DNA of 64,000 bases from Celeribacter neptunius (GTDB taxonomy: Bacteria; Pseudomonadota; Alphaproteobacteria; Rhodobacterales; Rhodobacteraceae). Shown here in pieces: positions 1 to 64,000 of the stretch. The stretch spans positions 62,001 through 126,000 of the forward strand of contig NZ_FORH01000010.1 in NCBI RefSeq assembly GCF_900113955.1, written 5' to 3'. The translations under genes were made by a program, and so were the position numbers. Every line of letters starts with the position of its first letter. Within the stretch, counting starts at the first letter, position 1. A model generated the notes under the pieces. The model had not been told where the DNA came from and searched no databases. It was given only the letters and a program-made list of their open reading frames with translations.

Positions 1-393
1 CGCCAGATGGGCCCGAGCCAGTCCGGCAGCATGATGGGCGGAATGATGGGTGGCGTTGTGGGTGGCGGCATGTGGTTCGTCAATGGCGTCGCGGCCGAAG
101 GGCACATGCTCGATCCCTTCCTGACATTGGAGCGCGACGCGAGCCATATCCTCCAAATGACGAACGCCACTGCCTTCGACCATCCGATCCACCTGCACGG
201 CCACTCCTTCCGCGTCATCAGCCGCGATGGCGTGCCGACCGAATTCCGTGAATGGCAGGACACCGTGCTGATCGCGCCGCGCGAGCAGGTCGAAATCGCC
301 CTGGTCGCCGACAATCCCGGAGACTGGATGTTCCATTGCCACATCCTTGAGCACCAGGCGGCCGGGATGATGGGCGTGATCCGCGTCGCATGA
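1..393 (+). CDS. Multicopper oxidase, C-terminal part (5' end outside window)
   Basis: This is the last 130 codons of a periplasmic multicopper oxidase of the CopA/CueO type, which oxidises Cu(I) to Cu(II). The frame is open from the window edge. The type-3 copper histidine motif HPIHLHGHSFRV and the terminal HCHILEHQAAGMM motif (type 1/3 ligands Cys, His and axial Met) are both present. A Met/Gly-rich stretch (SMMGGMMGG) precedes them, like the methionine-rich copper-binding segments of CueO. The stop overlaps the next start (ATGA), so it is translationally linked to the Asp-box gene. The N-terminal cupredoxin domains lie outside the window. Confidence 0.9.
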   Translation, partial: RQMGPSQSGSMMGGMMGGVVGGGMWFVNGVAAEGHMLDPFLTLERDASHILQMTNATAFDHPIHLHGHSFRVISRDGVPTEFREWQDTVLIAPREQVEIALVADNPGDWMFHCHILEHQAAGMMGVIRVA

Positions 394-1340
394 GCAGAGG
401 AGCATGCAGATTGAAGTCGATTGAGATTGGATGTCGGCCAAACCGGCGCAAGGTACTCACCGCGGCACTCAGTATCGGCGTCGCTTCGATGTTGCCGGGG
501 TTCGCACTCGCGGCGAGCGATGGTGATCCAGCGGCACTTGCCTTTGATGGCGATACCATTCTGCTGGCGAGAGGAGGGCTGTTCGTCAGTGACGATGACG
601 GCCGGACTTGGACCGCGGCAGAGACACCGGGGAACGTGCTGTCGCTGGCGACCCATCGCGACCGGCCCGGCCGTGTGGTTGCGGGGCTCGCCGTGGGCGG
701 TGTCAGCACTTCCGAAGATGGGGGCGCTTCGTGGCGCGTCAGCGACGCTGGGCTGCCTGACGGAGAGATCAATGCCGTTGCCATCGCCTCGCGGAACTCG
801 GACATGATCTATGCCTCGGTTCGCGGCGACGGATTGTGGAAGAGCGAGGACGCCGGCGCAACCTGGTCGCTCGCCATGGACCGCCCCTGGCTCGACGACG
901 CAGAGCGCGAACCTCTTGCTCTGGCTTCGGTCGAGCTTGAAACCGGCATGGGCGGGATCTGGATCTATGCGGGCACCGAGGTTGGCCTTGCGCGGGTGCC
1001 CGATTGCTTTTGTCGCTGGCAGGACGTGCAGCCAGGCAACGCGATGGACGCATTGGTTGCGGGTGAAGCCCCACCGTCCGAAGCGCCATTGCCAGGCGGT
1101 CAACCGATCCTGTCGCTGGCCAGTGCCCCCTCGGCGCCGGAAGTGATGTATGCCGCTCTGCGTTCGGGCCTCTGGGCATCGCAGGACGGCGGAGTCATCT
1201 GGCAAAAGCGGGCCAGCAAAGCTGCGACCGCTGTTGCGGTTCATCCAAGAGACGAGACCTACATCGCTGCCCTGTTGGGCGGCATCTTGAAATTCAGCCG
1301 TGACGGCGGCGCAACCTGGATCGAAACAGGAGAACTATGA
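390..1340 (+). CDS. Secreted BNR/Asp-box repeat beta-propeller protein (sialidase-like or YCF48-like fold)
   Basis: A 316-aa protein with at least four Asp-box repeats of the S-x-D-x-G-x-x-W type (SEDGGASW, SEDAGATW, SQDGGVIW, SRDGGATW). These are the signature of sialidase-like and YCF48-like propellers. The N-terminus has a twin-arginine-like patch (NRRKVL) followed by a hydrophobic stretch ending in ALAA, so export is likely. No sialidase arginine triad is evident and no enzymatic role should be assumed. It overlaps the upstream oxidase by ATGA and the downstream DUF411 gene by four bases, giving a tightly coupled operon that suggests an accessory periplasmic role in copper handling. Confidence 0.75.
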   Translation: MSRGACRLKSIEIGCRPNRRKVLTAALSIGVASMLPGFALAASDGDPAALAFDGDTILLARGGLFVSDDDGRTWTAAETPGNVLSLATHRDRPGRVVAGLAVGGVSTSEDGGASWRVSDAGLPDGEINAVAIASRNSDMIYASVRGDGLWKSEDAGATWSLAMDRPWLDDAEREPLALASVELETGMGGIWIYAGTEVGLARVPDCFCRWQDVQPGNAMDALVAGEAPPSEAPLPGGQPILSLASAPSAPEVMYAALRSGLWASQDGGVIWQKRASKAATAVAVHPRDETYIAALLGGILKFSRDGGATWIETGEL

Positions 1341-1834
1341 TGGAGAAAATGATGCAGAGAAGAAACGCGCTTGGTCTGATTGGCAGCGGCATTGTCGGAA
1401 TGGTGGGCCTGACCACATCGGCTTGGGCGCAAGCGACAGGCGATGTGGCGCCCGGTCTGACGGGCAGCGAAAGGCAGATCACCATCTGGCGCGATCCGGG
1501 CTGCGGCTGCTGTGATGCCTATGGGGATTATCTCGAAGAACACGGCTTTACCGTAACGCGTGTGGATGACCGCGACTTCGACAAACGCTCGGTCGAAGTC
1601 GGTGTGCCCGCCCAGGGCATCGGCTGCCACTTGGCCGAAATCGACGGCTACTATGTCAGCGGTCTCGTCCCCGTCGACATCATCGAGCGGCTGCTGGAAA
1701 CCCGTCCGGCGATAACGGGTATCACCTTGCCGGGAATGCCCGCGAATGCACCCGGGATGGCTGCGGTCAAGTCAGGCACGCTAAGGACCTACGCCTTTGG
1801 CCCGGAAGGAATCTCAATCTATGCCGATGAATAA
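1337..1834 (+). CDS. DUF411 family periplasmic metal-binding protein
   Basis: A 165-aa exported protein. The signal region runs to about residue 33 (TSAWAQA). The mature part carries the DUF411 hallmark CGCC (DPGCGCCDAYGDYL), a conserved GCH motif and the LPGMPANAPGM segment. DUF411 proteins occur repeatedly in copper clusters and probably bind copper through the Cys motif; this is family knowledge, not proven here. AGGAGAACT sits just before the first ATG and decides the start, which overlaps the stop of the Asp-box gene. A second DUF411 gene lies at 13367-13822. Confidence 0.85.
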   Translation: MMEKMMQRRNALGLIGSGIVGMVGLTTSAWAQATGDVAPGLTGSERQITIWRDPGCGCCDAYGDYLEEHGFTVTRVDDRDFDKRSVEVGVPAQGIGCHLAEIDGYYVSGLVPVDIIERLLETRPAITGITLPGMPANAPGMAAVKSGTLRTYAFGPEGISIYADE

Positions 1835-2348
1835 GGGGCCGAAAAACCGACTGGCGAAGGGTACGGTCAGGCGGTCAGTGCACCTCGCTGCCCTAGTGTC
1901 CACGCTCGCGACCACCGGCGTTGTGGTGCTGGCCCAATCGGAACCGGTGGACCCGCGTGTCGAGGGACTGACGTTCTTGGGAGAGCCCGTGCTTGCATCC
2001 GAGGTCACGGCAGGGCAACAGCTTTATGCGGACAACTGCGCCAGTTGCCATGGTGCGAACCTTGAAGGCCAGCCCGATTGGCGTCGTCGTCTTGACACCG
2101 GAAGAATGCCGGCCCCGCCGCATGATGACACAGGCCACACCTGGCACCATTCAGACCGCATGCTTTTTCAGATCACTAAAGGCGGGGTCGGTGCCGTCGT
2201 GCCGGGATACGAGAGCGACATGCCGGCCTTCGGAGAGGATCTGACAGACGCAGAGATCGAGGCGATCCTCGTCTACATCAAGAGCACCTGGCCTGAGCGA
2301 CAACGTGAGTTCCAAGCCGAAGTTTCGGCCAATGACACGGGCGGGTGA
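1821..2348 (+). CDS. Exported monoheme cytochrome c (class I)
   Basis: A 175-aa protein with an N-terminal membrane/signal segment (about residues 14-36) and one heme site CASCH in the context CASCHGANLEG. A downstream MPAFGEDL segment supplies the likely methionine sixth ligand. It would carry electrons in the periplasm, possibly accepting them from the upstream multicopper oxidase system. An upstream in-frame TTG exists, but GGAAGGA lies 10 bases before the ATG at 1821, which I take as the start. That start lies inside the 3' end of the DUF411 gene, continuing the overlapping operon. Confidence 0.88.
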   Translation: MPMNKGPKNRLAKGTVRRSVHLAALVSTLATTGVVVLAQSEPVDPRVEGLTFLGEPVLASEVTAGQQLYADNCASCHGANLEGQPDWRRRLDTGRMPAPPHDDTGHTWHHSDRMLFQITKGGVGAVVPGYESDMPAFGEDLTDAEIEAILVYIKSTWPERQREFQAEVSANDTGG

Positions 2349-2547
2349 AGTTCGACAGGGTGTCAGGATAGTATCTTTCGACCAAAGCCGATCCACCGGG
2401 GGACCAATTCGGCAAATCTGTCCTACTCCGCCCCCCGACTCCCGCTTTACCACGCTAATTCGGACCTGACCTGGTTGGCCGTTAACCCGACCGCAAGGCA
2501 AGCATGTGCTACCAGGGTCGCGTGCATGCGTTCACGAAAATTTGCCC
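2349..2547. other. Intergenic stretch, no gene seen
   Basis: About 200 bases between the cytochrome gene and a MerR-type promoter. Short open frames exist on both strands but have no ribosome site or recognisable protein. I see no repeat or clear terminator hairpin. Confidence 0.5.
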
Positions 2548-2578
2548 TTGAACCTCTAGCCACTAGAAGTCCTATCTA
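2548..2578 (+). promoter_or_regulatory. MerR-family promoter/operator, Zn/Cd/Pb (CadR/PbrR/ZntR) type
   Basis: TTGAAC (-35, 2548-2553) and TATCTA (-10, 2573-2578) are separated by exactly 19 bp, the elongated spacer diagnostic of MerR-family activated promoters. The spacer contains the inverted repeat CTCTAGCCACTAGAAG. The likely regulator is the MerR protein at 18171-18599. It drives the L,D-transpeptidase gene that starts at 2640. Confidence 0.75.
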
Positions 2579-2639
2579 GTCGACGAGAATGTATATCGTT
2601 CTTGCCATTGATCGCCGGTGGGAACCGAAAGGGTACGAC

Positions 2640-3302
2640 ATGCTGACAAGACGACACTTCATTCAAACGACAACAGCGCTCTTTTCGGCGACTGTGGCCA
2701 ACCCTGTGTTTGCCGATAGCTGGCCCACCGAGGCGCAGAAGGCTGAATGGGACGCGCAAGTCAGCCCGCCCGGCTTCGATCCGGCCACGTCAAACCCTTG
2801 GGGACTACACCCACGTTTCTTGCCTCAGCGTGTGGACGCGAAGGACGGCCTCGTGCCGGGAGACATCCATGTCGATGCGGTCGCGCGGTATCTCTACCAC
2901 ATTGAGGAGGGTGGAACCGCGATGCGCTACGGCGTGGCGATCGCGCGGGGCAACCTCTACGAGCCAGGTGTTTATAACATCAAGCGCAAGGTCAGGTGGC
3001 CGCACTGGACGCCGACACAGAATATGATCGAGCGGGATCCCGAAAACGCAAGATGGGCCGACGGGATGGAACCCGGGCCTCAAAACGCCTTGGGATCGCG
3101 GGCGCTCTATCTCTATGTCGGTGATCGCGACACCTATCTTCGGATACACGGCACACCCTATCCGAGAAGCATCGGCGGTCGTGCGAGTTCGGGTTGCGTG
3201 CGGATGGTTATGGCACACATCAACGAGCTTTATCCGAACGTCGAGATCGGATCGACAGCACATCTTTATTCGGCTGAGGACAGCGTTACCGCGAGAAGTT
3301 GA
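2640..3302 (+). CDS. Exported L,D-transpeptidase (YkuD domain)
   Basis: A 220-aa protein with a signal peptide starting MLTRRHFIQTTTALF and a probable cleavage after VFADS or FA. The YkuD catalytic motif is intact: HGTPYPRSIGGRASSGCVRM, with His, Ser, catalytic Cys and Arg. It makes 3-3 peptidoglycan crosslinks or anchors protein to peptidoglycan in the periplasm. The upstream in-frame ATG (2589) would place 17 residues before the signal and lies too close to the -10 box at 2573-2578. AAAGGG before 2640 supports the shorter start. A metal-type MerR promoter sits directly upstream, implying induction by Zn, Cd or Pb. Confidence 0.88.
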   Translation: MLTRRHFIQTTTALFSATVANPVFADSWPTEAQKAEWDAQVSPPGFDPATSNPWGLHPRFLPQRVDAKDGLVPGDIHVDAVARYLYHIEEGGTAMRYGVAIARGNLYEPGVYNIKRKVRWPHWTPTQNMIERDPENARWADGMEPGPQNALGSRALYLYVGDRDTYLRIHGTPYPRSIGGRASSGCVRMVMAHINELYPNVEIGSTAHLYSAEDSVTARS

Positions 3303-3349
3303 ATGAGGTAATTAGCTCTCAGCGCATTGATGTGACGTGCGGGTCGTCG

Positions 3350-3634
3350 TCACACTTCCCGCGCGACGCAGATAGGGTTGCCGTTCGCCGTGCGCAGCGG
3401 CAGCAAGGTCGTTTCAACGGGGCCGCTGTGTTCGTACCAGTAGCACCCGTCCTCGGGCACCAAGCGCGCGGTTGCAACATCCTGATCCGGGGCAGCCATT
3501 GCAATCACGGCTTCGGGAACGTTGCCCCGCTGGTCTGCCGCGTCGCCTGGCCCAGTCGGCTGGACTGCGCATCCGGCCGTAAGCGACAGCACCACTGCAA
3601 CCATCATTTTTTGCTTCAGCATCAAAACCCGCAT
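3350..3634 (-). CDS. Small lipoprotein, function unknown
   Basis: 94 aa. A start at MRVLMLKQ is supported by AAAGGAAG seven to eight bases upstream; the longer frame reading back to 3814 runs through the divergent ATPase promoter and is unlikely. The N-terminus is a lipoprotein signal with lipobox LTAGC. The mature part has the segment EDGCYWYEHSGP and no recognised domain. The gene is convergent with the L,D-transpeptidase and divergent from the P-ATPase promoter. It is a likely substrate of the Lgt/LspA/Lnt enzymes encoded elsewhere in the window. Confidence 0.6.
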   Translation of the reverse strand: MRVLMLKQKMMVAVVLSLTAGCAVQPTGPGDAADQRGNVPEAVIAMAAPDQDVATARLVPEDGCYWYEHSGPVETTLLPLRTANGNPICVAREV

Positions 3635-3753
3635 CAAGCTTCCTTTCGTGACTGTTTTTCTTTGCAGCGGCTGTTCATGCCTCAAGGCGTGATGGAGCCG
3701 GTCGCCGCATCCTCTAGCAATAAAACAAACTGAAATACCACCGTATTTTGCTC

Positions 3754-3784
3754 TTGAAGCTCTAGCTACTGTAGGGGCTATGTC
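3754..3784 (+). promoter_or_regulatory. MerR-family promoter/operator of the zntA-like ATPase gene
   Basis: TTGAAG (3754-3759) and TATGTC (3779-3784) are 19 bp apart. The spacer holds CTCTAGCTACTGTAGGG, an imperfect inverted repeat of the CadR/PbrR/ZntR class. The gene start is 33 bases downstream of the -10 element. Confidence 0.78.
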
Positions 3785-3816
3785 ATGGTAAAGCACCCGA
3801 ATCCAGAGGTCCATTC

Positions 3817-6171
3817 ATGCCGTCCGACACCCATCGTCACGACCACGATCACGCCGAAGATGCCCAGACAAGCGGCGGCAGCTGCTGCGGGAGCGCCGGA
3901 ACGTGCGGCGACATCGTTCCGACGACGCCCGCGCCAGCGGGCGGGCGCAGTTTTCAGGTGTCCGGCCTCGATTGCGCCGAGGAGGTAGCAATCCTGAACA
4001 AGGTGGTCGGCCCGAAGATCGGCGGGGCCGAGCATCTCGCGTTCGACGTGATCAATGGACGGATGACTATTCTCGACAGCGCCAAGAGTGTATCGGACGG
4101 CGAAATTGCAGAGCTGGTCGCAAGCACCGGCATGACCGCCAAGCCCTGGGATGCCGAAAACGCGTCGGTCGACCAGGCGGCCCATCTTGCACGCCAGCGG
4201 CTGTTTACGGCGCTCAGTGGCGGCTTCTGGGCCGCGGGATTTCTGTGGCACATCATCGAGACCGGCATGGGGGGGGCACTCGGCCTCTTCGCAGGGCACG
4301 GCGAAGCGCCGATGCCACTGGTCGAGGCAGGGCTATTCGCGGTTGCGATCCTGTTCGGTGTTTGGCTCGTGGCGCCCAAGGCATGGTCGTCCGCACGGCG
4401 GCTGTCGCCCGACATGAACCTGCTCATGGTAGTCGCAGTCGCGGGTGCAATTGGCCTCGGCGAATTTTTCGAGGCGGCGACGGTTGCGTTCTTCTTCTCG
4501 CTCTCGCTTTTCCTCGAAAGCTGGAGCGTCGGGCGTGCGAGGAATGCGGTTTCAGCTCTGCTGGACCTGGCGCCGCCGACGGCAAGAATTCTTTATGATG
4601 ACGGTTCGGAAGCGGACGTACCGGCTTCCGCGGTTGCTATCAACGCACGTTTCGTCGTGCGCGGCGGAGACCGCATCCCATTGGATGGTGAGGTTGTCGA
4701 TGGGGCAGGGGCCGTCGATCAGGCGCCAATCACCGGAGAGAGTGCGCTGGTCCCAAAGGAACGGGGCGACGATGTCTATGCCGGTACGATCAACGGCGAA
4801 GGCACACTGACGGTGCGCGCCACGAAGGCCGCCTCGGACACCGTGTTGGCCAAGATTATCCGCATGGTCGGCGACGCCCATGCCCGCCGCGCGCCGGTGG
4901 AGCAGTGGGTGGCGAAATTTGCCCGCATCTACACGCCTATCGTCATGGCTCTCGCCATCGCAATTGCCCTGTTGCCGCCGCTCATTTTCGGTGGGGCCTG
5001 GGATTATTGGTTCTACAATGCACTCGTGCTGCTGGTGATCGCCTGCCCGTGTGCTCTGGTCATCTCGACACCGGTCTCCATCGTCGCTGCACTCACCGCC
5101 TCTGCGCGGGCGGGGGTGCTGATCAAGGGCGGTGCATATGTTGAGGCACCGGGCAAGACCACTGCATTGGCCATGGACAAGACCGGCACGATCACCATGG
5201 GCGAGCCCGAGGTGGCGGCGGTGCATCCGCTGGGCAAAGCATCGGCGCAAGATCTGATGACCCTCGCCGCTGGGCTGGAGGCACGTTCCTCGCATCCCTT
5301 GGCGCGTGCCATTCTCGCGCGGGCAGAAGCCGACGGCATCAATGTGTCCGCCGCGGAAGACACCCGAACCGTTCCCGGTAGGGGACTTGAAGGACGCACA
5401 GACGGCCGGTCGATCTGGCTAGGGTCCGACCGGTTTGCCGAGGAGAAGGGTTTCGGCGACGCCATTCCGAAGGATCTGCGCGACCGCATCGAAGGGGCTG
5501 GCAGCACCCTTGTTGCCGTGGGCGACGACACCGGCGTGACCGGCATCCTGGAATTGCGCGACCGTATCCGCCCCGACGCCAAGGGCATCGTGGCACAGCT
5601 CCACGCGCAAGGCGTGAAGACCATCGTCATGTTGACGGGCGACAACGAGCGGACAGCGCGCGCCGTTGCAGCCGAGGTCGGCATCGACGAGGTCCGTGCC
5701 GAGCTTTTGCCCGAAGACAAGGTGACAGCCATCGAAGAACTGGTCGAAACGCATGACATGGTGGCCATGATCGGCGACGGGGTGAACGACGCCCCCGCCA
5801 TGGCGCGCGCGCATTACGCCATCGCGATGGGCGCTGTTGGTTCGGACGCGGCAATCGAGACGGCGGATATTGCCCTGATGACCGACGACCTCGGCAAGGT
5901 GCCTTGGCTGATCGGTCATTCGCGCCGGACAATGTCGATTATCCATCAGAACATCGGTATTTCCTTGGCGACCAAGGGCGTTTTCGTTGTCGCTACCGCG
6001 TTCGGACTGGCATCGATGTGGGGCGCTATTGCAGCCGACGTAGGAGTGTCATTGCTGGTGGTGGCCAACGCCCTGCGCCTGCTTAACAGCCAAGAGGCCA
6101 AGGCGCCGCCGTCCGGCGGTGAACAGGTTGGCGAAGGCTTGGCCAAAGGGGCGCTGGCACATGGTCATTGA
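3817..6171 (+). CDS. zntA: Zn/Cd/Pb-translocating P1B-type ATPase
   Basis: 784 aa. The N-terminal tail carries a His/Asp run (HRHDHDHAED) and Cys pairs (GGSCCGSAGTC). A heavy-metal domain follows with the GLDCAEE variant typical of Zn-type pumps rather than the copper MxCxxC motif. The core shows TGES-type actuator (ITGES), CPC transmembrane motif (ACPCALVIS), phosphorylation site DKTGTIT, SSHPLA and GDGVNDAP. It exports divalent soft metals from the cytoplasm using ATP. A MerR-type promoter of the Zn/Cd/Pb class precedes it, agreeing with the substrate call. The C-terminal tail GEQVG...ALAHGH is duplicated as a fragment at 6538-6591. Confidence 0.93.
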   Translation: MPSDTHRHDHDHAEDAQTSGGSCCGSAGTCGDIVPTTPAPAGGRSFQVSGLDCAEEVAILNKVVGPKIGGAEHLAFDVINGRMTILDSAKSVSDGEIAELVASTGMTAKPWDAENASVDQAAHLARQRLFTALSGGFWAAGFLWHIIETGMGGALGLFAGHGEAPMPLVEAGLFAVAILFGVWLVAPKAWSSARRLSPDMNLLMVVAVAGAIGLGEFFEAATVAFFFSLSLFLESWSVGRARNAVSALLDLAPPTARILYDDGSEADVPASAVAINARFVVRGGDRIPLDGEVVDGAGAVDQAPITGESALVPKERGDDVYAGTINGEGTLTVRATKAASDTVLAKIIRMVGDAHARRAPVEQWVAKFARIYTPIVMALAIAIALLPPLIFGGAWDYWFYNALVLLVIACPCALVISTPVSIVAALTASARAGVLIKGGAYVEAPGKTTALAMDKTGTITMGEPEVAAVHPLGKASAQDLMTLAAGLEARSSHPLARAILARAEADGINVSAAEDTRTVPGRGLEGRTDGRSIWLGSDRFAEEKGFGDAIPKDLRDRIEGAGSTLVAVGDDTGVTGILELRDRIRPDAKGIVAQLHAQGVKTIVMLTGDNERTARAVAAEVGIDEVRAELLPEDKVTAIEELVETHDMVAMIGDGVNDAPAMARAHYAIAMGAVGSDAAIETADIALMTDDLGKVPWLIGHSRRTMSIIHQNIGISLATKGVFVVATAFGLASMWGAIAADVGVSLLVVANALRLLNSQEAKAPPSGGEQVGEGLAKGALAHGH

Positions 6172-6205
6172 ACTGGGAGAACCCGGAAAGGAGCCGAGAC
6201 GAGAC

Positions 6206-6472
6206 ATGAGCGTGAAGGGCAGGATGATGTGTCCGGTTTGCGAGGTGCCCTTGAGCATGACCGACCGCCAGGGGATCGAGATCGACTTCTGTCCCGATTG
6301 CCGGGGTGTCTGGCTCGACCGGGGCGAACTGGACAAGATCATCGAGCGTTCGGCACCCGATGTGGCGCCTCAGCGGGTGCCTGAGCCGCGCGGCTACGAC
6401 GATGATCGCGGCTACCGGCGCGGAAAGCACGGCTATCGGCGCAAATCCTGGCTTCACGAGTTGTTCGATTAA
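6206..6472 (+). CDS. TFIIB-type zinc-ribbon (zf-TFIIB) protein
   Basis: 88 aa. Two CxxC pairs, MCPVC and FCPDC, followed by RGVWLDRGELDKI, match the small zf-TFIIB family. The C-terminal half is Arg/Tyr/Asp-rich and probably unstructured. The start at 6206 follows AAGGAG about 12 bases upstream; a longer start at 6161 would overlap the ATPase gene. The position right after the Zn/Cd ATPase suggests co-transcription. The zinc ribbon could bind Zn in the cytoplasm, but no function is established. Confidence 0.75.
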   Translation: MSVKGRMMCPVCEVPLSMTDRQGIEIDFCPDCRGVWLDRGELDKIIERSAPDVAPQRVPEPRGYDDDRGYRRGKHGYRRKSWLHELFD

Positions 6473-6537
6473 GGCTTGCCGTGGCCTCCCTGCCGGTCGC
6501 CCTCAAGGCGCTGCGGTAGGCCCGCAAGGCATTCAGC

Positions 6538-6591
6538 GGTGAGCAGGTTGGTCCAGAGATCGCAAAGGCCGCGCTTGCCCACGGACATTGA
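6538..6591 (+). pseudogene. Duplicated 3' tail of a zntA-like gene (remnant)
   Basis: Eighteen codons reading GEQVG-PEIAKAALAHGH-stop align with the true ATPase tail GEQVG-EGLAKGALAHGH-stop at 6118-6171. Both end in TGA at equivalent positions. Upstream sequence (6480-6537) has an in-frame TAG, so no intact gene remains. The two tails flank the zinc-ribbon gene. They look like a leftover of a second, diverged ATPase gene or of an insertion/recombination event. Confidence 0.7.
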
Positions 6592-6654
6592 TCACGCAGC
6601 ATTTGCAAGGTAACGTAATGTCCATATCAGACCTCACGAAAGAGGCATCGAGCA

Positions 6655-7167
6655 GTGAAAACCATCCGATTTCCCCGCCGCGCCGTCCTGTTGGGCGGGT
6701 TGGCAGCGTTTTTGTCTGGCTGTGCCAGCAAGTTCCGCAGCTATGGCGGACCCGAGGTGACCCGTGTTCGGCTTTACAAGGGGCAGCGTTTGCTTGTTCT
6801 GGACGGAGCCGATCGCGTATTGCAAACCTATCCGGTCGGGCTGGGTTTCGCTCCTGAGGGTCACAAGCAATTCGAGGGAGACGGCCGGACCCCTGAGGGC
6901 GCTTACGTAGTCGATAAGCGCAACCCCGACAGTACGTATCATCTTTCGGTTGGCATCTCCTATCCGAATGAGGCCGACATAGCCTTCGCTGAAGCGCAGG
7001 GCCTTTCCCCCGGCGGCGACATCTTCATCCATGGTGGTCCACGCCCAGGGATCGACCCAACGGATGTCCGCGACTGGACAGCTGGCTGCATCGCGGTCAC
7101 AGATCGGCAGATCGAGGACATCTATGCAATGGTGAAAGACGGAACACCGATCGACATCTACGCCTGA
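6655..7167 (+). CDS. L,D-transpeptidase (YkuD/YafK-like), lipoprotein or Tat-exported
   Basis: 170 aa from a GTG start that follows AAAGAGG. The N-terminus has an Arg pair (FPRRAVLLGG), a hydrophobic stretch and a lipobox-like LSGC at about residue 22. The catalytic motif is HGGPRPG then DWTAGCIAV, the YafK/ErfK arrangement with the Cys nucleophile in TAGC. It acts in the periplasm on peptidoglycan crosslinks or on lipoprotein attachment. It is the second of three Ldt genes in the window, located downstream of the Zn/Cd pump. Confidence 0.85.
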   Translation: MKTIRFPRRAVLLGGLAAFLSGCASKFRSYGGPEVTRVRLYKGQRLLVLDGADRVLQTYPVGLGFAPEGHKQFEGDGRTPEGAYVVDKRNPDSTYHLSVGISYPNEADIAFAEAQGLSPGGDIFIHGGPRPGIDPTDVRDWTAGCIAVTDRQIEDIYAMVKDGTPIDIYA

Positions 7168-7386
7168 TGGGAGGAGATGATCTTCCGTCAGATCAGGAAA
7201 ATCGTCGGCACAGGGCCACGTTGATCACTTCGATGGCGATCACGGCTAAAGTGACGCTCGCCGCCGGGGGCCAGCGCAAGCACCCGGTACGCGTAAGGAC
7301 ACTACAATATGTGTCCAGCCGTGGCAGTGGCGAAACAGGCGGGCCCTAGCGGAGAAGAATGCGTCTGGTCTCATGTCGAATTCAAT
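7168..7386. other. Intergenic region between convergent genes
   Basis: 219 bases. A short frame beginning MIFRQIRKIVG after GGGAGG (about 7178) ends within 20 codons and could be a gene fragment. I see no other structure. Confidence 0.4.
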
Positions 7387-8388
7387 CTATCCGAGGGCAT
7401 AGACGATGGTCACGACGGTAATCATGACAACCATGAACATGGAGAATGCGCCAAGGGCGAGCGTACGGCCCATGTCCCGGTTCGGCTTCTCTACTTTCAG
7501 ACGCAGTTCCTCCGCGGTTTCCGGAAACTCGAGCGCCGCCGCATTCGATTGGCGCATCAGGTCGTAGCGGGACGTCCAGCGCCGTTCCTCCGCCGCGTTC
7601 CAGCCGTTCAGCACCAGAATGATTGCCGCGATGAGAACCATCGACGACGGGACCCAGATTACGTAGCCACCGATTGTCTCGTCAGCCAGGGCGCGAAGTC
7701 GACCACCGCTCGCTGCGATGATTTCTGATCCATAGAGGGGCACCTCCTTGAGCGTTGTCAGGGAGCCCAGAAAGATGTTGGAAACGATCACCACGAACCC
7801 TGACATCAGCCGAGCGCCGCGCCGCGCTCCTTCAGGCGGATCACGCAGATCGAACAGCATAGCAAAGTACCAAAGCCCAGCAAGCACCATAGACAGATGT
7901 GCCAGCGCTTCCATCGCCGCAATACGTTGTGTAAGGGCGTAGATCATCGGGATCTGCCAGACGAAAAGCGCACCAATCAACAAGGAGGTGGCAGATGCAG
8001 GAAGCGCCAAGAATCGCGGGATGCGCGCACGCCCAATCGCGGCAAGGCGTCGGCGCCATTCCCTTTTCAATCCGGCTTGAAGGCCAAGCCAGGGCTGAGA
8101 AACCGCGATAAGAAGCGGTCCTACCAGTCGCAGAAGAAGATGCTCGACCTGATGTACCGAAAACAGACTGTGCCCCAATGGCGCGAGCGGCCCATTCGTC
8201 GCGACGAGGACGGCCGCGAGGCCGACAAAGAAGGCGGTTCGACGCCAACCAGAAACCCTTCCGAGACAGCGAGCGTGTATTTTGAGCCCACGCAAAAACA
8301 GCCATACTGTAAGACCGACAACAATGAGCGACACCGGTGACAGCACATAGCCGAAAGGGTCGTAAAGGAAGAAGAAGTTTGTGATCAT
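7387..8388 (-). CDS. CtaG-like (caa3-type) cytochrome oxidase assembly membrane protein
   Basis: 333 aa with about seven to eight hydrophobic segments and the conserved histidine cluster LGHSLFSVHQVEHLLL of the caa3_CtaG (PF09678) family. These inner-membrane proteins are linked to copper delivery to cytochrome oxidase. The start MITNFFFL at 8388 overlaps the stop of the upstream acylase-like gene (ATGA), so the longer frame is rejected. It is the last gene of the minus-strand run that begins near 12.1 kb or further upstream. Confidence 0.8.
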   Translation of the reverse strand: MITNFFFLYDPFGYVLSPVSLIVVGLTVWLFLRGLKIHARCLGRVSGWRRTAFFVGLAAVLVATNGPLAPLGHSLFSVHQVEHLLLRLVGPLLIAVSQPWLGLQAGLKREWRRRLAAIGRARIPRFLALPASATSLLIGALFVWQIPMIYALTQRIAAMEALAHLSMVLAGLWYFAMLFDLRDPPEGARRGARLMSGFVVIVSNIFLGSLTTLKEVPLYGSEIIAASGGRLRALADETIGGYVIWVPSSMVLIAAIILVLNGWNAAEERRWTSRYDLMRQSNAAALEFPETAEELRLKVEKPNRDMGRTLALGAFSMFMVVMITVVTIVYALG

Positions 8389-10322
8389 TCGCTCTGGCCC
8401 TCGCTCATCCGAGGGTTGTCGGAGGTAGCCGGTGTGAGCCGCGAGATCCCGGAAGCGCCGCCACGGGCCAGTGACAGATCGGTCGACATGGCGAGGTATT
8501 CGCCTTGTATCCACGAGGGAAAGAGATTGTCGTAGAATCGAGATAGCGGATGTCCCGACTGTCCGGCGGGCGTGATGTAGTATGATCCCGCTGCTTCCGA
8601 TATCGACATGACCGCCTGAAAATTGCTTCCGGCACTCACAAGGAATGGACGGTCTTCTTCAACACCAAATGATGTCAAGAATTGCGTAAACGGATCGCCT
8701 GAAATCGGCGCTTGAAGGGACAGCAGGTTGGTCAGCAACCCACGTGAACTGATCGGCGACCACTGCATGTCCAATCTATGCTCCTCCCCCCAGGTCCACG
8801 TCGAGGGATCGCGCCCATATCGATCGACCAGCCAGCCAAGGGCATCATCCAGGGCCACGCGAACCTGCTCCTCGCATGTCTCGCGAGGTGAGGATAGGCG
8901 GATGTCGCACCAGATTGCGCTACCGCGACGATCGCTGAGTACCGCATAAAGAAAGTTCGGGTTCGGACGGGTCCAGAGTTGCTGCGCTGCCGGAAATTCG
9001 TCTTTCAAAATGCGCTGCTGCAAAGCCCGGAGCCAAGTCCAGAACAGCAGAGGTTCCGGTGAATAGCGATCCATGTCGCCATTCCACGACGCAAGCCTGT
9101 CCAGTAGTTCACGACGAAGGTCGTTCGCATCGGTGCCTTCGATGCTGTCTCTGGACTGCACGAACCAAAGCTCCTTCGCCATCAGGGGCAGCAGGGTTCG
9201 CGCCACGGTACTTACGGTGTCCCTTTGAACACCGATGGCGCCTTCAGTCGAGAAGATCGATTGCCGCGCTTCAAGCTCCGCCAGTCGAATGTCGCGAAAT
9301 GACAACGCTCGTACGGCTTCCTCTTTTGGCCATCGGGCAACGGTCTCTCGGTCAATGGCCAATGCCTCCATGCCTTTCGGCAACATGTCTGCGGCAACTC
9401 CGATGGCATCGGTCGCGTCGGCCGAACGCGTGAACAGCTCCAGCATCGTCAGGAAACCTGCCGCCTGCACGGGTGACGGCCCCCTTGGTGCCTCCTCGTC
9501 TGGCACGGGAAATGACCGGAAGGCCCAGGCGACGCGCGTATTGCGACCGACAATAACGAAAGGTACGCCCGGCATCGTGGCCCCTATGGCCGGCCCTGTC
9601 GAAAACTGAAGATCGGCGAGATACCATTCCGAGGGCAGCGACAGGGAACCGCTGATATCGGCGGCGAGAATTGGTGTCCCGGCAGCGGTTCGGTCACCGT
9701 CTATCGCCCATGCATCGAGGCGCTGCTGCGGATCAGTCGCAAATAGTTCGAGCACTTTTGGTCGATCCGACGGTATAATTGCACTTGATAAGCTCGGCGT
9801 TCCTTTCCGTGCGCTTTCCGGTCGCAGGCCATTCAGAAAAGACCGGGCAATCCTCAGGCTATCGCCAGGTGTCCAGGCATCGATCGACCGTTCGTCTGCG
9901 ATCAACAGTTCCGGCGAGCCTCTGCCGCGCCCTCCCGCCGACACCAGCTCGAGCCACGCATTGACGCCGGCGGCATAGGATTCGAGCGCGTCTGAGACCG
10001 CTGGCGCAACGGACAATGTCTCATCGGATGGCCAAGAAGCTTCGGCCATTCGCCTTGCCCTTAACAGCTGACCGAGTCGGTCTTGCGCATGAACGAAGCC
10101 GATCGCGAAATAGACATCCGCGGCGGAACTCGCGGTAATGTGCGGGATTGCCGAGGCATCTCGCAGAATATCGACCGGTCCACCTAAGCCTGCTACCGAG
10201 AAGTCCTCGTTGTAGTCGGGAACGGATGCGCTCAGCAGAAAATAGACCAACCCGGAACCAACCGATGCCGTGATACAGATCGCCAAGAACCCGTACAGTA
10301 ATATGTTGAAAAGACGTCTCAC
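8385..10322 (-). CDS. Penicillin-acylase-family (Ntn) protein lacking the catalytic serine
   Basis: 645 aa. An N-terminal transmembrane or signal segment lies at residues 7-32. The alpha-like part has the conserved FVHAQDRLGQLLRARR, and the beta-like part has AWAIDGDRTAAGTPILAAD and VPFVIVGRNTRVAW. In active penicillin/AHL acylases autoproteolysis exposes a Ser in S-N-x-W at the beta-chain start. Here the corresponding residues are L202-D203-A-W (about 9710-9722), so neither self-cleavage nor the usual hydrolysis is expected. The frame is intact, so this may be a repurposed scaffold. It is translationally coupled to the CtaG-like gene. Confidence 0.8.
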   Translation of the reverse strand: MRRLFNILLYGFLAICITASVGSGLVYFLLSASVPDYNEDFSVAGLGGPVDILRDASAIPHITASSAADVYFAIGFVHAQDRLGQLLRARRMAEASWPSDETLSVAPAVSDALESYAAGVNAWLELVSAGGRGRGSPELLIADERSIDAWTPGDSLRIARSFLNGLRPESARKGTPSLSSAIIPSDRPKVLELFATDPQQRLDAWAIDGDRTAAGTPILAADISGSLSLPSEWYLADLQFSTGPAIGATMPGVPFVIVGRNTRVAWAFRSFPVPDEEAPRGPSPVQAAGFLTMLELFTRSADATDAIGVAADMLPKGMEALAIDRETVARWPKEEAVRALSFRDIRLAELEARQSIFSTEGAIGVQRDTVSTVARTLLPLMAKELWFVQSRDSIEGTDANDLRRELLDRLASWNGDMDRYSPEPLLFWTWLRALQQRILKDEFPAAQQLWTRPNPNFLYAVLSDRRGSAIWCDIRLSSPRETCEEQVRVALDDALGWLVDRYGRDPSTWTWGEEHRLDMQWSPISSRGLLTNLLSLQAPISGDPFTQFLTSFGVEEDRPFLVSAGSNFQAVMSISEAAGSYYITPAGQSGHPLSRFYDNLFPSWIQGEYLAMSTDLSLARGGASGISRLTPATSDNPRMSEGQSE

Positions 10323-10346
10323 GTCGGTGCCGTTTCGAAACCCTTC

Positions 10347-10514
10347 TCATGCAAAGATGCGCAAGAGGACCACCGAAACGAAATAGGTGAGAAGACCGAA
10401 GGCGATCGCCGAACTCGCCGCATACTGGAGGATATCCAGCCGGTTTCCTTTTCGGCGTCGCGCCAGATATCCACCCCAGATCGCACCCGCGACAATGCCC
10501 GCGATTACCAGCAT
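10347..10514 (-). CDS. Small two-helix membrane protein, unknown
   Basis: 55 aa starting MLVIAGIVAGAIWGG, preceded by ACGGAGAA. There are two hydrophobic segments separated by the basic loop RRRKGNR. The start overlaps the 3' end of the Lnt gene, so it belongs to that operon. No family recognised. Confidence 0.6.
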   Translation of the reverse strand: MLVIAGIVAGAIWGGYLARRRKGNRLDILQYAASSAIAFGLLTYFVSVVLLRIFA

Positions 10515-12118
10515 GACTTTTTCTCCGTTCGTGTTCTCTTGTTGCACCGGTGTGTGCCGACCAGACCTGCAGCCAGTCCCACGGCCCAAGTAGTGAAGAT
10601 GAGAGCCAGCAGCGCCCAGTCGCCGAAGCGCGCATATAGCGTTGACGGATGAGCAGAGGGCAGAGCCGCATCTATTACACCGGTTTCTCCGTTGCCGAGC
10701 CGCGCGACGAGGTCACCGTTCGCGTCGATGACCGCGGAGATGCCCGTATTCGCGGCTCGGATGACAGGAAGGCCTTCCTCTACGGCACGCATCCGTGCGG
10801 AAGCCAGATGCTGCTCGGGTCCGATGCTGGTGCCGAACCAGGCGTCGTTTGTCGCGTTGAAAATCCAGTCCGGCCTGAACAGGTCGTCGACCACATGGCT
10901 TGGGAAGATGATCTCATAGCAGATCGCCACGGCGACCAGGGGCACACCCGGAAGCGCAAGCGTTCGCGGGCCCGGTCCGGGCGTAAAATCGCCCAGACCC
11001 GCCGTGAGTCGCTCGATGGGCAACCAGCCACGGAATGGCACATATTCGCCGAAGGGTACGAGATGGTGTTTCGCGTATCCGGTCAGGATTCTGCCGGTCT
11101 CGCCAAAAGCCTGGACCGTGTTGAAATATCGGGTGCCATCCTCGCTCGGTACACGGTCCGGCACCCCGGTGAGCAGCATGCTGCCGTCTGGTAGCGCTGC
11201 GGCAATGCGATCCCGCGCCTCCGTATCCTCATCGAGGAAACCCGGAAAGGCGGTTTCCGGCCAAAGAAGAACGTCGAAATCGCCGGGCTGGGTTGAAAGC
11301 TCAACATAGCGCGCGAAGGTCGCCTCGCGGTTCTCGGGCGCCCATTTCTCCTCTTGTGGAATGTTGCCCTGGACGATGCGCAGGTCGACACCGGGTGGCT
11401 GTTGTGCATCCGACTGGAGGCGAAGCGTACCGACAGCCCACATCGTCGCGATGCCGGCCAGCGCCATGAGCGAAACGGTCAATCGTTGCCGCCCGGACGT
11501 CATGACAGCCGCGCCGGGAAGTGCCGCGACGAACACGCTGAGAAAGCTTAACCCATAGCTTCCGACCCAGGCGGCGGTCTGGCGAAGGGCGGCGTAGTCG
11601 GCAAGTGCGTAGCCGGCGAGGTTCCAGGGAAACCCTGTCAGAACGTGACCACGCAACCACTCGGTCGCGGTCCAGGAGGTCGTGAACAGGAGGCAGGCGA
11701 GGAGACTACCCAGGGCTCCGCGCCGCGCGATTTCGGCGAAGAGCGCTGCGGCAATGGCTGGGAAAATTGCGAGACCTGCGGACAATCCCGCGACAGCCGG
11801 GATCGCCATCGCCCCGAACCGCTCGGCCTCGACGTAGAAACTCTCTGCAATCCACGAAATCCCGAAACCGAACTGGCCAAGACCAAACGCCCAGCCGACG
11901 AGGAAAGCACGCCCTAGGGAGAGATCGCGAAGACCGACAAAGAACGCGGAATAGGCAACGGGAACGAGCAGGAGAAGCGAGAAAGGCGGGAAAGTCAGAA
12001 CGGTCAGCGCCCCGGCGGCGAAACCAAGCGTCATCCGCGAAAGCAAACGGTGGCGCAGAGCGATGCGGTTCAGAATTTTCGGTTTCACGACTTGATCGAA
12101 CGCCGCGCGCTGATCCAT
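10505..12118 (-). CDS. lnt: Apolipoprotein N-acyltransferase
   Basis: About 537 aa. Six or so N-terminal transmembrane helices are followed by a carbon-nitrogen hydrolase domain. The catalytic triad is visible as Glu in LLWPETAFP, Lys in GYAKHHLVPFGEYV and Cys in VAICYEIIFPS. It N-acylates the lipid-modified cysteine of lipoproteins, the last maturation step in the inner membrane. The start MDQRAAF overlaps lspA by 34 bases; a start further in is possible. E. coli Lnt was first described as CutE, a copper-tolerance locus, which fits its placement here. Confidence 0.88.
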   Translation of the reverse strand: MDQRAAFDQVVKPKILNRIALRHRLLSRMTLGFAAGALTVLTFPPFSLLLLVPVAYSAFFVGLRDLSLGRAFLVGWAFGLGQFGFGISWIAESFYVEAERFGAMAIPAVAGLSAGLAIFPAIAAALFAEIARRGALGSLLACLLFTTSWTATEWLRGHVLTGFPWNLAGYALADYAALRQTAAWVGSYGLSFLSVFVAALPGAAVMTSGRQRLTVSLMALAGIATMWAVGTLRLQSDAQQPPGVDLRIVQGNIPQEEKWAPENREATFARYVELSTQPGDFDVLLWPETAFPGFLDEDTEARDRIAAALPDGSMLLTGVPDRVPSEDGTRYFNTVQAFGETGRILTGYAKHHLVPFGEYVPFRGWLPIERLTAGLGDFTPGPGPRTLALPGVPLVAVAICYEIIFPSHVVDDLFRPDWIFNATNDAWFGTSIGPEQHLASARMRAVEEGLPVIRAANTGISAVIDANGDLVARLGNGETGVIDAALPSAHPSTLYARFGDWALLALIFTTWAVGLAAGLVGTHRCNKRTRTEKKSCW

Positions 12119-12567
12119 GGCGCGGCGAGCAAGAGCCCCACGCCACTGACAACAAATATATCGGCCATGTTGAAGGCAGGCCAATGTGTTGTGCCAATGT
12201 AGAAATCGAGAAAGTCTGTTACAGCCCGATACCGCACACGATCGATAACATTGCCCAAGGCTCCGCCAATGATCGCGCCATAGGCAAGTGTTTCGACCGC
12301 ATTTTCGGCGCGAAACAGCATAACCCCCAGCCAAACACAGATGGCAAGAGCGAGAGCGATGAGGCTCCACCACGGAGCGCCGCCCAGCATCCCGAAAGTC
12401 ACGCCGTCATTACGATAAAAGACGAGGTTGAATCCCGGAAACACGGAAATCCCGGCGCTTAAAGTGACGGCATTCGCAACGACAATGGCTTTGGTGATCT
12501 GATCGATCGCGAACGCAGCAAGCGCTGCAAAGACGCCGATCATCGCAGATACTTTGTATGATGACAT
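12085..12567 (-). CDS. lspA: Lipoprotein signal peptidase (signal peptidase II)
   Basis: 160 aa with four hydrophobic segments. Both catalytic aspartates are present, in GNVIDRVRY and in FNMADIFVV. It cleaves prolipoprotein signals after lipid addition by Lgt. The start at MSSYKV follows GGGATGAGG and sits four bases after the ZIP gene stop; the longer frame would overlap that gene. LspA-like genes are known partners of metal genes, for example PbrC in pbr lead-resistance operons. This gene sits between a ZIP transporter and lnt. Confidence 0.9.
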   Translation of the reverse strand: MSSYKVSAMIGVFAALAAFAIDQITKAIVVANAVTLSAGISVFPGFNLVFYRNDGVTFGMLGGAPWWSLIALALAICVWLGVMLFRAENAVETLAYGAIIGGALGNVIDRVRYRAVTDFLDFYIGTTHWPAFNMADIFVVSGVGLLLAAPWISARRSIKS

Positions 12568-12571
12568 TGCC

Positions 12572-13354
12572 TCATCCCAACCAGACATCGAGAAACAGCA
12601 TCAGAACGAGCCCGACTGCGAGACCGAGCGTCGCCCTGTTCTGATGGCCGCTGCGATGGGTTTCGGGGATGATTTCGTGGCTGATGACGTAGAGCATTGC
12701 GCCCGCGGCAAAGGCCAGTCCCCATGGCAGCAGCGGTTCCGACAGCGTGATGATCCCGGCCCCGAGCAGGCCGCCAATCGGCTCGACCATGCCCGTCAGC
12801 GCCGCGATGCCCCAGGCGCGCAGCTTCGGATATCCCTCGCCCAGCAGAGATACAGCGACGGCCAATCCTTCGGGCGCATTCTGAAGCCCGATGCCGACAG
12901 CAAGCGGCAAACCGCCCTCCATACCTCCGGATCCGAAGCCGACCCCGACCGCGAGGCCTTCGGGGAAGTTGTGGATCGTGATCGCGATGATGAAAAGCCA
13001 GACCCGCCGCAAAGACGCCGCTTCGGGCCCTTCGCGTCCCGTCTTGAAATGCTCGTGCGGCAGCTTTTCGTTCATCAGCGCGACAGCCCCCATGCCCAAG
13101 AGGATCGAGACGCATACGATGGCCGCAGGCATCGCGCCGTTCTCGAACATCGGCTCGGCCGCATCCAATGCCGGGATGATCAGCGAAAAGAAGGAAGCGG
13201 CGAGCATCACACCGGCAGCGAAGCCGAGCGACAGATCGCGTGTGGCCCGCGACGGGATGCGTCCAAACAACACGGGAACTGCTCCGACTGCCGTGAGCGA
13301 TCCGGCAGCCAGACTTCCGAGGAAGCCGAGCATGATCGGAGAGAGGTTTTCCAT
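12572..13354 (-). CDS. ZIP-family metal transporter
   Basis: 260 aa, seven to eight hydrophobic segments. The signature HNFPEGLAVGVG in transmembrane segment 4 and NAPEGLAVAV in segment 5 carry the metal-binding His and Glu residues of ZIP/GufA-type carriers. A cytoplasmic loop has HEHFKTG. ZIPs usually move Zn or other divalent metals into the cytoplasm; the direction and substrate here are not shown by sequence. It follows the DUF411 gene by 12 bases and precedes lspA by four. Confidence 0.85.
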   Translation of the reverse strand: MENLSPIMLGFLGSLAAGSLTAVGAVPVLFGRIPSRATRDLSLGFAAGVMLAASFFSLIIPALDAAEPMFENGAMPAAIVCVSILLGMGAVALMNEKLPHEHFKTGREGPEAASLRRVWLFIIAITIHNFPEGLAVGVGFGSGGMEGGLPLAVGIGLQNAPEGLAVAVSLLGEGYPKLRAWGIAALTGMVEPIGGLLGAGIITLSEPLLPWGLAFAAGAMLYVISHEIIPETHRSGHQNRATLGLAVGLVLMLFLDVWLG

Positions 13355-13366
13355 GGGCGGGCCAGG

Positions 13367-13822
13367 TTATCCTTCGCCGTAGCTCGAAAAGACTTCCGTC
13401 GACCCGTCCTCGCGGATGAGGAAGACATCATAGGCCTCGCGGTCGTCTTCTGGCCCCATGCCGGGCGAGCCATAGGGCATCCCAGGCACGGCGAGACCGA
13501 CTGCGTCCGGGCGCTCATCGAGAAGGCGGCGGATGTCAGCGGCCGGTACATGGCCTTCGATCACGTAGCCGTCAATGAGCGCGGTGTGGCAGGAGACCAT
13601 GCGCTGCGGCACGCCGTTGTCGAGCTTGAAGCGAACCAGCGACCCACCGAACATGTCCTGGCCGGTCGGCACAAAACCGTTCTCTTCGAGGTGGTTCATC
13701 CACGAGAGGCAGCAGCCGCAACCGTTCGTCTTGCGGACGTCGATCGCCGTTGCCTCTGCGAGGGCCTGGGCCGCCGGGAAAAGGGCGAGCGTGATGGCAA
13801 GAGCTTGGGTCATGCGTTTCAT
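13367..13822 (-). CDS. DUF411 family periplasmic metal-binding protein
   Basis: 151 aa with a clear signal peptide (cleavage near ALAEA). NGCGCCLSWMNHL carries the DUF411 CGCC motif, followed by VSCHTALIDGYV and the LAVPGMPYGSPGM segment. It is related to the protein at 1337-1834 but clearly diverged. It lies three bases downstream of the M23 peptidase gene and shares its operon. Copper binding is the family-based expectation. Confidence 0.85.
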   Translation of the reverse strand: MKRMTQALAITLALFPAAQALAEATAIDVRKTNGCGCCLSWMNHLEENGFVPTGQDMFGGSLVRFKLDNGVPQRMVSCHTALIDGYVIEGHVPAADIRRLLDERPDAVGLAVPGMPYGSPGMGPEDDREAYDVFLIREDGSTEVFSSYGEG

Positions 13823-13825
13823 GGG

Positions 13826-15199
13826 TCAGAGCCTTTCGGTTGTCGTTTCGGCAATCTCGCTGCCGAGGTTTTCATTCAGAAGCGCCCGCGCCTCGGCCAG
13901 ACGCGAGAGCGCGGCGGTATCATCCGCTTCGCTCTCAGCTGCTTCGGCGAGCCGGTCGTCAGTGAGGGGGTCAGTCGGGCGCCCATCCACGAGGACTTCG
14001 TAGTGCAGGTTCGGACCTGTCGCCGTGCCAGTCGCGCCGACGCGGCCGATCACATCTCCCGCCGCAACGCGTTGGCCTTGTGCCAGGTCTTCCGGCACGG
14101 CGCTCAGATGCGCGTAGCGCGTCATGGTGTCGGAGCCGTGCGAGATTTCGACCACACGGCCATAGCCACCGCGCCAGCCAATGAAACTAACCCGCCCCGG
14201 TGCCGTCGATTGAACCGGTGTCCCACGTGCCGCTGCGAAATCGACGCCTGTGTGCATCCGGACGTTGCCAAAGACCGGATGCGTGCGGCGTCCGAACACC
14301 GAGCTGAGGCGCGCACCCTCGACCGGCTGTGCGAAGACGCGCAGCACCTCGCCATCGACGTAGATCGTCGCCTGACCGCTGCCGTCGTCCGGCCATACGA
14401 TCTCGTAAAGCGAACCGCCGATCTCCAGTGCGGCGAAGGCGAGTTCGGGCTGTCCGATCCTGTCCTCGCCGACCCGCGCCTCACGCCAGAGAAGCCTTAG
14501 TGCTTCGCCGCCGGCCATCTCGCGGCGGAAATCCACGGTCCCACCCAGCATCTGCGCAAGGTCCACGGAAAAACGGGCGGGTATGCCGGCTTCTTCGAGT
14601 GCCGCGAAGATCGAGCTGTCGATCACCGCTTCGCCGGCAAGGGTTACGATCTCCGGATCCGGAGTCACGACCTGTGTGGACAACCGCTCGCCGAACACCA
14701 CCTCGATCCGAACCCCGTCCTCGACGGCAAGTGCGACGGTGCGGGGGCTGCCGTCCATGGTCGAAGCAACAGTGACCGAGTGCCCCGGCCGCAGCCGTCG
14801 CAGATCGTATTCCGCGCCAAGCGCGAGGGCAACTTCGGCTCTGTCAGGTGCCGCAAGTCCAGCTTCGGACAGCAAGAAATCGAGCGTCTCGCCAGGTGCA
14901 ATGTCGCGCGACCACGTCGACAGCGGTGGCTCGATCGCGCTTACCGGCCTGTCGGCGAACGCGACCTGCAGAAGGGGTAGGGAGCCGAGGTCGGGTGCAT
15001 CCTCTGCCCATGCCGTCGCGGGCAGCGTCACGAGGATGTCAACGTTTCTAGGGGCTTCAGGACCTTGGGGCATCCAGCTACCTGCCTGGGCAAGTTCCGG
15101 CGGCACGGGTTCTTTCGACAAAAGATCAGAGATGGCGATAGCCGCTCCCGAAACCGTCCCCGCAATTGCGACACCCGCCGCCAAAGTTCTGAGCCTCAT
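13826..15199 (-). CDS. Secreted M23-family (LytM) metallopeptidase
   Basis: 457 aa with an N-terminal signal anchor. The C-terminal LytM domain shows RRTHPVFGNVRMHTGVDF (Zn ligands His and Asp) and GPNLHYEV (HxH-type ligand), so it is a peptidoglycan endopeptidase or activator in the periplasm. The central region resembles the OapA/opacity-associated N-terminal module of MepM-like proteins. The start MRLRTLAAG overlaps the SCO gene stop (ATGA). The zinc in its active site may make it sensitive to metal stress, or it may help remodel the wall under such stress. Confidence 0.83.
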   Translation of the reverse strand: MRLRTLAAGVAIAGTVSGAAIAISDLLSKEPVPPELAQAGSWMPQGPEAPRNVDILVTLPATAWAEDAPDLGSLPLLQVAFADRPVSAIEPPLSTWSRDIAPGETLDFLLSEAGLAAPDRAEVALALGAEYDLRRLRPGHSVTVASTMDGSPRTVALAVEDGVRIEVVFGERLSTQVVTPDPEIVTLAGEAVIDSSIFAALEEAGIPARFSVDLAQMLGGTVDFRREMAGGEALRLLWREARVGEDRIGQPELAFAALEIGGSLYEIVWPDDGSGQATIYVDGEVLRVFAQPVEGARLSSVFGRRTHPVFGNVRMHTGVDFAAARGTPVQSTAPGRVSFIGWRGGYGRVVEISHGSDTMTRYAHLSAVPEDLAQGQRVAAGDVIGRVGATGTATGPNLHYEVLVDGRPTDPLTDDRLAEAAESEADDTAALSRLAEARALLNENLGSEIAETTTERL

Positions 15200-15822
15200 G
15201 TCGCCCCCTCCATTTCTTCTGCCAGCGCGCGACGGATCTTCGGCACCGCGAATTCTCTGGCTTCGTGATAGTCGATCATGGTGACGAACCGCCCAGAGGC
15301 TGCGAACAGGAAGACGCTCGCGGTGTGGTTCATCGTGTAATCGCCGCTCTCCGTCGGTACTTGCTCGTAGGTGGCGCGGAAGCCGTCCGCGACGCGCGCG
15401 ATCTGCTCTTCCGGCCCCGTCCAGCCACGGAGCGCAGGATGGAAGTAGCCGACATATTCGGCCATCGTTTCGACAGTGTCGCGCTCGGGATCGACCGTGA
15501 TGAAAACCACGTTCATCTCGTCGGCCTCGTTTCCCAGATCGTCGAGCCATCCCGAAATGTCCGAGAGCGTGGTCGGGCAGACATCGGGACAGTAGGTGAA
15601 GCCGAAGAACGCCATCGTCGGGCGACCGATCAGGGTTTCCGGCCCGACCGCGTTGCCCTCATGATCCGTCAGACGGAAATCCATCTCGGTCAGGGCCACA
15701 GGCCGCTGCCCGACAGGTTCAGGTCCACCGGGTCCATCGACCTGCCACCAACCGACGAAGAGCATCAGGGCGACCGCCCCGACACCAGCCGCCCCGTACC
15801 CCAGGATCGCCCGTCGCCGCAT
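15196..15822 (-). CDS. SCO1/SenC family copper chaperone / thiol protein
   Basis: 208 aa with an N-terminal membrane anchor. The copper site is intact: CPDVC plus the distal His in YTMNHTASVFLF. SCO proteins deliver copper to CuA of cytochrome oxidase or act as periplasmic thiol reductases. It overlaps both the M23 gene and the PCuAC gene (TGATG). The pairing with PCuAC is common because PCuAC hands copper to SCO and the oxidase. A second SCO lies at 17397-17999 and a remnant at 21060-21430. Confidence 0.9.
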   Translation of the reverse strand: MRRRAILGYGAAGVGAVALMLFVGWWQVDGPGGPEPVGQRPVALTEMDFRLTDHEGNAVGPETLIGRPTMAFFGFTYCPDVCPTTLSDISGWLDDLGNEADEMNVVFITVDPERDTVETMAEYVGYFHPALRGWTGPEEQIARVADGFRATYEQVPTESGDYTMNHTASVFLFAASGRFVTMIDYHEAREFAVPKIRRALAEEMEGAT

Positions 15823-16289
15823 CAGTCCTCTGGCCCCCGCGCGGCGATTCCGAGGATCGGCACCTCGACCGTCACTTCGCCTCCGTCTTCGAAAAGCAGG
15901 GTCAGCGGAAAGGTGTCCCCTTCCGTCATCAGTTCTTGCAGCCGCATCAGCATTGCGTGCAGGCCCCCCGGTTCGAGCGCGACGCTCTCGCCCGGGGCGA
16001 TCGCGATCTCCCCCGCCGGGTTCATGGAACTCACACCTTCGGCATTTGTCTTCGTCTCGTGAATTTCGGGCATCATCGCGAGCGGCGTTGTAAGGCCGAT
16101 CAGCGTCACTGGCTCGTCGCCAGTGTTGCGGATCGTCATGTAAGCGGCCCCGGGACGGTTCATCCCGATGGAGGCGCGGGACCACGCGTTCTCGACGACA
16201 ACATCCTCGGGTCCGGCCAGCGCGGGCGCTGAGAACCCTCCAAGGGTCAAAAGCGCCGCCAGTGTGCTGGTCAAAATATACTTTTTCAT
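15822..16289 (-). CDS. Periplasmic copper chaperone PCu(A)C
   Basis: 155 aa with a signal peptide ending at ALAGPE. The PCuAC signature residues are present: GAAYMTIRN, then MMPEIHETK, and near the C-terminus HAMLMRLQ, which together supply the H/M copper ligands (H-x10-M then H-x-M pattern). It binds Cu(I) in the periplasm and delivers it to cytochrome oxidase or to the adjacent SCO. AGGA precedes MKKYIL, which sets the start. Confidence 0.9.
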   Translation of the reverse strand: MKKYILTSTLAALLTLGGFSAPALAGPEDVVVENAWSRASIGMNRPGAAYMTIRNTGDEPVTLIGLTTPLAMMPEIHETKTNAEGVSSMNPAGEIAIAPGESVALEPGGLHAMLMRLQELMTEGDTFPLTLLFEDGGEVTVEVPILGIAARGPED

Positions 16290-16312
16290 CGTTCTGATCC
16301 TGCCCTTTGTAT

Positions 16313-16972
16313 TCAGCTTTGCGCGGCAGCGACTTCGGCGGCCACCAGACGACGCAATTCTGCCTCCCCGAATGGATCGAGCGGCTTGCCGTTCACGAAG
16401 AATGTGGGCGTCTGGCGAATTCCCACGGTCTCGACGTCGGCACGATCCTGGTTCAGGATCGCCACGACATCGGGCGCCATCATTTGCGTGCGCGCGGCCT
16501 CGGCATCGAGTCCGGCCGTGGCGGCGATCTGAAGGATCAGGCCGGGCGCCGGGGCACCGTGCGACGCCCATCTCGGCTGTTCCCGCAGAACGGCCTCAAG
16601 CACCGGCACGTAAACGTCCTGCATGCGTGCCGCCTCGAGCACGCGGATCGCTTCCTCGGATGCCGCGCCGTGGAAGGGCGTGTAGCGGATCACGACGCGG
16701 ACAGCATCCCCATGCTCGGCCATGATGTCCTTCACGACGGGATGAAAGGCGCGACAGGCCTCGCAGGCCGGATCGAAGAATTCGACGATCGTGACGGGCG
16801 CTTCCGCAGGCCCGAGGATGGGCGAGTAGGGGCGGATCATCGCGTCCGCGAGTTCCGGCGCAACAGGCTCCGCTTCGGCCACCGGGCCGGGGCGGGTTGC
16901 AAACCAGGTGGTTCCGCCGAAACCGGCGACGCCGAAGGCGAGAACGGACAGGATCAGGGCGCGTCGGTTCAT
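16313..16972 (-). CDS. DsbA-family thiol:disulfide oxidoreductase
   Basis: 219 aa with a signal anchor. The thioredoxin-fold active site is CEAC in FFDPACEACRAFHP, with cis-Pro in RQTPTFFVNGKPL. It resembles the DsbG/BdbD-like DsbA proteins that oxidise periplasmic thiols. It is translationally coupled (ATGA) to the DsbB-like gene just upstream, giving an oxidase/recharger pair. Such a pair could protect or repair thiols of exported copper proteins. Confidence 0.87.
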   Translation of the reverse strand: MNRRALILSVLAFGVAGFGGTTWFATRPGPVAEAEPVAPELADAMIRPYSPILGPAEAPVTIVEFFDPACEACRAFHPVVKDIMAEHGDAVRVVIRYTPFHGAASEEAIRVLEAARMQDVYVPVLEAVLREQPRWASHGAPAPGLILQIAATAGLDAEAARTQMMAPDVVAILNQDRADVETVGIRQTPTFFVNGKPLDPFGEAELRRLVAAEVAAAQS

Positions 16973-17391
16973 TTTCGTGTGTCCTTCAATGAAAGGGCCG
17001 ACAGCGCCCCGATCAGCGCGAAGGCGGCGAGGGCCATCAGCGGGATCGGGATGCCGAAGACCAGTTGGTTGTCATCGGTGCAAGAGGGGCCGGTGGCCGT
17101 GCAGGGCTGGATGCGTTCGGGAACAAGACCGACGTACAGCCCCATGTGCCAGAGGGCGATTGCGCCGCCGCCAAGCGCCAATGCGATGCCGTAGCGCCCC
17201 ACACGGCCGTCCCGCCACCAAAGGCCCAGCCCTAGGATAATGGCCAAGGGAAACATGAAGGCGCGCTGGAACCAGCACAGCACACAGGGCGTCTGCCCCA
17301 GCACCTCGCCGATGAAAAGCACGGCAAGCGAGGCGACGAGCGCGATGATCCATGCCAGCCCGAGGGCTGTTTCTCCGGATATGCGGTTCAT
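16969..17391 (-). CDS. DsbB-like disulfide bond formation membrane protein
   Basis: 140 aa with four transmembrane segments. The first periplasmic cysteine pair is CVLC (TPCVLCWFQRAFMFP) and the second is PCTATGPSC, as in the short DsbB/BdbC group. It re-oxidises the partner DsbA-like protein and passes electrons to quinone. It lies five bases after the SCO gene and overlaps the DsbA-like gene. Confidence 0.9.
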   Translation of the reverse strand: MNRISGETALGLAWIIALVASLAVLFIGEVLGQTPCVLCWFQRAFMFPLAIILGLGLWWRDGRVGRYGIALALGGGAIALWHMGLYVGLVPERIQPCTATGPSCTDDNQLVFGIPIPLMALAAFALIGALSALSLKDTRK

Positions 17392-17396
17392 GTCGA

Positions 17397-17999
17397 TCAG
17401 ATCCTCTCTTCCAGATCGGCGAGAATCTCTTCGGCCGGGGTGCCGTAGGGCCAGGAGTCGGCAAAGCCCGCGTCGGGATCGAAGAGGAACAGATGCGACG
17501 TGTGGCCCATCGTGTAACCATCCGGCGCCGCAGCCTCTTCGACGCGTTCAAAGAAGATCGGAAACGTCTCGGATGTGGCGGCGATTTGTTCCGGCGTGCC
17601 CGTCAGCCCGATGATGCTCGCATCGAACAGCGGGACGTATTCGGCGAGTGCGGCGGGCGTGTCCCGTTCGGGGTCGATTGTTATGAAAATCGGCTGGACC
17701 TTGGCGGCATCGTCGCCCAGACCGTCCATCACCGCCGCGACCTCTGACAGGGTCGTCGGGCAGACGTCGGGACAGTTGGTGAAGCCGAAAAACACCAGCA
17801 TCCAGCGCCCCGCAAAGTCCTCCTCGGTTCGAACCATACCCTGGTGGTCCGTCAGTTCGAATTTAGCGAAAAAAGGCGGTTCGGCGTCGGTTCGGGCGCG
17901 GTCGGCACGATAGTCGGACCAGAGCAAAAGCCATACGAAGGCAAGCGCTGCCACGCCTGCCAAAACCCAAAGAAACTTCTGTGCCGATGTAAGGGACAA
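17397..17999 (-). CDS. SCO1/SenC family copper chaperone
   Basis: 200 aa with an N-terminal membrane anchor (residues 8-27). The copper motif CPDVC is in FTNCPDVCPTTLS and the distal His in YTMGHTSHLFLF. The only start upstream of the anchor is TTG at 17999; no ATG is available in frame, and the ribosome site is weak. It is the first gene after the MerR-type promoter at 18035-18065 and so leads the DsbB-DsbA-PCuAC-SCO-M23-DUF411 run. Confidence 0.85.
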   Translation of the reverse strand: MSLTSAQKFLWVLAGVAALAFVWLLLWSDYRADRARTDAEPPFFAKFELTDHQGMVRTEEDFAGRWMLVFFGFTNCPDVCPTTLSEVAAVMDGLGDDAAKVQPIFITIDPERDTPAALAEYVPLFDASIIGLTGTPEQIAATSETFPIFFERVEEAAAPDGYTMGHTSHLFLFDPDAGFADSWPYGTPAEEILADLEERI

Positions 18000-18034
18000 T
18001 CCTGTTCGCCTGTTATTGATTCTTATTGCATGTG

Positions 18035-18065
18035 CGGATACATCCTCTAGCCGCTAGAGGTTCAA
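18035..18065 (-). promoter_or_regulatory. MerR-family promoter/operator facing the SCO operon
   Basis: On the minus strand TTGAAC (18060-18065) and TATCCG (18035-18040) are 19 bp apart. The spacer holds a perfect inverted repeat, CTCTAGCGGCTAGAG. This is the best-formed Zn/Cd/Pb-type operator in the window. It lies between the SCO operon and the divergent merR gene, as expected for the regulator's own operator region. Confidence 0.82.
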
Positions 18066-18170
18066 GCACGAAATCATGGTATAGCTTGAACTCACGCGTC
18101 TGTGAATCCGACACTTGTTTATTCCGACGGCAAAACCTACACAAACTGTATCTTTTTCATGGAGGCGAAA

Positions 18171-18599
18171 ATGCTCACGATCGGTACTCTGTCAAAGAAG
18201 ACTGGCACAAAAGTGCAGACCATCCGGTACTACGAACAGATCGGACTCATGCCCGAACCTGGCAGGACCGAAGGCGGACAGAGGCGCTACGACAATGCAC
18301 AGCTCGACCGACTGTCCTTCATCCGCCATTCGCGGCAACTCGGTTTCTCGCTCGATGCGATCCGCGAGCTGCTCGACCTCAGCGACCATCCCAACCGCCC
18401 CTGCGACGAGGCAGATGCCATCGCGCGTCGCCAGCTCAAACAGGTGGAGCAGCGCATGGCCCGCCTGAAGGCGCTGCGCACGGAACTGAAACGCATGGTT
18501 CACGAATGCAGCGGCGGGCGGACGGGAGACTGCAAGGTGCTTGAGGTGTTGCGGGACCATTCGGAATGCCTGACCGAGCACGAGGAAATCGGGGCCTGA
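18171..18599 (+). CDS. MerR-family metal-responsive regulator (CadR/PbrR/ZntR type)
   Basis: 142 aa. The N-terminal winged helix (MLTIGTLSKKTGTKVQTIRY) and the dimerisation helix are typical. Metal-ligand cysteines are C78 (NRPC), C113 (HEC), C121 (GDC) and C133 (SEC), the pattern of the divalent-metal CadR/PbrR/ZntR branch rather than CueR. It is expected to activate 19-bp-spacer promoters with CTCTAG operators, four of which occur in this window. GGAGGCGAAA directly precedes the ATG at 18171, so the longer frame is not used. It is divergent from the SCO operon. Confidence 0.9.
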   Translation: MLTIGTLSKKTGTKVQTIRYYEQIGLMPEPGRTEGGQRRYDNAQLDRLSFIRHSRQLGFSLDAIRELLDLSDHPNRPCDEADAIARRQLKQVEQRMARLKALRTELKRMVHECSGGRTGDCKVLEVLRDHSECLTEHEEIGA

Positions 18600-18681
18600 A
18601 GGAATTCAGCCAACATTCCGGCTGGAACGCAGATCAGCCGCAGAAGTTAATGTGTCGTACAACACAGGCTGGAACCACAAA

Positions 18682-19281
18682 ATGGCTGCTAGACAAAATT
18701 CAATGGAGAGACGGACGCTTTGGATCGTTCTGGCGCTCAATATCGGTTTGGCCGTGGCCTTTTTCGCAACAGGCGCCTTCGGCGACTCAAGTGCCCTGAT
18801 CGCCAACGGGCTCGATAACCTCTCCGACAGCTTCGTCTACGCGATCAGCCTTTTCGCTTTGTCCCGATCCGACAAATGGAAACGCGGGGCGGCGAACGTT
18901 TCCGGCGGGCTGCTGATCCTGTTCGCCGCTGGTATCCTCTACGATGCATGGCGCCGCTACATCGGCGGGTCAGATCCGCTCGGGACGATCATGATCGCCA
19001 TGGCCCTGTTTGCGGCGGCGATCAACGCAGTCTGCGTCTGGCTGCTCGCTAAGCTCAAAGATCCGGACGTCAACATCCGCGCGGCCAACACCTTCAGTTA
19101 CAACGATTTCGCCGCGAACCTCGGAATCGTCTTGGCTGGCGGCCTCGTCGCCTGGCTGGGAACCAACTGGCCGGACCTCGTCGTCGGCGTGATTGTCGCC
19201 GGGATCGCGGCCTGGGGAGGTATCGACATTCTGCGCGACGCACACGGCGAACACCACAAAGCAGTTCATACGGGCAAATAG
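18682..19281 (+). CDS. CDF-like cation transporter without C-terminal domain
   Basis: 199 aa with six hydrophobic segments, matching the membrane part of cation diffusion facilitators. The TM2 motif reads ANGLDNLSDSF, where the usual His of HNLSD is replaced by Asp. TM5 reads SYNDFAAN, keeping the Asp. There is no cytoplasmic C-terminal domain, only a short His tail (HGEHHKAVH). It would exchange divalent metal for protons; the substituted site may shift selectivity. It follows merR by 82 bases. The ATG at 18682 is chosen over a GTG at 18652, with moderate certainty. Confidence 0.75.
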   Translation: MAARQNSMERRTLWIVLALNIGLAVAFFATGAFGDSSALIANGLDNLSDSFVYAISLFALSRSDKWKRGAANVSGGLLILFAAGILYDAWRRYIGGSDPLGTIMIAMALFAAAINAVCVWLLAKLKDPDVNIRAANTFSYNDFAANLGIVLAGGLVAWLGTNWPDLVVGVIVAGIAAWGGIDILRDAHGEHHKAVHTGK

Positions 19282-19310
19282 TTGCGGGAGATTCTTTCTG
19301 AAAGAAAGGG

Positions 19311-19341
19311 TTGAAGCTATAGTGACTATAGTAATTAGGCT
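19311..19341 (+). promoter_or_regulatory. MerR-family promoter/operator
   Basis: TTGAAG (19311-19316) and TAGGCT (19336-19341) are 19 bp apart. The spacer contains the inverted repeat CTATAGTGACTATAG, the Zn/Cd/Pb operator class. It sits 30 bases before the transglutaminase-like gene. Confidence 0.78.
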
Positions 19342-19371
19342 TGTTCCAAGACGATTCGAGGAGCGACTCCG

Positions 19372-20133
19372 TTGCAGATGACCGACCCCCTACTTGCACC
19401 CACCAAATTACTGGATTTTGATGCCGCGCCTCTTGCGCATCTAATTGAGACCCGCGGCTGGCGCGGCTTATCCGAATACGATCGGATCGGAGCTGCCTAT
19501 GATTTCGTTCGGAATGAAATCGCGTTCGGATACAATCGAGCTGACGACATCCCCGCCTCCGAGGTGCTTTCCGACGGCTACGGGCAGTGCAATACCAAAG
19601 GGACGCTCTTGATGGCGTTGCTGCGTGGTGTTGGCATTCGTTGCCGGTTGCATGGGTTTACGATCCACAAAGGCTTGCAGCGCGGTGTTGTCCCAGAGTT
19701 GGTGTATCCGCTTGCTCCGCAAGAAATTCTCCACTCATGGGTTGAGATCGAATATCAAGGTGCTTGGTTCAACCTCGAAGGCTTCATCCTGGATGACGCT
19801 TTCCTGACAGTCCTGCAAACGTCTTTCTCGGACACGGACAGTCTCTGCGGTTATGGCGCGGGCACGGATTGCCTTGGCGCGCCTCCCGTCACCTGGAACG
19901 GAGAAGATACCTACATTCAGAAATCCGGCATCGTGCAAGATTTCGGCGTGTTTGATACGCCGGACGCCTTCTATTTGTCCCATGAGCAATCCTTTGGATG
20001 GCTGCGTGGTGCCCTTTACCGTCATATCATCCGCCACTGGATGAATGCGCGCGTACGTGGTTTTCGCAGCGGTCGCCTGAAGACTGACCGACGCGCGACA
20101 CACGCGCACGCGGAGCCTGCCAATGCCACATGA
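19372..20133 (+). CDS. Transglutaminase-like cysteine peptidase-fold protein
   Basis: 253 aa, apparently cytoplasmic with no signal. The papain-like transglutaminase core shows Cys in GYGQCNTKGTLL, His in LHSWVEIEY and a following Asp/Glu-rich strand (FNLEGFILDD). The reaction is not predictable: the fold includes peptidases, transglutaminases and amidases. GAGGAG lies eight bases before a TTG at 19372 and 14 before the ATG at 19378, so either could be the start. The gene overlaps the downstream CDF pump by 11 bases and shares a MerR-type promoter with it, implying a role in metal stress. Confidence 0.72.
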   Translation: MQMTDPLLAPTKLLDFDAAPLAHLIETRGWRGLSEYDRIGAAYDFVRNEIAFGYNRADDIPASEVLSDGYGQCNTKGTLLMALLRGVGIRCRLHGFTIHKGLQRGVVPELVYPLAPQEILHSWVEIEYQGAWFNLEGFILDDAFLTVLQTSFSDTDSLCGYGAGTDCLGAPPVTWNGEDTYIQKSGIVQDFGVFDTPDAFYLSHEQSFGWLRGALYRHIIRHWMNARVRGFRSGRLKTDRRATHAHAEPANAT

Positions 20134-21088
20134 CCACGGGCACGCGCCTATCGATCCGAATTCTGGGGACCGGCGGGTTGCCATCGCCATCTGGGCAAAC
20201 GGGCTACTTACCGTTGCGCAAGTCGTCGGGGGCATATTCTCGGGCAGTCTGGCACTGATCGCCGATGCGCTGCACAACTTTTCCGATATGGCCTCGCTTG
20301 TCATTGCCTTCGCCGCACGCAAGATCGCGCGCCGCCCGGCCGATGAACGCATGACCTTCGGCTATGGCCGGGTCGAAATCGTGGCGGCCCTGATCAACTA
20401 CACCACCCTCATCGTGATCGGCTTCTATCTGATCTACGAAGGTGGCATGCGCATGATTGATCCACCCGAAGTCATGGGGTGGACCGTCGTCATTCTCGGT
20501 GGAATTGCGCTTGTGGTCGACACGCTGACCGCAATGCTGACCTATTCGATGCAGAAGGGCAGCGTGAACATCCGCGCGCTTTTCCTGCATAACCTGTCGG
20601 ACGCGCTTGCTTCGGTCGCGGTTATCGTCGGTGGGTCGCTGATCATCCTTTACGACATGCGTTGGGTCGATCCTGCCATCACCATCGGCATCGCGATCTA
20701 CATCCTGTATCTGTCTTTCACTGAAATAGGCGGCCCAATCCGAACCCTGATGCTCGGGAGCCCGCCGGACATCGACAACGAGGCCGTCGTCGAAGCGATG
20801 CGGAAAGTCGAAGGCGTCGCCGACGTCCACTACGTCCATCTCTGGCAAATGCAAGAGCACGAGGCTGCGCTCGACTGCCATGTCGTCGTGGCAGCCGAGG
20901 GCTGGTCGAAGATCGAAGAGATCAAGAGCGCGATCAAGAAGCGGCTGAAGGAAGAGTTCGGCATCAGCCATTCCAGTCTCGAATTTGAGCATGAGGATCG
21001 CGCTCATCAGAACGCCGATCTCTACGGTCACGGCAACGCAAGTGAAAAGGAGAAGACCAATGTTCAAGGAAACGCTGACCGAGCATGA
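20123..21088 (+). CDS. CDF-family Zn/Cd/Co efflux transporter (CzcD/ZitB-like)
   Basis: 321 aa. An N-terminal His patch (MPHDHGHAP), six transmembrane segments and the canonical metal motifs DALHNFSDMASL (TM2) and LFLHNLSDALAS (TM5) are present, followed by a full cytoplasmic C-terminal domain (VEGVADVHYVHLWQM). It exports divalent metal by proton antiport. It is the second gene behind the MerR promoter at 19311. Its last codons overlap the start of the decayed SCO gene. Confidence 0.92.
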   Translation: MPHDHGHAPIDPNSGDRRVAIAIWANGLLTVAQVVGGIFSGSLALIADALHNFSDMASLVIAFAARKIARRPADERMTFGYGRVEIVAALINYTTLIVIGFYLIYEGGMRMIDPPEVMGWTVVILGGIALVVDTLTAMLTYSMQKGSVNIRALFLHNLSDALASVAVIVGGSLIILYDMRWVDPAITIGIAIYILYLSFTEIGGPIRTLMLGSPPDIDNEAVVEAMRKVEGVADVHYVHLWQMQEHEAALDCHVVVAAEGWSKIEEIKSAIKKRLKEEFGISHSSLEFEHEDRAHQNADLYGHGNASEKEKTNVQGNADRA

Positions 21089-21430
21089 TGATGTCATCGG
21101 GCTCGTCTGCGCGATTACGCGGACCGGCATGGGCTCGATCCGAGCAACTGGGTCATTCTGACCAAACGATCCGATCAGGCAAATGACGCGACGCGCCTTC
21201 TGGCGCGGGAATATGGGCTGGAGTTCACGATGACCGCCGACAGCGACATGATGATGCACGGAGCGGTCACCCATGTCGTGGACATCGGCGGGCGGTTCGC
21301 TGCAAAATTCCATGGCATGGACTTCAAGAACGTGAACCTGATCCTCTATGTCAGCGAGTTGATCAACAACGCCCAGCATCGACGCCGGGAGCCCAACTGG
21401 TGGGACCGGCTGACAGGTGTGTTTCAATGA
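21060..21430 (+). pseudogene. SCO-family protein remnant (internal deletion plus frameshift)
   Basis: A good ribosome site (AAAGGAGAAG) and ATG at 21060 begin a frame that stops at 21159-21161. A second frame from about 21113 to 21430 encodes the C-terminal half of a SCO-like protein, with DYADRHGLDPSNW, REYGLEFTMT and THVVDIGG. The CxxxC copper motif region is missing. An internal deletion with frameshift has left only start and end. The stop still overlaps the next gene (ATGA), showing it was once an ordinary operon member. Confidence 0.72.
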
Positions 21431-21918
21431 GTGTCGTCGCGACTGGCGTCAGGCTGTCCTCGACAGACGGAGTTTCCCTGACAGCTCTGCGTCGGTATTT
21501 TGCGGTGATCATCCCGGCCAACTTGATCTGGGAGTTCGCGCATATGCCGCTCTACACGATCTGGAACGAGGGCACTTGGGGTGAGATTGTCTTCGCAGCC
21601 GTCCATTGCACGGGTGGCGATATCCTGATCGCCATGAGCGCGCTGATGCTTGCCCTCATGCTGTCGGGCCGGGGCTGGCCCCTGGTCGCCTCGACGCGGC
21701 GGTCTGTGACCGTCCTGACGGTGGTGTTCGGGCTCGGATACACGCTGTTCAGCGAATGGCTCAACATCGTGATCCGCGCGGCCTGGGCCTATTCGGACCT
21801 GATGCCGATCATTCCGATCCTCGATGCGGGCCTGTCACCTGTGTTGCAATGGATCGTGATACCGCTGGTCGCGTTCTGGTGGGTCTGGCGGCCTTTCAAC
21901 AACGATCGTGATGTATGA
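21427..21918 (+). CDS. Multi-pass membrane protein, unknown function
   Basis: 163 aa from ATG 21427, with about four hydrophobic segments and conserved-looking polar residues inside them (NLIWEFAHMPLY, HCTGGDILIAM, LFSEWLNI). No family recognised. It is coupled by overlap to the SCO remnant upstream and to ccdA downstream, so it probably works with periplasmic copper or thiol proteins. Confidence 0.65.
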   Translation: MSVVATGVRLSSTDGVSLTALRRYFAVIIPANLIWEFAHMPLYTIWNEGTWGEIVFAAVHCTGGDILIAMSALMLALMLSGRGWPLVASTRRSVTVLTVVFGLGYTLFSEWLNIVIRAAWAYSDLMPIIPILDAGLSPVLQWIVIPLVAFWWVWRPFNNDRDV

Positions 21919-22655
21919 TGGATATTTCCGGCATCGGCATCTTCGCGGCCTTCCTGGCGGGTGCCATTTCGTTCCTGTCGCCCTGTGTCCTGCCACTGGT
22001 GCCTGGCTACGTCTCGTACATCGCAGGGCAACCAGATTTGCGCACGACGCGGTCGGTCGGCTTGCGGGCGCGCGCCGGGGCGCTCGGGTTGAGTGCCTGC
22101 TTTGTCCTGGGCTTTTCGACGGTCTTCGTCGCCCTCGGGGCCCGGGCCAGCGCGCTCGGATCCCTGCTGCTGACATGGCGCACCGAGCTAAACTATCTCG
22201 GCGGCGCGATCATCATTCTGTTCGGACTGGTCATGCTGGGTGTCTTTCGTCTCAATGCGTTCTCGCGCGATACCCGTTTCAATCTCGACATTCCCGGCGG
22301 TCGCCCGTTTGGGGCCTACGTGCTGGGACTGGCCTTCGCCTTTGGCTGGACACCTTGCATCGGTCCGATCCTCGGCGCAATCCTGACGCTCAGTTCGACC
22401 TCCGGCGGCATGTCGGACGGCATCTGGCTGCTGTCGATCTATTCCGCTGGACTGGGGGTGCCTTTCCTGCTGGCCGCGCTCTTCACCGACGCCATCGCCG
22501 CGCGGGTAAGGCAGATCGGCAAAGCCGGTCGCTGGCTCTACAAGGGCGCGGGTGTTGCCATGATCATCATGGGAGTTGCCATCATGACCGGGCAATTGTC
22601 ACGGTTTGCCTATTGGCTGCTGGGGACGTTTCCCTTTCTCGCGACGATCGGGTGA
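21915..22655 (+). CDS. ccdA: CcdA-type thiol:disulfide interchange membrane protein
   Basis: 246 aa with six transmembrane helices. The two redox cysteines sit in LSPCVLPLVP (first helix) and GWTPCIGPILG (fourth helix), the CcdA/DsbD signature. It carries reducing equivalents from thioredoxin across the membrane to periplasmic partners such as CcmG or SCO. It overlaps the upstream gene by ATGA and is the last gene of this plus-strand run. Confidence 0.92.
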   Translation: MMDISGIGIFAAFLAGAISFLSPCVLPLVPGYVSYIAGQPDLRTTRSVGLRARAGALGLSACFVLGFSTVFVALGARASALGSLLLTWRTELNYLGGAIIILFGLVMLGVFRLNAFSRDTRFNLDIPGGRPFGAYVLGLAFAFGWTPCIGPILGAILTLSSTSGGMSDGIWLLSIYSAGLGVPFLLAALFTDAIAARVRQIGKAGRWLYKGAGVAMIIMGVAIMTGQLSRFAYWLLGTFPFLATIG

Positions 22656-22755
22656 CGAATCTCGAACCAGCTCTAGGTGTGATGGCTGCAGTGTAGGGAT
22701 TATCTCCGCCAATCAATGTCATCCACGCCGCGCCTCTGTAGAGGTCGCGGTGCCG

Positions 22756-23520
22756 TCAGCCGATCAGGTAGACCCGGATCGGCATCCAGATACCCATGAC
22801 CATCATCATCAGGTTCTCGGTGAGCGAGACAAAACCGAGCGGCACCTTGCTGTCGCCCCCGACGCAGGCGCATTTCAGCTCGCGCTTGTCGATATAGACC
22901 GCCTTGAAGACCGAAACCGCGCCGACGGTGCCGATGAACAAGGCCACGGGTGCCGACAGCCAGGTGAGCGCCCCTGCGACCATGAGGATACCGGCGAAGG
23001 CCTCTCCGAAGGGATAGAGATAGCCGTAGCGCACCCAGCGGTGCGCCAGCAGGTCGTAATTTAGGAACATGGTCGAAAAGCTTTCGACATCCTGAAGTTT
23101 CTGCACTGCAAGCAAGCACATCGAGATCGAGATGAACCATTCCAGCGCGCGCAGGCTGAGGATGGTTCCAAAGCTGTACCATGACAAGCCGAGCGCCATC
23201 AAAAACGCGACGGCAAAGATCGCGATCACCGGTTGATAGGAGGTGTCCGAGCGTTCGCTTTCCGGTGCGTCAAGGCCGAAATGGACCCGCAGATCGTCAT
23301 AGCCGCCGATGCGCTTGTCGCCGATCCAGGTCTGCGGCGTGGTCTCGACCCCGTGATTTTCCATGAAAGCATCAGTTTCCTCGCGTGTCGTCAGGTGGTG
23401 ATCCTCGACCTCGTACCCTTCCCGTTCGAGCAGGTCTTTGGACTTGAGACCATAAGGGCAAAGGTGATCCAGCATGACCATCCGGTAGAGTTGGGCTGTT
23501 TTCGATGCGTCTTTCGGCAT
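22756..23520 (-). CDS. Glutaredoxin-MauE (DoxX-like) fusion protein
   Basis: 254 aa. Residues about 10-90 form a glutaredoxin-like domain (DHLCPYGLKSKDLL then TTPQTWIGDKRIGGYDDL). Residues about 105-254 form a four-helix MauE-like membrane domain with a KCACVGG cysteine motif near the end. The fusion suggests electron transfer from cytosolic thiols to a membrane redox centre. GGAGGAAACACC precedes MPKDAS at 23520 and sets the start. It lies 22 bases after the DUF305-like gene and reads in the same direction as copA-cueR. Confidence 0.82.
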   Translation of the reverse strand: MPKDASKTAQLYRMVMLDHLCPYGLKSKDLLEREGYEVEDHHLTTREETDAFMENHGVETTPQTWIGDKRIGGYDDLRVHFGLDAPESERSDTSYQPVIAIFAVAFLMALGLSWYSFGTILSLRALEWFISISMCLLAVQKLQDVESFSTMFLNYDLLAHRWVRYGYLYPFGEAFAGILMVAGALTWLSAPVALFIGTVGAVSVFKAVYIDKRELKCACVGGDSKVPLGFVSLTENLMMMVMGIWMPIRVYLIG

Positions 23521-23542
23521 GGTGTTTCCTCCAGTTTCTGGT

Positions 23543-24415
23543 TCAGGCACCGCAACCGTAATGTCCGCGATACCCTGCACGCAGACCGGGCCCAAGTTCG
23601 AGAACGAGATCGGCGTCCTGCATTTCGCCACTATTTGCGGCCAATGTGCCGGTTCCGCTCGGCGCGCTCAACGCCACTGTCATGCCTTCCTTGCCCCAAG
23701 TGCTTCCGGCGTCGCCAGCCTCCAGCCGCACCAGATCGCCGCTGATCTTGGCGAGAGCTACACTCCCACCGTCGATGCGGCCCACCGCCAGCGCAGGCCT
23801 GCTTGTGGTGGTGTAGGTGAACGTGCACGCCGCGCCGTCCGGGAAGAGTTGTGCGATGTCCTCCCGGGTCAGGAATTCAAGATCGAGAATGGTGATCTCC
23901 GCCGTGGACAGCGCCTCGTCAAGGCTCACGATCTGCGCCGGTCCGCTTTCTGACTGTGCCGGACTGTCACCATTGGCGTCGATATCGTTCACCAGATAAC
24001 GCATCTCGGCGATTTCCTTGTCCTGCGCATAGATGATCTCATCCGCCAACTTGCGCACGCGCGGGTCCGAGATATCGGCGCGGCTGGAGGTCATGATCGC
24101 GATCGAGTGGTGCGGGATCATTGCCCGCATGTAGCTGGTGTCGCCCACCGTCACCTGGCTGCGGACCAGCCAGAGCGAGGCGGCAAAGACCACAGCGGCA
24201 CCGATGAAGATGGCGGCGTTAGCCGTCTTGCTGGAATACATCGACAGCATGAAGCCCAGCATGATGATCGCCATGGTGGCACCCATCAGGAGAGCCATGT
24301 AGACCCGCGTTTCCGACCAGAACACATGCGTCCAGAGGTAGGTATTGAGATACATCAGACCGAACATGACGACGGTAGATGTCGCGATCATCGCGAAAAA
24401 GCGGCCATATGACAT
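23543..24415 (-). CDS. Membrane-anchored DUF305-like protein with extra C-terminal domain
   Basis: 290 aa. Three or four N-terminal transmembrane segments are followed by a DUF305 core (YMRAMIPHHSIAIM, with the diagnostic His pair, then EIIYAQDKEIAEM). A second extracytoplasmic domain of about 110 residues ends in LGPGLRAGYRGHYGCG; I recall this as similar to DUF6692, with low certainty. DUF305 proteins are common in copper clusters and bind metal through the HH motif. The gene sits downstream of cueR. Confidence 0.78.
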   Translation of the reverse strand: MSYGRFFAMIATSTVVMFGLMYLNTYLWTHVFWSETRVYMALLMGATMAIIMLGFMLSMYSSKTANAAIFIGAAVVFAASLWLVRSQVTVGDTSYMRAMIPHHSIAIMTSSRADISDPRVRKLADEIIYAQDKEIAEMRYLVNDIDANGDSPAQSESGPAQIVSLDEALSTAEITILDLEFLTREDIAQLFPDGAACTFTYTTTSRPALAVGRIDGGSVALAKISGDLVRLEAGDAGSTWGKEGMTVALSAPSGTGTLAANSGEMQDADLVLELGPGLRAGYRGHYGCGA

Positions 24416-24450
24416 GAAGTTGTCCTCTCTCGAAATCGTGAAGTATAGAG

Positions 24451-24481
24451 GTAGAACAACTTTCCCGCGCTGGAATGTTCC
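24451..24481 (-). promoter_or_regulatory. Possible weak CueR-type operator upstream of the DUF305-like gene
   Basis: The inverted repeat TTCCAGCGCGGGAA lies at the position where the copA and scsB-like promoters have their CueR operator. The flanking -35 (GGAACA) and -10 (TTCTAC) matches are poor, so promoter activity is uncertain. Confidence 0.4.
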
Positions 24482-24538
24482 GAAAAAGCTGCAGCCAGTC
24501 GCACCTTATGGGTGGCGCTGCCCGCTGCGGGACATATC

Positions 24539-24958
24539 TTAATCCGCTGCCCTGGCGGTCCGGGTCTTATCCTCTTCCATAGCCAGATCTGCGAGAATCG
24601 GACAATCAGGCCTGTGATCGCCAGCGCAGGCATCGACAAGGTGCGACAGCGTCGCGCGCATCTCGGTCAGTTCTGCGATTTTCCGGTCGATCCGGTCGAG
24701 GTGTTCTTCGGCGATCTGCTTGACCTCGGCGCTGGCGCGGTCGGTGTCGGCATAGAGTTTCAGCAGGCTCCGGCAGTCCTCGATGGTGAAGCCCAAGGCG
24801 CGCGCCCGGCCGAGAAACGCCAGCTTGTGGACGTCGCTCTGCCGAAAGCTGCGATAACCGTTGGCACTGCGCAGCGGCTCGACCAGCCCGATGTCCTCGT
24901 AGTAGCGAATGGTCTTCGCGGGAAGGCCGGACATGTCGGCCACGTCTCCGATGTTCAT
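24539..24958 (-). CDS. cueR: CueR/HmrR copper-responsive MerR-family regulator
   Basis: 139 aa. A winged-helix DNA-binding domain (MNIGDVADMSGLPAKTIRYY) and coiled-coil dimer helix are followed by the metal loop with C111 and C119 (ACAGDHRPDCPIL), the two-cysteine Cu(I) site that separates CueR from the divalent-metal sensors. It is expected to activate the TTGACCTTCC-type promoters upstream of copA, copZ, the second copper ATPase and the DsbD-like operon. It lies 19 bases downstream of copA, in the same orientation. Confidence 0.92.
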   Translation of the reverse strand: MNIGDVADMSGLPAKTIRYYEDIGLVEPLRSANGYRSFRQSDVHKLAFLGRARALGFTIEDCRSLLKLYADTDRASAEVKQIAEEHLDRIDRKIAELTEMRATLSHLVDACAGDHRPDCPILADLAMEEDKTRTARAAD

Positions 24959-24977
24959 GATAGTTTCCTCCTTGAGC

Positions 24978-27485
24978 TTATTCAGCCGGGACTGGTGACA
25001 GGTTGGCGGCAGAGCCGGGTTGCGCCTGTTCCTGCATCGCCGGGCGGACGCGGCGCAGGCGCAGCGCGTTCGTCAGTACGAAGACCGAGCTGAGCGCCAT
25101 TGCCCCAGCCGCCAGCACCGGCGACAGCAGCAGGCCCGACACCGGGTAGAGCAGCCCCGCCGCCACCGGAATGAGGGCCACGTTATAGCCGAAGGCCCAG
25201 AACAGGTTCTGGCTGATGTTGCGCATCGTACGCCGCGACACTTCCAGCGCGTTGACCACGCCGCGCAAATCGCCCGACATTAGCACCACATCGGCGGATT
25301 CGATGGCGACGTCGGTGCCGGTGCCAATGCTGATGCCCACGTCCGCATGAGCAAGCGCGGGCGCATCGTTGATGCCGTCGCCTACAAAGGCGATGTGCTG
25401 GCTCGGGCCGCGCAGATCGTCCAATGCCGCCACCTTGCCATCGGGCAGCACGCCCGCGATCACATGGTCGATGCCGGTCTCGCGGCCGATGGCCTCTGCC
25501 GTCTCTCGCTTGTCGCCGGTGATCATGGCGACCTTCAGGCCCAGATCGTGCAACGCCCGGATGGCCGCCGCGCTGGACGGCTTTACCGGATCGGCCACGG
25601 CGATGACGGCGGCCACCCGCCCGTCGATGGCGGCATAAAGCGCGGTGCGGCCCTGTTCAGCCAGGCGGCGCTCGGCGTCGGCCAACGCGCCGATGTCCAC
25701 CCCTTCGCGCGTCATCAGACGGTCGGCCCCCACCAGCACGTCGCGGCCTGCGACCTCGGCCCGGACACCGTGGCCCGTGATGGAGGTGAAGTTCCGCGCG
25801 TCGTGTCGAGTGACCGTCTCGGCTTCCGCCGCCCGCAGAATGGCCTCGGCGATAGGGTGTTCCGACTGCGCCTCGACCGCCGCGACCAGGGCCAGCACCT
25901 CGGCCCGTTCAAAGCCGTCGGCCAGCACCAGATCGGTCAGTTCGGGGCGCCCTTCGGTCACCGTGCCGGTCTTGTCCAGCGCCACCACATCCACTGTCGA
26001 AAGCTGTTGCAGCGCATCGCCCTTGCGGAACAGCACGCCCATTTCAGCGGCACGGCCGGTGCCGACCATGATCGAGGTCGGCGTGGCCAGCCCCATCGCG
26101 CAAGGGCATGCGATGATCAGCACGGATACACCCGCAACGAGGGCATAGGACAGGGCGGGCGAGGGGCCGACCAGCAGCCAGACGATAACCGTAAGCAGCG
26201 CCAGCGCCATGACCGCCGGCACGAACAACAGGGTGATCCGGTCGACCAGCCCCTGGATCGGCAGCTTGGCGCTCTGCGCCTCTTCGACCATGCGGATGAT
26301 TTGCGCCAGCGTCGTATCCGCTCCCACGCGTGTCGCACGGAACTGGAAGGCACCGGAACCGTTGACGGTCCCGCCGGTGACGGGATCGCCCACCAACTTG
26401 GCGACAGGCACCGGCTCGCCGGTGATCATGCTCTCATCGACGCGGGCGCTGCCTTCGGTCACTTCACCGTCCACGGCAATCCGCTCTCCGGGGCGCACGA
26501 GCAGGATGTCGCCCGCGGCGATGCGCTCGATGGCCACGTCCTCAGGCTCTCCGTCCACCAGCACGCGGGCGGTCTTGGCCTGAAGGCCCAGCAGCTTCTG
26601 GATCGCTGCGCCGGTGCGGCCCTTGGCGCGCGCCTCCAGCCACCGGCCCAGCAGGATTAGCACGATGATGACCGCCGCCGCCTCGAAATAGACGGCACGC
26701 GACCGTTCGGGCAGCAGCGCGGGCGCGAATAGCGCCACGAGAGAATAGAGATAGGCGGCAGAAGTGCCGACCGCGACAAGGCTGTTCATGTCCGGCGCAC
26801 GCTTGAGCAGGGCTGGAAACCCGCGCGTGTAGAAGCTGCGCCCCGGCCAGAGCAGAACCACCGTGGTCAGGACGAACTGGATCAGCCAGCTTGCTCGATG
26901 GCCGATCGTGTCGCCGATCAGACCATGCATGCCGGGGATCAGATGCGCGCCCATTTCCAGCAGAAACACCGGCAGGGTGAGGGCCGCCGCCAGGGCGGTC
27001 CTGCGGGCCAGCATCCGCGCCTCTTCATCCTTCCGGACACTCGTGTCTTCCGCCTCTCTGTCCTGCGGCAAGGTCGCGGGATAGCCTGCGTCACCCGCCG
27101 CCTTCAGCAGGTCTGCAACCGCAACCGCGCCTTCGAGATACGTTACCGTCGCAGTTTCCGAGGCCAGATTGACGTTCACGGCCAGCACGCCTGGCATCGC
27201 CGCCAAAGCCTTGTCCACCCGACCGACGCAGGACGCGCAGGACATGGAGGCCACGTTCAGGCGAGTGCTCTGCTTACGGGCCGGATAGCCAATCTCTTCC
27301 AGCTTTTCGACGATGTTCGAAATGCGCTCTGGCGCGTCGATCTGCGCCTGAGCGGTTTCGCTGGCGAGGTTGACTCGAACGTCGCTGACGCCCGGCAGGC
27401 CGGAAAGCCCACGCTCCACCCGCCCGACGCAAGAGGCGCAGGACATGTTCTGCAGGGAAAGTCGAAGGGTATGCGAATCCGACAT
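24978..27485 (-). CDS. copA: Cu(I)-translocating P1B-type ATPase
   Basis: 835 aa. Two N-terminal heavy-metal domains each carry MSCASC ([22 protein letters not shown]). The core has ITGEP, the CPC transmembrane motif [28 protein letters not shown] and GDGINDAP, plus the C-terminal Cu(I)-site residues YN and MALSS. It pumps Cu(I) out of the cytoplasm. A CueR-type promoter lies immediately upstream (27513-27543), divergent from the promoter of the broken copZ. Confidence 0.96.
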
Positions 27486-27512
27486 GGGTGACTCCTGATC
27501 CTGGTCCTCCGA

Positions 27513-27543
27513 GAGATAAGGGTTCCATTCGCTGGAAGGTCAA
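27513..27543 (-). promoter_or_regulatory. CueR-type promoter of copA
   Basis: On the minus strand TTGACC (27538-27543) and TATCTC (27513-27518) are 19 bp apart, with the operator arms ACCTTCCAGC and TGGAACC. This is the classic copper-type MerR promoter. Confidence 0.88.
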
Positions 27544-27571
27544 CAGATGCATCGAGGAATTTTTTCGGGCA

Positions 27572-27602
27572 TTGACCTTCCCATAGGGGGACGGCCTAGA
27601 TG
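27572..27602 (+). promoter_or_regulatory. CueR-type promoter of the interrupted copZ
   Basis: TTGACC (27572-27577) and TAGATG (27597-27602) are 19 bp apart, with CTTCCCATAGGGGGA in the spacer. It points away from copA into the transposon. Its -35 element is 28 bp from the copA -35 element. Confidence 0.83.
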
Positions 27603-27625
27603 GCAGCAGTAAGAAGGAGATCGTG

Positions 27626-27691
27626 ATGATCAGGTTCAGCGTGCCGGACATGAACTGCGGACATTGCACCGCGTCGATAGATGTCGCGTAG
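27626..27691 (+). pseudogene. copZ: Copper chaperone copZ, truncated by a transposon
   Basis: AAGGAGA precedes an ATG encoding MIRFSVPDMNCGHCTASID, the start of a heavy-metal-associated chaperone with the metal site MNCGHC. The reading frame enters the transposon end at 27682 and stops at TAG (27689-27691) supplied by the element. About 45 further codons expected for CopZ are absent, and I do not find them beyond the right end of the element. The short product keeps the CxxC loop but cannot fold as a full domain. Confidence 0.88.
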
Positions 27692-27796
27692 CCCTTAATT
27701 GTGAGATGGGAAATCCAACGAAATCAACGGCTGATCTTTGCCCTTAAATATGAGATTTTGCCTTTAATTCTGATATTTTTGCCCTTAAGCCTGAGA
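27682..27796. repeat. Left transposon end: terminal repeat plus four 16-bp transposase-site repeats
   Basis: Copies of the pattern GCCCTTAANNNTGAGA occur at 27691-27706, 27740-27755, 27760-27775 (degenerate, GCCTTTAATTCTGATA) and 27781-27796, all in the same orientation. Such arrays are the binding sites of TniA/TnsB-type transposases. Confidence 0.85.
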
Positions 27797-27827
27797 CAGG
27801 GTTCACAGACATTTGCGGCAAATATCG

Positions 27828-29462
27828 ATGAATGATGATGGCGAAGACTCCGTTGCCGTTGGTGCTGAAGAGGCGCGCAGGGCCGCGGTGCTGCGCCCTC
27901 TTGTTCAGGCATATCTCAATGGGACTGGCAGCCTGGAACGTGGCATCAATGACGCCGTTTGGGAGCTTGGTGTCAGCAGGGCGACGGTCTGGCGTTGGAT
28001 AAAACGGTTGGCGGAAGAGGGTGGGCGCACCAGCGCTCTGGCTCCGCGGAAACGGGGCCGCCCGACCGGGACGATGTTAATATCCAGCAAAGTCGAAGCG
28101 GTAATCGAGGAGCACCTTCGCCGCTATTTCTTGCGCCGGGAGCGTTCGAGCTTGTCGCGCGTCGTGACAGAAATCCGCAGCGCTTGCTGGCAGGAGGGCT
28201 TGCAACCGCCGACGCGTCGGACGGTTCAGCGCAGGCTGGATGCAATGGACGCCCGCGCAATTGCCAAGGCACGCGAAGGCGCAAAGGCGGCCCGCCAGAA
28301 ATTTGCGCCGGTCGTAGGCGACAACAAGGCAAACCGGCCACTGGAGGTCGTGCAAATCGACCATACGCCTGCGGACATCATTCTCGTCGACAGTTTTGAA
28401 CGCCAACCAATTGGGCGGCCTTGGGTCACGCTGGCGATCGACGTCGCAACGCGGATGGTGACCGGATATTACACCTCTCTCGAGGCTCCTTCGCGTCTGT
28501 CGGTGGCGCTTTGCCTGACACAGGCTGTGGCCCCCAAGGCGGAACTTCTGGCGGAATTGGTGTGCAATGTTCCTTGGCCCGCGCAGGGTAAACCACATAG
28601 CATCCACGTCGATAACGGGCGCGATTTCCGGTCGCATGCCTTTCGGTCGGCATGTGCGGAATGGGGGATCGATCTGGTCTATCGGCCGCCAGGCAGTCCT
28701 CATTTCGGAGGGCACATCGAACGATTGATCGGCACGATGATGGGGGCCGTGCACCTGTTGCCTGGAACAACGCAATCCTCGGTCGTGGCCAAGGGCGACT
28801 ACGATGCCGAAGGCATGGCCGCGATGACTTTAGGCGAATTTGATCGCTGGTTTGCCCTGGAAATCTGCCGCTACAACAACAGCATTCATTCAAGTCTTGG
28901 CTGTACGCCCGTCGCCAAATGGGAGGTGCTCTCAGAGGAAATGATGGGCGACATCCCCTTCGAGATGGAAGCCTTTCGGGTGAGCTTCTTGCCGAGCGAA
29001 CTGCGCAAGGTCAGGCGTGACGGCATCCATCTGTTCCAGATACGGTACTGGTCGGATGCGCTTGCAGGCCACATTGGGCGCGGGGATGGGAAGGTGGTCG
29101 TTCGCTACGACCCTCGCGATATCTCAATGATCTGGGTCGAATTGGACGATGGCCGATATGTTGAGGCGCGTTACAGAAACTTGGAAATTCCGCCCGTGCC
29201 GCTCTGGGAATATCGCGAAGCCATGAGGAAGGCCCGTGCCCTTGGCAAATCCGGGTCCAATGAGCTGGTCCTGGCTGAGCTGATCCGACAGCAACGCCAG
29301 ATCGAGTTTGAAAGCCGGGGCCTAACGAAGGCCGAACGCCGATCCCGTGAAAGAAAAGGGACATTGGAGGGCACCAACTCGGCTGTCTCGAAAACCGAAA
29401 GGCTGCGCCCGATCGACACGGGTGATACATCGCGCCCATTGTTCAAAGTGGAGAGATGGTGA
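27828..29462 (+). CDS. tniA: TniA-type DDE transposase (Mu/TnsB family)
   Basis: 544 aa. An N-terminal HTH region (GVSRATVWRWIKRLAEE) and a second helical DNA-binding region precede the RNase H-like core. Catalytic residues appear as Asp in VVQIDHTPADI, Asp in IHVDNGRDFRS and Glu in GGHIERLIGTMMG, followed by a Mu-type beta-barrel C-terminal domain. The ATG at 27828 is chosen; a TTG at 27813 is also in frame. It would cut and join the 3' ends of the element using the 16-bp sites at both termini. A copper-type promoter reads toward it from 27572. Confidence 0.92.
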   Translation: MNDDGEDSVAVGAEEARRAAVLRPLVQAYLNGTGSLERGINDAVWELGVSRATVWRWIKRLAEEGGRTSALAPRKRGRPTGTMLISSKVEAVIEEHLRRYFLRRERSSLSRVVTEIRSACWQEGLQPPTRRTVQRRLDAMDARAIAKAREGAKAARQKFAPVVGDNKANRPLEVVQIDHTPADIILVDSFERQPIGRPWVTLAIDVATRMVTGYYTSLEAPSRLSVALCLTQAVAPKAELLAELVCNVPWPAQGKPHSIHVDNGRDFRSHAFRSACAEWGIDLVYRPPGSPHFGGHIERLIGTMMGAVHLLPGTTQSSVVAKGDYDAEGMAAMTLGEFDRWFALEICRYNNSIHSSLGCTPVAKWEVLSEEMMGDIPFEMEAFRVSFLPSELRKVRRDGIHLFQIRYWSDALAGHIGRGDGKVVVRYDPRDISMIWVELDDGRYVEARYRNLEIPPVPLWEYREAMRKARALGKSGSNELVLAELIRQQRQIEFESRGLTKAERRSRERKGTLEGTNSAVSKTERLRPIDTGDTSRPLFKVERW

Positions 29463-29463
29463 A

Positions 29464-30345
29464 TTGAGGGCAGGGACAACAGAGGAAGACGGTCGGATCG
29501 CCCTCATTCAATCGGATATCTGGATTGGCTTTCCGCGGGCCGAACAAGTTCTGGACCGTTTGCAGGGTATGATCGAAGCGCCAAGGCAAACCCGTATGCC
29601 TGGCCTTCTTGTGCATGGCGCGTCTGGGATCGGCAAGACGATGATCGCCCGCAACCTGTCGCGCAGATATGCACCGGAATATGACCCAGCATCGGGAATT
29701 ACGCGAACGCCGCTCTTGCTGTTACAAGCACCGCCAGCTCCCGACGAACGGCGGTTCTATCTGCACATCCTGGCGTCCGTCGGGGCACCGGCCACGGCAC
29801 TGGGCGCGCGCGCTCAAAATGTGGCCTCCCTCGAAGTCCGTGTTATTGCGCTTTTGCGCGACCTTGGCCTGCGGATGATCATGATCGACGAGGTCCACAA
29901 CCTCTTGGCCGGGACCCACCGCGAACAGCGACGCTTTCTCAATGTTCTTCGTTATCTCAGCAATGAGCTCGAGGTGTCACTGGTCTGTCTTGGGGTCAGC
30001 GAGGCCGTCGACGCCATCCGTGGTGATATCCAGCTTGCCCGACGGCTGGACGAACATCACTTGCCAAACTGGCGCGACGATGCCGAGTTCTCGGACATGA
30101 TCCAGACCCTTATTGCTGCCATGCCACTGGAAAAGAAGTCCAACCTGAAGGTCAAGTCACTCAAGCAGATACTTGCACTGACCGGTGGGGTGACCTCGCG
30201 CATTTTCGCCCTGATCAAGGATCTTTCCATCGACGCCATTGTAACAGGTGATGAATGCATCACCGATGACGCAATCGTAAAATGGACGCCGGTTTGGTCG
30301 CGCCATGCGAACCCCCATCGGCGGCTCGAGAAGTCCGGGGTGTGA
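29464..30345 (+). CDS. tniB: TniB-type AAA+ ATP-binding transposition protein
   Basis: 293 aa from a TTG start one base after the tniA stop, with GGAGAG upstream. Walker A is GASGIGKT and Walker B is MIMIDEVHNLL, followed by the sensor segment VSLVCLGVSEA. The protein is the TnsC/TniB regulator that links target selection to the transposase. An in-frame ATG at 29347 lies inside tniA and is less likely. The stop overlaps the tniQ start. Confidence 0.9.
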   Translation: MRAGTTEEDGRIALIQSDIWIGFPRAEQVLDRLQGMIEAPRQTRMPGLLVHGASGIGKTMIARNLSRRYAPEYDPASGITRTPLLLLQAPPAPDERRFYLHILASVGAPATALGARAQNVASLEVRVIALLRDLGLRMIMIDEVHNLLAGTHREQRRFLNVLRYLSNELEVSLVCLGVSEAVDAIRGDIQLARRLDEHHLPNWRDDAEFSDMIQTLIAAMPLEKKSNLKVKSLKQILALTGGVTSRIFALIKDLSIDAIVTGDECITDDAIVKWTPVWSRHANPHRRLEKSGV

Positions 30346-31133
30346 AGCCGCACCCGCTGCCCAAGACTGTCGCGCCGCTGCCAGACGAGTTGTTGTCAGG
30401 TTGGTTGTCTCGGCTGGCGGCGGCCAACTACTGTGATGATGCGGAACTGCTGGCCCATATCGAAATCGATACAACTCATGGCACGTCCTTGGACTTCAAC
30501 ATCGACGCGGCAGCGGCGGCGAAGATTGCCAACGCCGCACGGATTGACCCAGATGTTGTGCGATCTTTGACCTTCCCAGCAATGGCGACACGAGAAGCCT
30601 CGCTGACGGCCCAGATACCATTCCAGCATTGCCTGCAATGCTCCAGAGAGGGCCTTTCGCTCAAGCATTGGAGGCGAGCCTGGGCATTCGACTGCCAGGT
30701 TTGTGGGACGAGACTTGTACCGACGCTCGGCAAGGCCAGTGGCGAACAGATGCCCGAAAAGCTGATAAATCGTGCGCGCAACGGCGCCGCGCGGCTTGAA
30801 TACGCCGCGCGATTACGCAGCTCCAAGCAACTTCGGCGCGCAATGCGCGCGGTCACCTTTGCCATATCATTAAAGGCCTTCCGCGGAGATCCGTTACACG
30901 CTCTTCAGGGCCACAGGCTGGAAGTAAGGCTGTTTTGCCTTGCTGCAATTGATGCAGCCCAATCCCGTCCACTGGTCAAAGCGGCCATCTCAAGCTCCGG
31001 CATCGACGACTATGCAAGGGTTGCTCTATTGCGCGCCTTCGATAAGGAGCCACGTCTGCTTGCCGCGGTCGATTACATCGCCCGGCAGCGCGCGAAAAGC
31101 ATAGGCGCGATGGCAGTGGAATCTCATAATTAA
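30342..31133 (+). CDS. tniQ: TniQ-family target-selection protein
   Basis: About 263 aa from a GTG overlapping the tniB stop (GTGA). The N-terminal PLPDELLSGWLSRLA motif is typical of TniQ. Zinc-finger cysteines follow (FQHCLQCSREG, FDCQVCGTRL). TniQ proteins recognise the target site or a partner protein in Tn5053 and Tn7-like elements. The stop codon lies within a 16-bp right-end repeat, so gene and transposon end overlap. Confidence 0.88.
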   Translation: MKPHPLPKTVAPLPDELLSGWLSRLAAANYCDDAELLAHIEIDTTHGTSLDFNIDAAAAAKIANAARIDPDVVRSLTFPAMATREASLTAQIPFQHCLQCSREGLSLKHWRRAWAFDCQVCGTRLVPTLGKASGEQMPEKLINRARNGAARLEYAARLRSSKQLRRAMRAVTFAISLKAFRGDPLHALQGHRLEVRLFCLAAIDAAQSRPLVKAAISSSGIDDYARVALLRAFDKEPRLLAAVDYIARQRAKSIGAMAVESHN

Positions 31134-31187
31134 GGGCAAAAAATATCCCCGAACGCGTCGTGTCTCAGATTTAAGGGCAACGCGACA
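31122..31187. repeat. Right transposon end: two inverted 16-bp repeats plus terminus
   Basis: Reverse-orientation copies of the 16-bp repeat lie at 31122-31137 (GCCCTTAATTATGAGA in reverse complement) and 31163-31178 (GCCCTTAAATCTGAGA), followed by the terminus CGCGACA ending at 31187. Confidence 0.85.
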
Positions 31188-31188
31188 C

Positions 31189-31599
31189 GCCGTCACCGCG
31201 TCCAGGATCGCGGCCAGCGATGGAAGCGGCGCCATCTTCGCACCGCTCGCCATGGGCGGGGCAGGGGGGCTCCGTGTTAGTGGCCCGCCGGTCGATCGCC
31301 TCGCTCGCTGGCTTGAGGGAATGGCGACGTCGTGCCTGACTGCGATGCGTTACCTAGATGACATTGAGTCTTGGTTTGTGCGGGCAGAAACCGAAATGTC
31401 GCCGCTCTCGGGTAAGACCCCTCCGGCGCTGCTCGCCACACTTACGGAATGGCCACTCGTTTCTGCGCCAATGGCCGAGGCCATTACAGGCGCCAGTCGA
31501 ACTGCCGTTCAGCGCAACCTTGCTTGGATGGAAGCGCGAGGGCTAATCCGTGAGGTAACGAGACAAGGGCGCTATCGGATGTGGTGCACCGCGAACTGA
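31189..31599 (+). pseudogene. C-terminal part of an HTH protein cut by the transposon right end
   Basis: The frame is open from the transposon border and encodes about 136 residues: RIAASDGSGAIFAPLAMG, GPPVDRLARWLEG, then a winged-helix end (ASRTAVQRNLAWMEARG, REVTRQGRYRMW). The layout resembles the C-terminus of rhizobial RHE_PE00001/DUF1612-type HTH proteins, from memory only. The N-terminal part is missing. An internal ATG at 31252 could still give a 115-aa product, but no good ribosome site is seen. Confidence 0.65.
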
Positions 31600-31690
31600 A
31601 TGCTGCTGATGGGATTTCCGAATTCCTTGACGCACTTCTGTCCTCCATAGACCTATGCCCAGAAGGTGAGATGATCGGCAATCTCTGCAG

Positions 31691-32197
31691 CTATGCGCTG
31701 AGACGGCGCAGCCGCTTGTCGATCTCAGCCACGGGCAGGAAGACAGCATCATCCGCGCGCCAGACCTGCAGCGCGGAGATGAGAAGCTCGACCTCGCAGA
31801 CACCGGCCGCGTGCAGTTCGTCAATGATCCAGAGTACGCCATGAACGCGCACGGCGCGGGCGGTGGCCACCTTGCGCAGCAGGTTGTCGCCGGTCAGGAG
31901 GATACCGTTCTCCTGGCAGGTTGTCGTCACGAGGGCGAAGCAGTCGTTGGCCGACAAGCGGCTATGTTCCCGCTTCAGTGCGAAAACCCGCGCGACCTCT
32001 TCGCCCGGCAGATCATAGGTGGCAAGGCCACCATCTTCGAGCATCCGCCATTCCTGCGCCGTGAAGTCGAGGAGCTCCTCCTCACGGATGGGCAGGGGCA
32101 CGATGAACCGATAGGGCAGCCGCAGCAGGACGTGCAGCAACTCTCCCTTCTTCAGGTCGATCAGGCAGGACGCATCATTGACGACGATACAGGTCAC
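31691..32197 (-). CDS. PIN-domain-like nuclease (putative toxin)
   Basis: 168 aa. The acidic positions of a PIN fold are visible: Asp in VVNDASCLIDL, Glu in REEELLDF, Asp in LSANDCFALVT and Asp in LLTGDNLLRKV. PIN proteins cut RNA, often as toxins. The start overlaps the stop of the upstream XRE-ImmA gene (ATGA), a typical toxin-antitoxin or stress-module arrangement. The partner here is a regulator/peptidase rather than a small antitoxin. Confidence 0.72.
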   Translation of the reverse strand: MTCIVVNDASCLIDLKKGELLHVLLRLPYRFIVPLPIREEELLDFTAQEWRMLEDGGLATYDLPGEEVARVFALKREHSRLSANDCFALVTTTCQENGILLTGDNLLRKVATARAVRVHGVLWIIDELHAAGVCEVELLISALQVWRADDAVFLPVAEIDKRLRRLSA

Positions 32198-33273
32198 TGG
32201 TCACGCGGCCCCCTGATGTCACGTTCGACAACGCTCAAAGGGAGCCCGAGCATCTGGGCAGCGCGAACAGGCGAAATCAACTCCTCGCCGAGCGCGCGCC
32301 AAACGAGGCGCTCGAAGCGTTGCGGCTTCTCGAAGGCCGCGAAACCCTCACCGGGACCGATAGGCTCCGGCTCTTCGCGCCGCCAGCTTCGCGCATAGGT
32401 CTTGAACGCATATTCCACAGCGCTCTTCGACAGAATGCCCACTTGGCCGAGCCGCACGAGCATCGCGGCGGCAGAGACTCCGTAGGTGCGCTTGAGCCGC
32501 ATGATCTCTATCCAGGTCATGCCGTGCCGGTTCCGGCCAGCTTCCTCTTCCAGATGCTCGCGCGGGATAAGAAACGCCCCCGCGAAGCGGTGCATGGACG
32601 GCTCCTTTTTCAGCGCGACATTGCCGGTCTCGATGATGATCCGATGCGCGAGCTCATGGGCGAGGTTGAAGCGCTTGCGCTCGACGTTGGTGTGCCGCGA
32701 GACGACGATCACCTCAGTCGGTGCACCTTCCGCCCGCTCAACATGACAAGCCAGCCCGTTGATGCGCTCAGGTAGATCGGCCTCGATGACCTTGAGCCCC
32801 TTGTCTTCGAGCAGGGCGGTCATGCTTGGGATGGGGTCGATCCCGAGCTTCCACTCGCGCCGCACGTCCCGCGCTTTGGCGTCGATGGCCTCTTCATCGG
32901 CTACCATGTCCACGCGCAGCGCGGCGAACGGGTCTTCAGCCGGATGCAGGTCGAGGATGTCCTCGATGGCGAGATAGTCTTCGAGCTTCTCGATCACGAT
33001 GGCTTCCGCCATCGCGCGATCCTGCGCCGAGGCAGTCGAGTTCTTCCGCCACTCGACGCTTTCCAGAGCTTCGACCTGGCCACCGACAAGAAAATCCAGC
33101 GACACGCCGAGCGCCTTTCCGAGGCCGACCAACACCGACGAGGACGGCATCATCTTGTCCGCTTCGTATTTGCTGATGGCCTGCGCCGACACGCTTGGGG
33201 TCACGCGGTCGGCGAGAGCTTGCATGGATAGGCCAGCCCGCTTGCGGGCAAGCCTGAGCCTTTGTCCGAACAT
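32194..33273 (-). CDS. XRE-family HTH regulator with ImmA/IrrE metallopeptidase domain
   Basis: 359 aa. The N-terminal HTH is MFGQRLRLARKRAGLSMQAL and SVSAQAISKYEADK. The central zinc-peptidase motif is FNLAHELAHRIII (HExxH form HELAH). In this COG2856 family the peptidase half typically cleaves a repressor. GGGAGAGG precedes MFGQRL at 33273 and sets the start; upstream in-frame ATG at 33315 is rejected. It lies upstream of and overlaps the PIN gene and is divergent from the DUF2188 gene. Confidence 0.85.
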   Translation of the reverse strand: MFGQRLRLARKRAGLSMQALADRVTPSVSAQAISKYEADKMMPSSSVLVGLGKALGVSLDFLVGGQVEALESVEWRKNSTASAQDRAMAEAIVIEKLEDYLAIEDILDLHPAEDPFAALRVDMVADEEAIDAKARDVRREWKLGIDPIPSMTALLEDKGLKVIEADLPERINGLACHVERAEGAPTEVIVVSRHTNVERKRFNLAHELAHRIIIETGNVALKKEPSMHRFAGAFLIPREHLEEEAGRNRHGMTWIEIMRLKRTYGVSAAAMLVRLGQVGILSKSAVEYAFKTYARSWRREEPEPIGPGEGFAAFEKPQRFERLVWRALGEELISPVRAAQMLGLPLSVVERDIRGPRDQ

Positions 33274-33382
33274 GGTCCTCTCCCGGCGGTTGTTGTTTTG
33301 GTTGATAAGCGCCATTTCCTAATCTATATTTAAACACAAGGTTGGCAGAATCGTCAACCGAAATCGACATATGGAGCTTAAA

Positions 33383-33607
33383 ATGTCTAAGAAAAATCAG
33401 CATGTTGTGCCGCATCAGGGCGGTTGGGCAGTGAAGGGGGCGGGCAACTCCCGCGCGTCTTCCGTCCATGGCACGCAGCGCGAGGCCATCGCGGCCGCGC
33501 GAGAATCCGCCATGCGCCAGGGCAGCGAGATGCTGATCCACGGCGAGAACGGTCGCATCCGCGAGCGTAACACCTACGGCAACGATCCCTTCCCTCCGAA
33601 GGGCTAA
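33383..33607 (+). CDS. DUF2188 family small protein
   Basis: 74 aa. The pattern HVVPHQGGWAVKGAGNSRAS with VHGTQREAIAAARESA and HGENGRIRERNTYGND matches DUF2188, a small domain of unknown role common on plasmids and phages. GGAGCTTAAA before 33383 decides the start over the ATG at 33371. It is divergent from the XRE-ImmA gene and 18 bases upstream of the next small gene. Confidence 0.82.
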   Translation: MSKKNQHVVPHQGGWAVKGAGNSRASSVHGTQREAIAAARESAMRQGSEMLIHGENGRIRERNTYGNDPFPPKG

Positions 33608-33625
33608 CAGAAAAGGAACGACGCG

Positions 33626-33835
33626 ATGGCTCGCATCGAAATGCGGTTCAATGGCCGCAAGATCGCCTCTGCCGCCCAGCTTCAGCGTGAGCTGACGCGC
33701 AGCATGGAGAAGCACGTTGAAGACAGCCTCAAGAAGGCTGCCGGTCCCGGCGTGCGGATGAAGAAGACCCGCGAAGGCTACAGCTTCGAGGGCTCGCCCG
33801 AGCAGATCGAGCGCATGAAGAAGCGGCTGCGCTGA
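33626..33835 (+). CDS. Small basic hypothetical protein
   Basis: 69 aa, Lys/Arg-rich, with AAAAGGAACG upstream of the ATG. No family recognised. It is probably one long helix followed by a strand-loop segment (VRMKKTREGYSFEG) and a basic tail (IERMKKRLR), consistent with nucleic-acid binding, though this is only inference. It is co-transcribed with the DUF2188 gene. Confidence 0.6.
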   Translation: MARIEMRFNGRKIASAAQLQRELTRSMEKHVEDSLKKAAGPGVRMKKTREGYSFEGSPEQIERMKKRLR

Positions 33836-34131
33836 CGTGGCCGTCGAAGCCGCCCACAGCGACTTCACCTCCCCAACTGGATTGCCCCTTCGGCTGGCAA
33901 TCATCAACTCCGGTCGCTGAACCGCCGCTTGTAGCGGGAGACGGGAGTCCTTTCTCAGGCAACCGCCGTTCATACGACATTCAGGCCATCCCTTCCGGCT
34001 TCGGCCCCTCGGATAGGAAGGCACATGGCTTCAAGCCGATGCAGTGCTTCAAGAACTCACTGCGCGACCACACCGGCTATTGCGCCCACAATCTGGCTGA
34101 AGTCGAGCTTGATTGGCCAACTGAGTGAAAG
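33836..34131 (+). other. Region with an open frame but no start; possible gene remnant
   Basis: A frame open from 33721 to a TGA at 34126-34128 reads segments such as LDCPFGWQSSTP, GNRRSYDIQAIPSGFG and FKPMQCFKNSLRDHTG. It has no start codon with a ribosome site; the first ATG is near the end. A second short frame from GTG 33837 ends after about 28 codons. This may be a decayed gene that once followed the DUF2188 pair, or chance openness in GC-rich DNA. Confidence 0.35.
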
Positions 34132-34974
34132 TCACCGCGCAATCTCGCCAGCAAACACCGCCCGTCCGTGCACCGCCAAAGTTGCTGAAAACCTCTGGCA
34201 CCCAAACTTGCGGATCACATCGAGTACCCGCGCTTCGTAGGCAGCGTGTCCGATCAAGCGACACAAGTCGGACGCGTGGAACTGGCGGTTCGCAGTTGGT
34301 GCGGCTTGCATCTGTCTCAGCAATTCGCGCTCTTTGGGATCCGTTATTGGTCTCGCGGGCGGCTTGACCGCGGGACAAGTTGGAGTTCCCCACGAATTTC
34401 GCCATCGGCGCATGAAGCCAAGCAGGAAGCCGGCCGGCACCCTGCCGTTGCCTCGGGATCGGTTGAAGGCGAGGAAGCGATCCCAGATGACCTGGGTGTC
34501 GATGTTCCAGCAGGGCAACGTGGCCTTCGCCGCTTTGATGAGCTCTGCCCAACTGGTCTGAAAAACGTTCGAACTCGCGGTGATATCGATCAGCCCTGAG
34601 AAGATAGTTTTGTTATTATTATCTCTAGATAGTGATGTGTCGTCTTCACCTGACACGAGATCATGGGGTTCACTCTCCTTGTCGAAGGCGGAAAACCGAA
34701 AGATCCAGGGCGCGAACTTGCCATTCGGCTTCGCCCGCTCGAGCTGCAACTCCGACGTCTCAAGTTCGCTCAAAAGAACCGAAAGATATTGTCGTGAAAC
34801 ACCCATCCTCTCCGCTAGGGCAGAGAGGGTGAAGGCTGCCGTTCCGCGCGACAAACCGTTGTAGCCATCCTTCCAGGCGATGGCATCGAGGATGAGGGTA
34901 GCAAGCTTGTGCGCTGCAACAGAGAGATTTGTCTGCGTGATCCGTCGCAGGATCAGGCCGGTCGTAGGTTCCAT
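34132..34974 (-). CDS. HTH plasmid-type protein (replication or regulation)
   Basis: 280 aa starting METTTG-like at MEPTTGLILRR, with AAGGAG upstream. An N-terminal winged HTH is visible (FTLSALAERMGVSRQYLSVL), followed by a hinge and a C-terminal helical region (VIWDRFLAFNRSRGNG). The architecture resembles accessory Rep-like or HTH proteins of alphaproteobacterial plasmids, but I cannot name the family. Several rare-for-region A/T-rich codons (TCTAGAGATAATAATAAC) lie around 34620, suggesting a different origin for the middle part. Confidence 0.6.
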   Translation of the reverse strand: MEPTTGLILRRITQTNLSVAAHKLATLILDAIAWKDGYNGLSRGTAAFTLSALAERMGVSRQYLSVLLSELETSELQLERAKPNGKFAPWIFRFSAFDKESEPHDLVSGEDDTSLSRDNNNKTIFSGLIDITASSNVFQTSWAELIKAAKATLPCWNIDTQVIWDRFLAFNRSRGNGRVPAGFLLGFMRRWRNSWGTPTCPAVKPPARPITDPKERELLRQMQAAPTANRQFHASDLCRLIGHAAYEARVLDVIRKFGCQRFSATLAVHGRAVFAGEIAR

Positions 34975-35040
34975 GGTCGAGGTCTCCTTGGAGAACCGAC
35001 GCCATGTCGTGAGACAACAACATTCTTGCCAGCAAAACAA

Positions 35041-35210
35041 CTTTGCTGGTTGCAGGTGTTTTAGCGGTGCGCTAGGAAACTCTTGTTCACGGAGTTTTCT
35101 AGCACGGCGTCAGGCTTCACGGTCTGGCGTCGTCTCCTTTTCGGGGGTTTTGCACAGCCTTACGTGCGGGGTTGAGATGACGCGCGCGGCAAAACCGCGC
35201 GCAGATTTTG
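35041..35210. other. Intergenic, no gene seen
   Basis: 170 bases between two minus-strand genes. It contains AAAACCGCGCGCGG-like GC-rich sequence near 35180-35200, which could form a weak terminator hairpin for the 35211-35864 gene, but no T-run follows. Confidence 0.35.
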
Positions 35211-35864
35211 TCAGTAGCGAACTTCTTCAGAACCATAGTTCCCGGCGTGATCACGCCAGTCGACGAAGACGGAACGGTAGAAGTAGCTGCCACATCCATT
35301 CGGGATGCTCAGGCCGGATGCGGCTGGCACCTGGCCCACGGTGGATCTTGTCCATCGGTAGTCGCCCTGCACGCCGTAGGACCCCAATCGCGTCGAGTCG
35401 CTGCGATTGCAGTCGCCATCTCGGTTTTCATGCTGGCGGTACTGGATGTGATAGACCCGTATGCTGCGCACGAAATCAAAGGCGTCGCCTGAGATGTCGA
35501 TGTCAGCTTGCTCATCTGCTTGGACGTGAACAAGGGGTATCGGAGTCGATTCCTGCGGTTCGGGCGGATCGCGGAACGTGGTGTCATTAAGGCGTTCCAT
35601 AGGCGACATCGGGCTGGGATCGTTGAACGACACACCCATCGGACACCGCCAGATTTGTAAGGGCGGCTCGATCGGCCATGGTGTGATCCGCCGAATGAAG
35701 ACCGCTCTGGCATGCGCGCAGGGCGCGGAGGCAGGCCAGCCGCCCGCAAGGCAGAGGAGGATTGCACAGTCGACCTGATAGGCTTGAGCCGGACCTGACG
35801 AGGCCATTAGTCCGGATATGGTTAGTGCCGTGGCTGTTGCCACGCTGTGGATCACGTGCTTCAT
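35211..35864 (-). CDS. Secreted hypothetical protein
   Basis: 217 aa with a signal peptide (MKHVIHSVATATALTISG, cleavage near AQA). GGAG eight bases upstream of MKHVIH sets the start. The mature part has paired cysteines (YQVDCAILLCLAGGWP, IWRCPMG) and ends in WRDHAGNYGSEEVRY. I recall similar proteins on rhodobacterial plasmids but cannot assign a family or role. Confidence 0.6.
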   Translation of the reverse strand: MKHVIHSVATATALTISGLMASSGPAQAYQVDCAILLCLAGGWPASAPCAHARAVFIRRITPWPIEPPLQIWRCPMGVSFNDPSPMSPMERLNDTTFRDPPEPQESTPIPLVHVQADEQADIDISGDAFDFVRSIRVYHIQYRQHENRDGDCNRSDSTRLGSYGVQGDYRWTRSTVGQVPAASGLSIPNGCGSYFYRSVFVDWRDHAGNYGSEEVRY

Positions 35865-36337
35865 GATGCCGACTCCATCTATAATGGTGCAGCGATACGA
35901 AACAACATTAATGATAGCAAGAAGATTTGATTGATGGTTGCTTGCGACTGTTCGCTTGTGTCGCTTGACCGCTTCCAAGATCTGACGCCGGTTCTGGCTG
36001 CTTCTGCGTCTTGAAAGTGGCCAAAATTGCGGACCCCTTTCACGTTAGCTGCTAAACAAACGTCTGTTACAAAGGGGAAATTGGGTGTTCCAATGTGGCC
36101 GCGAAAGTGGTCACGGAAGGACAGATCGAATGAGCCCTCCAAACCGCGTGGCGCAGCGCTCGTGGCCTCGGGAAGGGCTGTATCGGGAAACTGCCGGGCC
36201 CGGCTCTCCGCATGGAATCCGGGATCAGAAGGGCGGGAGCAGCCAGCGAGCCGATTTGGGGCCCAAGTTGGGATCGAGCATGAGCTTGAATATCTATGTC
36301 AGTATCTGATACGATTGAGCATGGATAGGAGAGTCTG
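35865..36337. other. Intergenic region upstream of parDE
   Basis: About 470 bases with no convincing gene. Short frames on the plus strand lack ribosome sites. Near its end, AGTATCTGATACG (36301-36313) contains a short palindrome (GTATCTGATAC) followed by ATAGGAGAG, so this is probably the autoregulated parDE promoter/operator and ribosome site. Confidence 0.45.
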
Positions 36338-36580
36338 ATGCCAAACGTCCACCTGACCGAACCGATGCAGAAATATGTGCAGGCGCAGATCGAGTCCGGC
36401 GCCTACGCCAATCTGAGCGAAGTCGTGCGCGCCGGCGTAAGGATGCTGATGGAGAAGGATGGCGCCCGGCAGTTCTATTCCCTCAAGGCCGACCTAGAGG
36501 AAGCAGCCTCCCTGGCCGAAAATGGGGATTTCGCCGAGTTCGATGCTCATGCCTTCGAACCGGATGCGTTTGATCGCTGA
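36338..36580 (+). CDS. parD: ParD-like antitoxin (CopG/RHH)
   Basis: 80 aa. A ribbon-helix-helix start (MPNVHLTEPMQKYVQAQIES) followed by YANLSEVVRAGVRML is the classic ParD form. It binds its operator and neutralises the toxin encoded five bases downstream. AGGAGAG precedes the ATG. The acidic C-terminus (NGDFAEFDAHAFEPDAF) is the probable toxin-binding tail. Confidence 0.9.
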   Translation: MPNVHLTEPMQKYVQAQIESGAYANLSEVVRAGVRMLMEKDGARQFYSLKADLEEAASLAENGDFAEFDAHAFEPDAFDR

Positions 36581-36585
36581 CCCAC

Positions 36586-36906
36586 ATGACTATTCGGCTT
36601 TCCGGTCGGGCCAGGGCCGACCTTGAAGAGATCCGTGCCTACACCGTCGAAACTTGGGGTAGGGATCAATGGCTCGTCTATTACCGCCAGTTGGTTAACG
36701 CCTTCGAGCAGATCACCGGGGATCCCGACCGGGGTCGGGACAGGAGTCTCTTCGTTCCGGGGATGCGGTCCGTCAACTGCCAACGTCACGTGATCTTCTA
36801 CAAGCGGCTAGATGCCGCGGATGGGGCGGCAGTCATCCTGCGCATCGTGCACCAGCGCCGCAACATGCCCGCGCTCGTCTACTACGAGGGTCTCGACGGC
36901 GGTTAA
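36586..36906 (+). CDS. parE: ParE-like toxin (RelE/ParE family)
   Basis: 106 aa. The pattern MTIRLSGRARADLEEIRAYT, WLVYYRQLVNAFEQI, GMRSVNCQRHVIFYK and ILRIVHQRRN matches ParE toxins, which poison DNA gyrase in studied cases. With ParD it forms a plasmid or island stability module. Confidence 0.9.
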   Translation: MTIRLSGRARADLEEIRAYTVETWGRDQWLVYYRQLVNAFEQITGDPDRGRDRSLFVPGMRSVNCQRHVIFYKRLDAADGAAVILRIVHQRRNMPALVYYEGLDGG

Positions 36907-37114
36907 GCTCTTGCGTTTCCTCATTTCAATGGCTCGACCAGTCTTCCATAGTCTTCACTGACCTCGTGAAACGCGCGTTGGCGCCCGGCATTGAGGCAAC
37001 GGAAGTAGTCCTACACATCGGCAAAGTGGATCTCAAAATCGCTCAAACCCGACCAATTTGAATGTTGGAAGCGCTAAGAATTACTGCTTCGATACCTGGT
37101 CATCACGCGAGCAC
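36907..37114. other. Intergenic, no gene seen
   Basis: About 200 bases between parE and the convergent permease gene. A 62-aa frame at 37058 has no ribosome site and overlaps the permease on the opposite strand. No repeat or hairpin stands out. Confidence 0.4.
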
Positions 37115-38437
37115 TCAATTCCCATTGTGATCATGTTGATGTGGCTCGGTTTTTGTGCGCTGAAGAAACCAATGCTCAAAGATCAATACACAAGCCATGA
37201 TCGCGAATGCGACCACTACAATCATTGGATCGCTCTGCCACTTTAGTGAAGCGAATACGACAAGCACGATCGCGTCGAGACCGATTGCAGTCAACATGAT
37301 CCATCCATGCGCAGAAAGCTCGGCCCTAAGGTTTCGGTACACTCCCCAGTGAATAACCATATCCATTACAAGGTAAAAGAAGGCCCCCATAGAAGCTATT
37401 CGGCTAACGTCGAAGAGAATGGTCAGCAGGCTCGCAATCACTACTGTGTAGATCAGTGTATGGTCGCGGACTCCGCCTGACATCCCAAAATGACTGTGCG
37501 GGATCAATTTCATCTCTGTCAGCATTGCCAACATACGAGATACCGCAAAGATGCTGGCAATCACGCCTGATGCAGTTGCGATCAAAGCGAGCGCGACGGT
37601 CAGATAGAAGCCCGTTTCCCCAAGGGACGGTGCTGCCGCTTCCGCGAGCGCATAGTCTTTTGCTTCGACGATCTTGCCAAGCGGCAAGCTGCTTCCCACC
37701 GCAAATGCTACCAAGAGATACACCACTACGCAGACCGCCAATGAAATGATGATCGCGCGTCCGATGTTGCGGTGTGGGTCCACTATCTCGGCGCCGCTGT
37801 TGGTGATTGTCGTGAACCCTTTGAATGCCAGAATTGCCAACGCTGTGGCACCAACAAATCCACTGAGACCCTGTGAAGCTGTTCCATCTCCTGTTGTGCC
37901 AAAAGTAAACCCGCCGGCCCAAAGCGCAGAGATCCCAAACAGAGTGATACCGCCAACTTTCAGTACGGCGAGCAATTGGGAAATCCAGCCTACAGAGCGG
38001 TTGCCCGAGATGTTGACGACATAGGCTGCGATAATGAGAGCAACGCCTATTGCCGGAACCAGTAAGCCATCTGGTGCAATGCCCAGTCCACGGAGCAAAT
38101 AGTTTGCGAAGGTCCGTGCGACTAGGCTTTCGTTAATGACCATTGACAGAGCCATAAGCAAAGCCGCTGCAGCGGCTACGGCGGTTGGTCCATAGGCCTT
38201 TTGCAGGATCATTCCAATTCCGCCAGCTGACGGGTAGGCATTGGACATTCTTATGTAAGTGTAAGCGCTGAAGGCTGTAACGATGGCTCCAACGATGAAC
38301 ACAAGTGGAAAGGTAGGGCCGGCCAGTTCCGCAATTTGGCCTGTGAGTGCCAGAATTCCGGCGCCAATCATGACACCAGTCCCCATGGCGACGGCATCCC
38401 AAAGAGAAATGCTGCCCGCTTTATAGTCGCTATTCAT
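37115..38437 (-). CDS. APC-superfamily amino-acid/polyamine permease
   Basis: 440 aa with 12 hydrophobic segments. The N-terminal GTGVMIGAGILALTGQIA and the SAGGIGMILQKA segment match APC permeases, and the C-terminus has a His tail (EPHQHDHNGN). The substrate cannot be read from sequence. It overlaps the TVP38 gene upstream by eight bases and is the last gene of the rhodanese-oxidase-TVP38 operon, an unusual neighbour for a copper oxidase. Confidence 0.85.
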   Translation of the reverse strand: MNSDYKAGSISLWDAVAMGTGVMIGAGILALTGQIAELAGPTFPLVFIVGAIVTAFSAYTYIRMSNAYPSAGGIGMILQKAYGPTAVAAAAALLMALSMVINESLVARTFANYLLRGLGIAPDGLLVPAIGVALIIAAYVVNISGNRSVGWISQLLAVLKVGGITLFGISALWAGGFTFGTTGDGTASQGLSGFVGATALAILAFKGFTTITNSGAEIVDPHRNIGRAIIISLAVCVVVYLLVAFAVGSSLPLGKIVEAKDYALAEAAAPSLGETGFYLTVALALIATASGVIASIFAVSRMLAMLTEMKLIPHSHFGMSGGVRDHTLIYTVVIASLLTILFDVSRIASMGAFFYLVMDMVIHWGVYRNLRAELSAHGWIMLTAIGLDAIVLVVFASLKWQSDPMIVVVAFAIMACVLIFEHWFLQRTKTEPHQHDHNGN

Positions 38438-39122
38438 CGTCGATCTGCTTTCTATTTTTGAGGGTCAAAAAGACAAAAGGCAGTGCTGTCACAACCCCAA
38501 GTCCTATCGTGATCCATTCAGCCGTTCCCCAATCCCCTGACATGGCCACAGCTCCAAAATGGGCAAGAACAAAACTCGCCGGCAAAATCCCGGCAAAAGT
38601 TGCCAGCATGAAGCGCCATAGATGAAGTTGGCTCAAGCCCGCAACATAGCTGATTGCATCGAAAGAAACGAATGGAAGCAGGCGGGACGCAAACACTGAT
38701 AACATCAGAGCCTTTTGCGACCCCAACAGCCCGAACTCTGAATATTTACCCAAAAAACGCCGAACTGTGCTTCGACCGAGTTTTCGCGCGATGACAAATG
38801 CGATTGTAGCACCGAGCTCCGAGCCTATGGCTACGTAGGCGGCTCCGAGATAGTGGCCAAATGCAGCCCCGGCGGCTAGTGCGATTGGTGCGCTCGGTAT
38901 GGGGCTTGCGACAATCGCGAGGGCCATGAGTGCAATAACCGCGAGGGGGCCAACGGCTCCGGCATTTTCAATATGGCGCTGCACTTCAGCCTGTGAAAAG
39001 GCGACCCCAAGATTGCTCAGAGAAACCGTGCCCGAAAAAAGGCCGAAAACTGCAAGAGACAGAACAGTTGCTATCGCCAAACAACCAATCAGGCGACCAT
39101 ATCCCCATGCTTGCACGATCAT
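38430..39122 (-). CDS. TVP38/TMEM64 (DedA-like, SNARE-associated) membrane protein
   Basis: 230 aa with five to six hydrophobic segments. The family motif is visible in GSELGATIAFVIARKLGRS and FASRLLPFVSFDAISYVAGL. The role may be lipid scrambling or envelope integrity, judging from the DedA superfamily. The start overlaps the multicopper oxidase stop (ATGA), so the two are translationally coupled. Confidence 0.87.
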   Translation of the reverse strand: MIVQAWGYGRLIGCLAIATVLSLAVFGLFSGTVSLSNLGVAFSQAEVQRHIENAGAVGPLAVIALMALAIVASPIPSAPIALAAGAAFGHYLGAAYVAIGSELGATIAFVIARKLGRSTVRRFLGKYSEFGLLGSQKALMLSVFASRLLPFVSFDAISYVAGLSQLHLWRFMLATFAGILPASFVLAHFGAVAMSGDWGTAEWITIGLGVVTALPFVFLTLKNRKQIDDE

Positions 39123-40567
39123 GTGACCGTGAACTGCGCCATCATTCCTCCATCTTCGTGTTCAAGGATGTGACAGTGATACATGAAGGGATTGGCGCGA
39201 TCTGCCGTCTGCTCAAAGCTGACCAGGATATCGACACGGCCATTTACGAGCACGGTATCCTTCCAGCCAGAATTTTGTATGCTTGGTTTCTTTCCGTTTT
39301 CGGCGAGCACCTGAAACCTCACGCCATGAACATGAAACGGGTGCATCATCATGTTTGAGGAGACTTGCCAAATCTCGGTCGCCCCCTTCGAAAGAGACAA
39401 GTCTATCCTCCCCATGTCGAAGGACTGCCCATTGATCGCAAACCGATCATTCGACCTACGCATCATCATGCCCATCCCCATTGGCATATCGAGTGTGATC
39501 TGACGTGTATTGACTGATCGGGCCTCACTGTCAGGCAGGACGCCGCCCAAGTCGGCGGGTATTTCCAGAATGCGGGCAGGAAGTCTCACATCCACACCAA
39601 AGGGTAGAACTACGAAGCTCCCCCCAGCAGTGCTCGCGCCGCCCATCATCCCACCCATCATCTGATTGGGATTTGCAGAGGATACCAGCGTGCCAGCCTC
39701 TCCTCCCGAAAAATCGACGAGGACTTCGTATCGTTCGCCGGGAGCGATCACGAGGGACTCAATTGCGACAGGTTGATTAAGATAGCCACTGTCCGTCGCG
39801 ATGAGGTGCATCTCGCGACGGTCAGAAAACGATAGGGGATAAATCCTCGCGTTCGAGCCGTTGAGCAAGCGCAAACGGACAATACCGCGAGGGACGACAG
39901 CCTGGGTGCCTAGCTGACCGTTAACAAGAATGACATTTCCCATGAAACCCATCATCTGATCTGGCATAGACAGGCCATAATCGATGCGGCCCTGCCGGTC
40001 GAACCGGCGGTCTTGCAGAACCAATGTCAAATCATCGACGCCGTATGAGATCGGGAGACCCCGAGCATCGTCCCGACCGTCATCAACGTGGATCACACCG
40101 GCCAATCCCCTTTGAACTTGTCGTCCGGTGTCGCCATGAACGTGCGAGTGGTACCAAAGAGTAGCGGGTGGTTGTGTCAGATCCAGTTCGGGAGACCAAG
40201 TCGTGCCCGGTTCAATCGTCTGGTGTGGGCCGCCGTCAACTTCGCCGGGTATCAGCATACCGTGCCAGTGCACCGAGATTTTCTCTGACAGCGTATTGTC
40301 GATCTGTGCTTGCGTCGAAGCTCCTGCGGGAAGACGTAGTGTAGGCCCCAAAAAGGATTGGTTGAACCCCCAGGTTTCGCCGCCGCCCAGTCCTGTAAAA
40401 TCGGTCTTGCCCTTTTGGGCAGTCAGACGGAAATGCCGATCGCGGGTTGCGTCGAGCAATGGTGGCATAGCCAACGCCCTGACACTCTCCTGTGCGATGG
40501 CCGCCAGCGGACCTGTGGCAAACGGCAGGCCAGCCAAGCCGGCGATGAAGGCTCTACGATTGGTCAT
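39119..40567 (-). CDS. Multicopper oxidase (CueO/SufI-like), exported
   Basis: 482 aa with an N-terminal Tat-like signal (MTNRRAFIAGLAGLPFATG). Copper ligands are HWHGMLIPG, WYHSHVHGD, HPFHVHG and HCHILEHEDGGMM, which is the full type 1/2/3 set. Met-rich stretches MMGGMMGGAS and MPMGMGMMMRR match Cu(I)-binding segments of cuprous oxidases. It oxidises Cu(I) in the periplasm. It is 15 bases downstream of the rhodanese gene. Confidence 0.93.
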   Translation of the reverse strand: MTNRRAFIAGLAGLPFATGPLAAIAQESVRALAMPPLLDATRDRHFRLTAQKGKTDFTGLGGGETWGFNQSFLGPTLRLPAGASTQAQIDNTLSEKISVHWHGMLIPGEVDGGPHQTIEPGTTWSPELDLTQPPATLWYHSHVHGDTGRQVQRGLAGVIHVDDGRDDARGLPISYGVDDLTLVLQDRRFDRQGRIDYGLSMPDQMMGFMGNVILVNGQLGTQAVVPRGIVRLRLLNGSNARIYPLSFSDRREMHLIATDSGYLNQPVAIESLVIAPGERYEVLVDFSGGEAGTLVSSANPNQMMGGMMGGASTAGGSFVVLPFGVDVRLPARILEIPADLGGVLPDSEARSVNTRQITLDMPMGMGMMMRRSNDRFAINGQSFDMGRIDLSLSKGATEIWQVSSNMMMHPFHVHGVRFQVLAENGKKPSIQNSGWKDTVLVNGRVDILVSFEQTADRANPFMYHCHILEHEDGGMMAQFTVT

Positions 40568-40582
40568 GGTATAGCTTGTGTC

Positions 40583-41044
40583 TCACGCTAGCTCACTTGG
40601 GAGGGCGGCCAGTGCGGCTTCTCTTGTTACTGTCGGCAGACCTTGCTCGATCCAGCCGGATCTCCCCGGGGCGCCAAGCATCCCGCCTACGGCGTCAACA
40701 AAGCCGGCAGCTTTCGCTTCACGCAACTTGCTCATTACGAGACCTGAGCGATGGCCGGTCCGACAAATCAGGGCGACCGGGCGTCCCGCAGCAAGATCGC
40801 GGGCGGCGAAGAGGCGCTCCCCGAACCGCGGATGGGTCATGTCGATTGGCCACGCCCCCTCCGCGACGCCGGTATCTTGCCATTCCTCGGGTCTGCGGAT
40901 GTCCACAAGCCTTGCCAAATCGCTTTTCAGCGCATCATGGAGAGTATCGAGCGCCCATACGTCATGGTTGTCAGCCCAAGCTGGCGAATAGGCAAGCAAG
41001 GTGCTCGATGCGAACAGGCCAAAAGTTTGACGGCGGCTCAGCAT
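40583..41044 (-). CDS. Periplasmic rhodanese-like protein
   Basis: 153 aa with a signal peptide (MLSRRQTFGLFASST, cleavage near WADN). The active-site loop is CRTGHRS (LICRTGHRSGLVMSKL), with WQDTGVAEGA and VDAVGGMLG around it, as in single-domain rhodaneses. The persulfide-forming Cys could buffer or sense copper. It lies 21 bases after the DUF302 gene and leads the operon containing the oxidase. Confidence 0.85.
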   Translation of the reverse strand: MLSRRQTFGLFASSTLLAYSPAWADNHDVWALDTLHDALKSDLARLVDIRRPEEWQDTGVAEGAWPIDMTHPRFGERLFAARDLAAGRPVALICRTGHRSGLVMSKLREAKAAGFVDAVGGMLGAPGRSGWIEQGLPTVTREAALAALPSELA

Positions 41045-41065
41045 GGTCTGCCTCCTCAGTTTAGT

Positions 41066-41452
41066 TTATGCGTTGTCAACCGCAGATCGCAGCATATCGC
41101 GCACCTGCGCGGCGACTTCGTGCAGCTTCTCATTCTCGACAGCGGCCATCGAAGCCACAGGATCAACAGCGCTGATTTCAGTGCCGTTTTCGACCGTCCG
41201 CAAGATCACGTTGCAAGGCAGCATCGATCCTATACGGGGCTCCAGCCCAATGGCCTCCCATGCCATATGAGGGTTGCACGCACCCAGAATGCGGTATCCA
41301 TCCATGTCGCGGTCAATCTTTTTCTTCATTGTTGCCTGGACGTCGATTTCGGTCAGTACACCAAATCCCTTTTCTTTCAGGGCTTCGCGCAGGCGCATCT
41401 CCGCATCATCAATCGCCGTATTGGGCAGATGTCTGTTGTAGGTATAACTCAT
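41066..41452 (-). CDS. DUF302 family protein
   Basis: 128 aa, cytosolic (no signal). REALKEKGFGVLTEIDVQ, ILGACNPHMAWEA and MLPCNVILR are the DUF302 signature, with two conserved cysteines. DUF302 proteins cluster with copper and sulfur genes; the function is unknown, but metal or thiol binding by the conserved Cys and His is plausible. Confidence 0.87.
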   Translation of the reverse strand: MSYTYNRHLPNTAIDDAEMRLREALKEKGFGVLTEIDVQATMKKKIDRDMDGYRILGACNPHMAWEAIGLEPRIGSMLPCNVILRTVENGTEISAVDPVASMAAVENEKLHEVAAQVRDMLRSAVDNA

Positions 41453-41541
41453 TTTGAGCCCTCTCGATCTTGTTCAGGCAAACCCAAAGCGCCGAACCGT
41501 TGACGGGCTTGCCTGAATGGGGAAATTCTGAACGACGGGGT

Positions 41542-42165
41542 TCAGTTGTCTTGGTCCGTCATCATTCCGGGATTTGCTGTCATACCCTGTGCCATGTTGT
41601 CGGCAGGGGCGACTATTTCGCCTTGAGAAATCTGGCCGTCGCCATCAGCATCGAGCATCTGGAAACGATCGACCATGGTCTCGCGCATCGCCTTGGCGTG
41701 AAGCGACGCGAATTCGTCAATCGAGAGCGTGCCGTTACCGTCGGCGTCATAGTCCGACAGCATCGACTGAAGGCCCTCATGCGCCTCTTCGGGAGACACT
41801 GCGCCGTTTCCATCCATATCGAACATTGACATCATGTTGCCCCCCATCATCGGGAACATACCTTGACCGGTTGTGCTTGGTCCCATGATGCTGCCGTTTC
41901 CGCTCATCATGCCCGAATGCATTTGCATCATCATGCGCATCATGCCGTGCATCATCTGAAGATGCTCGGCCATCTGACTGGGATCCATCATGCCGCCACC
42001 CATCAGCATTCCGGGCCCGCCCGTCCCTGCCATCGGTTGAGCAAGTACATTGGGAGAGACGCTTTCAGCGCCCGCAGCTTGGTGATGGCTGTCATCGGCG
42101 AGCGCAGCACCTGCTGTGAGAACGGCAACCAGAAGACCGGTAGAAATTTTTGTTGAGTAGGACAT
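41542..42165 (-). CDS. Secreted Met-rich EF-hand protein
   Basis: 207 aa with a signal peptide (MSYSTKISTGLLVAVLTAGA, cleavage near ALAD). Residues 45-113 are a Met/Gly-rich block (LMGGGMMDP, QMMHGMMRMMMQMHSGMM). Three EF-hand loops follow: DMDGNGAVSPEE, DADGNGTLSIDE and DADGDGQISQGE, at residues 116-182. The protein may couple Ca binding to copper sequestration. AGGAAAGG seven bases before MSYSTK sets the start. It is divergent from the two-component system genes, a probable regulatory partner. Confidence 0.83.
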   Translation of the reverse strand: MSYSTKISTGLLVAVLTAGAALADDSHHQAAGAESVSPNVLAQPMAGTGGPGMLMGGGMMDPSQMAEHLQMMHGMMRMMMQMHSGMMSGNGSIMGPSTTGQGMFPMMGGNMMSMFDMDGNGAVSPEEAHEGLQSMLSDYDADGNGTLSIDEFASLHAKAMRETMVDRFQMLDADGDGQISQGEIVAPADNMAQGMTANPGMMTDQDN

Positions 42166-42333
42166 TTTGAAGCCTTTCCTTCTTTTGACCTCATACAACT
42201 TGGCATCAAACATTTGAATGTAAGGACGTACACCCGTGGATTTGTATCCGTCTGTCGCAATGGACAGGGGCTGATACAATTGGCGACAAAAAGGAACCTG
42301 ACCGTCTGATTTCCAATGCTTTAGAAGGGCCCC
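42166..42333. promoter_or_regulatory. Divergent promoter region of the EF-hand gene and the response regulator gene
   Basis: 168 bases. No MerR-type 19-bp-spacer promoter is seen. Direct repeats that would mark response-regulator sites are not obvious by eye, so the site of autoregulation is left open. Confidence 0.4.
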
Positions 42334-43056
42334 ATGCAACACGCGCCACATATTCTCGTCGTGGATGACCATGAACAGATCCGGAAAAGTGTAACCCGCT
42401 ATCTGGAAAAGAATGGCATGCGAGCAACCGCTGCCAAGGATGCGGCGGAGATGGACGCGAAGCTGGCTGTCGGAAGCTTCGACCTACTGGTCCTGGATAT
42501 CATGATGCCTGGCGAGGATGGCCTTTCCGTTTGCCAACGTCTGTCAAGCGAAGGGCGACTGCCGATCATCATGTTGACCGCGCTCGGTGAAGATGCGGAC
42601 CGTATTGTCGGTTTGGAGATCGGTGCGGACGATTATCTTCCCAAGCCGTTTAATCCACGCGAACTCCTTGCGAGGATCAAAGCCGTCCTGCGAAGAAGCG
42701 AGCACAAAGAAGCCTTCACCGGATCTCTGAGCGGCCGCAAAGTCCGCTTTGCACACCTTACCTTGGATGTAGACCGGCAGGTGCTTCTCGACGACGCGGG
42801 ACAAGAGACCGCTCTTACGGTCGCAGAATTCAAACTGCTGACGGTCCTTCTGGAGCGCCCTCGGATGGTGTTGAGCCGCGATCAGTTGCTAGATCTTTCT
42901 CAGGGCATTTCCGCTGGTCCGTTGGACAGGAAAATTGACAACCAGATTTCGCGCCTTCGGCGAAAGCTCGAGCCCGACATTCTCCGTCCACGTATTATCA
43001 AGACGATCAGAAGCGGCGGCTACTGCCTGTCGGTCGACGTCGAGGTGTCCGAATGA
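42334..43056 (+). CDS. OmpR/CopR-like two-component response regulator
   Basis: 240 aa. The receiver domain has VVDDHEQ, phosphoacceptor Asp in LLVLDIMMPGEDG, Thr in MLTALGE and Lys in PKPFNPRELLARI. The C-terminal winged HTH ends in RRKLEPDILRPRIIKTIRS. It is coupled by ATGA to the sensor kinase. Given the neighbourhood, copper or envelope stress is the likely signal, but this is inference. Confidence 0.9.
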   Translation: MQHAPHILVVDDHEQIRKSVTRYLEKNGMRATAAKDAAEMDAKLAVGSFDLLVLDIMMPGEDGLSVCQRLSSEGRLPIIMLTALGEDADRIVGLEIGADDYLPKPFNPRELLARIKAVLRRSEHKEAFTGSLSGRKVRFAHLTLDVDRQVLLDDAGQETALTVAEFKLLTVLLERPRMVLSRDQLLDLSQGISAGPLDRKIDNQISRLRRKLEPDILRPRIIKTIRSGGYCLSVDVEVSE

Positions 43057-44438
43057 TCTGGCGGCTCCTACGATCTCTCCGGATCCAACTCGTTCTTCTC
43101 ATCATTATCGCGTTGGGGATCGCACAGTTTGTCAGCCTGTGGCTCTTCGCCGATGAACGAAGCCTCGCCATACGGGCTGCTCTTGGGTTTGAGGCAGCTG
43201 GACGAGCGGCAAATGTTGCGCGCTTGATTGAAGAGGCACCCGCTGACCTGCGCCCATCAATTATCCGCGCGGCGAACTCGCCCCTTGTTCGCTTTGACCT
43301 CGGGACGAAGCCGCTTGTGCAACATAGCGACCATTCGGATGGCGGGTTGGTTGAAACCCGCGTCCGCGCACTCCTGAACGACAGCTACAGTCGCGACATT
43401 CGTGTAGAGCTTCACCAGATCCAAGGCGCGATCCTGCCGCTACCGAACCTGTCGCACGAAATGACCGAGATGCACTTGGCCATGATGCGAGGTGAACTGT
43501 CCGCTATCGAGATGAACCTTTCAATTTCGATCGCCGGTGGCCAGTGGTTGAACGTAAGTACGCGCTTTGAGCGTCCGCCGATCCAGTGGCCGCTTTATTC
43601 CATGCTGACATTTGGTCTGACGGCAATGGCCCTGTTGGTCGCAGTGAGCTGGTTTGTCATGACCGGACTGCTGGGCCCTCTGCGGCGATTGGCCGGGGCG
43701 TCGGAACGATTGGGGCGTGGAGAAGACATAGACGCGTTGCCAGAACGGGGACCCCAGGAGGTTCGGGAGCTGACCGCTGGTTTCAACCGCATGCAGGACA
43801 GGCTGACACGGTTCGTTGCCGACCGAACGAGGGTTCTGGCGGCCCTTGGACATGATCTTCGATCTCCGCTTACCGCAATGAGAGTACATTCAGAAATGGT
43901 AGAGGAAGACGAAACCCGAGAGAGTCTCGTCGCAACCGTCGAAGAAATGCAGTCGATGGTGGAAGCAACCCTTACCTTCGCGAAAGGTCTCTCAGGGAAC
44001 GAACCAATGCAGGATGTTGACCTGCAATCGTTCCTAGAAGCTCTGCGGGGGGATATGGTCGTACCGTTTGTGCTCTCTGACGGCCCCGAAGTCACGGTTC
44101 GATTGCGCCCCAATGCCATTCGACGGGCATTGCGAAACGTGATCGAGAACGCGGTGCGCTACGGCGGGTCCGCAACGCTGGGCTGGATATCAGCCGATGG
44201 GGAAATAGAAATTTCCGTCACTGACAGAGGGCCGGGGATTCCAACCGCAGAATTGGAACGCGTATTTGACCCATTCTTCAGGCTTGAAGAAAGCCGATCT
44301 CTGGAAACCGGCGGGCATGGGCTGGGCCTGTCGATCGCAAGGTCCATTCTTCGCGCGCAGGGTGGGGAGATCAGTCTGGCGAACCACCCGGACGGCGGGC
44401 TTATCGCGACAATTCGATTGCCAGTTGCTGAAACATGA
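43053..44438 (+). CDS. Membrane sensor histidine kinase
   Basis: 461 aa. Two transmembrane segments (residues about 10-30 and 180-205) flank a periplasmic domain of about 150 residues. A HAMP region (GLLGPLRRLAGASERL), His box (ALGHDLRSPLTAMR), N box (NVIENAVRYG), and G boxes (DRGPGIP, GGHGLGLSIA) follow. It phosphorylates the response regulator encoded just upstream. No Cys/Met cluster typical of CusS sensors is obvious in the periplasmic domain. Confidence 0.9.
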   Translation: MIWRLLRSLRIQLVLLIIIALGIAQFVSLWLFADERSLAIRAALGFEAAGRAANVARLIEEAPADLRPSIIRAANSPLVRFDLGTKPLVQHSDHSDGGLVETRVRALLNDSYSRDIRVELHQIQGAILPLPNLSHEMTEMHLAMMRGELSAIEMNLSISIAGGQWLNVSTRFERPPIQWPLYSMLTFGLTAMALLVAVSWFVMTGLLGPLRRLAGASERLGRGEDIDALPERGPQEVRELTAGFNRMQDRLTRFVADRTRVLAALGHDLRSPLTAMRVHSEMVEEDETRESLVATVEEMQSMVEATLTFAKGLSGNEPMQDVDLQSFLEALRGDMVVPFVLSDGPEVTVRLRPNAIRRALRNVIENAVRYGGSATLGWISADGEIEISVTDRGPGIPTAELERVFDPFFRLEESRSLETGGHGLGLSIARSILRAQGGEISLANHPDGGLIATIRLPVAET

Positions 44439-44460
44439 AATGACAGAAAAGGAAACCGAC

Positions 44461-44760
44461 ATGCTTAGACTTACCAACACAACCGCAGCATTCACGCTGT
44501 TCGCGACGGCCGCCATGGCGGACCCAGGCGGAGATTATTACGGCCACATGTGGGGCGGTGGATTTGGAATGCTGGGAGGGCTGATGATGATCGTGTTCTG
44601 GGGCGTGATTATTGCGCTGATATTCTTCGCCGTTCGCTGGTTCAGCGAAAAGGACCGTGTTTCCGGGTCTAGTGCTCAGGACATTCTCAGGGATCGCTTC
44701 GCGCGCGGTGAGATTGATGAAGACGAGTATCGCAAGCGCAAGGCCGCTTTAGACGACTGA
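44461..44760 (+). CDS. Small membrane protein with SHOCT domain
   Basis: 99 aa. A signal-like start (MLRLTNTTAAFTLFATAAMA), a Gly/His/Trp patch (YGHMWGGGFGMLGG), one transmembrane segment and a C-terminal SHOCT motif (DILRDRFARGEIDEDEYRKR) are seen. SHOCT segments mediate oligomerisation in otherwise unrelated proteins. AAGGAAA precedes the ATG at 44461. It follows the kinase by 22 bases. Confidence 0.8.
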   Translation: MLRLTNTTAAFTLFATAAMADPGGDYYGHMWGGGFGMLGGLMMIVFWGVIIALIFFAVRWFSEKDRVSGSSAQDILRDRFARGEIDEDEYRKRKAALDD

Positions 44761-44807
44761 GAAACTGATCACCAGTCGATCCCACTGCCAAAGATCATGA
44801 GGCTCCT

Positions 44808-46808
44808 ATGACCCCGGAACTCGGCCATTTTGTGCTGGCCCTCGCATTGGCGTTGGCCATCGTCCAATCGACTATTCCTCTTTTCGGCGCGGCCCGGGGC
44901 AATCTTCTCTGGATGCGTTCAGCCCGGTCAACTGCTTTTGGGCAGGTCGTCTTCGTCGGACTTGCCTTTGCCGCCTTGATGCGCGCTTTTGTTGTCTCTG
45001 ATTTCACTGTTTTGAACGTCGCGAACAATTCGCATTCGCTGAAACCAATGATCTTCAAAGTCGCGGCGACTTGGGGAAGTCATGAAGGATCGTTGCTGCT
45101 CTGGGTCTTCATTCTGACCATCTTCGGTGCTGCGGTTGCTGCTTTCGGCTCAAACCTACCGGAAACACTTCGAGCGCGAACTTTGGCAATGCAGGCATGG
45201 ATCAGCGTCGGGTTTCTGTCCTTCCTTCTCTTTACATCCAATCCGTTCGAGCGCGTCTTTCCTCCGCCGCTTGATGGCGCTGACCTCAATCCTCTGCTCC
45301 AGGATATCGGCCTCGCGATGCACCCGCCGCTGCTGTATTTTGGATATGTCGGCTTCTCGATCGTCTTTTCGTTTGCAGCCGCAGCCTTGATCGAGGGACG
45401 GATCGACACAGCCTGGGCAAGATGGGTTCGACCCTGGACACTGGCCGCGTGGATCAGCCTGACTGCGGGGATAGCTCTCGGATCGTGGTGGGCATATTAC
45501 GAACTGGGTTGGGGTGGATGGTGGTTCTGGGACCCGGTTGAAAATGTCAGTTTTATGCCCTGGCTTCTCGGGACAGCACTTCTCCATTCGGCGATTGTCA
45601 CTGAAAAGCGTGACGCGTTCAAAAGCTGGACAATCCTGCTCGCGATCTTGACGTTTTCGCTGTCACTCCTCGGCACATTTGTGGTTCGGTCTGGCTTGCT
45701 GACCTCTGTGCATGCTTTTGCCGTGGATCCGGAGCGAGGCCTATACATTCTTGGCCTGCTTGCGATTTCAATTGGTGGCTCACTTGCACTCTATGCGTGG
45801 CGGGCGCCAATGATGGAAGGTGGCGGGTTGTTTAAGCCGATTAGTCGAGAGGCAGGGTTGTTGCTAAACAACCTGATCCTGGCTACAGCGACTGGCACGG
45901 TTCTGTTCGGTACGCTTTATCCGCTGTTTCTCGAAGCCGTTTCTGGTGACAAGATTTCCGTCGGTCCGCCGTTCTTCAATGGCGCGTTCGTACCAATGAT
46001 GCTCCCCTTGGTTTTTGTCATGGGTCTCGGGCCGTTTTTGTCCTGGAAACGAGCCGATCTGGTCGGAGTGCTTCAACGTGTCCGCTTCGTGGTGGTGCTG
46101 GCGGTGCTGGCAACGCTCGCAATTTGGTATTTCGCCAAAGGCGGGCCCGTGTTGGCATATCTTTCGATCCTCATCGCGCTTTGGTTGTTTTTTGCTTCCT
46201 TACGTGAATGGGCGCTGCGGGTTCGTTTGTTCGAGGTTCCGCTCCAGGAAAGCATCCGGCGTGCCCGCAATTTGCCCCGCGCGGCGCATGGAATGACGCT
46301 CGCTCATGCGGGAGTTGCGGTCTTGATGATCGGCATGATTGGCTCTTCGGTTTGGAAATCTGAAGAGATCGCATTTGTAGAGCCCGGCACGAGTGTCAAC
46401 ATTGCGGGATTTGATGTCACATTTGAAGGTGTGCAGCGCGTTCGTGGCCCGAACTATATTGCGGATCAGGGAACCCTGCGCGTCGAAAGGGGCGGCTCTT
46501 TCGTGACGGCTCTCAAACCTGAGCGGCGCAGCTATCCGGTCGCACAAAGTACGACAACAGAATCGGCGATACGGTCAACCCTGGCGGGAGACCTATACGC
46601 TTCGATCACGGAACCCTCTCTGGACAAAGCCGAAGAGAGCGGTGCCTGGACTCTGCGTATTCTCTATGAGCCATTCGTCGGCTTGCTTTGGTTGGGTGCG
46701 GCCATGCTTGTCATAGGCGGCAGTCTGTCCTTGTCCGATCGCCGCTTCCGTGTCGGGGCACCCCAAAGCTCCAAGGCACGATCCACGAAACCGGTCGCAG
46801 CGGAGTGA
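44808..46808 (+). CDS. ccmF: Cytochrome c heme lyase subunit CcmF
   Basis: 666 aa, about 15 hydrophobic segments. The heme-handling WWD motif GWGGWWFWDPVENVSFMPWL is intact, with HPPLLYFGYVG and the C-terminal periplasmic domain (FEGVQRVRGPNY). With CcmG, CcmH and CcmI it ligates heme to apocytochromes. It starts the ccmFGHI operon; ccmABCDE are not in this window. Confidence 0.95.
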   Translation: MTPELGHFVLALALALAIVQSTIPLFGAARGNLLWMRSARSTAFGQVVFVGLAFAALMRAFVVSDFTVLNVANNSHSLKPMIFKVAATWGSHEGSLLLWVFILTIFGAAVAAFGSNLPETLRARTLAMQAWISVGFLSFLLFTSNPFERVFPPPLDGADLNPLLQDIGLAMHPPLLYFGYVGFSIVFSFAAAALIEGRIDTAWARWVRPWTLAAWISLTAGIALGSWWAYYELGWGGWWFWDPVENVSFMPWLLGTALLHSAIVTEKRDAFKSWTILLAILTFSLSLLGTFVVRSGLLTSVHAFAVDPERGLYILGLLAISIGGSLALYAWRAPMMEGGGLFKPISREAGLLLNNLILATATGTVLFGTLYPLFLEAVSGDKISVGPPFFNGAFVPMMLPLVFVMGLGPFLSWKRADLVGVLQRVRFVVVLAVLATLAIWYFAKGGPVLAYLSILIALWLFFASLREWALRVRLFEVPLQESIRRARNLPRAAHGMTLAHAGVAVLMIGMIGSSVWKSEEIAFVEPGTSVNIAGFDVTFEGVQRVRGPNYIADQGTLRVERGGSFVTALKPERRSYPVAQSTTTESAIRSTLAGDLYASITEPSLDKAEESGAWTLRILYEPFVGLLWLGAAMLVIGGSLSLSDRRFRVGAPQSSKARSTKPVAAE

Positions 46809-46811
46809 GCA

Positions 46812-47372
46812 ATGAAACGAGCTGTAGCGATTATTCCCTTGGTACTGGCAGTGATTGTCGGCGGATTTTTCTTGTGGGGCCTGAATCCCAATCGTGACCC
46901 AAGCGAGATTCCTTCGGTTCTCATTTCTCAGCCAGCTCCCTCGTTCAATCTCGGGCCGGTGCCGGGTCTTGATGTACAGGGACTGTCTCGGGAAAACCTG
47001 CTCGGAAACCCAACGCCAGTCGTCGTCAATGTCTTCGCTTCCTGGTGCGTTCCCTGTCGTGCCGAACACGCGGTTCTGAGCGCTTTGGTTGAGCGCGATG
47101 GCGTGCGTTTGTTCGGGATCAACTACAAGGATCAACCCGCAGACGCGGTCAATTGGCTTCGAAATCTCGGGAACCCGTACGAACGTATTGGCTCGGATCT
47201 GTCAGGTCGTGCCGGGATCGAGTGGGGGATTTCGGGTGTGCCCGAGACATTCATTGTCGGAGGCGATGGAACGGTGCTCTACCGATACGTCGGCCCGATC
47301 GTCGGTGAAGAGGCTGTATCAGCCTTTCGCCAAGCTCTCCGACAAGCGGGTGTGTTAGAGGAGAGGAGCTGA
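46812..47372 (+). CDS. ccmG: Thiol:disulfide interchange protein CcmG/DsbE
   Basis: 186 aa, membrane anchored. The active site is CVPC in VFASWCVPCRAEH, with the CcmG-specific GISGVPETFIV (acidic insertion and cis-Pro). It reduces apocytochrome or CcmH thiols before heme attachment. It lies three bases after ccmF and one base before ccmH. Confidence 0.93.
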   Translation: MKRAVAIIPLVLAVIVGGFFLWGLNPNRDPSEIPSVLISQPAPSFNLGPVPGLDVQGLSRENLLGNPTPVVVNVFASWCVPCRAEHAVLSALVERDGVRLFGINYKDQPADAVNWLRNLGNPYERIGSDLSGRAGIEWGISGVPETFIVGGDGTVLYRYVGPIVGEEAVSAFRQALRQAGVLEERS

Positions 47373-47373
47373 C

Positions 47374-47844
47374 ATGCGTAGTTTCTTCCTTGTGTTGGCA
47401 CTCATCATGCCAATGTCTGCGCAGGCTGTTGAGCCCGACGAAATCCTCTCCGATCCAATCCTCGAGGCTCGGGCACGGGAGGTTTCCAGGCAGCTTCGCT
47501 GCGTAGTTTGCCAAAATCAGGATATTGACAGCTCGAACGCCGGCGTTGCGCGCGACCTACGACTTTTGGTCCGGGAACGGTTGGTTGCGGGTGACACGAA
47601 CGAAGATGCAATTGCTTTCATCCAAGCGAGATACGGCGACTACGTTCTACTGAAGCCTCCGTTTAAACCCGAGACCTACGCTCTCTGGTTTACCCCCCCA
47701 CTCCTTGGGCTCTTGGCTCTGGGGATCGGTGGCGGCATCCTGATGGGCTCTCGAAAAAGAAAAAAAATCGCAGACCTGAGCGATGACGAGGAGGCCGAGG
47801 TCGCACGCATTTTCACTTCATCCAGCGAAGGGGACCACCGATGA
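47374..47844 (+). CDS. ccmH: Cytochrome c maturation protein CcmH
   Basis: 156 aa. A signal peptide precedes RQLRCVVCQNQDIDSSNA, the LRCxxCQ redox motif that accepts the apocytochrome cysteines, and a C-terminal membrane anchor follows. It overlaps ccmI by ATGA. Confidence 0.93.
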   Translation: MRSFFLVLALIMPMSAQAVEPDEILSDPILEARAREVSRQLRCVVCQNQDIDSSNAGVARDLRLLVRERLVAGDTNEDAIAFIQARYGDYVLLKPPFKPETYALWFTPPLLGLLALGIGGGILMGSRKRKKIADLSDDEEAEVARIFTSSSEGDHR

Positions 47845-49004
47845 TATGGATTGCAATGGCAGTCCTCGCCTTGACTGCCTCAGGGATTGTTGCGGCTTCG
47901 GCGTGGAAGCCTGCCTTGGTGCAAGGTCCGGCCGAAGACAGGACTCTCGCAGTTTTGAAGGACCAGTTGTCTGAAGTCGATCGGGATGCTGAACGCGGCC
48001 TGCTTTCAGTCGCAGAGGCGCATGCGGCGCGACAGGAAATCAAGCGGCGGGTTCTCTCCGTGGGGAGAGTAAAAAACACCGGGGAATCCAGCGGCGGCGG
48101 CAGGGTCATACTCATGGCTGCTGCGGTCTTTGTGCCGCTGTTCGCGGCGGGGTATTACAGTTTTGCTGGAGCGCCAAACCTATCCAGCATCGCTTTCGAG
48201 GATCGCCAGGCAGAGGTCGCGCAAAATCGTGAAATCGAAGCGTTGGCGCAGAAGCTATTGCAGCGGTTGCAGGCGGATTCAGAAGGCGGAGCCTTGGAGG
48301 GCTGGATGCTCCTTGGACAGACCTTCATGAAATTGGGCCGCGCTTCGGATGCCGCATCGGCCTACGAGCGTGCAACACAATCCATGAATGCCGATTCTGC
48401 TGTGTTTTCGATCTATGCGGAAGCTCTCATCGTTTCCGAACAGGGGATCGTGACACCCCAAGCGAAGCGGGCCATTGCAAGAGCACTTGAGCTCGATCCG
48501 ACCAATCCTGCTGGAACTTTTTACGATGCTGTCGGGCTTGCGCAAGCGGGTGCGAATGAGCAGGCCTACAATCGTCTTCTCACGCGATTGGACGAAGTGG
48601 ATGGGTTCGCACCCTGGATGGAAACATTTGTCGCGGAAGCAAACCGGATAGGTGCGGCACTAGGCCGAGCGCCTATCAGTTTGTCGGATTATGCTCCAGT
48701 AATGTCAGGCAATTCGCCCGGCCCCACTGCTGCAGATGTCGAAGCGGCCAGCCAGATGGATGATGTCGATCGAGATGCATTTATCCGATCCATGGTGGAA
48801 CGTTTGGCAACACGCCTTGAGGCTGAACCAGACGATATCGATGGATGGATGCGTCTTGGCAGGGCCTACAGGGTGCTCGGCGAAACTGACCTCGCCTTGA
48901 ACGCGTACAGTCGAGCCAAAGAGCTATTGGTGCCCGTTTCCTCCGAAGACCCGCGCCAAAGTGTCATTTTGCAGTCCTTGGAAGAACTCCAGTCGGGCCA
49001 ATAG
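47841..49004 (+). CDS. ccmI: Cytochrome c maturation TPR protein CcmI
   Basis: 387 aa. Two transmembrane segments (residues about 2-20 and 92-110) and TPR repeats (GWMLLGQTFMKLGRASDAASAY and GWMRLGRAYRVLGETDLALNAY forms) are seen. CcmI chaperones apocytochromes to the CcmFH lyase. It completes the operon; lgt begins 91 bases on. Confidence 0.9.
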   Translation: MIWIAMAVLALTASGIVAASAWKPALVQGPAEDRTLAVLKDQLSEVDRDAERGLLSVAEAHAARQEIKRRVLSVGRVKNTGESSGGGRVILMAAAVFVPLFAAGYYSFAGAPNLSSIAFEDRQAEVAQNREIEALAQKLLQRLQADSEGGALEGWMLLGQTFMKLGRASDAASAYERATQSMNADSAVFSIYAEALIVSEQGIVTPQAKRAIARALELDPTNPAGTFYDAVGLAQAGANEQAYNRLLTRLDEVDGFAPWMETFVAEANRIGAALGRAPISLSDYAPVMSGNSPGPTAADVEAASQMDDVDRDAFIRSMVERLATRLEAEPDDIDGWMRLGRAYRVLGETDLALNAYSRAKELLVPVSSEDPRQSVILQSLEELQSGQ

Positions 49005-49095
49005 CCCGCGGAAGCTTCACTCGCGATGAACAAACCATGAGAGAGCACGAACGGCGTATGTGCACGATCCGACCTCACCCGAATGACTAGAAAGA

Positions 49096-50007
49096 ATGTC
49101 CATGCCTTTGTCCGCACTTCCGTTCCCAAATATCGGGCCGGATATATTTTCGGTTGAGATCGGCACGTTTACGTTGACTCTCCGCTGGTATGCGTTGGCC
49201 TATATCATCGGCCTTCTCGTCGGCTGGAGAATTTGTGTTGCCACGGTCAAACGCGCCGCTCTGTGGCCTGCATCGGGCGCCCCGCTAACACCGCGCCAAA
49301 TTGAGGATCTTTTGACCTGGATTATCATCGGGGTGATCGTTGGCGGGCGGTTAGGGTTCGTGATGTTCTATCAGCGCGGGTTCTATCTTGCCAATCCGTT
49401 AGAAATTCTGAAGGTCTGGCAAGGGGGAATGTCATTTCATGGTGGGTTTGCTGGAGTAACCATTGCCGCGCTTGTTTATGGCATCCGTCAGCGTATGCCG
49501 CTCCTGAGCATGGCTGACCTTCTCGCTCTGGCAACGCCTCCGGGCTTGTTCTTGGGCCGGATCGCAAATTTCATAAACAATGAACTATGGGGCCGCCCAT
49601 CGGACATGCCCTGGGCCGTCATATTTCCCGGTGACGCAGCGCAATCATGCCCGGGAATAACCGACATTTGCGCACGGCATCCTTCGCAACTGTACGAAGC
49701 CCTTTTGGAAGGCCTGTTGCTTGGCTTCGCTCTCCTATTCCTTGCGTGGCGGCGCGGATGGCTTAGGACACCAGGGGCAATTTGCGGGCTCTTCCTGGCC
49801 GGATATGGTTTTGCGAGAAGTTTTGTAGAGTTGTTTCGCCAGCCCGACGCTCAATTCGCAGACGTGAACAATCCGATTGGGTATGTTGTGCAGTTTGGTG
49901 ACTGGGGGCTTACGATGGGGCAAGTCCTTTCCTTGCCGATGTTAGCCGCGGGATTTGGATTACTTTGGCTGGCGCAGAAGCGGTCCGCCATAGGATCGGC
50001 ATCTTAG
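49096..50007 (+). CDS. lgt: Prolipoprotein diacylglyceryl transferase
   Basis: 303 aa with seven hydrophobic segments. Signature regions are [28 protein letters not shown] and [13 protein letters not shown], the conserved HGG and Arg sites of Lgt. It transfers diacylglycerol from phosphatidylglycerol to the lipobox cysteine. With LspA (12085) and Lnt (10505) the window encodes the full lipoprotein pathway, in two separate clusters. Two starts three bases apart are possible. Confidence 0.94.
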
Positions 50008-50064
50008 GGCGCAAATGAAACTTTCGACGCATTGCCTTATTCTACTGCGATATCCCCTGACGCT

Positions 50065-50547
50065 TCAGTCGTGATCCTCCTCACCCATTTGGTGCATCAT
50101 TTCTTCAATCTTTTCGGGGATGTCGCCGGCAGAGAATGCCTTCTGTTCTTCGGAATCGTGAACGAACGCGATGATATCGGCAAGCTCCTGACCTGTGAAT
50201 TCAATTTGCCCGCCGAGCTCATCCTCTTGGGCAGCGACCATCGCCGGCGCGCCGCGCCACATTCGGGCGGCAAATTCAAACGGGTTCATTGGCAGGTCCA
50301 TATACGCTGCATCAAGGGCGGGGGCATCCTCGCCTCCGACCCCGTTGATAGAATGACAAACGACACAGCCTTTCGAGGCGAACAGCGCACGCCCCTTGGC
50401 TGCATCCATGTTTGGCAGGAACAGTCCGGAGCTCATCATCTGACTCATCGCCCCATTATCTGTCATATGCCCGCTGTCTTGGGCGCCGACTGGCAGCCCC
50501 CACACCACAGCAATGGCTAAGATCATCTGTCTGGAAATGTAGGTCAT
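50065..50547 (-). CDS. Small exported cytochrome c with Met-rich N-terminus
   Basis: 160 aa with a signal peptide (cleavage near VGAQD). One heme site CVVCH (SKGCVVCHSINGVGG) and a Met-rich linker before it (HMTDNGAMSQMMSSG) are present. An acidic, His-ending tail (MHQMGEEDHD) follows. It is convergent with lgt and read in the same direction as the copper ATPase 120 bases upstream of it. Confidence 0.87.
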   Translation of the reverse strand: MTYISRQMILAIAVVWGLPVGAQDSGHMTDNGAMSQMMSSGLFLPNMDAAKGRALFASKGCVVCHSINGVGGEDAPALDAAYMDLPMNPFEFAARMWRGAPAMVAAQEDELGGQIEFTGQELADIIAFVHDSEEQKAFSAGDIPEKIEEMMHQMGEEDHD

Positions 50548-50668
50548 TTTGGTCTCCTTGGTTTGCAGGTGATTGTCTGAACGCTGTTGCCCCTTCTCCG
50601 GCGATGGATTGTACCCAATACTGTTTATTGAACGGTCTGATGGACCTCGCGATCGTTCTTGTTTCCCC

Positions 50669-53029
50669 TCAAATCTGCGCGCGCCGTAGCCGAAGGGAGT
50701 TTAGGACGACCGAGATTGAGGAAGCGCTCATGGCAAAGGCCGCAAACATCGGACTGATCAAGATCCCGAGGAATGGGAACAAGATCCCCGCAGCGACGGG
50801 CACGCCCGCAGTGTTGTAGATCAGAGCAAAGAACAGGTTCTGGCGTATGTTCCGCATGGTCGCGCGGGCGAGTTTGCGCGCACGCACGATACCGTCGAGG
50901 TTCCCTTTGACGAGCGTGAACCCTGCGCTCTCAATGGCCACATCGGCGCCGGTGCCCATGGCAATCCCGACATCGGCCTGAGCCAGGGCAGGTGCATCGT
51001 TGACACCGTCGCCGGCCATGGCAACCTTGTGCCCCTTGGCCTGAAGTTCCTTGATGATCTTCGCTTTGTCTTCCGGCATCACATCGGCGCGGATCTCGTC
51101 GATGCCTAGACTGGACGCGACGGCCCTAGCGGTACGCTCATTGTCTCCCGTCGCCATGATAATACGGAACCCAAGTGCGTGCAGTTCCTTCAGGGCGGCC
51201 GGTGTGGTCGCCTTTACCGGGTCTGCGACGCTGACAAGACCGGCAACGTCATTCTCGACGACGACAAACATAACCGTTTCGCCATTATCCCGACGGGCAT
51301 CCGCCTTGTCCCGAAGCTCTGCTGCATCAAGTCCGAGGTCAGTCAGGAGTTTCACGTTGCCGAGCGCCACTACCCGCCCGTCCACCGTGCCTTTGACGCC
51401 CTTGCCGGTGACCGCCTCGAAGGCGTCGGCTTTTGCCAGGTCGACGCCACGCTCTTCAGCACCGCGTACGATGGCTTCCGCGAGAGGATGCTCGGAGCCG
51501 CGTTCCAGCGATGCGGCAAGCCGAAGCACTTCTACCTCATCGTGACCCGGTTCAGGGTAGACGCCGACAAGTTTCGGCTTGCCTTCCGTCAGCGTGCCGG
51601 TCTTGTCGACGATCAGGGTATCGACCTTCTCGAACCGTTCCAGTGCCTCTGCATTCCTGATCAGGACACCCGCCTGCGCGCCGCGCCCCGTCGCCGTCAT
51701 GATAGACATCGGTGTCGCAAGGCCGAGGGCACAGGGACAAGCGATGATGAGAACGGCAACGGCCGCAATAAGAGCATAGGAAAGGGCCGGGACCGGGCCC
51801 CAAATGGCCCAGCCAATGAAGGCCAGCACGGCGATGCCAATAACTGCAGGCACGAAATATCCGGAGACCTTGTCGGCGTATTTCTGGATCGGCGCGCGAG
51901 ACCGCTGCGCATTGGCCACCATCTCGACGATTTGGCTCAGCATCGTGTCGGCGCCGACGCGCGTCGCCTCCATGATCAGGCTGCCGGTTCCGTTGATCGT
52001 GGCGCCCGTTACAGGGTCTCCTCCGACCTTTTCTACCGGTACCGGCTCGCCCGTGATCATGCTTTCGTCAACTGAGGACCTGCCTTCGACGACCATACCA
52101 TCGACCGGCACCTTGTCACCGGGTCGCACACGTAGTCGGTCGCCGACCTGGACCTGTTCCAATGGAACCTCTTCCTCGCTTCCGTCGTCGCGGATAATAC
52201 GTGCCGTCTTGGCGGCCATATCCAGAAGAGCACGGATCGCCTTGCCAGTGCCTTCGCGAGCGCGCAGCTCCATCACCTGTCCCACAAGGACCAGCGTGAC
52301 GATCACAGCCGCCGCCTCGAAATAGACGCCGACATGCCCTTCGGCATCCCGGAACCCATCGGGGAATATGCCCGGTGCCAGGACGGCGATGATGCTGAAC
52401 AGCCATGCGGCGCTTACACCCATGGCAATGAGACTGAACATATTGAGGTTCCTTGTCCGGAACGAGTTCCAGCCACGAACAAGGAAAGGCCAGCCGGACC
52501 AAAAGACAACGGGTGTCCCGAGCGCGAGTTCGACCCAGAGGGTGACGCGTTCACCGAATATCTCGCGCACCCCGCTCAGGCCAAGATAGGGGCCCATGGT
52601 CAGCACAAGGAGCGGTACGGTCAAAATGGCCCCCACCCAGAAACGACGGCTGAAGTCCACAAGCTCCGGGTTCGGGCCTTCCGCTTCCATGGCGGCCGAT
52701 TCCAGTTCCAGCCCCATACCGCAGATCGGACAAGACCCGGGATGCGTCTGGCGCACCTGAGGGTGCATCGGACAGGTATAAACCGGGCCAGTGTAGTCGT
52801 TGGGAACCGAGTCCAAGTGGTTTGGCTCCACCGCGTCGCCCGTGTGCTGATGATGGGCGTGGTGTTGCGAGGGCTCGCCCTCCGGCACCAGATGCATCTG
52901 GCATTTCGGGCAATCTCCCGGTTCGGCGCGGCGTACCTCGGGGTGCATCGGGCAAGTGAAGACCGTGCCCGCGTAGCCAGAAGGAACTTGATCGTCAGAT
53001 CCGTTGGCATGTTCGTGATGGTTGTTCAT
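50669..53029 (-). CDS. Copper-type P1B ATPase with two N-terminal HMBD motifs
   Basis: 786 aa. Instead of MxCxxC domains, the N-terminus has two heavy-metal-binding-domain units, [17 protein letters not shown] and [17 protein letters not shown], separated by a His-rich linker ([10 protein letters not shown]). The core shows [33 protein letters not shown] and GDGVNDAP. It exports copper, and by this N-terminus may receive it by a route different from CopA. A CueR-type promoter lies at 53068-53098. Confidence 0.93.
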
Positions 53030-53067
53030 TCGGGGATCCTTTCCCGTATTTCTAGCTCATTGCCTCA

Positions 53068-53098
53068 AACCTAATTCTTCCAGTAACTGGAAGGTCAA
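53068..53098 (-). promoter_or_regulatory. CueR-type promoter of the copper ATPase gene, overlapping the preceding stop codon
   Basis: Minus strand: TTGACC (53093-53098) and TAGGTT (53068-53073), 19 bp apart, with the perfect inverted repeat TTCCAGTTACTGGAA in the spacer. The TGA stop of the upstream PRPP-synthase-like gene (53095-53097) lies within the -35 hexamer. Confidence 0.86.
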
Positions 53099-53985
53099 GT
53101 GGCGCATTGAGCAACTTTCATTTCTGTCGCTAACAGCTCGCCGACGCAGACTGCGTTCGTTGAGTGTGGAATCGTATCGGTACTGACGATCCGCGCGGCA
53201 CCGGCATGGCGGATTGCTTCCTCTGCGCCGTGTGCGAAAACCGCGTGGATAATTACGCAAGTCGCAGGTCGGGCACCGGCCTGCTCGAGTTGTTCGAGCG
53301 TTCGGATCAGCGTGTGTCCGGACGAGGCGATATCATCGAGGATCACGGGTGTCCCCTGTCGGAAAACGGCGCTGCCCGGCAGGCTGATCTCGACCTGCCG
53401 ATCCCCGGAGCGATGTTTTGTCAGCACTTCGTAGGGGCGTCCGGCGAGCCTGGCGACTTCAGCCACCCATTGCTGGCTTTCGCTGTCAGGCCCAAGGAGC
53501 ACGGCCTCTGGAACGTTCGCCGCAATCCAGTCGGCCAGCAGAGGGGCTGTGGCGACACGATATGCGGGAATGCGGAACAGCGCTGAAAGGCTCGGGTTGC
53601 GATGCAGATGGGGGTCAGCGGTCATCACCCAGTCGAAACATTCATCAAGAAATCCCGCGAAGATCGGGGCGCTCACAGCTTCGCGTGGATGAAACCGCTT
53701 GTCCTGGCGCATGTAGCCAAGATAGGGCGCGACCAGCCCCACACGCGCGGCCCCAAGTTCGCGCGCCGTCAGAGCTGCGAAACGCAGAGGCAACGCCAGC
53801 CGATCAGGATCGCGCAACGTGGCGAGGAAGGCGATTTCGCGTCCTGCAGGATCGCCGCCGAGCTTCACGAGGGTTTCACCATCGGGAAAATGGTGCAAGT
53901 CCACCGGCTGGATTTCGGCACCGGATGTCGCCGCCATTCTGCGCGCCAATGGCTCCATGCCGGGAAAGGGGGCGATAATGGTCAT
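53095..53985 (-). CDS. Ribose-phosphate pyrophosphokinase-like protein
   Basis: 296 aa, shorter than typical Prs (about 310). The N-terminal FPDGETLVKL segment, the PYLGYMRQDKRF loop, DPHLHRN and the PRPP-binding loop VILDDIASSGHTL are present. It should make PRPP from ribose-5-phosphate and ATP, or act on a related sugar phosphate. It overlaps the phosphorylase gene stop by one base. Its role here with NMP phosphorylase-like and beta-CASP genes suggests nucleotide salvage. Confidence 0.85.
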   Translation of the reverse strand: MTIIAPFPGMEPLARRMAATSGAEIQPVDLHHFPDGETLVKLGGDPAGREIAFLATLRDPDRLALPLRFAALTARELGAARVGLVAPYLGYMRQDKRFHPREAVSAPIFAGFLDECFDWVMTADPHLHRNPSLSALFRIPAYRVATAPLLADWIAANVPEAVLLGPDSESQQWVAEVARLAGRPYEVLTKHRSGDRQVEISLPGSAVFRQGTPVILDDIASSGHTLIRTLEQLEQAGARPATCVIIHAVFAHGAEEAIRHAGAARIVSTDTIPHSTNAVCVGELLATEMKVAQCAT

Positions 53986-55499
53986 CAGTTTGCCTCCTCA
54001 ATTGTGCAAAGTCCCAATTGCGCCTCGGCATAGGAGCGGGCGTATTCCAGTTCTCCCAGCGTTTCGGCGTGGATCTCGAACAGCGGCTTGCCAAATTCGA
54101 TATGGTCACCGATCTGGACCAGAAGGCGCAGCCCTGCGAGCTGCTGCCGCGGTGCGCCGGCGAGTTTCGCTGTGCGCGCGATGCGGCGATTGTCAATCGC
54201 AATGAGGCGCCCCGCCGTGCGGGAGGTGATCACCGCATGATAACGCGCCTCACCGGGCTCAGTGAAACCGCCTTGTGCATCGCAAATCGCAATGAACTTC
54301 GCCTCGGCAGCGCCGCTGTCGAGCAGCTGTGCGGCCACCTTTCGCCCGCCCGCGCCGCCCGTCTCGGGGACAAGGTCCAGCAGCGCTCCAGCGATGTCGA
54401 GTGCACGGTCGCGCAGGTCGACAGGGAAGTTCTCGTTGCGGCGTAGCACGGCAAGGACATCTTGGGCTTCAAGTGCGGGTCCAATTCCGCGTCCGACAGG
54501 TGCAGTCCCGTCGCTTTGATGGATCGAGAGCGTCAGGCCGATGGCCTTGCCAACGGCGCGGAGCCGCTCTGCCAGCGCAGCGGCGGTTTCCGCCGAGCGG
54601 ACCTTGGCCGTTGGTCCGACGGGCACATCGATCAGCACGCGCTTCGCACCGACCGCAGCCTTCTTCGACAAGACGCTCGCCACCAGCTGTCCGTCGCTGT
54701 CGAAATCGAGTGGCCGTTCAATCCGGATCAGAACATCGTCCGCAGGGCTGAGAGCGAGGTTGCCCCCCCAAACGATGCACCCGCCCTCAGCCTCGACGAC
54801 GCGTCTCAACGCGGGGATGTCGAGCGAGACGGGAGCCATGACCTCCATCGTGTCGGCCGTGCCTGCGGGGGAAGTGATCGCGCGAGAAGAGGTCTTGGGG
54901 ATCATCAGCCCCGCCGCCGCGATGATCGAAACGATGATCGGCGTGGTGCGGTTTCCTGGAAGCCCCCCGACGCAATGCTTGTCGTAGATCTCGGCGCCGC
55001 CCCAATCCAGCGTTTCGCCCGCCGCCTGCATGGATCGGGTCAGTGCGATGGTTTCCGCAATCGAAAGCCGGTCGCCCGCGCAGGCGGTGATGAAGGCTGC
55101 CAGATCGAGATCGGAGAGACGATGATCGAGGACGTCACGAATGATTGCGTCGAACCTTTGCTGCTCAAGGGTTTCTCCATAGACCTTGGCGCGGATCGCT
55201 GAGACGGAGTCCGGTGGCTCCGGGTGCGTAAAACTTGCCCGGTCCCCCGGTTGGGGCTTCAGGGCGGCCCAGGCTTCTTCCGACAAGGCGGCAGTGTCGT
55301 CGGGCAGCCAGTCGCCATTGGTCAACACGTTCAGCGTGGCAATCACCGACCTGTCGCCGAGCGTGACCTCGATCCGGGTCAGGGCTGCGAAGCCTTCGGC
55401 GCGGCAGACGTGGCAGTCTTCGCGCATGAAGACAACGGGTTGCCGGTAAGTGTCGATCCCCGCGCGGGACAGGGCGAGCGTATTGTCGATTTCTGTCAT
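53985..55499 (-). CDS. Thymidine phosphorylase family / AMP phosphorylase-like protein
   Basis: 504 aa, the long form. The KHCVGGLPGNRTTPI and KTSSRAITSPAGTADTMEV segments are the phosphate and substrate motifs of the AMPpase/DeoA group; the length and N-terminal domain match AMP phosphorylases rather than about 440-aa DeoA. The expected reaction is NMP + phosphate to base + ribose-1,5-bisphosphate. It overlaps the MBL gene (ATGA) and the PRPP gene. Confidence 0.87.
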   Translation of the reverse strand: MTEIDNTLALSRAGIDTYRQPVVFMREDCHVCRAEGFAALTRIEVTLGDRSVIATLNVLTNGDWLPDDTAALSEEAWAALKPQPGDRASFTHPEPPDSVSAIRAKVYGETLEQQRFDAIIRDVLDHRLSDLDLAAFITACAGDRLSIAETIALTRSMQAAGETLDWGGAEIYDKHCVGGLPGNRTTPIIVSIIAAAGLMIPKTSSRAITSPAGTADTMEVMAPVSLDIPALRRVVEAEGGCIVWGGNLALSPADDVLIRIERPLDFDSDGQLVASVLSKKAAVGAKRVLIDVPVGPTAKVRSAETAAALAERLRAVGKAIGLTLSIHQSDGTAPVGRGIGPALEAQDVLAVLRRNENFPVDLRDRALDIAGALLDLVPETGGAGGRKVAAQLLDSGAAEAKFIAICDAQGGFTEPGEARYHAVITSRTAGRLIAIDNRRIARTAKLAGAPRQQLAGLRLLVQIGDHIEFGKPLFEIHAETLGELEYARSYAEAQLGLCTIEEAN

Positions 55500-56881
55500 T
55501 TTGGATTGTCCAGCCGGATCGTTTCGAGGTGTTCGGGGGCGCGGGCAGGCCAGCCGAGTTCATGTTCGATCCGCCAGCGCAGCCGGTCCGAGGCAGAAGG
55601 TTCGCCGTGAGTCACATAGGTCATGCGCGGCGCGCGATCCGACGCGCGCATCCAGGCCAGCAACTCTTCGGCATCGGCATGTCCGGAAAAGGCTTCGAGC
55701 TGGATCACCTCTGCCCTGATCGGGAAATCTCGACCGAACATGCGCAGACTGTCCGCGCCAGCGGCCAGTGCCGCCCCGCGGGTACCGCCAGCCTGAAAGC
55801 CCGACAGCAGGATTGCGTTGCGCGGGTCGCCGCCGAAGCTGGCGAGGTGATGCAGGATCCGCCCGCCGGTCAACATGCCGCTCGCCGAAATGATGATCAT
55901 CGGGCCATGCTGCGTGTTCAGCTTCTTCGACTCCTCGACCGAAGTGACCCGCTTGGCGATCTGGAACATCGCAAGGCAATCCTCCCAGGCAACGTGATGT
56001 TCTTCGTGATGGCCGTGGTAGATTTCGGTCGCGTCGATCGCCATTGGCGAGTTGAGATAAACCGGCACATATGGGATCTCGCCGCGGTTTTGCAGGCGTG
56101 CAATGTGATACATAAGCCCCTGCGCGCGCCCAACCGCGAATGAGGGGATGAGAACCGTACCGCCCCGCCCGAAAACACGTTTCAGGATTGGCAGAAGCTC
56201 TTCCTCCGCGTCGATGGCTGCGTGATGGCGATTGCCATAGGTGGATTCACAAACCAACACGTCCGCACCTGAGAACGATTGTGGTGGTCGCATCAGTGCG
56301 TCGTTCTGTCGGCCGAGGTCGCCACTGAAGTGGATTGTCCTTCCTGGCAGTCTGATACGGATCTGCGCCGCACCGAGCAAATGGCCCGCCGGGATGAACT
56401 CTGCGGATATTCCGTCACCAACATCGACTGTGCTGTTGAAGGGAACTCTGTGCAAATGCTCAAGCGCCGCCTGAGCATCTTTCAACGTGTAGAGCGGCTT
56501 GGGGTTCTTGTGCTTGGAGTATCGGTGCCTTTTGGCAAAACGTGCCTCCTCTTCCTGGATATGGCCGCTGTCCGGCAGGATCAGGCCGCAGAGTTCCTCC
56601 GTCGCTTCGGTACACATCACCTTCCCTCGATACCCGCCGCGGATCAGCGCAGGCAGATAGCCTGAATGATCGAGATGCGCGTGCGTCAGAAGTACGGTGT
56701 CAATGGTGGTGGGGCGTACCGGAAACGCCTTGCGGTTGCGGTCCCGCAGCGATTTGAAGCCTTGAAACAAGCCACAATCAACTAGAATGCGGCGATCCCC
56801 GGTTTCAATCAGATAGCGCGATCCGGTTACTGTTCCGGCGGCTCCCAGAAAACGAAGTGTTGGGCGAGTGTCCTGTGCCAT
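55496..56881 (-). CDS. Beta-CASP metallo-beta-lactamase-fold RNase-like protein
   Basis: 461 aa. The zinc site is LLTHAHLDHSGYLPALI (HxHxDH), with the further His/Asp motifs HFSGDLGRQND and ISASGMLTGGRILHHL (beta-CASP), and FSGHADAEELLAWM. These enzymes degrade or process RNA. It is coupled by overlap to the phosphorylase-like gene, so RNA-derived NMPs may feed that enzyme (inference). Confidence 0.9.
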   Translation of the reverse strand: MAQDTRPTLRFLGAAGTVTGSRYLIETGDRRILVDCGLFQGFKSLRDRNRKAFPVRPTTIDTVLLTHAHLDHSGYLPALIRGGYRGKVMCTEATEELCGLILPDSGHIQEEEARFAKRHRYSKHKNPKPLYTLKDAQAALEHLHRVPFNSTVDVGDGISAEFIPAGHLLGAAQIRIRLPGRTIHFSGDLGRQNDALMRPPQSFSGADVLVCESTYGNRHHAAIDAEEELLPILKRVFGRGGTVLIPSFAVGRAQGLMYHIARLQNRGEIPYVPVYLNSPMAIDATEIYHGHHEEHHVAWEDCLAMFQIAKRVTSVEESKKLNTQHGPMIIISASGMLTGGRILHHLASFGGDPRNAILLSGFQAGGTRGAALAAGADSLRMFGRDFPIRAEVIQLEAFSGHADAEELLAWMRASDRAPRMTYVTHGEPSASDRLRWRIEHELGWPARAPEHLETIRLDNPK

Positions 56882-56914
56882 GATCCTGTGCCTTTCATTC
56901 CCATCGGCAGCCCT

Positions 56915-57976
56915 TCAGGGAAGCGCCACCATCTGATGTCCTTCTCCTTCGACAGAAACTGTTTCACGCGTTTGCAGTGAGCTGGTATCGATGAGCCAAA
57001 CCACGGGCTCTGCACGGCTTGAGACATAAAGGATGTCGGAGCCTGGAATTACCGTCAGGTGGTAGGGTTCTGGTGCAAGCGTGGCTGTGCGCACTTCCCC
57101 GGTAGCGAGTGCAACTGAGGCGAGTTTGTCCTCTCCCCTACCCGCGACGAACAAAGTTGCCCCATCATTTGACAGCCCCAGTCCATGAATCTCGCCGCCA
57201 ATTTCGAAGGTCCGCAGCTTTTCACCGGTACTCAAAGACAGTTCCAGAACCTGACCTGCGTCCGCGTCTGCGACAAAGAGTCGATCAGTTTCGGGCGAAA
57301 CCGCCATATGTTCCGGGGTGTCACCTGCAATGAAGTTGCGACGAACGATACCCCGCGACAGATCTACTTCGCTGATCGTTCCGTTACCGGTGTTGGAGAC
57401 GTAGACGAGATTTGGATCAGTTCCGAACGCTGCATAGTTCGGCATCGATCCAGTCGGGACAAATGCCGTCATGCCGAAAGTCGCCAAGTCAATCACCGAT
57501 ATTCCGTCACCTGCCGGATGGGTCGCAACGGCAAAGCGTCCATCAGGGGAAACTGCCGTATGATGTACGGCACCCGGCACCTCTATCCGGCGGAGGATAT
57601 CGCCACTTTTTGCGTCCAGAATCGAGAGAAGACTGATCCCGGCATCCGGTGGCCCCATTGGCGCGGCCTTTGGTGCGTGGTGCGCGGCGTGATCGTCTGC
57701 AGACACGGTGGAGGGCTTTTCTAGCGACGCGACATCCTCGCGCGGGATCTCCGAATAGCTGCCGGCGACCAGATACGGCACGCCGGGTGCGCCTGCGAGA
57801 CCGTGGACCGCCTCGACATCATTGATCCGACGCAGGACTTTTCCAGTCTCCGCCTGAACCATCAGGACTGAATTGGCGCTGCCCTCTGGAATGAAGACCG
57901 TAGGCGGAGCGGCCAAAGCTGGTGCTGACACGAACAAAGTGGCGAGCGTATAGGCGATGCGGGACGACATGTTCAT
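56915..57976 (-). CDS. Secreted YVTN/YncE-like beta-propeller protein
   Basis: 353 aa with a signal peptide (MNMSSRIAYTLATLF, cleavage near ALAAPP). Repeats of the YVTN kind (VYVSNTGNGTISEVDL, LFVADADAGQVLEL, LFVAGRGEDKLASVAL) form a propeller. A His/Ala/Pro stretch (DDHAAHHAPKAAP) interrupts it and could bind metal. AAGG precedes the ATG at 57976. It lies upstream of the MBL gene with 33 bases between them. Confidence 0.8.
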   Translation of the reverse strand: MNMSSRIAYTLATLFVSAPALAAPPTVFIPEGSANSVLMVQAETGKVLRRINDVEAVHGLAGAPGVPYLVAGSYSEIPREDVASLEKPSTVSADDHAAHHAPKAAPMGPPDAGISLLSILDAKSGDILRRIEVPGAVHHTAVSPDGRFAVATHPAGDGISVIDLATFGMTAFVPTGSMPNYAAFGTDPNLVYVSNTGNGTISEVDLSRGIVRRNFIAGDTPEHMAVSPETDRLFVADADAGQVLELSLSTGEKLRTFEIGGEIHGLGLSNDGATLFVAGRGEDKLASVALATGEVRTATLAPEPYHLTVIPGSDILYVSSRAEPVVWLIDTSSLQTRETVSVEGEGHQMVALP

Positions 57977-58186
57977 TTTTGGAACCTTTATCTGGTCGAG
58001 ATCATGCGGTGGCCGTGGCGAGGGCAGAAAACCGGCGGATCCACGGTTGATAGGAGCGAATGAAGTGAGGAGCGCGGTCAGGTAGAATCCGGACATCCAG
58101 ACTACGAGCCTGTCGAAAAACCTAAGCGTCACGATTGGCGTAAAAGCCGAAAGGGAGGCGCTTCGCTACCTCGCTGACTGGAATGC

Positions 58187-58540
58187 TCAGAAGAGAATGG
58201 GGACGTGTATGAATTCGTCATCGGCGAAAGACGCCGATTGCCGCCACGACATTACCATTCGCGTGCTACGGTTCGAAACTACTGCGCTGACAAGCCCGTT
58301 AGGGATCAGAGCAGCGGCGCAACCGGGATGAATTCCGCAATCCGCGTCCAGAATAACGTGGACGGAGGAATTTGCGTCGGTGACCTGAACAATCTGCGTC
58401 TCTAACCCGGCAGGCTCGCCCTCATGCGCATGCAAACCATCGGCAATGAGACCGAAAAACAAGGCTCCGATCAATATCAGGACGAAGCTGACGCGAATAC
58501 GCGACACTCTTCTGACATCGATATGTGGCCTTGATCGCAT
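58187..58540 (-). CDS. Small exported hypothetical protein
   Basis: 117 aa. AGGAAGG precedes the ATG. One N-terminal hydrophobic segment (residues 17-36) is followed by HAHEGEPAG and a cysteine pair (DADCGIHPGCAAAL). No family recognised; the His/Cys content and setting suggest a periplasmic metal-binding role (inference). Confidence 0.6.
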   Translation of the reverse strand: MRSRPHIDVRRVSRIRVSFVLILIGALFFGLIADGLHAHEGEPAGLETQIVQVTDANSSVHVILDADCGIHPGCAAALIPNGLVSAVVSNRSTRMVMSWRQSASFADDEFIHVPILF

Positions 58541-58658
58541 GATTTGAGTCCTTCCTAGGTGATTATAACACGCTATCCAGATGGTGTGGTTGATCTAAAT
58601 CAGGGCGTTAAATGCTGCCTGACTCGGCGTCCTTGATGCGCAGCTTAGGCGAAATTAC
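58541..58658. other. Short intergenic gap
   Basis: 118 bases between two minus-strand genes. It contains ATGGTGTGGTTGATCTAAATCAGG (split by its own context) but no clear promoter or hairpin by eye. Confidence 0.3.
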
Positions 58659-60839
58659 TCAGTCGGCACTTTGCTCCAAAGTGTTTCCAAATCTGGAAAC
58701 CTTCACATCGTCCTCGATGAGCGTTGCTTGAGCGGCCCCCGGACGCGCCGCGTGCAGAGCAGCAAGAACATCCTGAGTCGACAATATTTCAGATAGGATA
58801 ATTCCTTCGGGAGCAGACGGCCCATAAACCGCGTTGAATGGAATGCCGTAACGGTTGTTGGTCTCCAAAAAACGGGTGATCGCGTCATCTGGGCGGGTCC
58901 AGTCGGCCAGCATCGGCGTGACACCAGAGCTGTTCAATGCCGAAAGAACCGGGTCGCGTTCAAGAACGAGCGCCTTGTTGGCTTTGCAGGTCAAACACCA
59001 ATCGGCGGTTACACCGACAAAAACGACCTCTCCGCGTGATACTCGACGGGCAATATCGCCGCGGTCAAATGTGACCCAGGCAATTTTTCCTGCTTGGGCA
59101 TCGGGTGCGGCGGGTGTTGCCAAGAATGGCGCGGCCGCGACCGCGAGTGCCGCCAGCGCCAGCCCAAAGGGCCAGCGAAGAGATCTTGGCACCCAGGGCG
59201 ATGCCGCTATGAAGAGCATAACCGCACCGAGAGATGCAACTGTTAGGGCCGCGCGCGATCCAGCAACGCCGAGCAGGACATAGAACAGCCATGCCGCGGT
59301 ACCCATCAGGAGGATGCCAAGGCCGGCTTTCAAGGCGATCATCCAGCGGCCGGGCTTGGGCACGAACCGAACAACGTTCGGCACGATGGCCACCAACAGA
59401 TATGGGCTGGCCAGACCTAACCCGAGAAAGGTGAAAACGACAGCGATGTCTATCACCCGCCCCGCAAGTGCGAATGCGATAGCTGTTCCAAGAAACGGCG
59501 CGGAGCAGGGAGTAGCCATGACCGCCCCGAAAAATCCGGTGGCAAAATCCGCTCCATACCCGGCCGTACCTCCTGCTTTCATCAACCGCGTTGTCAGGGC
59601 GGCAGGCAAAGAGAATTCGAACAGTCCAAACAGGTTTGCGGTGAACAGACCAAGGATCAGGAGCATCAGAACCAGGAACGTTGGGCTCTGGAACTGGAGC
59701 CCCCAACCGACGGCAACGCCAATCTTTTGCAATGCGAAGAGAACAGCCGCGAGTGCCCACATAAAGACCATGACTCCGGCGGCGGCGGCCAAGAAGCCTG
59801 CCCTGACTTGGGCATTGCCGCGTCCTTCGGATTTCAGGGCAGAAGATAACTTGATCGACAGAACAGGAAGCACGCAAGGCATGGCGTTCAGGATCAAGCC
59901 CCCAAGAAAAGCGATGATGGCGATCCAGATCACTTGATCAATGCCGGGGACCACCCGATCAATACTGAAAGGGGGAGTTGGGGCGGTTGTTGCCCGATCT
60001 GGCGTGACGGTGAGGGCGTGATCCGGCCCGTCCGTCACGGTTACCCGTGGCGGCGCGTCTGTATCTGCCATGTAGGCAAGAATTGGGAATTCAGCCCAAA
60101 GCGTTCGCCCGCTTGCCCCAAGGCGAATGTCGGGCTTCCCCAACGTGTTGCCATCACCAATTTCAGGAAAGACGTCCGGGGTTTTGAAGGCAGTCGTGGC
60201 AGCTATTTCTATCGTTAGGCGGGTGAAATCATCGTTTATATGGGATGTGGCGGCGGTCACGCCTGCCGCTCCTCCTTCCGCCGGAACGCGTGCGAGAAAT
60301 GCCCCGATACGATTAGCCGAGACTTGATCGATTGAGTTCCCCTGAGGCAACGAAAGTGCCAAGTCAAAATCCTGGGGGACACAAACTGCTGAGCAGGTCA
60401 AGAGCTTGACGTTTGCTCTGAGTTCGACAGGTTCCCCAGGATCCTTCAGGGTGATCTGAAGTGGAAAGACAACCTCATCATGATAGCCGAAGTTTTCGAT
60501 GCCAAAGGCAGTGAACCGCTCGGGCGCAGGCCATAGGAAATCAACGCCCGCGACATTCGTCGACCCGCTCCAGTCGATCTGTGGCGGAATGCCAACCTCG
60601 CCAGGCGAACGCCAATAGGTTTTCCATCCGTCAGCAAGGTTCAGATCCAGACCGGCGGAGAGCGTTTGAGCTTCGGCGGAAACGGCATCCTCGGCGGAGA
60701 TCAGCCGCGCTTCCACCGCAGTGACCTTGTGGGCGACTGATACCTCGGCCGTTGCAGCAAAGGGGATCAAGAGCCAGAACATTGCGGCAGCGAGGGTACC
60801 GCAGAAAGCAAGACGGATTGGCGAGCGCCAGATGGTCAT
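58659..60839 (-). CDS. DsbD/ScsB-like protein-disulfide reductase
   Basis: 726 aa from MTIWRSP, with GGAGATAG upstream. An N-terminal periplasmic domain of about 300 residues includes CSAVCVPQDF, a central eight-helix DsbD membrane domain has NAMPCVLPVLSIK and ATPCSAPFLGTA, and a C-terminal thioredoxin domain has ADWCLTCKANK. Electrons pass from cytoplasmic thioredoxin to periplasmic partners. ScsB is the copper-associated version. The start overlaps the stop of the small lipoprotein gene, and the operon carries a CueR promoter. Confidence 0.9.
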   Translation of the reverse strand: MTIWRSPIRLAFCGTLAAAMFWLLIPFAATAEVSVAHKVTAVEARLISAEDAVSAEAQTLSAGLDLNLADGWKTYWRSPGEVGIPPQIDWSGSTNVAGVDFLWPAPERFTAFGIENFGYHDEVVFPLQITLKDPGEPVELRANVKLLTCSAVCVPQDFDLALSLPQGNSIDQVSANRIGAFLARVPAEGGAAGVTAATSHINDDFTRLTIEIAATTAFKTPDVFPEIGDGNTLGKPDIRLGASGRTLWAEFPILAYMADTDAPPRVTVTDGPDHALTVTPDRATTAPTPPFSIDRVVPGIDQVIWIAIIAFLGGLILNAMPCVLPVLSIKLSSALKSEGRGNAQVRAGFLAAAAGVMVFMWALAAVLFALQKIGVAVGWGLQFQSPTFLVLMLLILGLFTANLFGLFEFSLPAALTTRLMKAGGTAGYGADFATGFFGAVMATPCSAPFLGTAIAFALAGRVIDIAVVFTFLGLGLASPYLLVAIVPNVVRFVPKPGRWMIALKAGLGILLMGTAAWLFYVLLGVAGSRAALTVASLGAVMLFIAASPWVPRSLRWPFGLALAALAVAAAPFLATPAAPDAQAGKIAWVTFDRGDIARRVSRGEVVFVGVTADWCLTCKANKALVLERDPVLSALNSSGVTPMLADWTRPDDAITRFLETNNRYGIPFNAVYGPSAPEGIILSEILSTQDVLAALHAARPGAAQATLIEDDVKVSRFGNTLEQSAD

Positions 60840-61084
60840 CGCACTATCTCCAGGCTTTGAACTTGAGTGGCAACAAAGCCTGATCGGCCGTTTACACAAT
60901 CCAACTGGCCCACACCGTTGGAGATAGGCCCTGCCAGACGACATCCATTGGGCAGCTCCAGCTCTGGTGACTTTGTCGACAAAGTTGGCGGCGGGTTTGT
61001 CGGGCACAGGACTGGTCCGCCGGAACAAGCGCTCACGAAAATCGCTCCCAAGAAGACAGTCGCCAGCCGCGCTCTTGTTCTCAT
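60836..61084 (-). CDS. Small lipoprotein, unknown
   Basis: 82 aa with a lipoprotein signal (MRTRARLATVFLGAIFVSAC, lipobox VSAC). The mature part has three cysteines (VLCPTNPPP, NGCRLAGP, LDCVNGRSG). It overlaps the DsbD-like gene by ATGA, so it may be a periplasmic partner of that reductase. Confidence 0.65.
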   Translation of the reverse strand: MRTRARLATVFLGAIFVSACSGGPVLCPTNPPPTLSTKSPELELPNGCRLAGPISNGVGQLDCVNGRSGFVATQVQSLEIVR

Positions 61085-61090
61085 TTCGAC

Positions 61091-61387
61091 TTACCGCCGG
61101 ACGGCGCTGTCGGTCATATCTTCAATCAGCACTGGCTGGGGGGCGGTCTTCTTGTGCTTGTCGCTTCCATGGCATGAACGCCCCATCATCTTGTGCATCA
61201 CAAAATGGGCGCCAACGCAGAGCACCAGAGGCGCAAAGACGGTAGCGTTTGCCCAAAGGCCTGCGACGGTGCCTCCGCCAATCAGGAAAGCTGCGATGGG
61301 TAGAAGCATGACAGCACAGCAAGCCATCATGCCCCAGTGCATCAACTTTCCGTGGCGATTGCCACCTGACTCGCTATCCTCTTGCAT
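61091..61387 (-). CDS. Small membrane protein with Met/His/Cys-rich surface (DUF2933-like)
   Basis: 98 aa from ATG 61387, preceded by AGAGGTGG; a GTG at 61396 is less likely. Two hydrophobic segments are flanked by HWGMMACCAVMLL and HFVMHKMMGRSCHG, a metal-ligand-rich pattern resembling DUF2933 proteins of copper clusters. It is the first gene after the CueR promoter at 61420-61450. Confidence 0.68.
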   Translation of the reverse strand: MQEDSESGGNRHGKLMHWGMMACCAVMLLPIAAFLIGGGTVAGLWANATVFAPLVLCVGAHFVMHKMMGRSCHGSDKHKKTAPQPVLIEDMTDSAVRR

Positions 61388-61419
61388 GGAATCCACCTCT
61401 GATTTTGGTCAACGTATCC

Positions 61420-61450
61420 TGTTTAGCTTGATCTCCCGCTGGAAGGTCAA
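61420..61450 (-). promoter_or_regulatory. CueR-type promoter of the DsbD-like operon
   Basis: On the minus strand TTGACC (61445-61450) and TAAACA (61420-61425) are 19 bp apart, with operator arms ACCTTCCAGC and GGGAG. Confidence 0.82.
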
Positions 61451-61550
61451 GGATACACTTCGATACAAATCTTGCGGCCTGTTGCGGTTGAGATTCAGCC
61501 CCATCTGAGCAATGCCTGTCTCGTCCAATTGAGTAACCAAGGACGAACAA

Positions 61551-62114
61551 ATGGCAGAGAGACCGAGTTTGAACAGGCGGAGCCTGATTGCAATTTCAGG
61601 CGCATTCTTGATGACCCCCCACACTCTCCGGGCGGAAGAGGCTGGTGTGGTAAGACGCAATATCTCGTCGTTCGTTCTCCACAATTGGCGTGATCACTTT
61701 GACCGTCTCGGGAAGGGCATCATCATTTCGGATACTGTCACAAAGGTGCTCCAACACTGGACAGAAGATGAAGAGATGCGGATTTACCCGACCTCTGTTC
61801 CCTTGACTGATGAATTGACGAAGCGCGGGTATACAGAAGTTGTCGAGAAACGGGAAAATCCAGGTTGGGCGCCGACCCCTTCAATGCGTGAACGCAACCC
61901 GGAATGGCCAGCCTATGTGCCTGGAGGAGATCCCTCCAATCCTTTGGGAACGCGTGCGCTCTATCTGTCGTGGCAATACTACAGGATCCACGGAACTCAA
62001 GACACGCGGAAAATCGGGCGTAGATCATCAAACGGCTGCATCGGCCTTTACAACGAACATATAGAAGAGGTCTTCGACCGCACGCCGGTCGGGACGCAGG
62101 TTAAGTTGATCTGA
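61551..62114 (+). CDS. Exported L,D-transpeptidase (YkuD)
   Basis: 187 aa with a Tat-like start (MAERPSLNRRSLIAISG). The catalytic motif is YRIHGTQDTRKIGRRSSNGC followed by IGLYN, with His, Ser and Cys nucleophile. AAGGACG precedes the ATG. It is divergent from the CueR-controlled DsbD operon and upstream of three cytochrome-type genes. Third L,D-transpeptidase in the window; the catalytic residues are intact. Confidence 0.87.
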   Translation: MAERPSLNRRSLIAISGAFLMTPHTLRAEEAGVVRRNISSFVLHNWRDHFDRLGKGIIISDTVTKVLQHWTEDEEMRIYPTSVPLTDELTKRGYTEVVEKRENPGWAPTPSMRERNPEWPAYVPGGDPSNPLGTRALYLSWQYYRIHGTQDTRKIGRRSSNGCIGLYNEHIEEVFDRTPVGTQVKLI

Positions 62115-62143
62115 ACGGATCACATGCAGGAGAGTAAAACACT

Positions 62144-62608
62144 ATGAATTTCTGGGGATGGTTCGTTGGCGGGTTCTTCGTGCTCGGCCTTGGAGCGGTC
62201 GGTTGGCAGGCGTTGCAGCCGGCCCCGGCGCAGACTGCTCAAGGACACTCAATGGTTCCGCCGGACACGAGCGGCATACCTCAGGGCGCGCCCATTGCCA
62301 ATGTACTCCTTCCAGCTGAATTCTCTCCGCAAGCCCAAATGGGGCAACGCGCGTTCGAGGCAAAATGCGCCAGCTGTCATGGTGAAAATGCCGCAGGCCA
62401 GAATGGGGTCGCTCCTCCGCTTGTTCACAAAATCTACGAGCCGAACCACCATTCGGATGCCGCGTTCCTGAATGCGGCGCAAAACGGCGTCCAATCTCAT
62501 CACTGGAATTTTGGCAATATGCCTCCCGTTGAAGGCCTCACCCAAGGTGATGTGAAGATGATTGCGGGATACGTGCGCGAACTGCAGCGCGCGAACGGGA
62601 TCAACTGA
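62144..62608 (+). CDS. Monoheme cytochrome c
   Basis: 154 aa with an N-terminal anchor (FVGGFFVLGLGAVGW). The heme site is CASCH in CASCHGENAAGQNGV, and the Met ligand is likely in FGNMPPVEGL. It lies 30 bases downstream of the L,D-transpeptidase gene and just ahead of the next small gene. Confidence 0.88.
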   Translation: MNFWGWFVGGFFVLGLGAVGWQALQPAPAQTAQGHSMVPPDTSGIPQGAPIANVLLPAEFSPQAQMGQRAFEAKCASCHGENAAGQNGVAPPLVHKIYEPNHHSDAAFLNAAQNGVQSHHWNFGNMPPVEGLTQGDVKMIAGYVRELQRANGIN

Positions 62609-62610
62609 CT

Positions 62611-62970
62611 TTGGTCGCCAGGCTGAACATATTCCGTAGCGCGATCCAGATTCTCCTGTTGGTCTCGATCGCGTTATTTGTCGTCCTCCCGGCGGGATCT
62701 CTCGATGCAATTGGCCATGAAACGGTCGCTGCCAAAGTTTCCGAACGAAGTGCGCAAAAACATCAGACCTCTCATGAGGAAGATGCAGATAATCTTCTCC
62801 CCGGGCATTGCGATCCGGGGCCGGACTGCTCGAAAAATATGGTAATTGTCATTTTATCAGCTCCGAGAGCTTCGACCAACTTGTCGCAATTGCCTCGCGA
62901 ACATCCAGATCAGAGCTTTTCTAACCGGAATGTCCTAAGGGACACCCCGCCTCCCAAACACCTATCCTGA
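62611..62970 (+). CDS. Small exported hypothetical protein (TTG start)
   Basis: 119 aa from a TTG two bases after the cytochrome stop. One hydrophobic segment (residues 8-27) is followed by a His/Asp/Cys region (HQTSHEEDADNLLPGHCDPGP is split by DCSK). It may be a periplasmic metal-binding protein; no family recognised. Confidence 0.5.
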   Translation: MVARLNIFRSAIQILLLVSIALFVVLPAGSLDAIGHETVAAKVSERSAQKHQTSHEEDADNLLPGHCDPGPDCSKNMVIVILSAPRASTNLSQLPREHPDQSFSNRNVLRDTPPPKHLS

Positions 62971-63034
62971 CCTAGGGGCAACCACGCCTCATCAAATTAA
63001 ATCTATCAAGCATGGAAATACAGGATACGGAACG

Positions 63035-63607
63035 ATGAAAAGCAAACTGATGATCGGCCTCTTGGCTGGAACGACAATGGCCGCAGCTGCATTTGCACAT
63101 GGTGGCGCGGAAGGTGTCGTCAAAGAACGCATGGACGGCATGATGGCCATGGGGCAATCGGTCAAAGAACTGGCTCCGATGATGCGTGGTGAAATCACCT
63201 ATGATGCTGAAGCTGTTCGTACGGGAGCACGCGTCTTTGTCGAACATAGCGAAGGCATGACCGAATTGTTTCCCGAAGGGTCTGCTGGGAAACCGTCCGA
63301 AGCAAAGTCCGAGATCTGGTCGGATTGGGAAGAATTCAGTGCGCTCGCAGAGCAGCTCAAGGTGGTTAGCGAAGGTCTTGCCGAGGCCGCCGACAACGGG
63401 CTTATGGCGTCAGGTGCGGGAATGGATGCAGGCTCCATGATGGGCACGCAATCCCCCGGAAGCATGATGGGAGCTTCGTCCATGATGGGAACTTCGTCAG
63501 GAAGCCCGATGATGGACTATGCCTCGATGCCCGCAGATGGGGCATTCAACATGGTGACCCAGACATGTTCGGCATGTCACGCGAAATTCCGCTACGAGGC
63601 GAAGTAA
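63035..63607 (+). CDS. Cytochrome c' (class II) with Met/Gly/Ser-rich insert
   Basis: 190 aa with a signal peptide (AAAAFAHGG). The four-helix cytochrome c' pattern ends in the C-terminal heme site CSACHAKFR (residues 178-186). Between helices 3 and 4 (about residues 124-165) is an insertion rich in Met, Gly and Ser (AGSMMGTQSPGSMMG, SSMMGTSSG). Class II cytochromes usually have a short linker there. The insert may bind Cu(I). Confidence 0.87.
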   Translation: MKSKLMIGLLAGTTMAAAAFAHGGAEGVVKERMDGMMAMGQSVKELAPMMRGEITYDAEAVRTGARVFVEHSEGMTELFPEGSAGKPSEAKSEIWSDWEEFSALAEQLKVVSEGLAEAADNGLMASGAGMDAGSMMGTQSPGSMMGASSMMGTSSGSPMMDYASMPADGAFNMVTQTCSACHAKFRYEAK

Positions 63608-63609
63608 AG

Positions 63610-64000
63610 ATGTGCCGGATGAAAAAACTGGTCTTTGCTGCAGGGGCGCTTTGCGCCCTTGTGGTCGGCGGCCTTGTGATCTGGCCGATTGGCAAGGTGC
63701 CCGCGTCGATCACGCAAACGGGTGATGTCCAGCGCGGCGCCTATTTGGCTCGCGTATCCGGGTGCATTTCATGCCACACCAATTCAGAGGCTGGCGGCGC
63801 CGCACTCGCAGGCGGCGCGGGGCTGGCGACAGATTTTGGCACGTTTTTTCCGCCCAATCTGACGACAGACAAAGAGAACGGCATCGGGGGGTGGACGGTT
63901 GAGCAGTTCGCCAAGGCGGTTCGCCAGGGCATTAGTCCTAGCGGAGAGCCGTATTATCCCGCTTTTTCCTATCCGTTCTATGCGGATTTCACGGATCAGG
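63610..64000 (+). CDS. Membrane-anchored cytochrome c, truncated by window end
   Basis: At least 130 residues, cut by the window edge. An N-terminal membrane anchor (VFAAGALCALVVGGLVIWP) precedes a heme site CISCH in RVSGCISCHTNSEAGG. FPPNLTTDKENGIGGW is typical of the cytochrome subunits of alcohol/aldehyde dehydrogenase complexes, which carry several hemes. A second start at 63619 is possible. Confidence 0.8.
   Translation, partial: MCRMKKLVFAAGALCALVVGGLVIWPIGKVPASITQTGDVQRGAYLARVSGCISCHTNSEAGGAALAGGAGLATDFGTFFPPNLTTDKENGIGGWTVEQFAKAVRQGISPSGEPYYPAFSYPFYADFTDQ

Follow-up and report, generated by a model that had tools for sequence, protein, structure and literature searches.

IS26 is associated with copies that lack target repeats, with cointegrates, with deletions anchored at the element, and with islands held between direct copies; the target of IS26/IS6 elements is 8 bp. 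Tn5053 has ends that begin with TGTCG. The Tn5053/Tn402 family is defined by a res site and a tniR resolvase in the available excerpt of PMC7765201. For Tn7-like elements without TnsA, movement via cointegrates is predicted, and those without a resolvase are predicted to need either a resolvase in trans or RecA (PMC8649781, available portion). ShCAST forms cointegrates, as stated in the available part of PMC11406308.

The locus examined here lies in a 64,000-nucleotide stretch of Celeribacter neptunius DNA, referred to as the window. In this window, the end of a copper-resistance island is fused, through a small mobile element, to part of a different plasmid. Replicative transposition of a TniABQ element that has neither TnsA nor a resolvase best accounts for the junction (probability roughly three in four). 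No description of this element was seen among the open-licence PubMed Central papers listed.

Structure and gene content of the element

The element and its parts are as follows.

27682-31187, plus strand: tniABQ transposon, 3,506 bp, both ends intact and kept in relatives
27682-27796, plus strand: left end, with terminal TGTCGCG and four GCCCTTAA-type repeats of about 20 bp each (repeat family D1)
27828-29462, plus strand: tniA, DDE transposase (TnsB-like); Pfam rve and Mu-transpos_C; annotated in relative L002
29464-30345, plus strand: tniB, AAA ATPase (TnsC-like); Pfam TniB, 8.4e-59; annotated in L002
30342-31133, plus strand: tniQ, target selector; Pfam TniQ, 1e-8; annotated in L002
31120-31187, plus strand: right end, with two inverted copies of the end repeat and terminal CGCGACA (repeats D10 and I1-I6)

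The termini, TGTCGCG on the left and CGCGACA on the right, were read directly. Among PDB structures, TniA matches TnsB-type chains (best E 2.3e-41), including 7svw (E 8.9e-36), which we take to be the ShCAST TnsB chain. The tniA reading frame is open from a TTG at 27813; the start annotated in L002 is equivalent to 27828. No TnsA gene was found in the 3,506 bp by reading-frame list and Pfam, so cut-and-paste movement is not expected. Pfam likewise revealed no resolvase gene in the element, where only 146 bp on the left and 54 bp on the right lie outside the three tni genes. The genome contains a single match to the element, and no known RNA is present at the junction at Rfam gathering scores.

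The two junctions

The element is bordered on both sides by remnants of interrupted genes.

24978-27485, minus strand: copper-type P-type ATPase, 835 aa (Pfam E1-E2_ATPase and two HMA); the complete copper-island gene nearest to the element on its left side
27626-27681, plus strand: copZ 5' remnant, 56 nt (18 codons plus 2 nt)
27677-27681, plus strand: left 5-bp flank ATAGA, read directly
31188-31192, plus strand: right 5-bp flank CGCCG, read directly
31188-31599, plus strand: HTH gene 3' remnant, codons 220-355 of 355 (the last 136 codons), 95.9% identical to L007
31691-33315, minus strand: PIN/VapC-type gene and XRE/IrrE gene adjoining the junction; the PIN/VapC name comes from annotations in relatives, with no Pfam match

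The earlier note had the element breaking copZ after about 19 codons at 27682, abutting the middle of a different reading frame at 31187, and carrying unequal 5-bp flanks. Direct reading bears out all three points, and no 5-bp repeat had been misread. Intact versions of both genes, which the note had proposed to seek in relatives, exist, and the breaks fall exactly at 27681 and 31188. On the left, window positions 22000-27681 are 100% identical to plasmids L009 and L011 and 99.98% identical to L010; in all three, identity ends exactly at 27681, where an intact copZ (66 aa) continues, with genes for a hypothetical protein, TolC and a copper oxidase downstream. On the right, Paracoccus pantotrophus pPAN1 carries an uninterrupted HTH gene (355 aa), with an alignment that begins exactly at 31188 (980 bp, 95.9%). 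In relatives, this gene adjoins plasmid recombinase and repABC genes; the domain matches of the remnant, to HTH_13 and the RHE_PE00001 family, both lie below the cut-off. Each side of the element belongs to a parental DNA with its own relatives, and in each case more than 24 kb is 100% identical to one of two different plasmids.

A natural adjacency of copZ and the HTH gene, into which the element inserted once with its repeat lost or misread, is the least probable account, with a negligible chance of being right. No supporting evidence for it was found; the relatives read carry the two genes apart, copZ ahead of the TolC and copper oxidase genes and the HTH gene beside recombinase and repABC, and the ends and flanks were read directly. 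The version with a misread repeat is rejected on these grounds.

The missing gene halves were also sought in the genome itself. For the 3' half of copZ and its downstream genes there is only an 87-bp match of 73%, and for the missing start of the HTH gene (its 5' half) the one match is a paralogue of 76% at another site on the plasmid. An inversion retained within this genome is rejected, with one element copy and no second gene halves present.

The junction between copZ and the left end occurs in no plasmid record and in no other element copy read; it is found in this assembly only. This would fit an artefact in which two contigs were misjoined across a repeat, which is nevertheless very unlikely: the element is single-copy in the genome, the two ends of its contig overlap by 95 bp and join into a circle of about 141.4 kb, and the right-end junction recurs in two other assemblies. 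The latter are those of Pseudodonghicola xiamenensis (17,760 bp, 100%) and S. abyssi SY10-16, both of which have the right end joined to CGCCG. The right junction, common to two other genomes, appears to be old, while the copZ junction is found only here; judged by this distribution, the two differ in age.

Stepped junctions in relatives

Related plasmids show junctions displaced in steps on either side. The left end is found at window positions 22205, 24356 and 27681 in three genomes, and the right end at 31188, 31752 and 32196. A Celeribacter indicus relative lacks 31188-31751; its gap begins exactly at the right end, and the next 9,251 bp beyond it are 100% identical to the window. Its element differs from that of the window at 4 of 3,496 bases. 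The gap measures 562-564 bp, its final two bases (CA) being the same as the end of the element. The P. xiamenensis contigs fit the order GCGCG, element, window 925-24356, element, CGCCG; as the contigs break at the element, the linkage across it is a putative one. Twelve of the 40 mapped junctions lie in the recombinase-HTH region, which makes up 1.5% of the plasmid, a share subject to uncontrolled homology bias.

Target repeats across the family

A 5-bp target repeat accompanies just two of the 70 copies for which both flanks were read (2/63 among copies of 3.4-3.7 kb; 2/21 on complete plasmid records). The missing repeat, which the earlier note took as exceptional, is therefore the rule, with 68 copies lacking one, and its likely cause is the normal mode of movement of the element. 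Among 52 distinct flank pairs, repeats of length 2 occur six times, those of lengths 4 and 5 once each, and those of lengths 3 and 6-10 not at all. Left and right 5-bp flanks have a common preference, for C at position 2 (0.68/0.59) and G at position 4 (0.61/0.62).

As a small control, an IS of the ISL3 type from these loci has an 8-bp repeat, CTTAATTG, in one of four distinct copies: that in L002 has it, and those in L006 and L074 (two copies) do not, with two rows in L128 duplicating L074. The L002 copy shows that the script is able to detect a repeat. Since just one in four has kept it, some repeat loss may be general in these rearranged plasmids, which counts in part against the preferred reading. 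For IS21, IS3, IS6 and ISKra4, there was no usable set of control copies among the matches listed.

Repeats split between copies

In six of 112 within-strain ordered pairs, one copy has as its right 5-bp flank the sequence that another has as its left; shuffled flanks give a mean of 0.62 matching pairs, and none of 5,000 shuffles reaches six. The pairs are R. aestuarii ACCGT, S. pontiacus CCAGG, S. abyssi JLT2014 CCTGA, C. indicus GCGAT, S. abyssi SY10-16 GCAGG and C. mobilis CCCTA, of which those of C. mobilis and S. abyssi SY10-16 rest on contigs broken inside the element. The other 106 pairs do not match, so most histories are multi-step or of other cause. No reciprocal pair was found in Pacificitalea manganoxidans.

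In the case of C. indicus, the two halves of the target flank element copies on two plasmids, and the uncut target is present in the window.

58655-59454, minus strand: uncut target, dsbD-like gene, with GCGAT at 59055-59059

The joined C. indicus flanks are identical to this segment at 799 of 800 bases. For the pairs of S. abyssi JLT2014 and S. pontiacus, the joined flanks are contiguous in other plasmids, at up to 97% and up to 96% respectively.

The reciprocal junctions expected from the window itself (HTH 5' part with the left end, right end with copZ 3' part) are not contiguous in the best 15 of 199 and of 112 plasmid records. None of the 112 records covers 80% of its probe; four of the 199 reach 80%, all as two-piece matches. 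Both junctions are also absent from the genome itself and from the element ends read, and thus the split repeat of the copZ/HTH event was not seen.

Proposed mechanism

Movement of the element is most likely replicative, with unresolved cointegrates and deletions anchored at the element as its products. First, the right end would have become established in the HTH gene, at a plasmid recombinase locus. Later, the left end would have been joined by strand transfer to a new target, ATAGA, in copZ; the copper island would thereby have been fused to the HTH-side DNA, because the element can neither cut itself free nor resolve the product. The partner junction, comprising the HTH-side left flank and the 3' part of copZ with its downstream genes, would subsequently have been lost, or may have disappeared during the event itself through an adjacent deletion. 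Chemistry and order of events are proposed here, and either one or two replicons may have taken part. Intramolecular deletion, cointegrate formation followed by loss, and homologous recombination are all candidate routes. The proposal in the earlier note, a fusion of the copper island with plasmid-type DNA through recombination between element copies or a deletion next to one, was broadly right: the two sides match different plasmids over more than 24 kb each, and relatives carry other left-end and right-end junctions of the element in this DNA.

Homologous recombination between copies could yield some of the same products. In its full form, copZ and the HTH gene would each have received an ordinary insertion with its own 5-bp repeat, and the two insertions would then have swapped flanks. 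Several strains do hold at least two full copies of equal score, and the P. xiamenensis arrangement, with its putative linkage, is what a single crossover of a circle with a resident copy would produce. Against this, the scenario needs parent copies that carry their own repeat, which are rare (2/70), neither parent appears among the matches listed from the plasmid collection, and the C. indicus junction begins exactly at the right end. This course of events is considered unlikely, though far less so than insertion into adjacent genes or misassembly.

Replicative transposition, the preferred reading, carries wider implications. As the relatives suggest that the element frequently leaves scars when it moves, it may remodel the plasmids of marine bacteria in the manner of a cut-and-join tool. 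In a bolder version, for which the chances appear evenly balanced, this 3.5-kb cargo-less, resolvase-less TniABQ element would be a general driver of mosaic plasmids across Rhodobacterales: IS26-like with unrelated enzymes, it would fuse replicons, split 5-bp repeats between copies and plasmids, trim stepwise from either end, make a copper island a unit with direct copies at its two edges, and enter at plasmid recombinase loci. Replicative transposition by the element would explain the joining of 25-kb blocks identical in plasmids of different genera. This is also a natural element in which the cointegrate prediction is readable from sequence, with repeats split even between two plasmids of one strain and the uncut target for that split preserved in this window. 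A match between right and left flanks of different copies is a simple genomic test for replicative transposition in any element family. There is relevance to type V-K CAST tools, since cointegrate handling in the native host is described as unknown in the available part of PMC11406308.

Comparison with known systems

By its features, the element is filed as a stripped-down Tn5053-like (tnsA-less Tn7-like) variant with IS26-like behaviour. Like Tn5053/Tn402, it has tniA, tniB and tniQ in one operon, a 5-bp target, a probable replicative route without TnsA (suggested by the split repeats), several junctions near a plasmid recombinase gene, and the terminal TGTCG, to which the comparison of the 25-bp ends is limited. 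Tn5053/Tn402 elements, however, are res-site hunters of the form tniABQ-res-tniR that insert with a 5-bp direct repeat, whereas here no tniR was found, there is no cargo within the total of 3.5 kb, and single copies almost never keep a repeat. Type V-K CAST (ShCAST) similarly combines TnsB, TnsC and TniQ without TnsA or a resolvase, but has Cas12k and a CRISPR array; the present element has only tniA, tniB and tniQ. Tn7 has in common the TnsB-like transposase, the AAA regulator and the 5-bp target, and differs in having TnsA and the TnsD/TnsE pair. The IS26 traits named at the outset resemble those seen here, but IS26/IS6 elements use an IS6-type DDE transposase and an 8-bp target, in contrast to the TnsB-like TniA of an unrelated three-protein system and the 5-bp target of this element. 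By gene content, it has the TnsB, TnsC and TniQ set without TnsA that characterises tnsA-less Tn7-like transposons in the clade 3 sense of PMC8649781, as far as the available portion of that source describes them.

The element and its two junctions

The tniABQ transposon (27682–31187; 3,506 bp) begins with TGTCGCGTAGCCCTTAA and ends with TTAAGGGCAACGCGACA. A repeat of about 20 bp is present in four copies at its left end (LE) and two at its right end (RE), inverted between the ends. It carries the following genes:

tniA: Pfam rve and Mu-transpos_C
tniB: Pfam TniB (8.4e-59)
tniQ: Pfam TniQ (1e-8)

TnsB-type PDB chains match TniA (best 2.3e-41); among them is TnsB 7svw (8.9e-36), of type V-K. 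Outside these genes lie only 146 bp upstream of tniA (start as annotated) and 54 bp downstream of tniQ, which leaves no room for a TnsA, resolvase or cargo gene.

The observation in the earlier note is exact. LE cuts copZ (start 27626) after 56 nt, RE lies in a different gene (the HTH gene), and the 5-bp flanks, read directly, are ATAGA (left) and CGCCG (right) and do not match. Alignment with uncut loci on other plasmids places the breaks at 27681 and 31188. On the left, Pacificitalea manganoxidans pDY25-B and Actibacterium pNS6003 carry 22000–27681 at 100% identity, and Paroceanicella pD4M1E carries it at 99.98%. Identity ends at 27681 in all three, where an intact 66-aa copZ is followed by a hypothetical gene, TolC and a copper oxidase. 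On the right, the match of 31188–32167 to Paracoccus pantotrophus pPAN1 (95.9%) begins exactly at 31188; there, an uncut 355-aa HTH gene adjoins a recombinase gene and repABC genes.

Over a longer range, pNS6003 matches 2682–27681 at 100.0% across all 25,000 bases, and C. indicus pP73B matches 31750–56187 at 100.0%. The long left and right modules have different relatives; therefore, two modules meet at the element. The complete identity of both blocks points to very recent exchange. The named plasmids sharing these blocks of about 25 kb belong to Actibacterium and Pseudosulfitobacter (left) and Celeribacter indicus (right). A cassette of PIN/VapC-type, XRE/IrrE and DUF2188 genes (31691–33605) recurs at about 90–91% identity in two other plasmids, beside conjugation genes and once adjoining a CBASS-type phospholipase.

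The source genome holds one copy of the element. Searching it for the missing part of copZ and its downstream neighbours gives only an 87-bp match at 73%, and the missing half of the HTH gene was not found there; the recombinase–HTH pair on the window's own plasmid is a 76% paralogue. The contig (141,533 bp) has ends overlapping by 95 bp, giving a circle of about 141.4 kb. A retained inversion is ruled out, since the search of the genome found no reciprocal junction.

Scarcity of target repeats

Copies were gathered from complete plasmids, a genome-contig scan (of 123 confirmed loci, the best 80), 394 searched genomes of the host family (element match in 55) and extra stretches; short-read assemblies are among the sources, and ends containing N or with fewer than 5 flank bases were excluded. 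The set comprises 142 copies or lone ends; both flanks are readable in 70 (69 distinct flank pairs, 63 full length). A 5-bp repeat borders two of these 70, and two of the 21 on complete plasmid records: L005, a locus of a relative (CCGCG), and one copy in S. abyssi JLT2014 (CGTGC). The L005 target site is uncut in the window's own plasmid (600/600 bases). A small control was an ISL3-type IS present at these loci, which retains its 8-bp repeat in one of four copies; repeat loss is therefore not unique to the element.

The earlier note explained the missing duplication by recombination between copies or an adjacent deletion, fusing a copper island to plasmid-type DNA. This holds in outline, but the missing repeat is no exception. 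What is new is that such a junction seems to be what elements of this family usually leave, and split repeats provide direct evidence for it.

Other sequences share the same ends. Eight loci (L114–L117, L134, L135, L138, L139) are MITE-like mini-elements of 320–347 bp consisting of two ends only, none with a 5-bp repeat; L133 (11,332 bp) and contig G208:C15 (1512–22891) hold bigger stretches with other contents. Each of the four ISL3-type copies seen (L002 6312–8002; L006 11741–13431; L074 4279–5965 and 9317–11004) is bordered, on one or both sides, by a terminal repeat of the element (GCCCTTAA type), in a sample biased by fetching loci via the element; perhaps this IS targets transposon ends.

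Split repeats and uncut targets

Replicative transposition leaves two copies: one still has its original left flank and borders the target with its right end, and the other borders the target with its left end. For this reason, the 5-bp right flank of each copy was compared with the 5-bp left flanks of other copies within each strain (strains grouped by hand). Of 112 ordered pairs, from 24 strains that yield one or more, 6 agree; random dealing of left flanks gave a mean of 0.62 matches and reached six in 0 of 5,000 shuffles. An earlier count gave 5/95 within strains versus 62/10,329 between strains, a figure in which same-site cases are counted too.

The clearest pair is that of C. indicus, with ...GACCGCGGCGAT|LE on pP73C and RE|GCGATATTGCCCG... 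on pP73B. Joined with one GCGAT, these flanks equal window 58655–59454 at 799 of 800 bases; here the dsbD-like target gene stands uncut, whereas in C. indicus its halves are on two plasmids. Among the 60 of 213 matches listed, many conjugation-gene records hold the S. abyssi JLT2014 flanks joined without a break (up to 97%), and one record does so for the S. pontiacus pair (96%); an uncut R. aestuarii site was seen neither among these 60 nor in the collected loci. For C. mobilis and for S. abyssi SY10-16, the matching pair comes from contigs breaking inside the element.

Left and right flanks (87 and 96 distinct) have the same 5-bp preference: position 2 favours C (0.68 and 0.59) and position 4 favours G (0.61 and 0.62). 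Both therefore resemble target sites, though of different events.

Stepped junctions in relatives

RE abuts position 31188 not only in the window but also in P. xiamenensis DSM 18339 (17,760 bp, 100% identical) and S. abyssi SY10-16 (4,813 bp, 100%). It abuts 31752 in C. indicus, where 562–564 bp beside RE are missing before 9,251 bp of 100% identity. In Nioella it abuts 32196, with 94.7% identity over 600 bp. LE borders the copper island at 27681 in the window, at 22205 in a Maritimibacter MAG and at 24356 in P. xiamenensis, in which a 23,432-bp segment is 100% identical to 925–24356 and has RE at its opposite end. At the island's other edge, eight relatives (81–100% identity) have RE junctions in one orientation, at the following plasmid positions:

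58286 (the L005 copy, with its own repeat)
61019
61126
61267
62330
62370 (an 11.3-kb element with the same ends)
62925
64511

A ninth match, at 64920, is weak (74% over 210 bp) and oppositely oriented. Such steps would be expected if the element had repeatedly removed DNA outward from its ends.

The recombinase–HTH region (54908–57044 of the window's own plasmid; 1.5% of its length) receives 12 of 40 mapped junctions in a count uncorrected for homology bias (L002, L016, L020, L021, L030, L065, L068, L094, L145, L146, L150, L160), and three of the 40 fall into the element's own right end. The clustering in this uncorrected count resembles res-site hunting.

Order of events and mechanism

Judged by its distribution, the RE–HTH junction is old, because RE|CGCCG with identical HTH sequence is common to three genomes. 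The join to copZ probably came later, since copZ|LE was found only in the window: none of 121 matching plasmid records reaches 80% of the probe or spans both sides, and ATAGA is absent from all other ends read. In S. abyssi SY10-16, none of the four left flanks found matches copZ; on contig C53 of P. xiamenensis, the left flank lies inside the recombinase gene.

LE would have joined ATAGA in copZ while RE stayed at CGCCG. With copZ and the HTH-side DNA on one replicon, this would be an adjacent deletion in a single step; with two replicons, it would be a cointegrate whose second junction was lost.

Comparison with known systems

In this family, strand transfer in the absence of TnsA is known to lead through replication to a cointegrate, and type V-K elements lacking both TnsA and resolvase form cointegrates (PMC11406308). 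For Tn7-like elements without a resolvase, resolution is attributed to a resolvase in trans or to RecA (PMC8649781). An account of the Tn5053 family puts missing repeats in three chromosomal cases down to possible later transposon activity, and describes cointegrates as long-lived at sites without an external resolvase (PMC7765201). Adjacent deletion or recombination is known to leave IS copies without repeats (PMC11708052).

The element is a stripped-down Tn5053-like variant: it has tniABQ but not tniR, and is therefore not filed as a member of the Tn5053 family. In the way it works it resembles IS26, to which it is unrelated.
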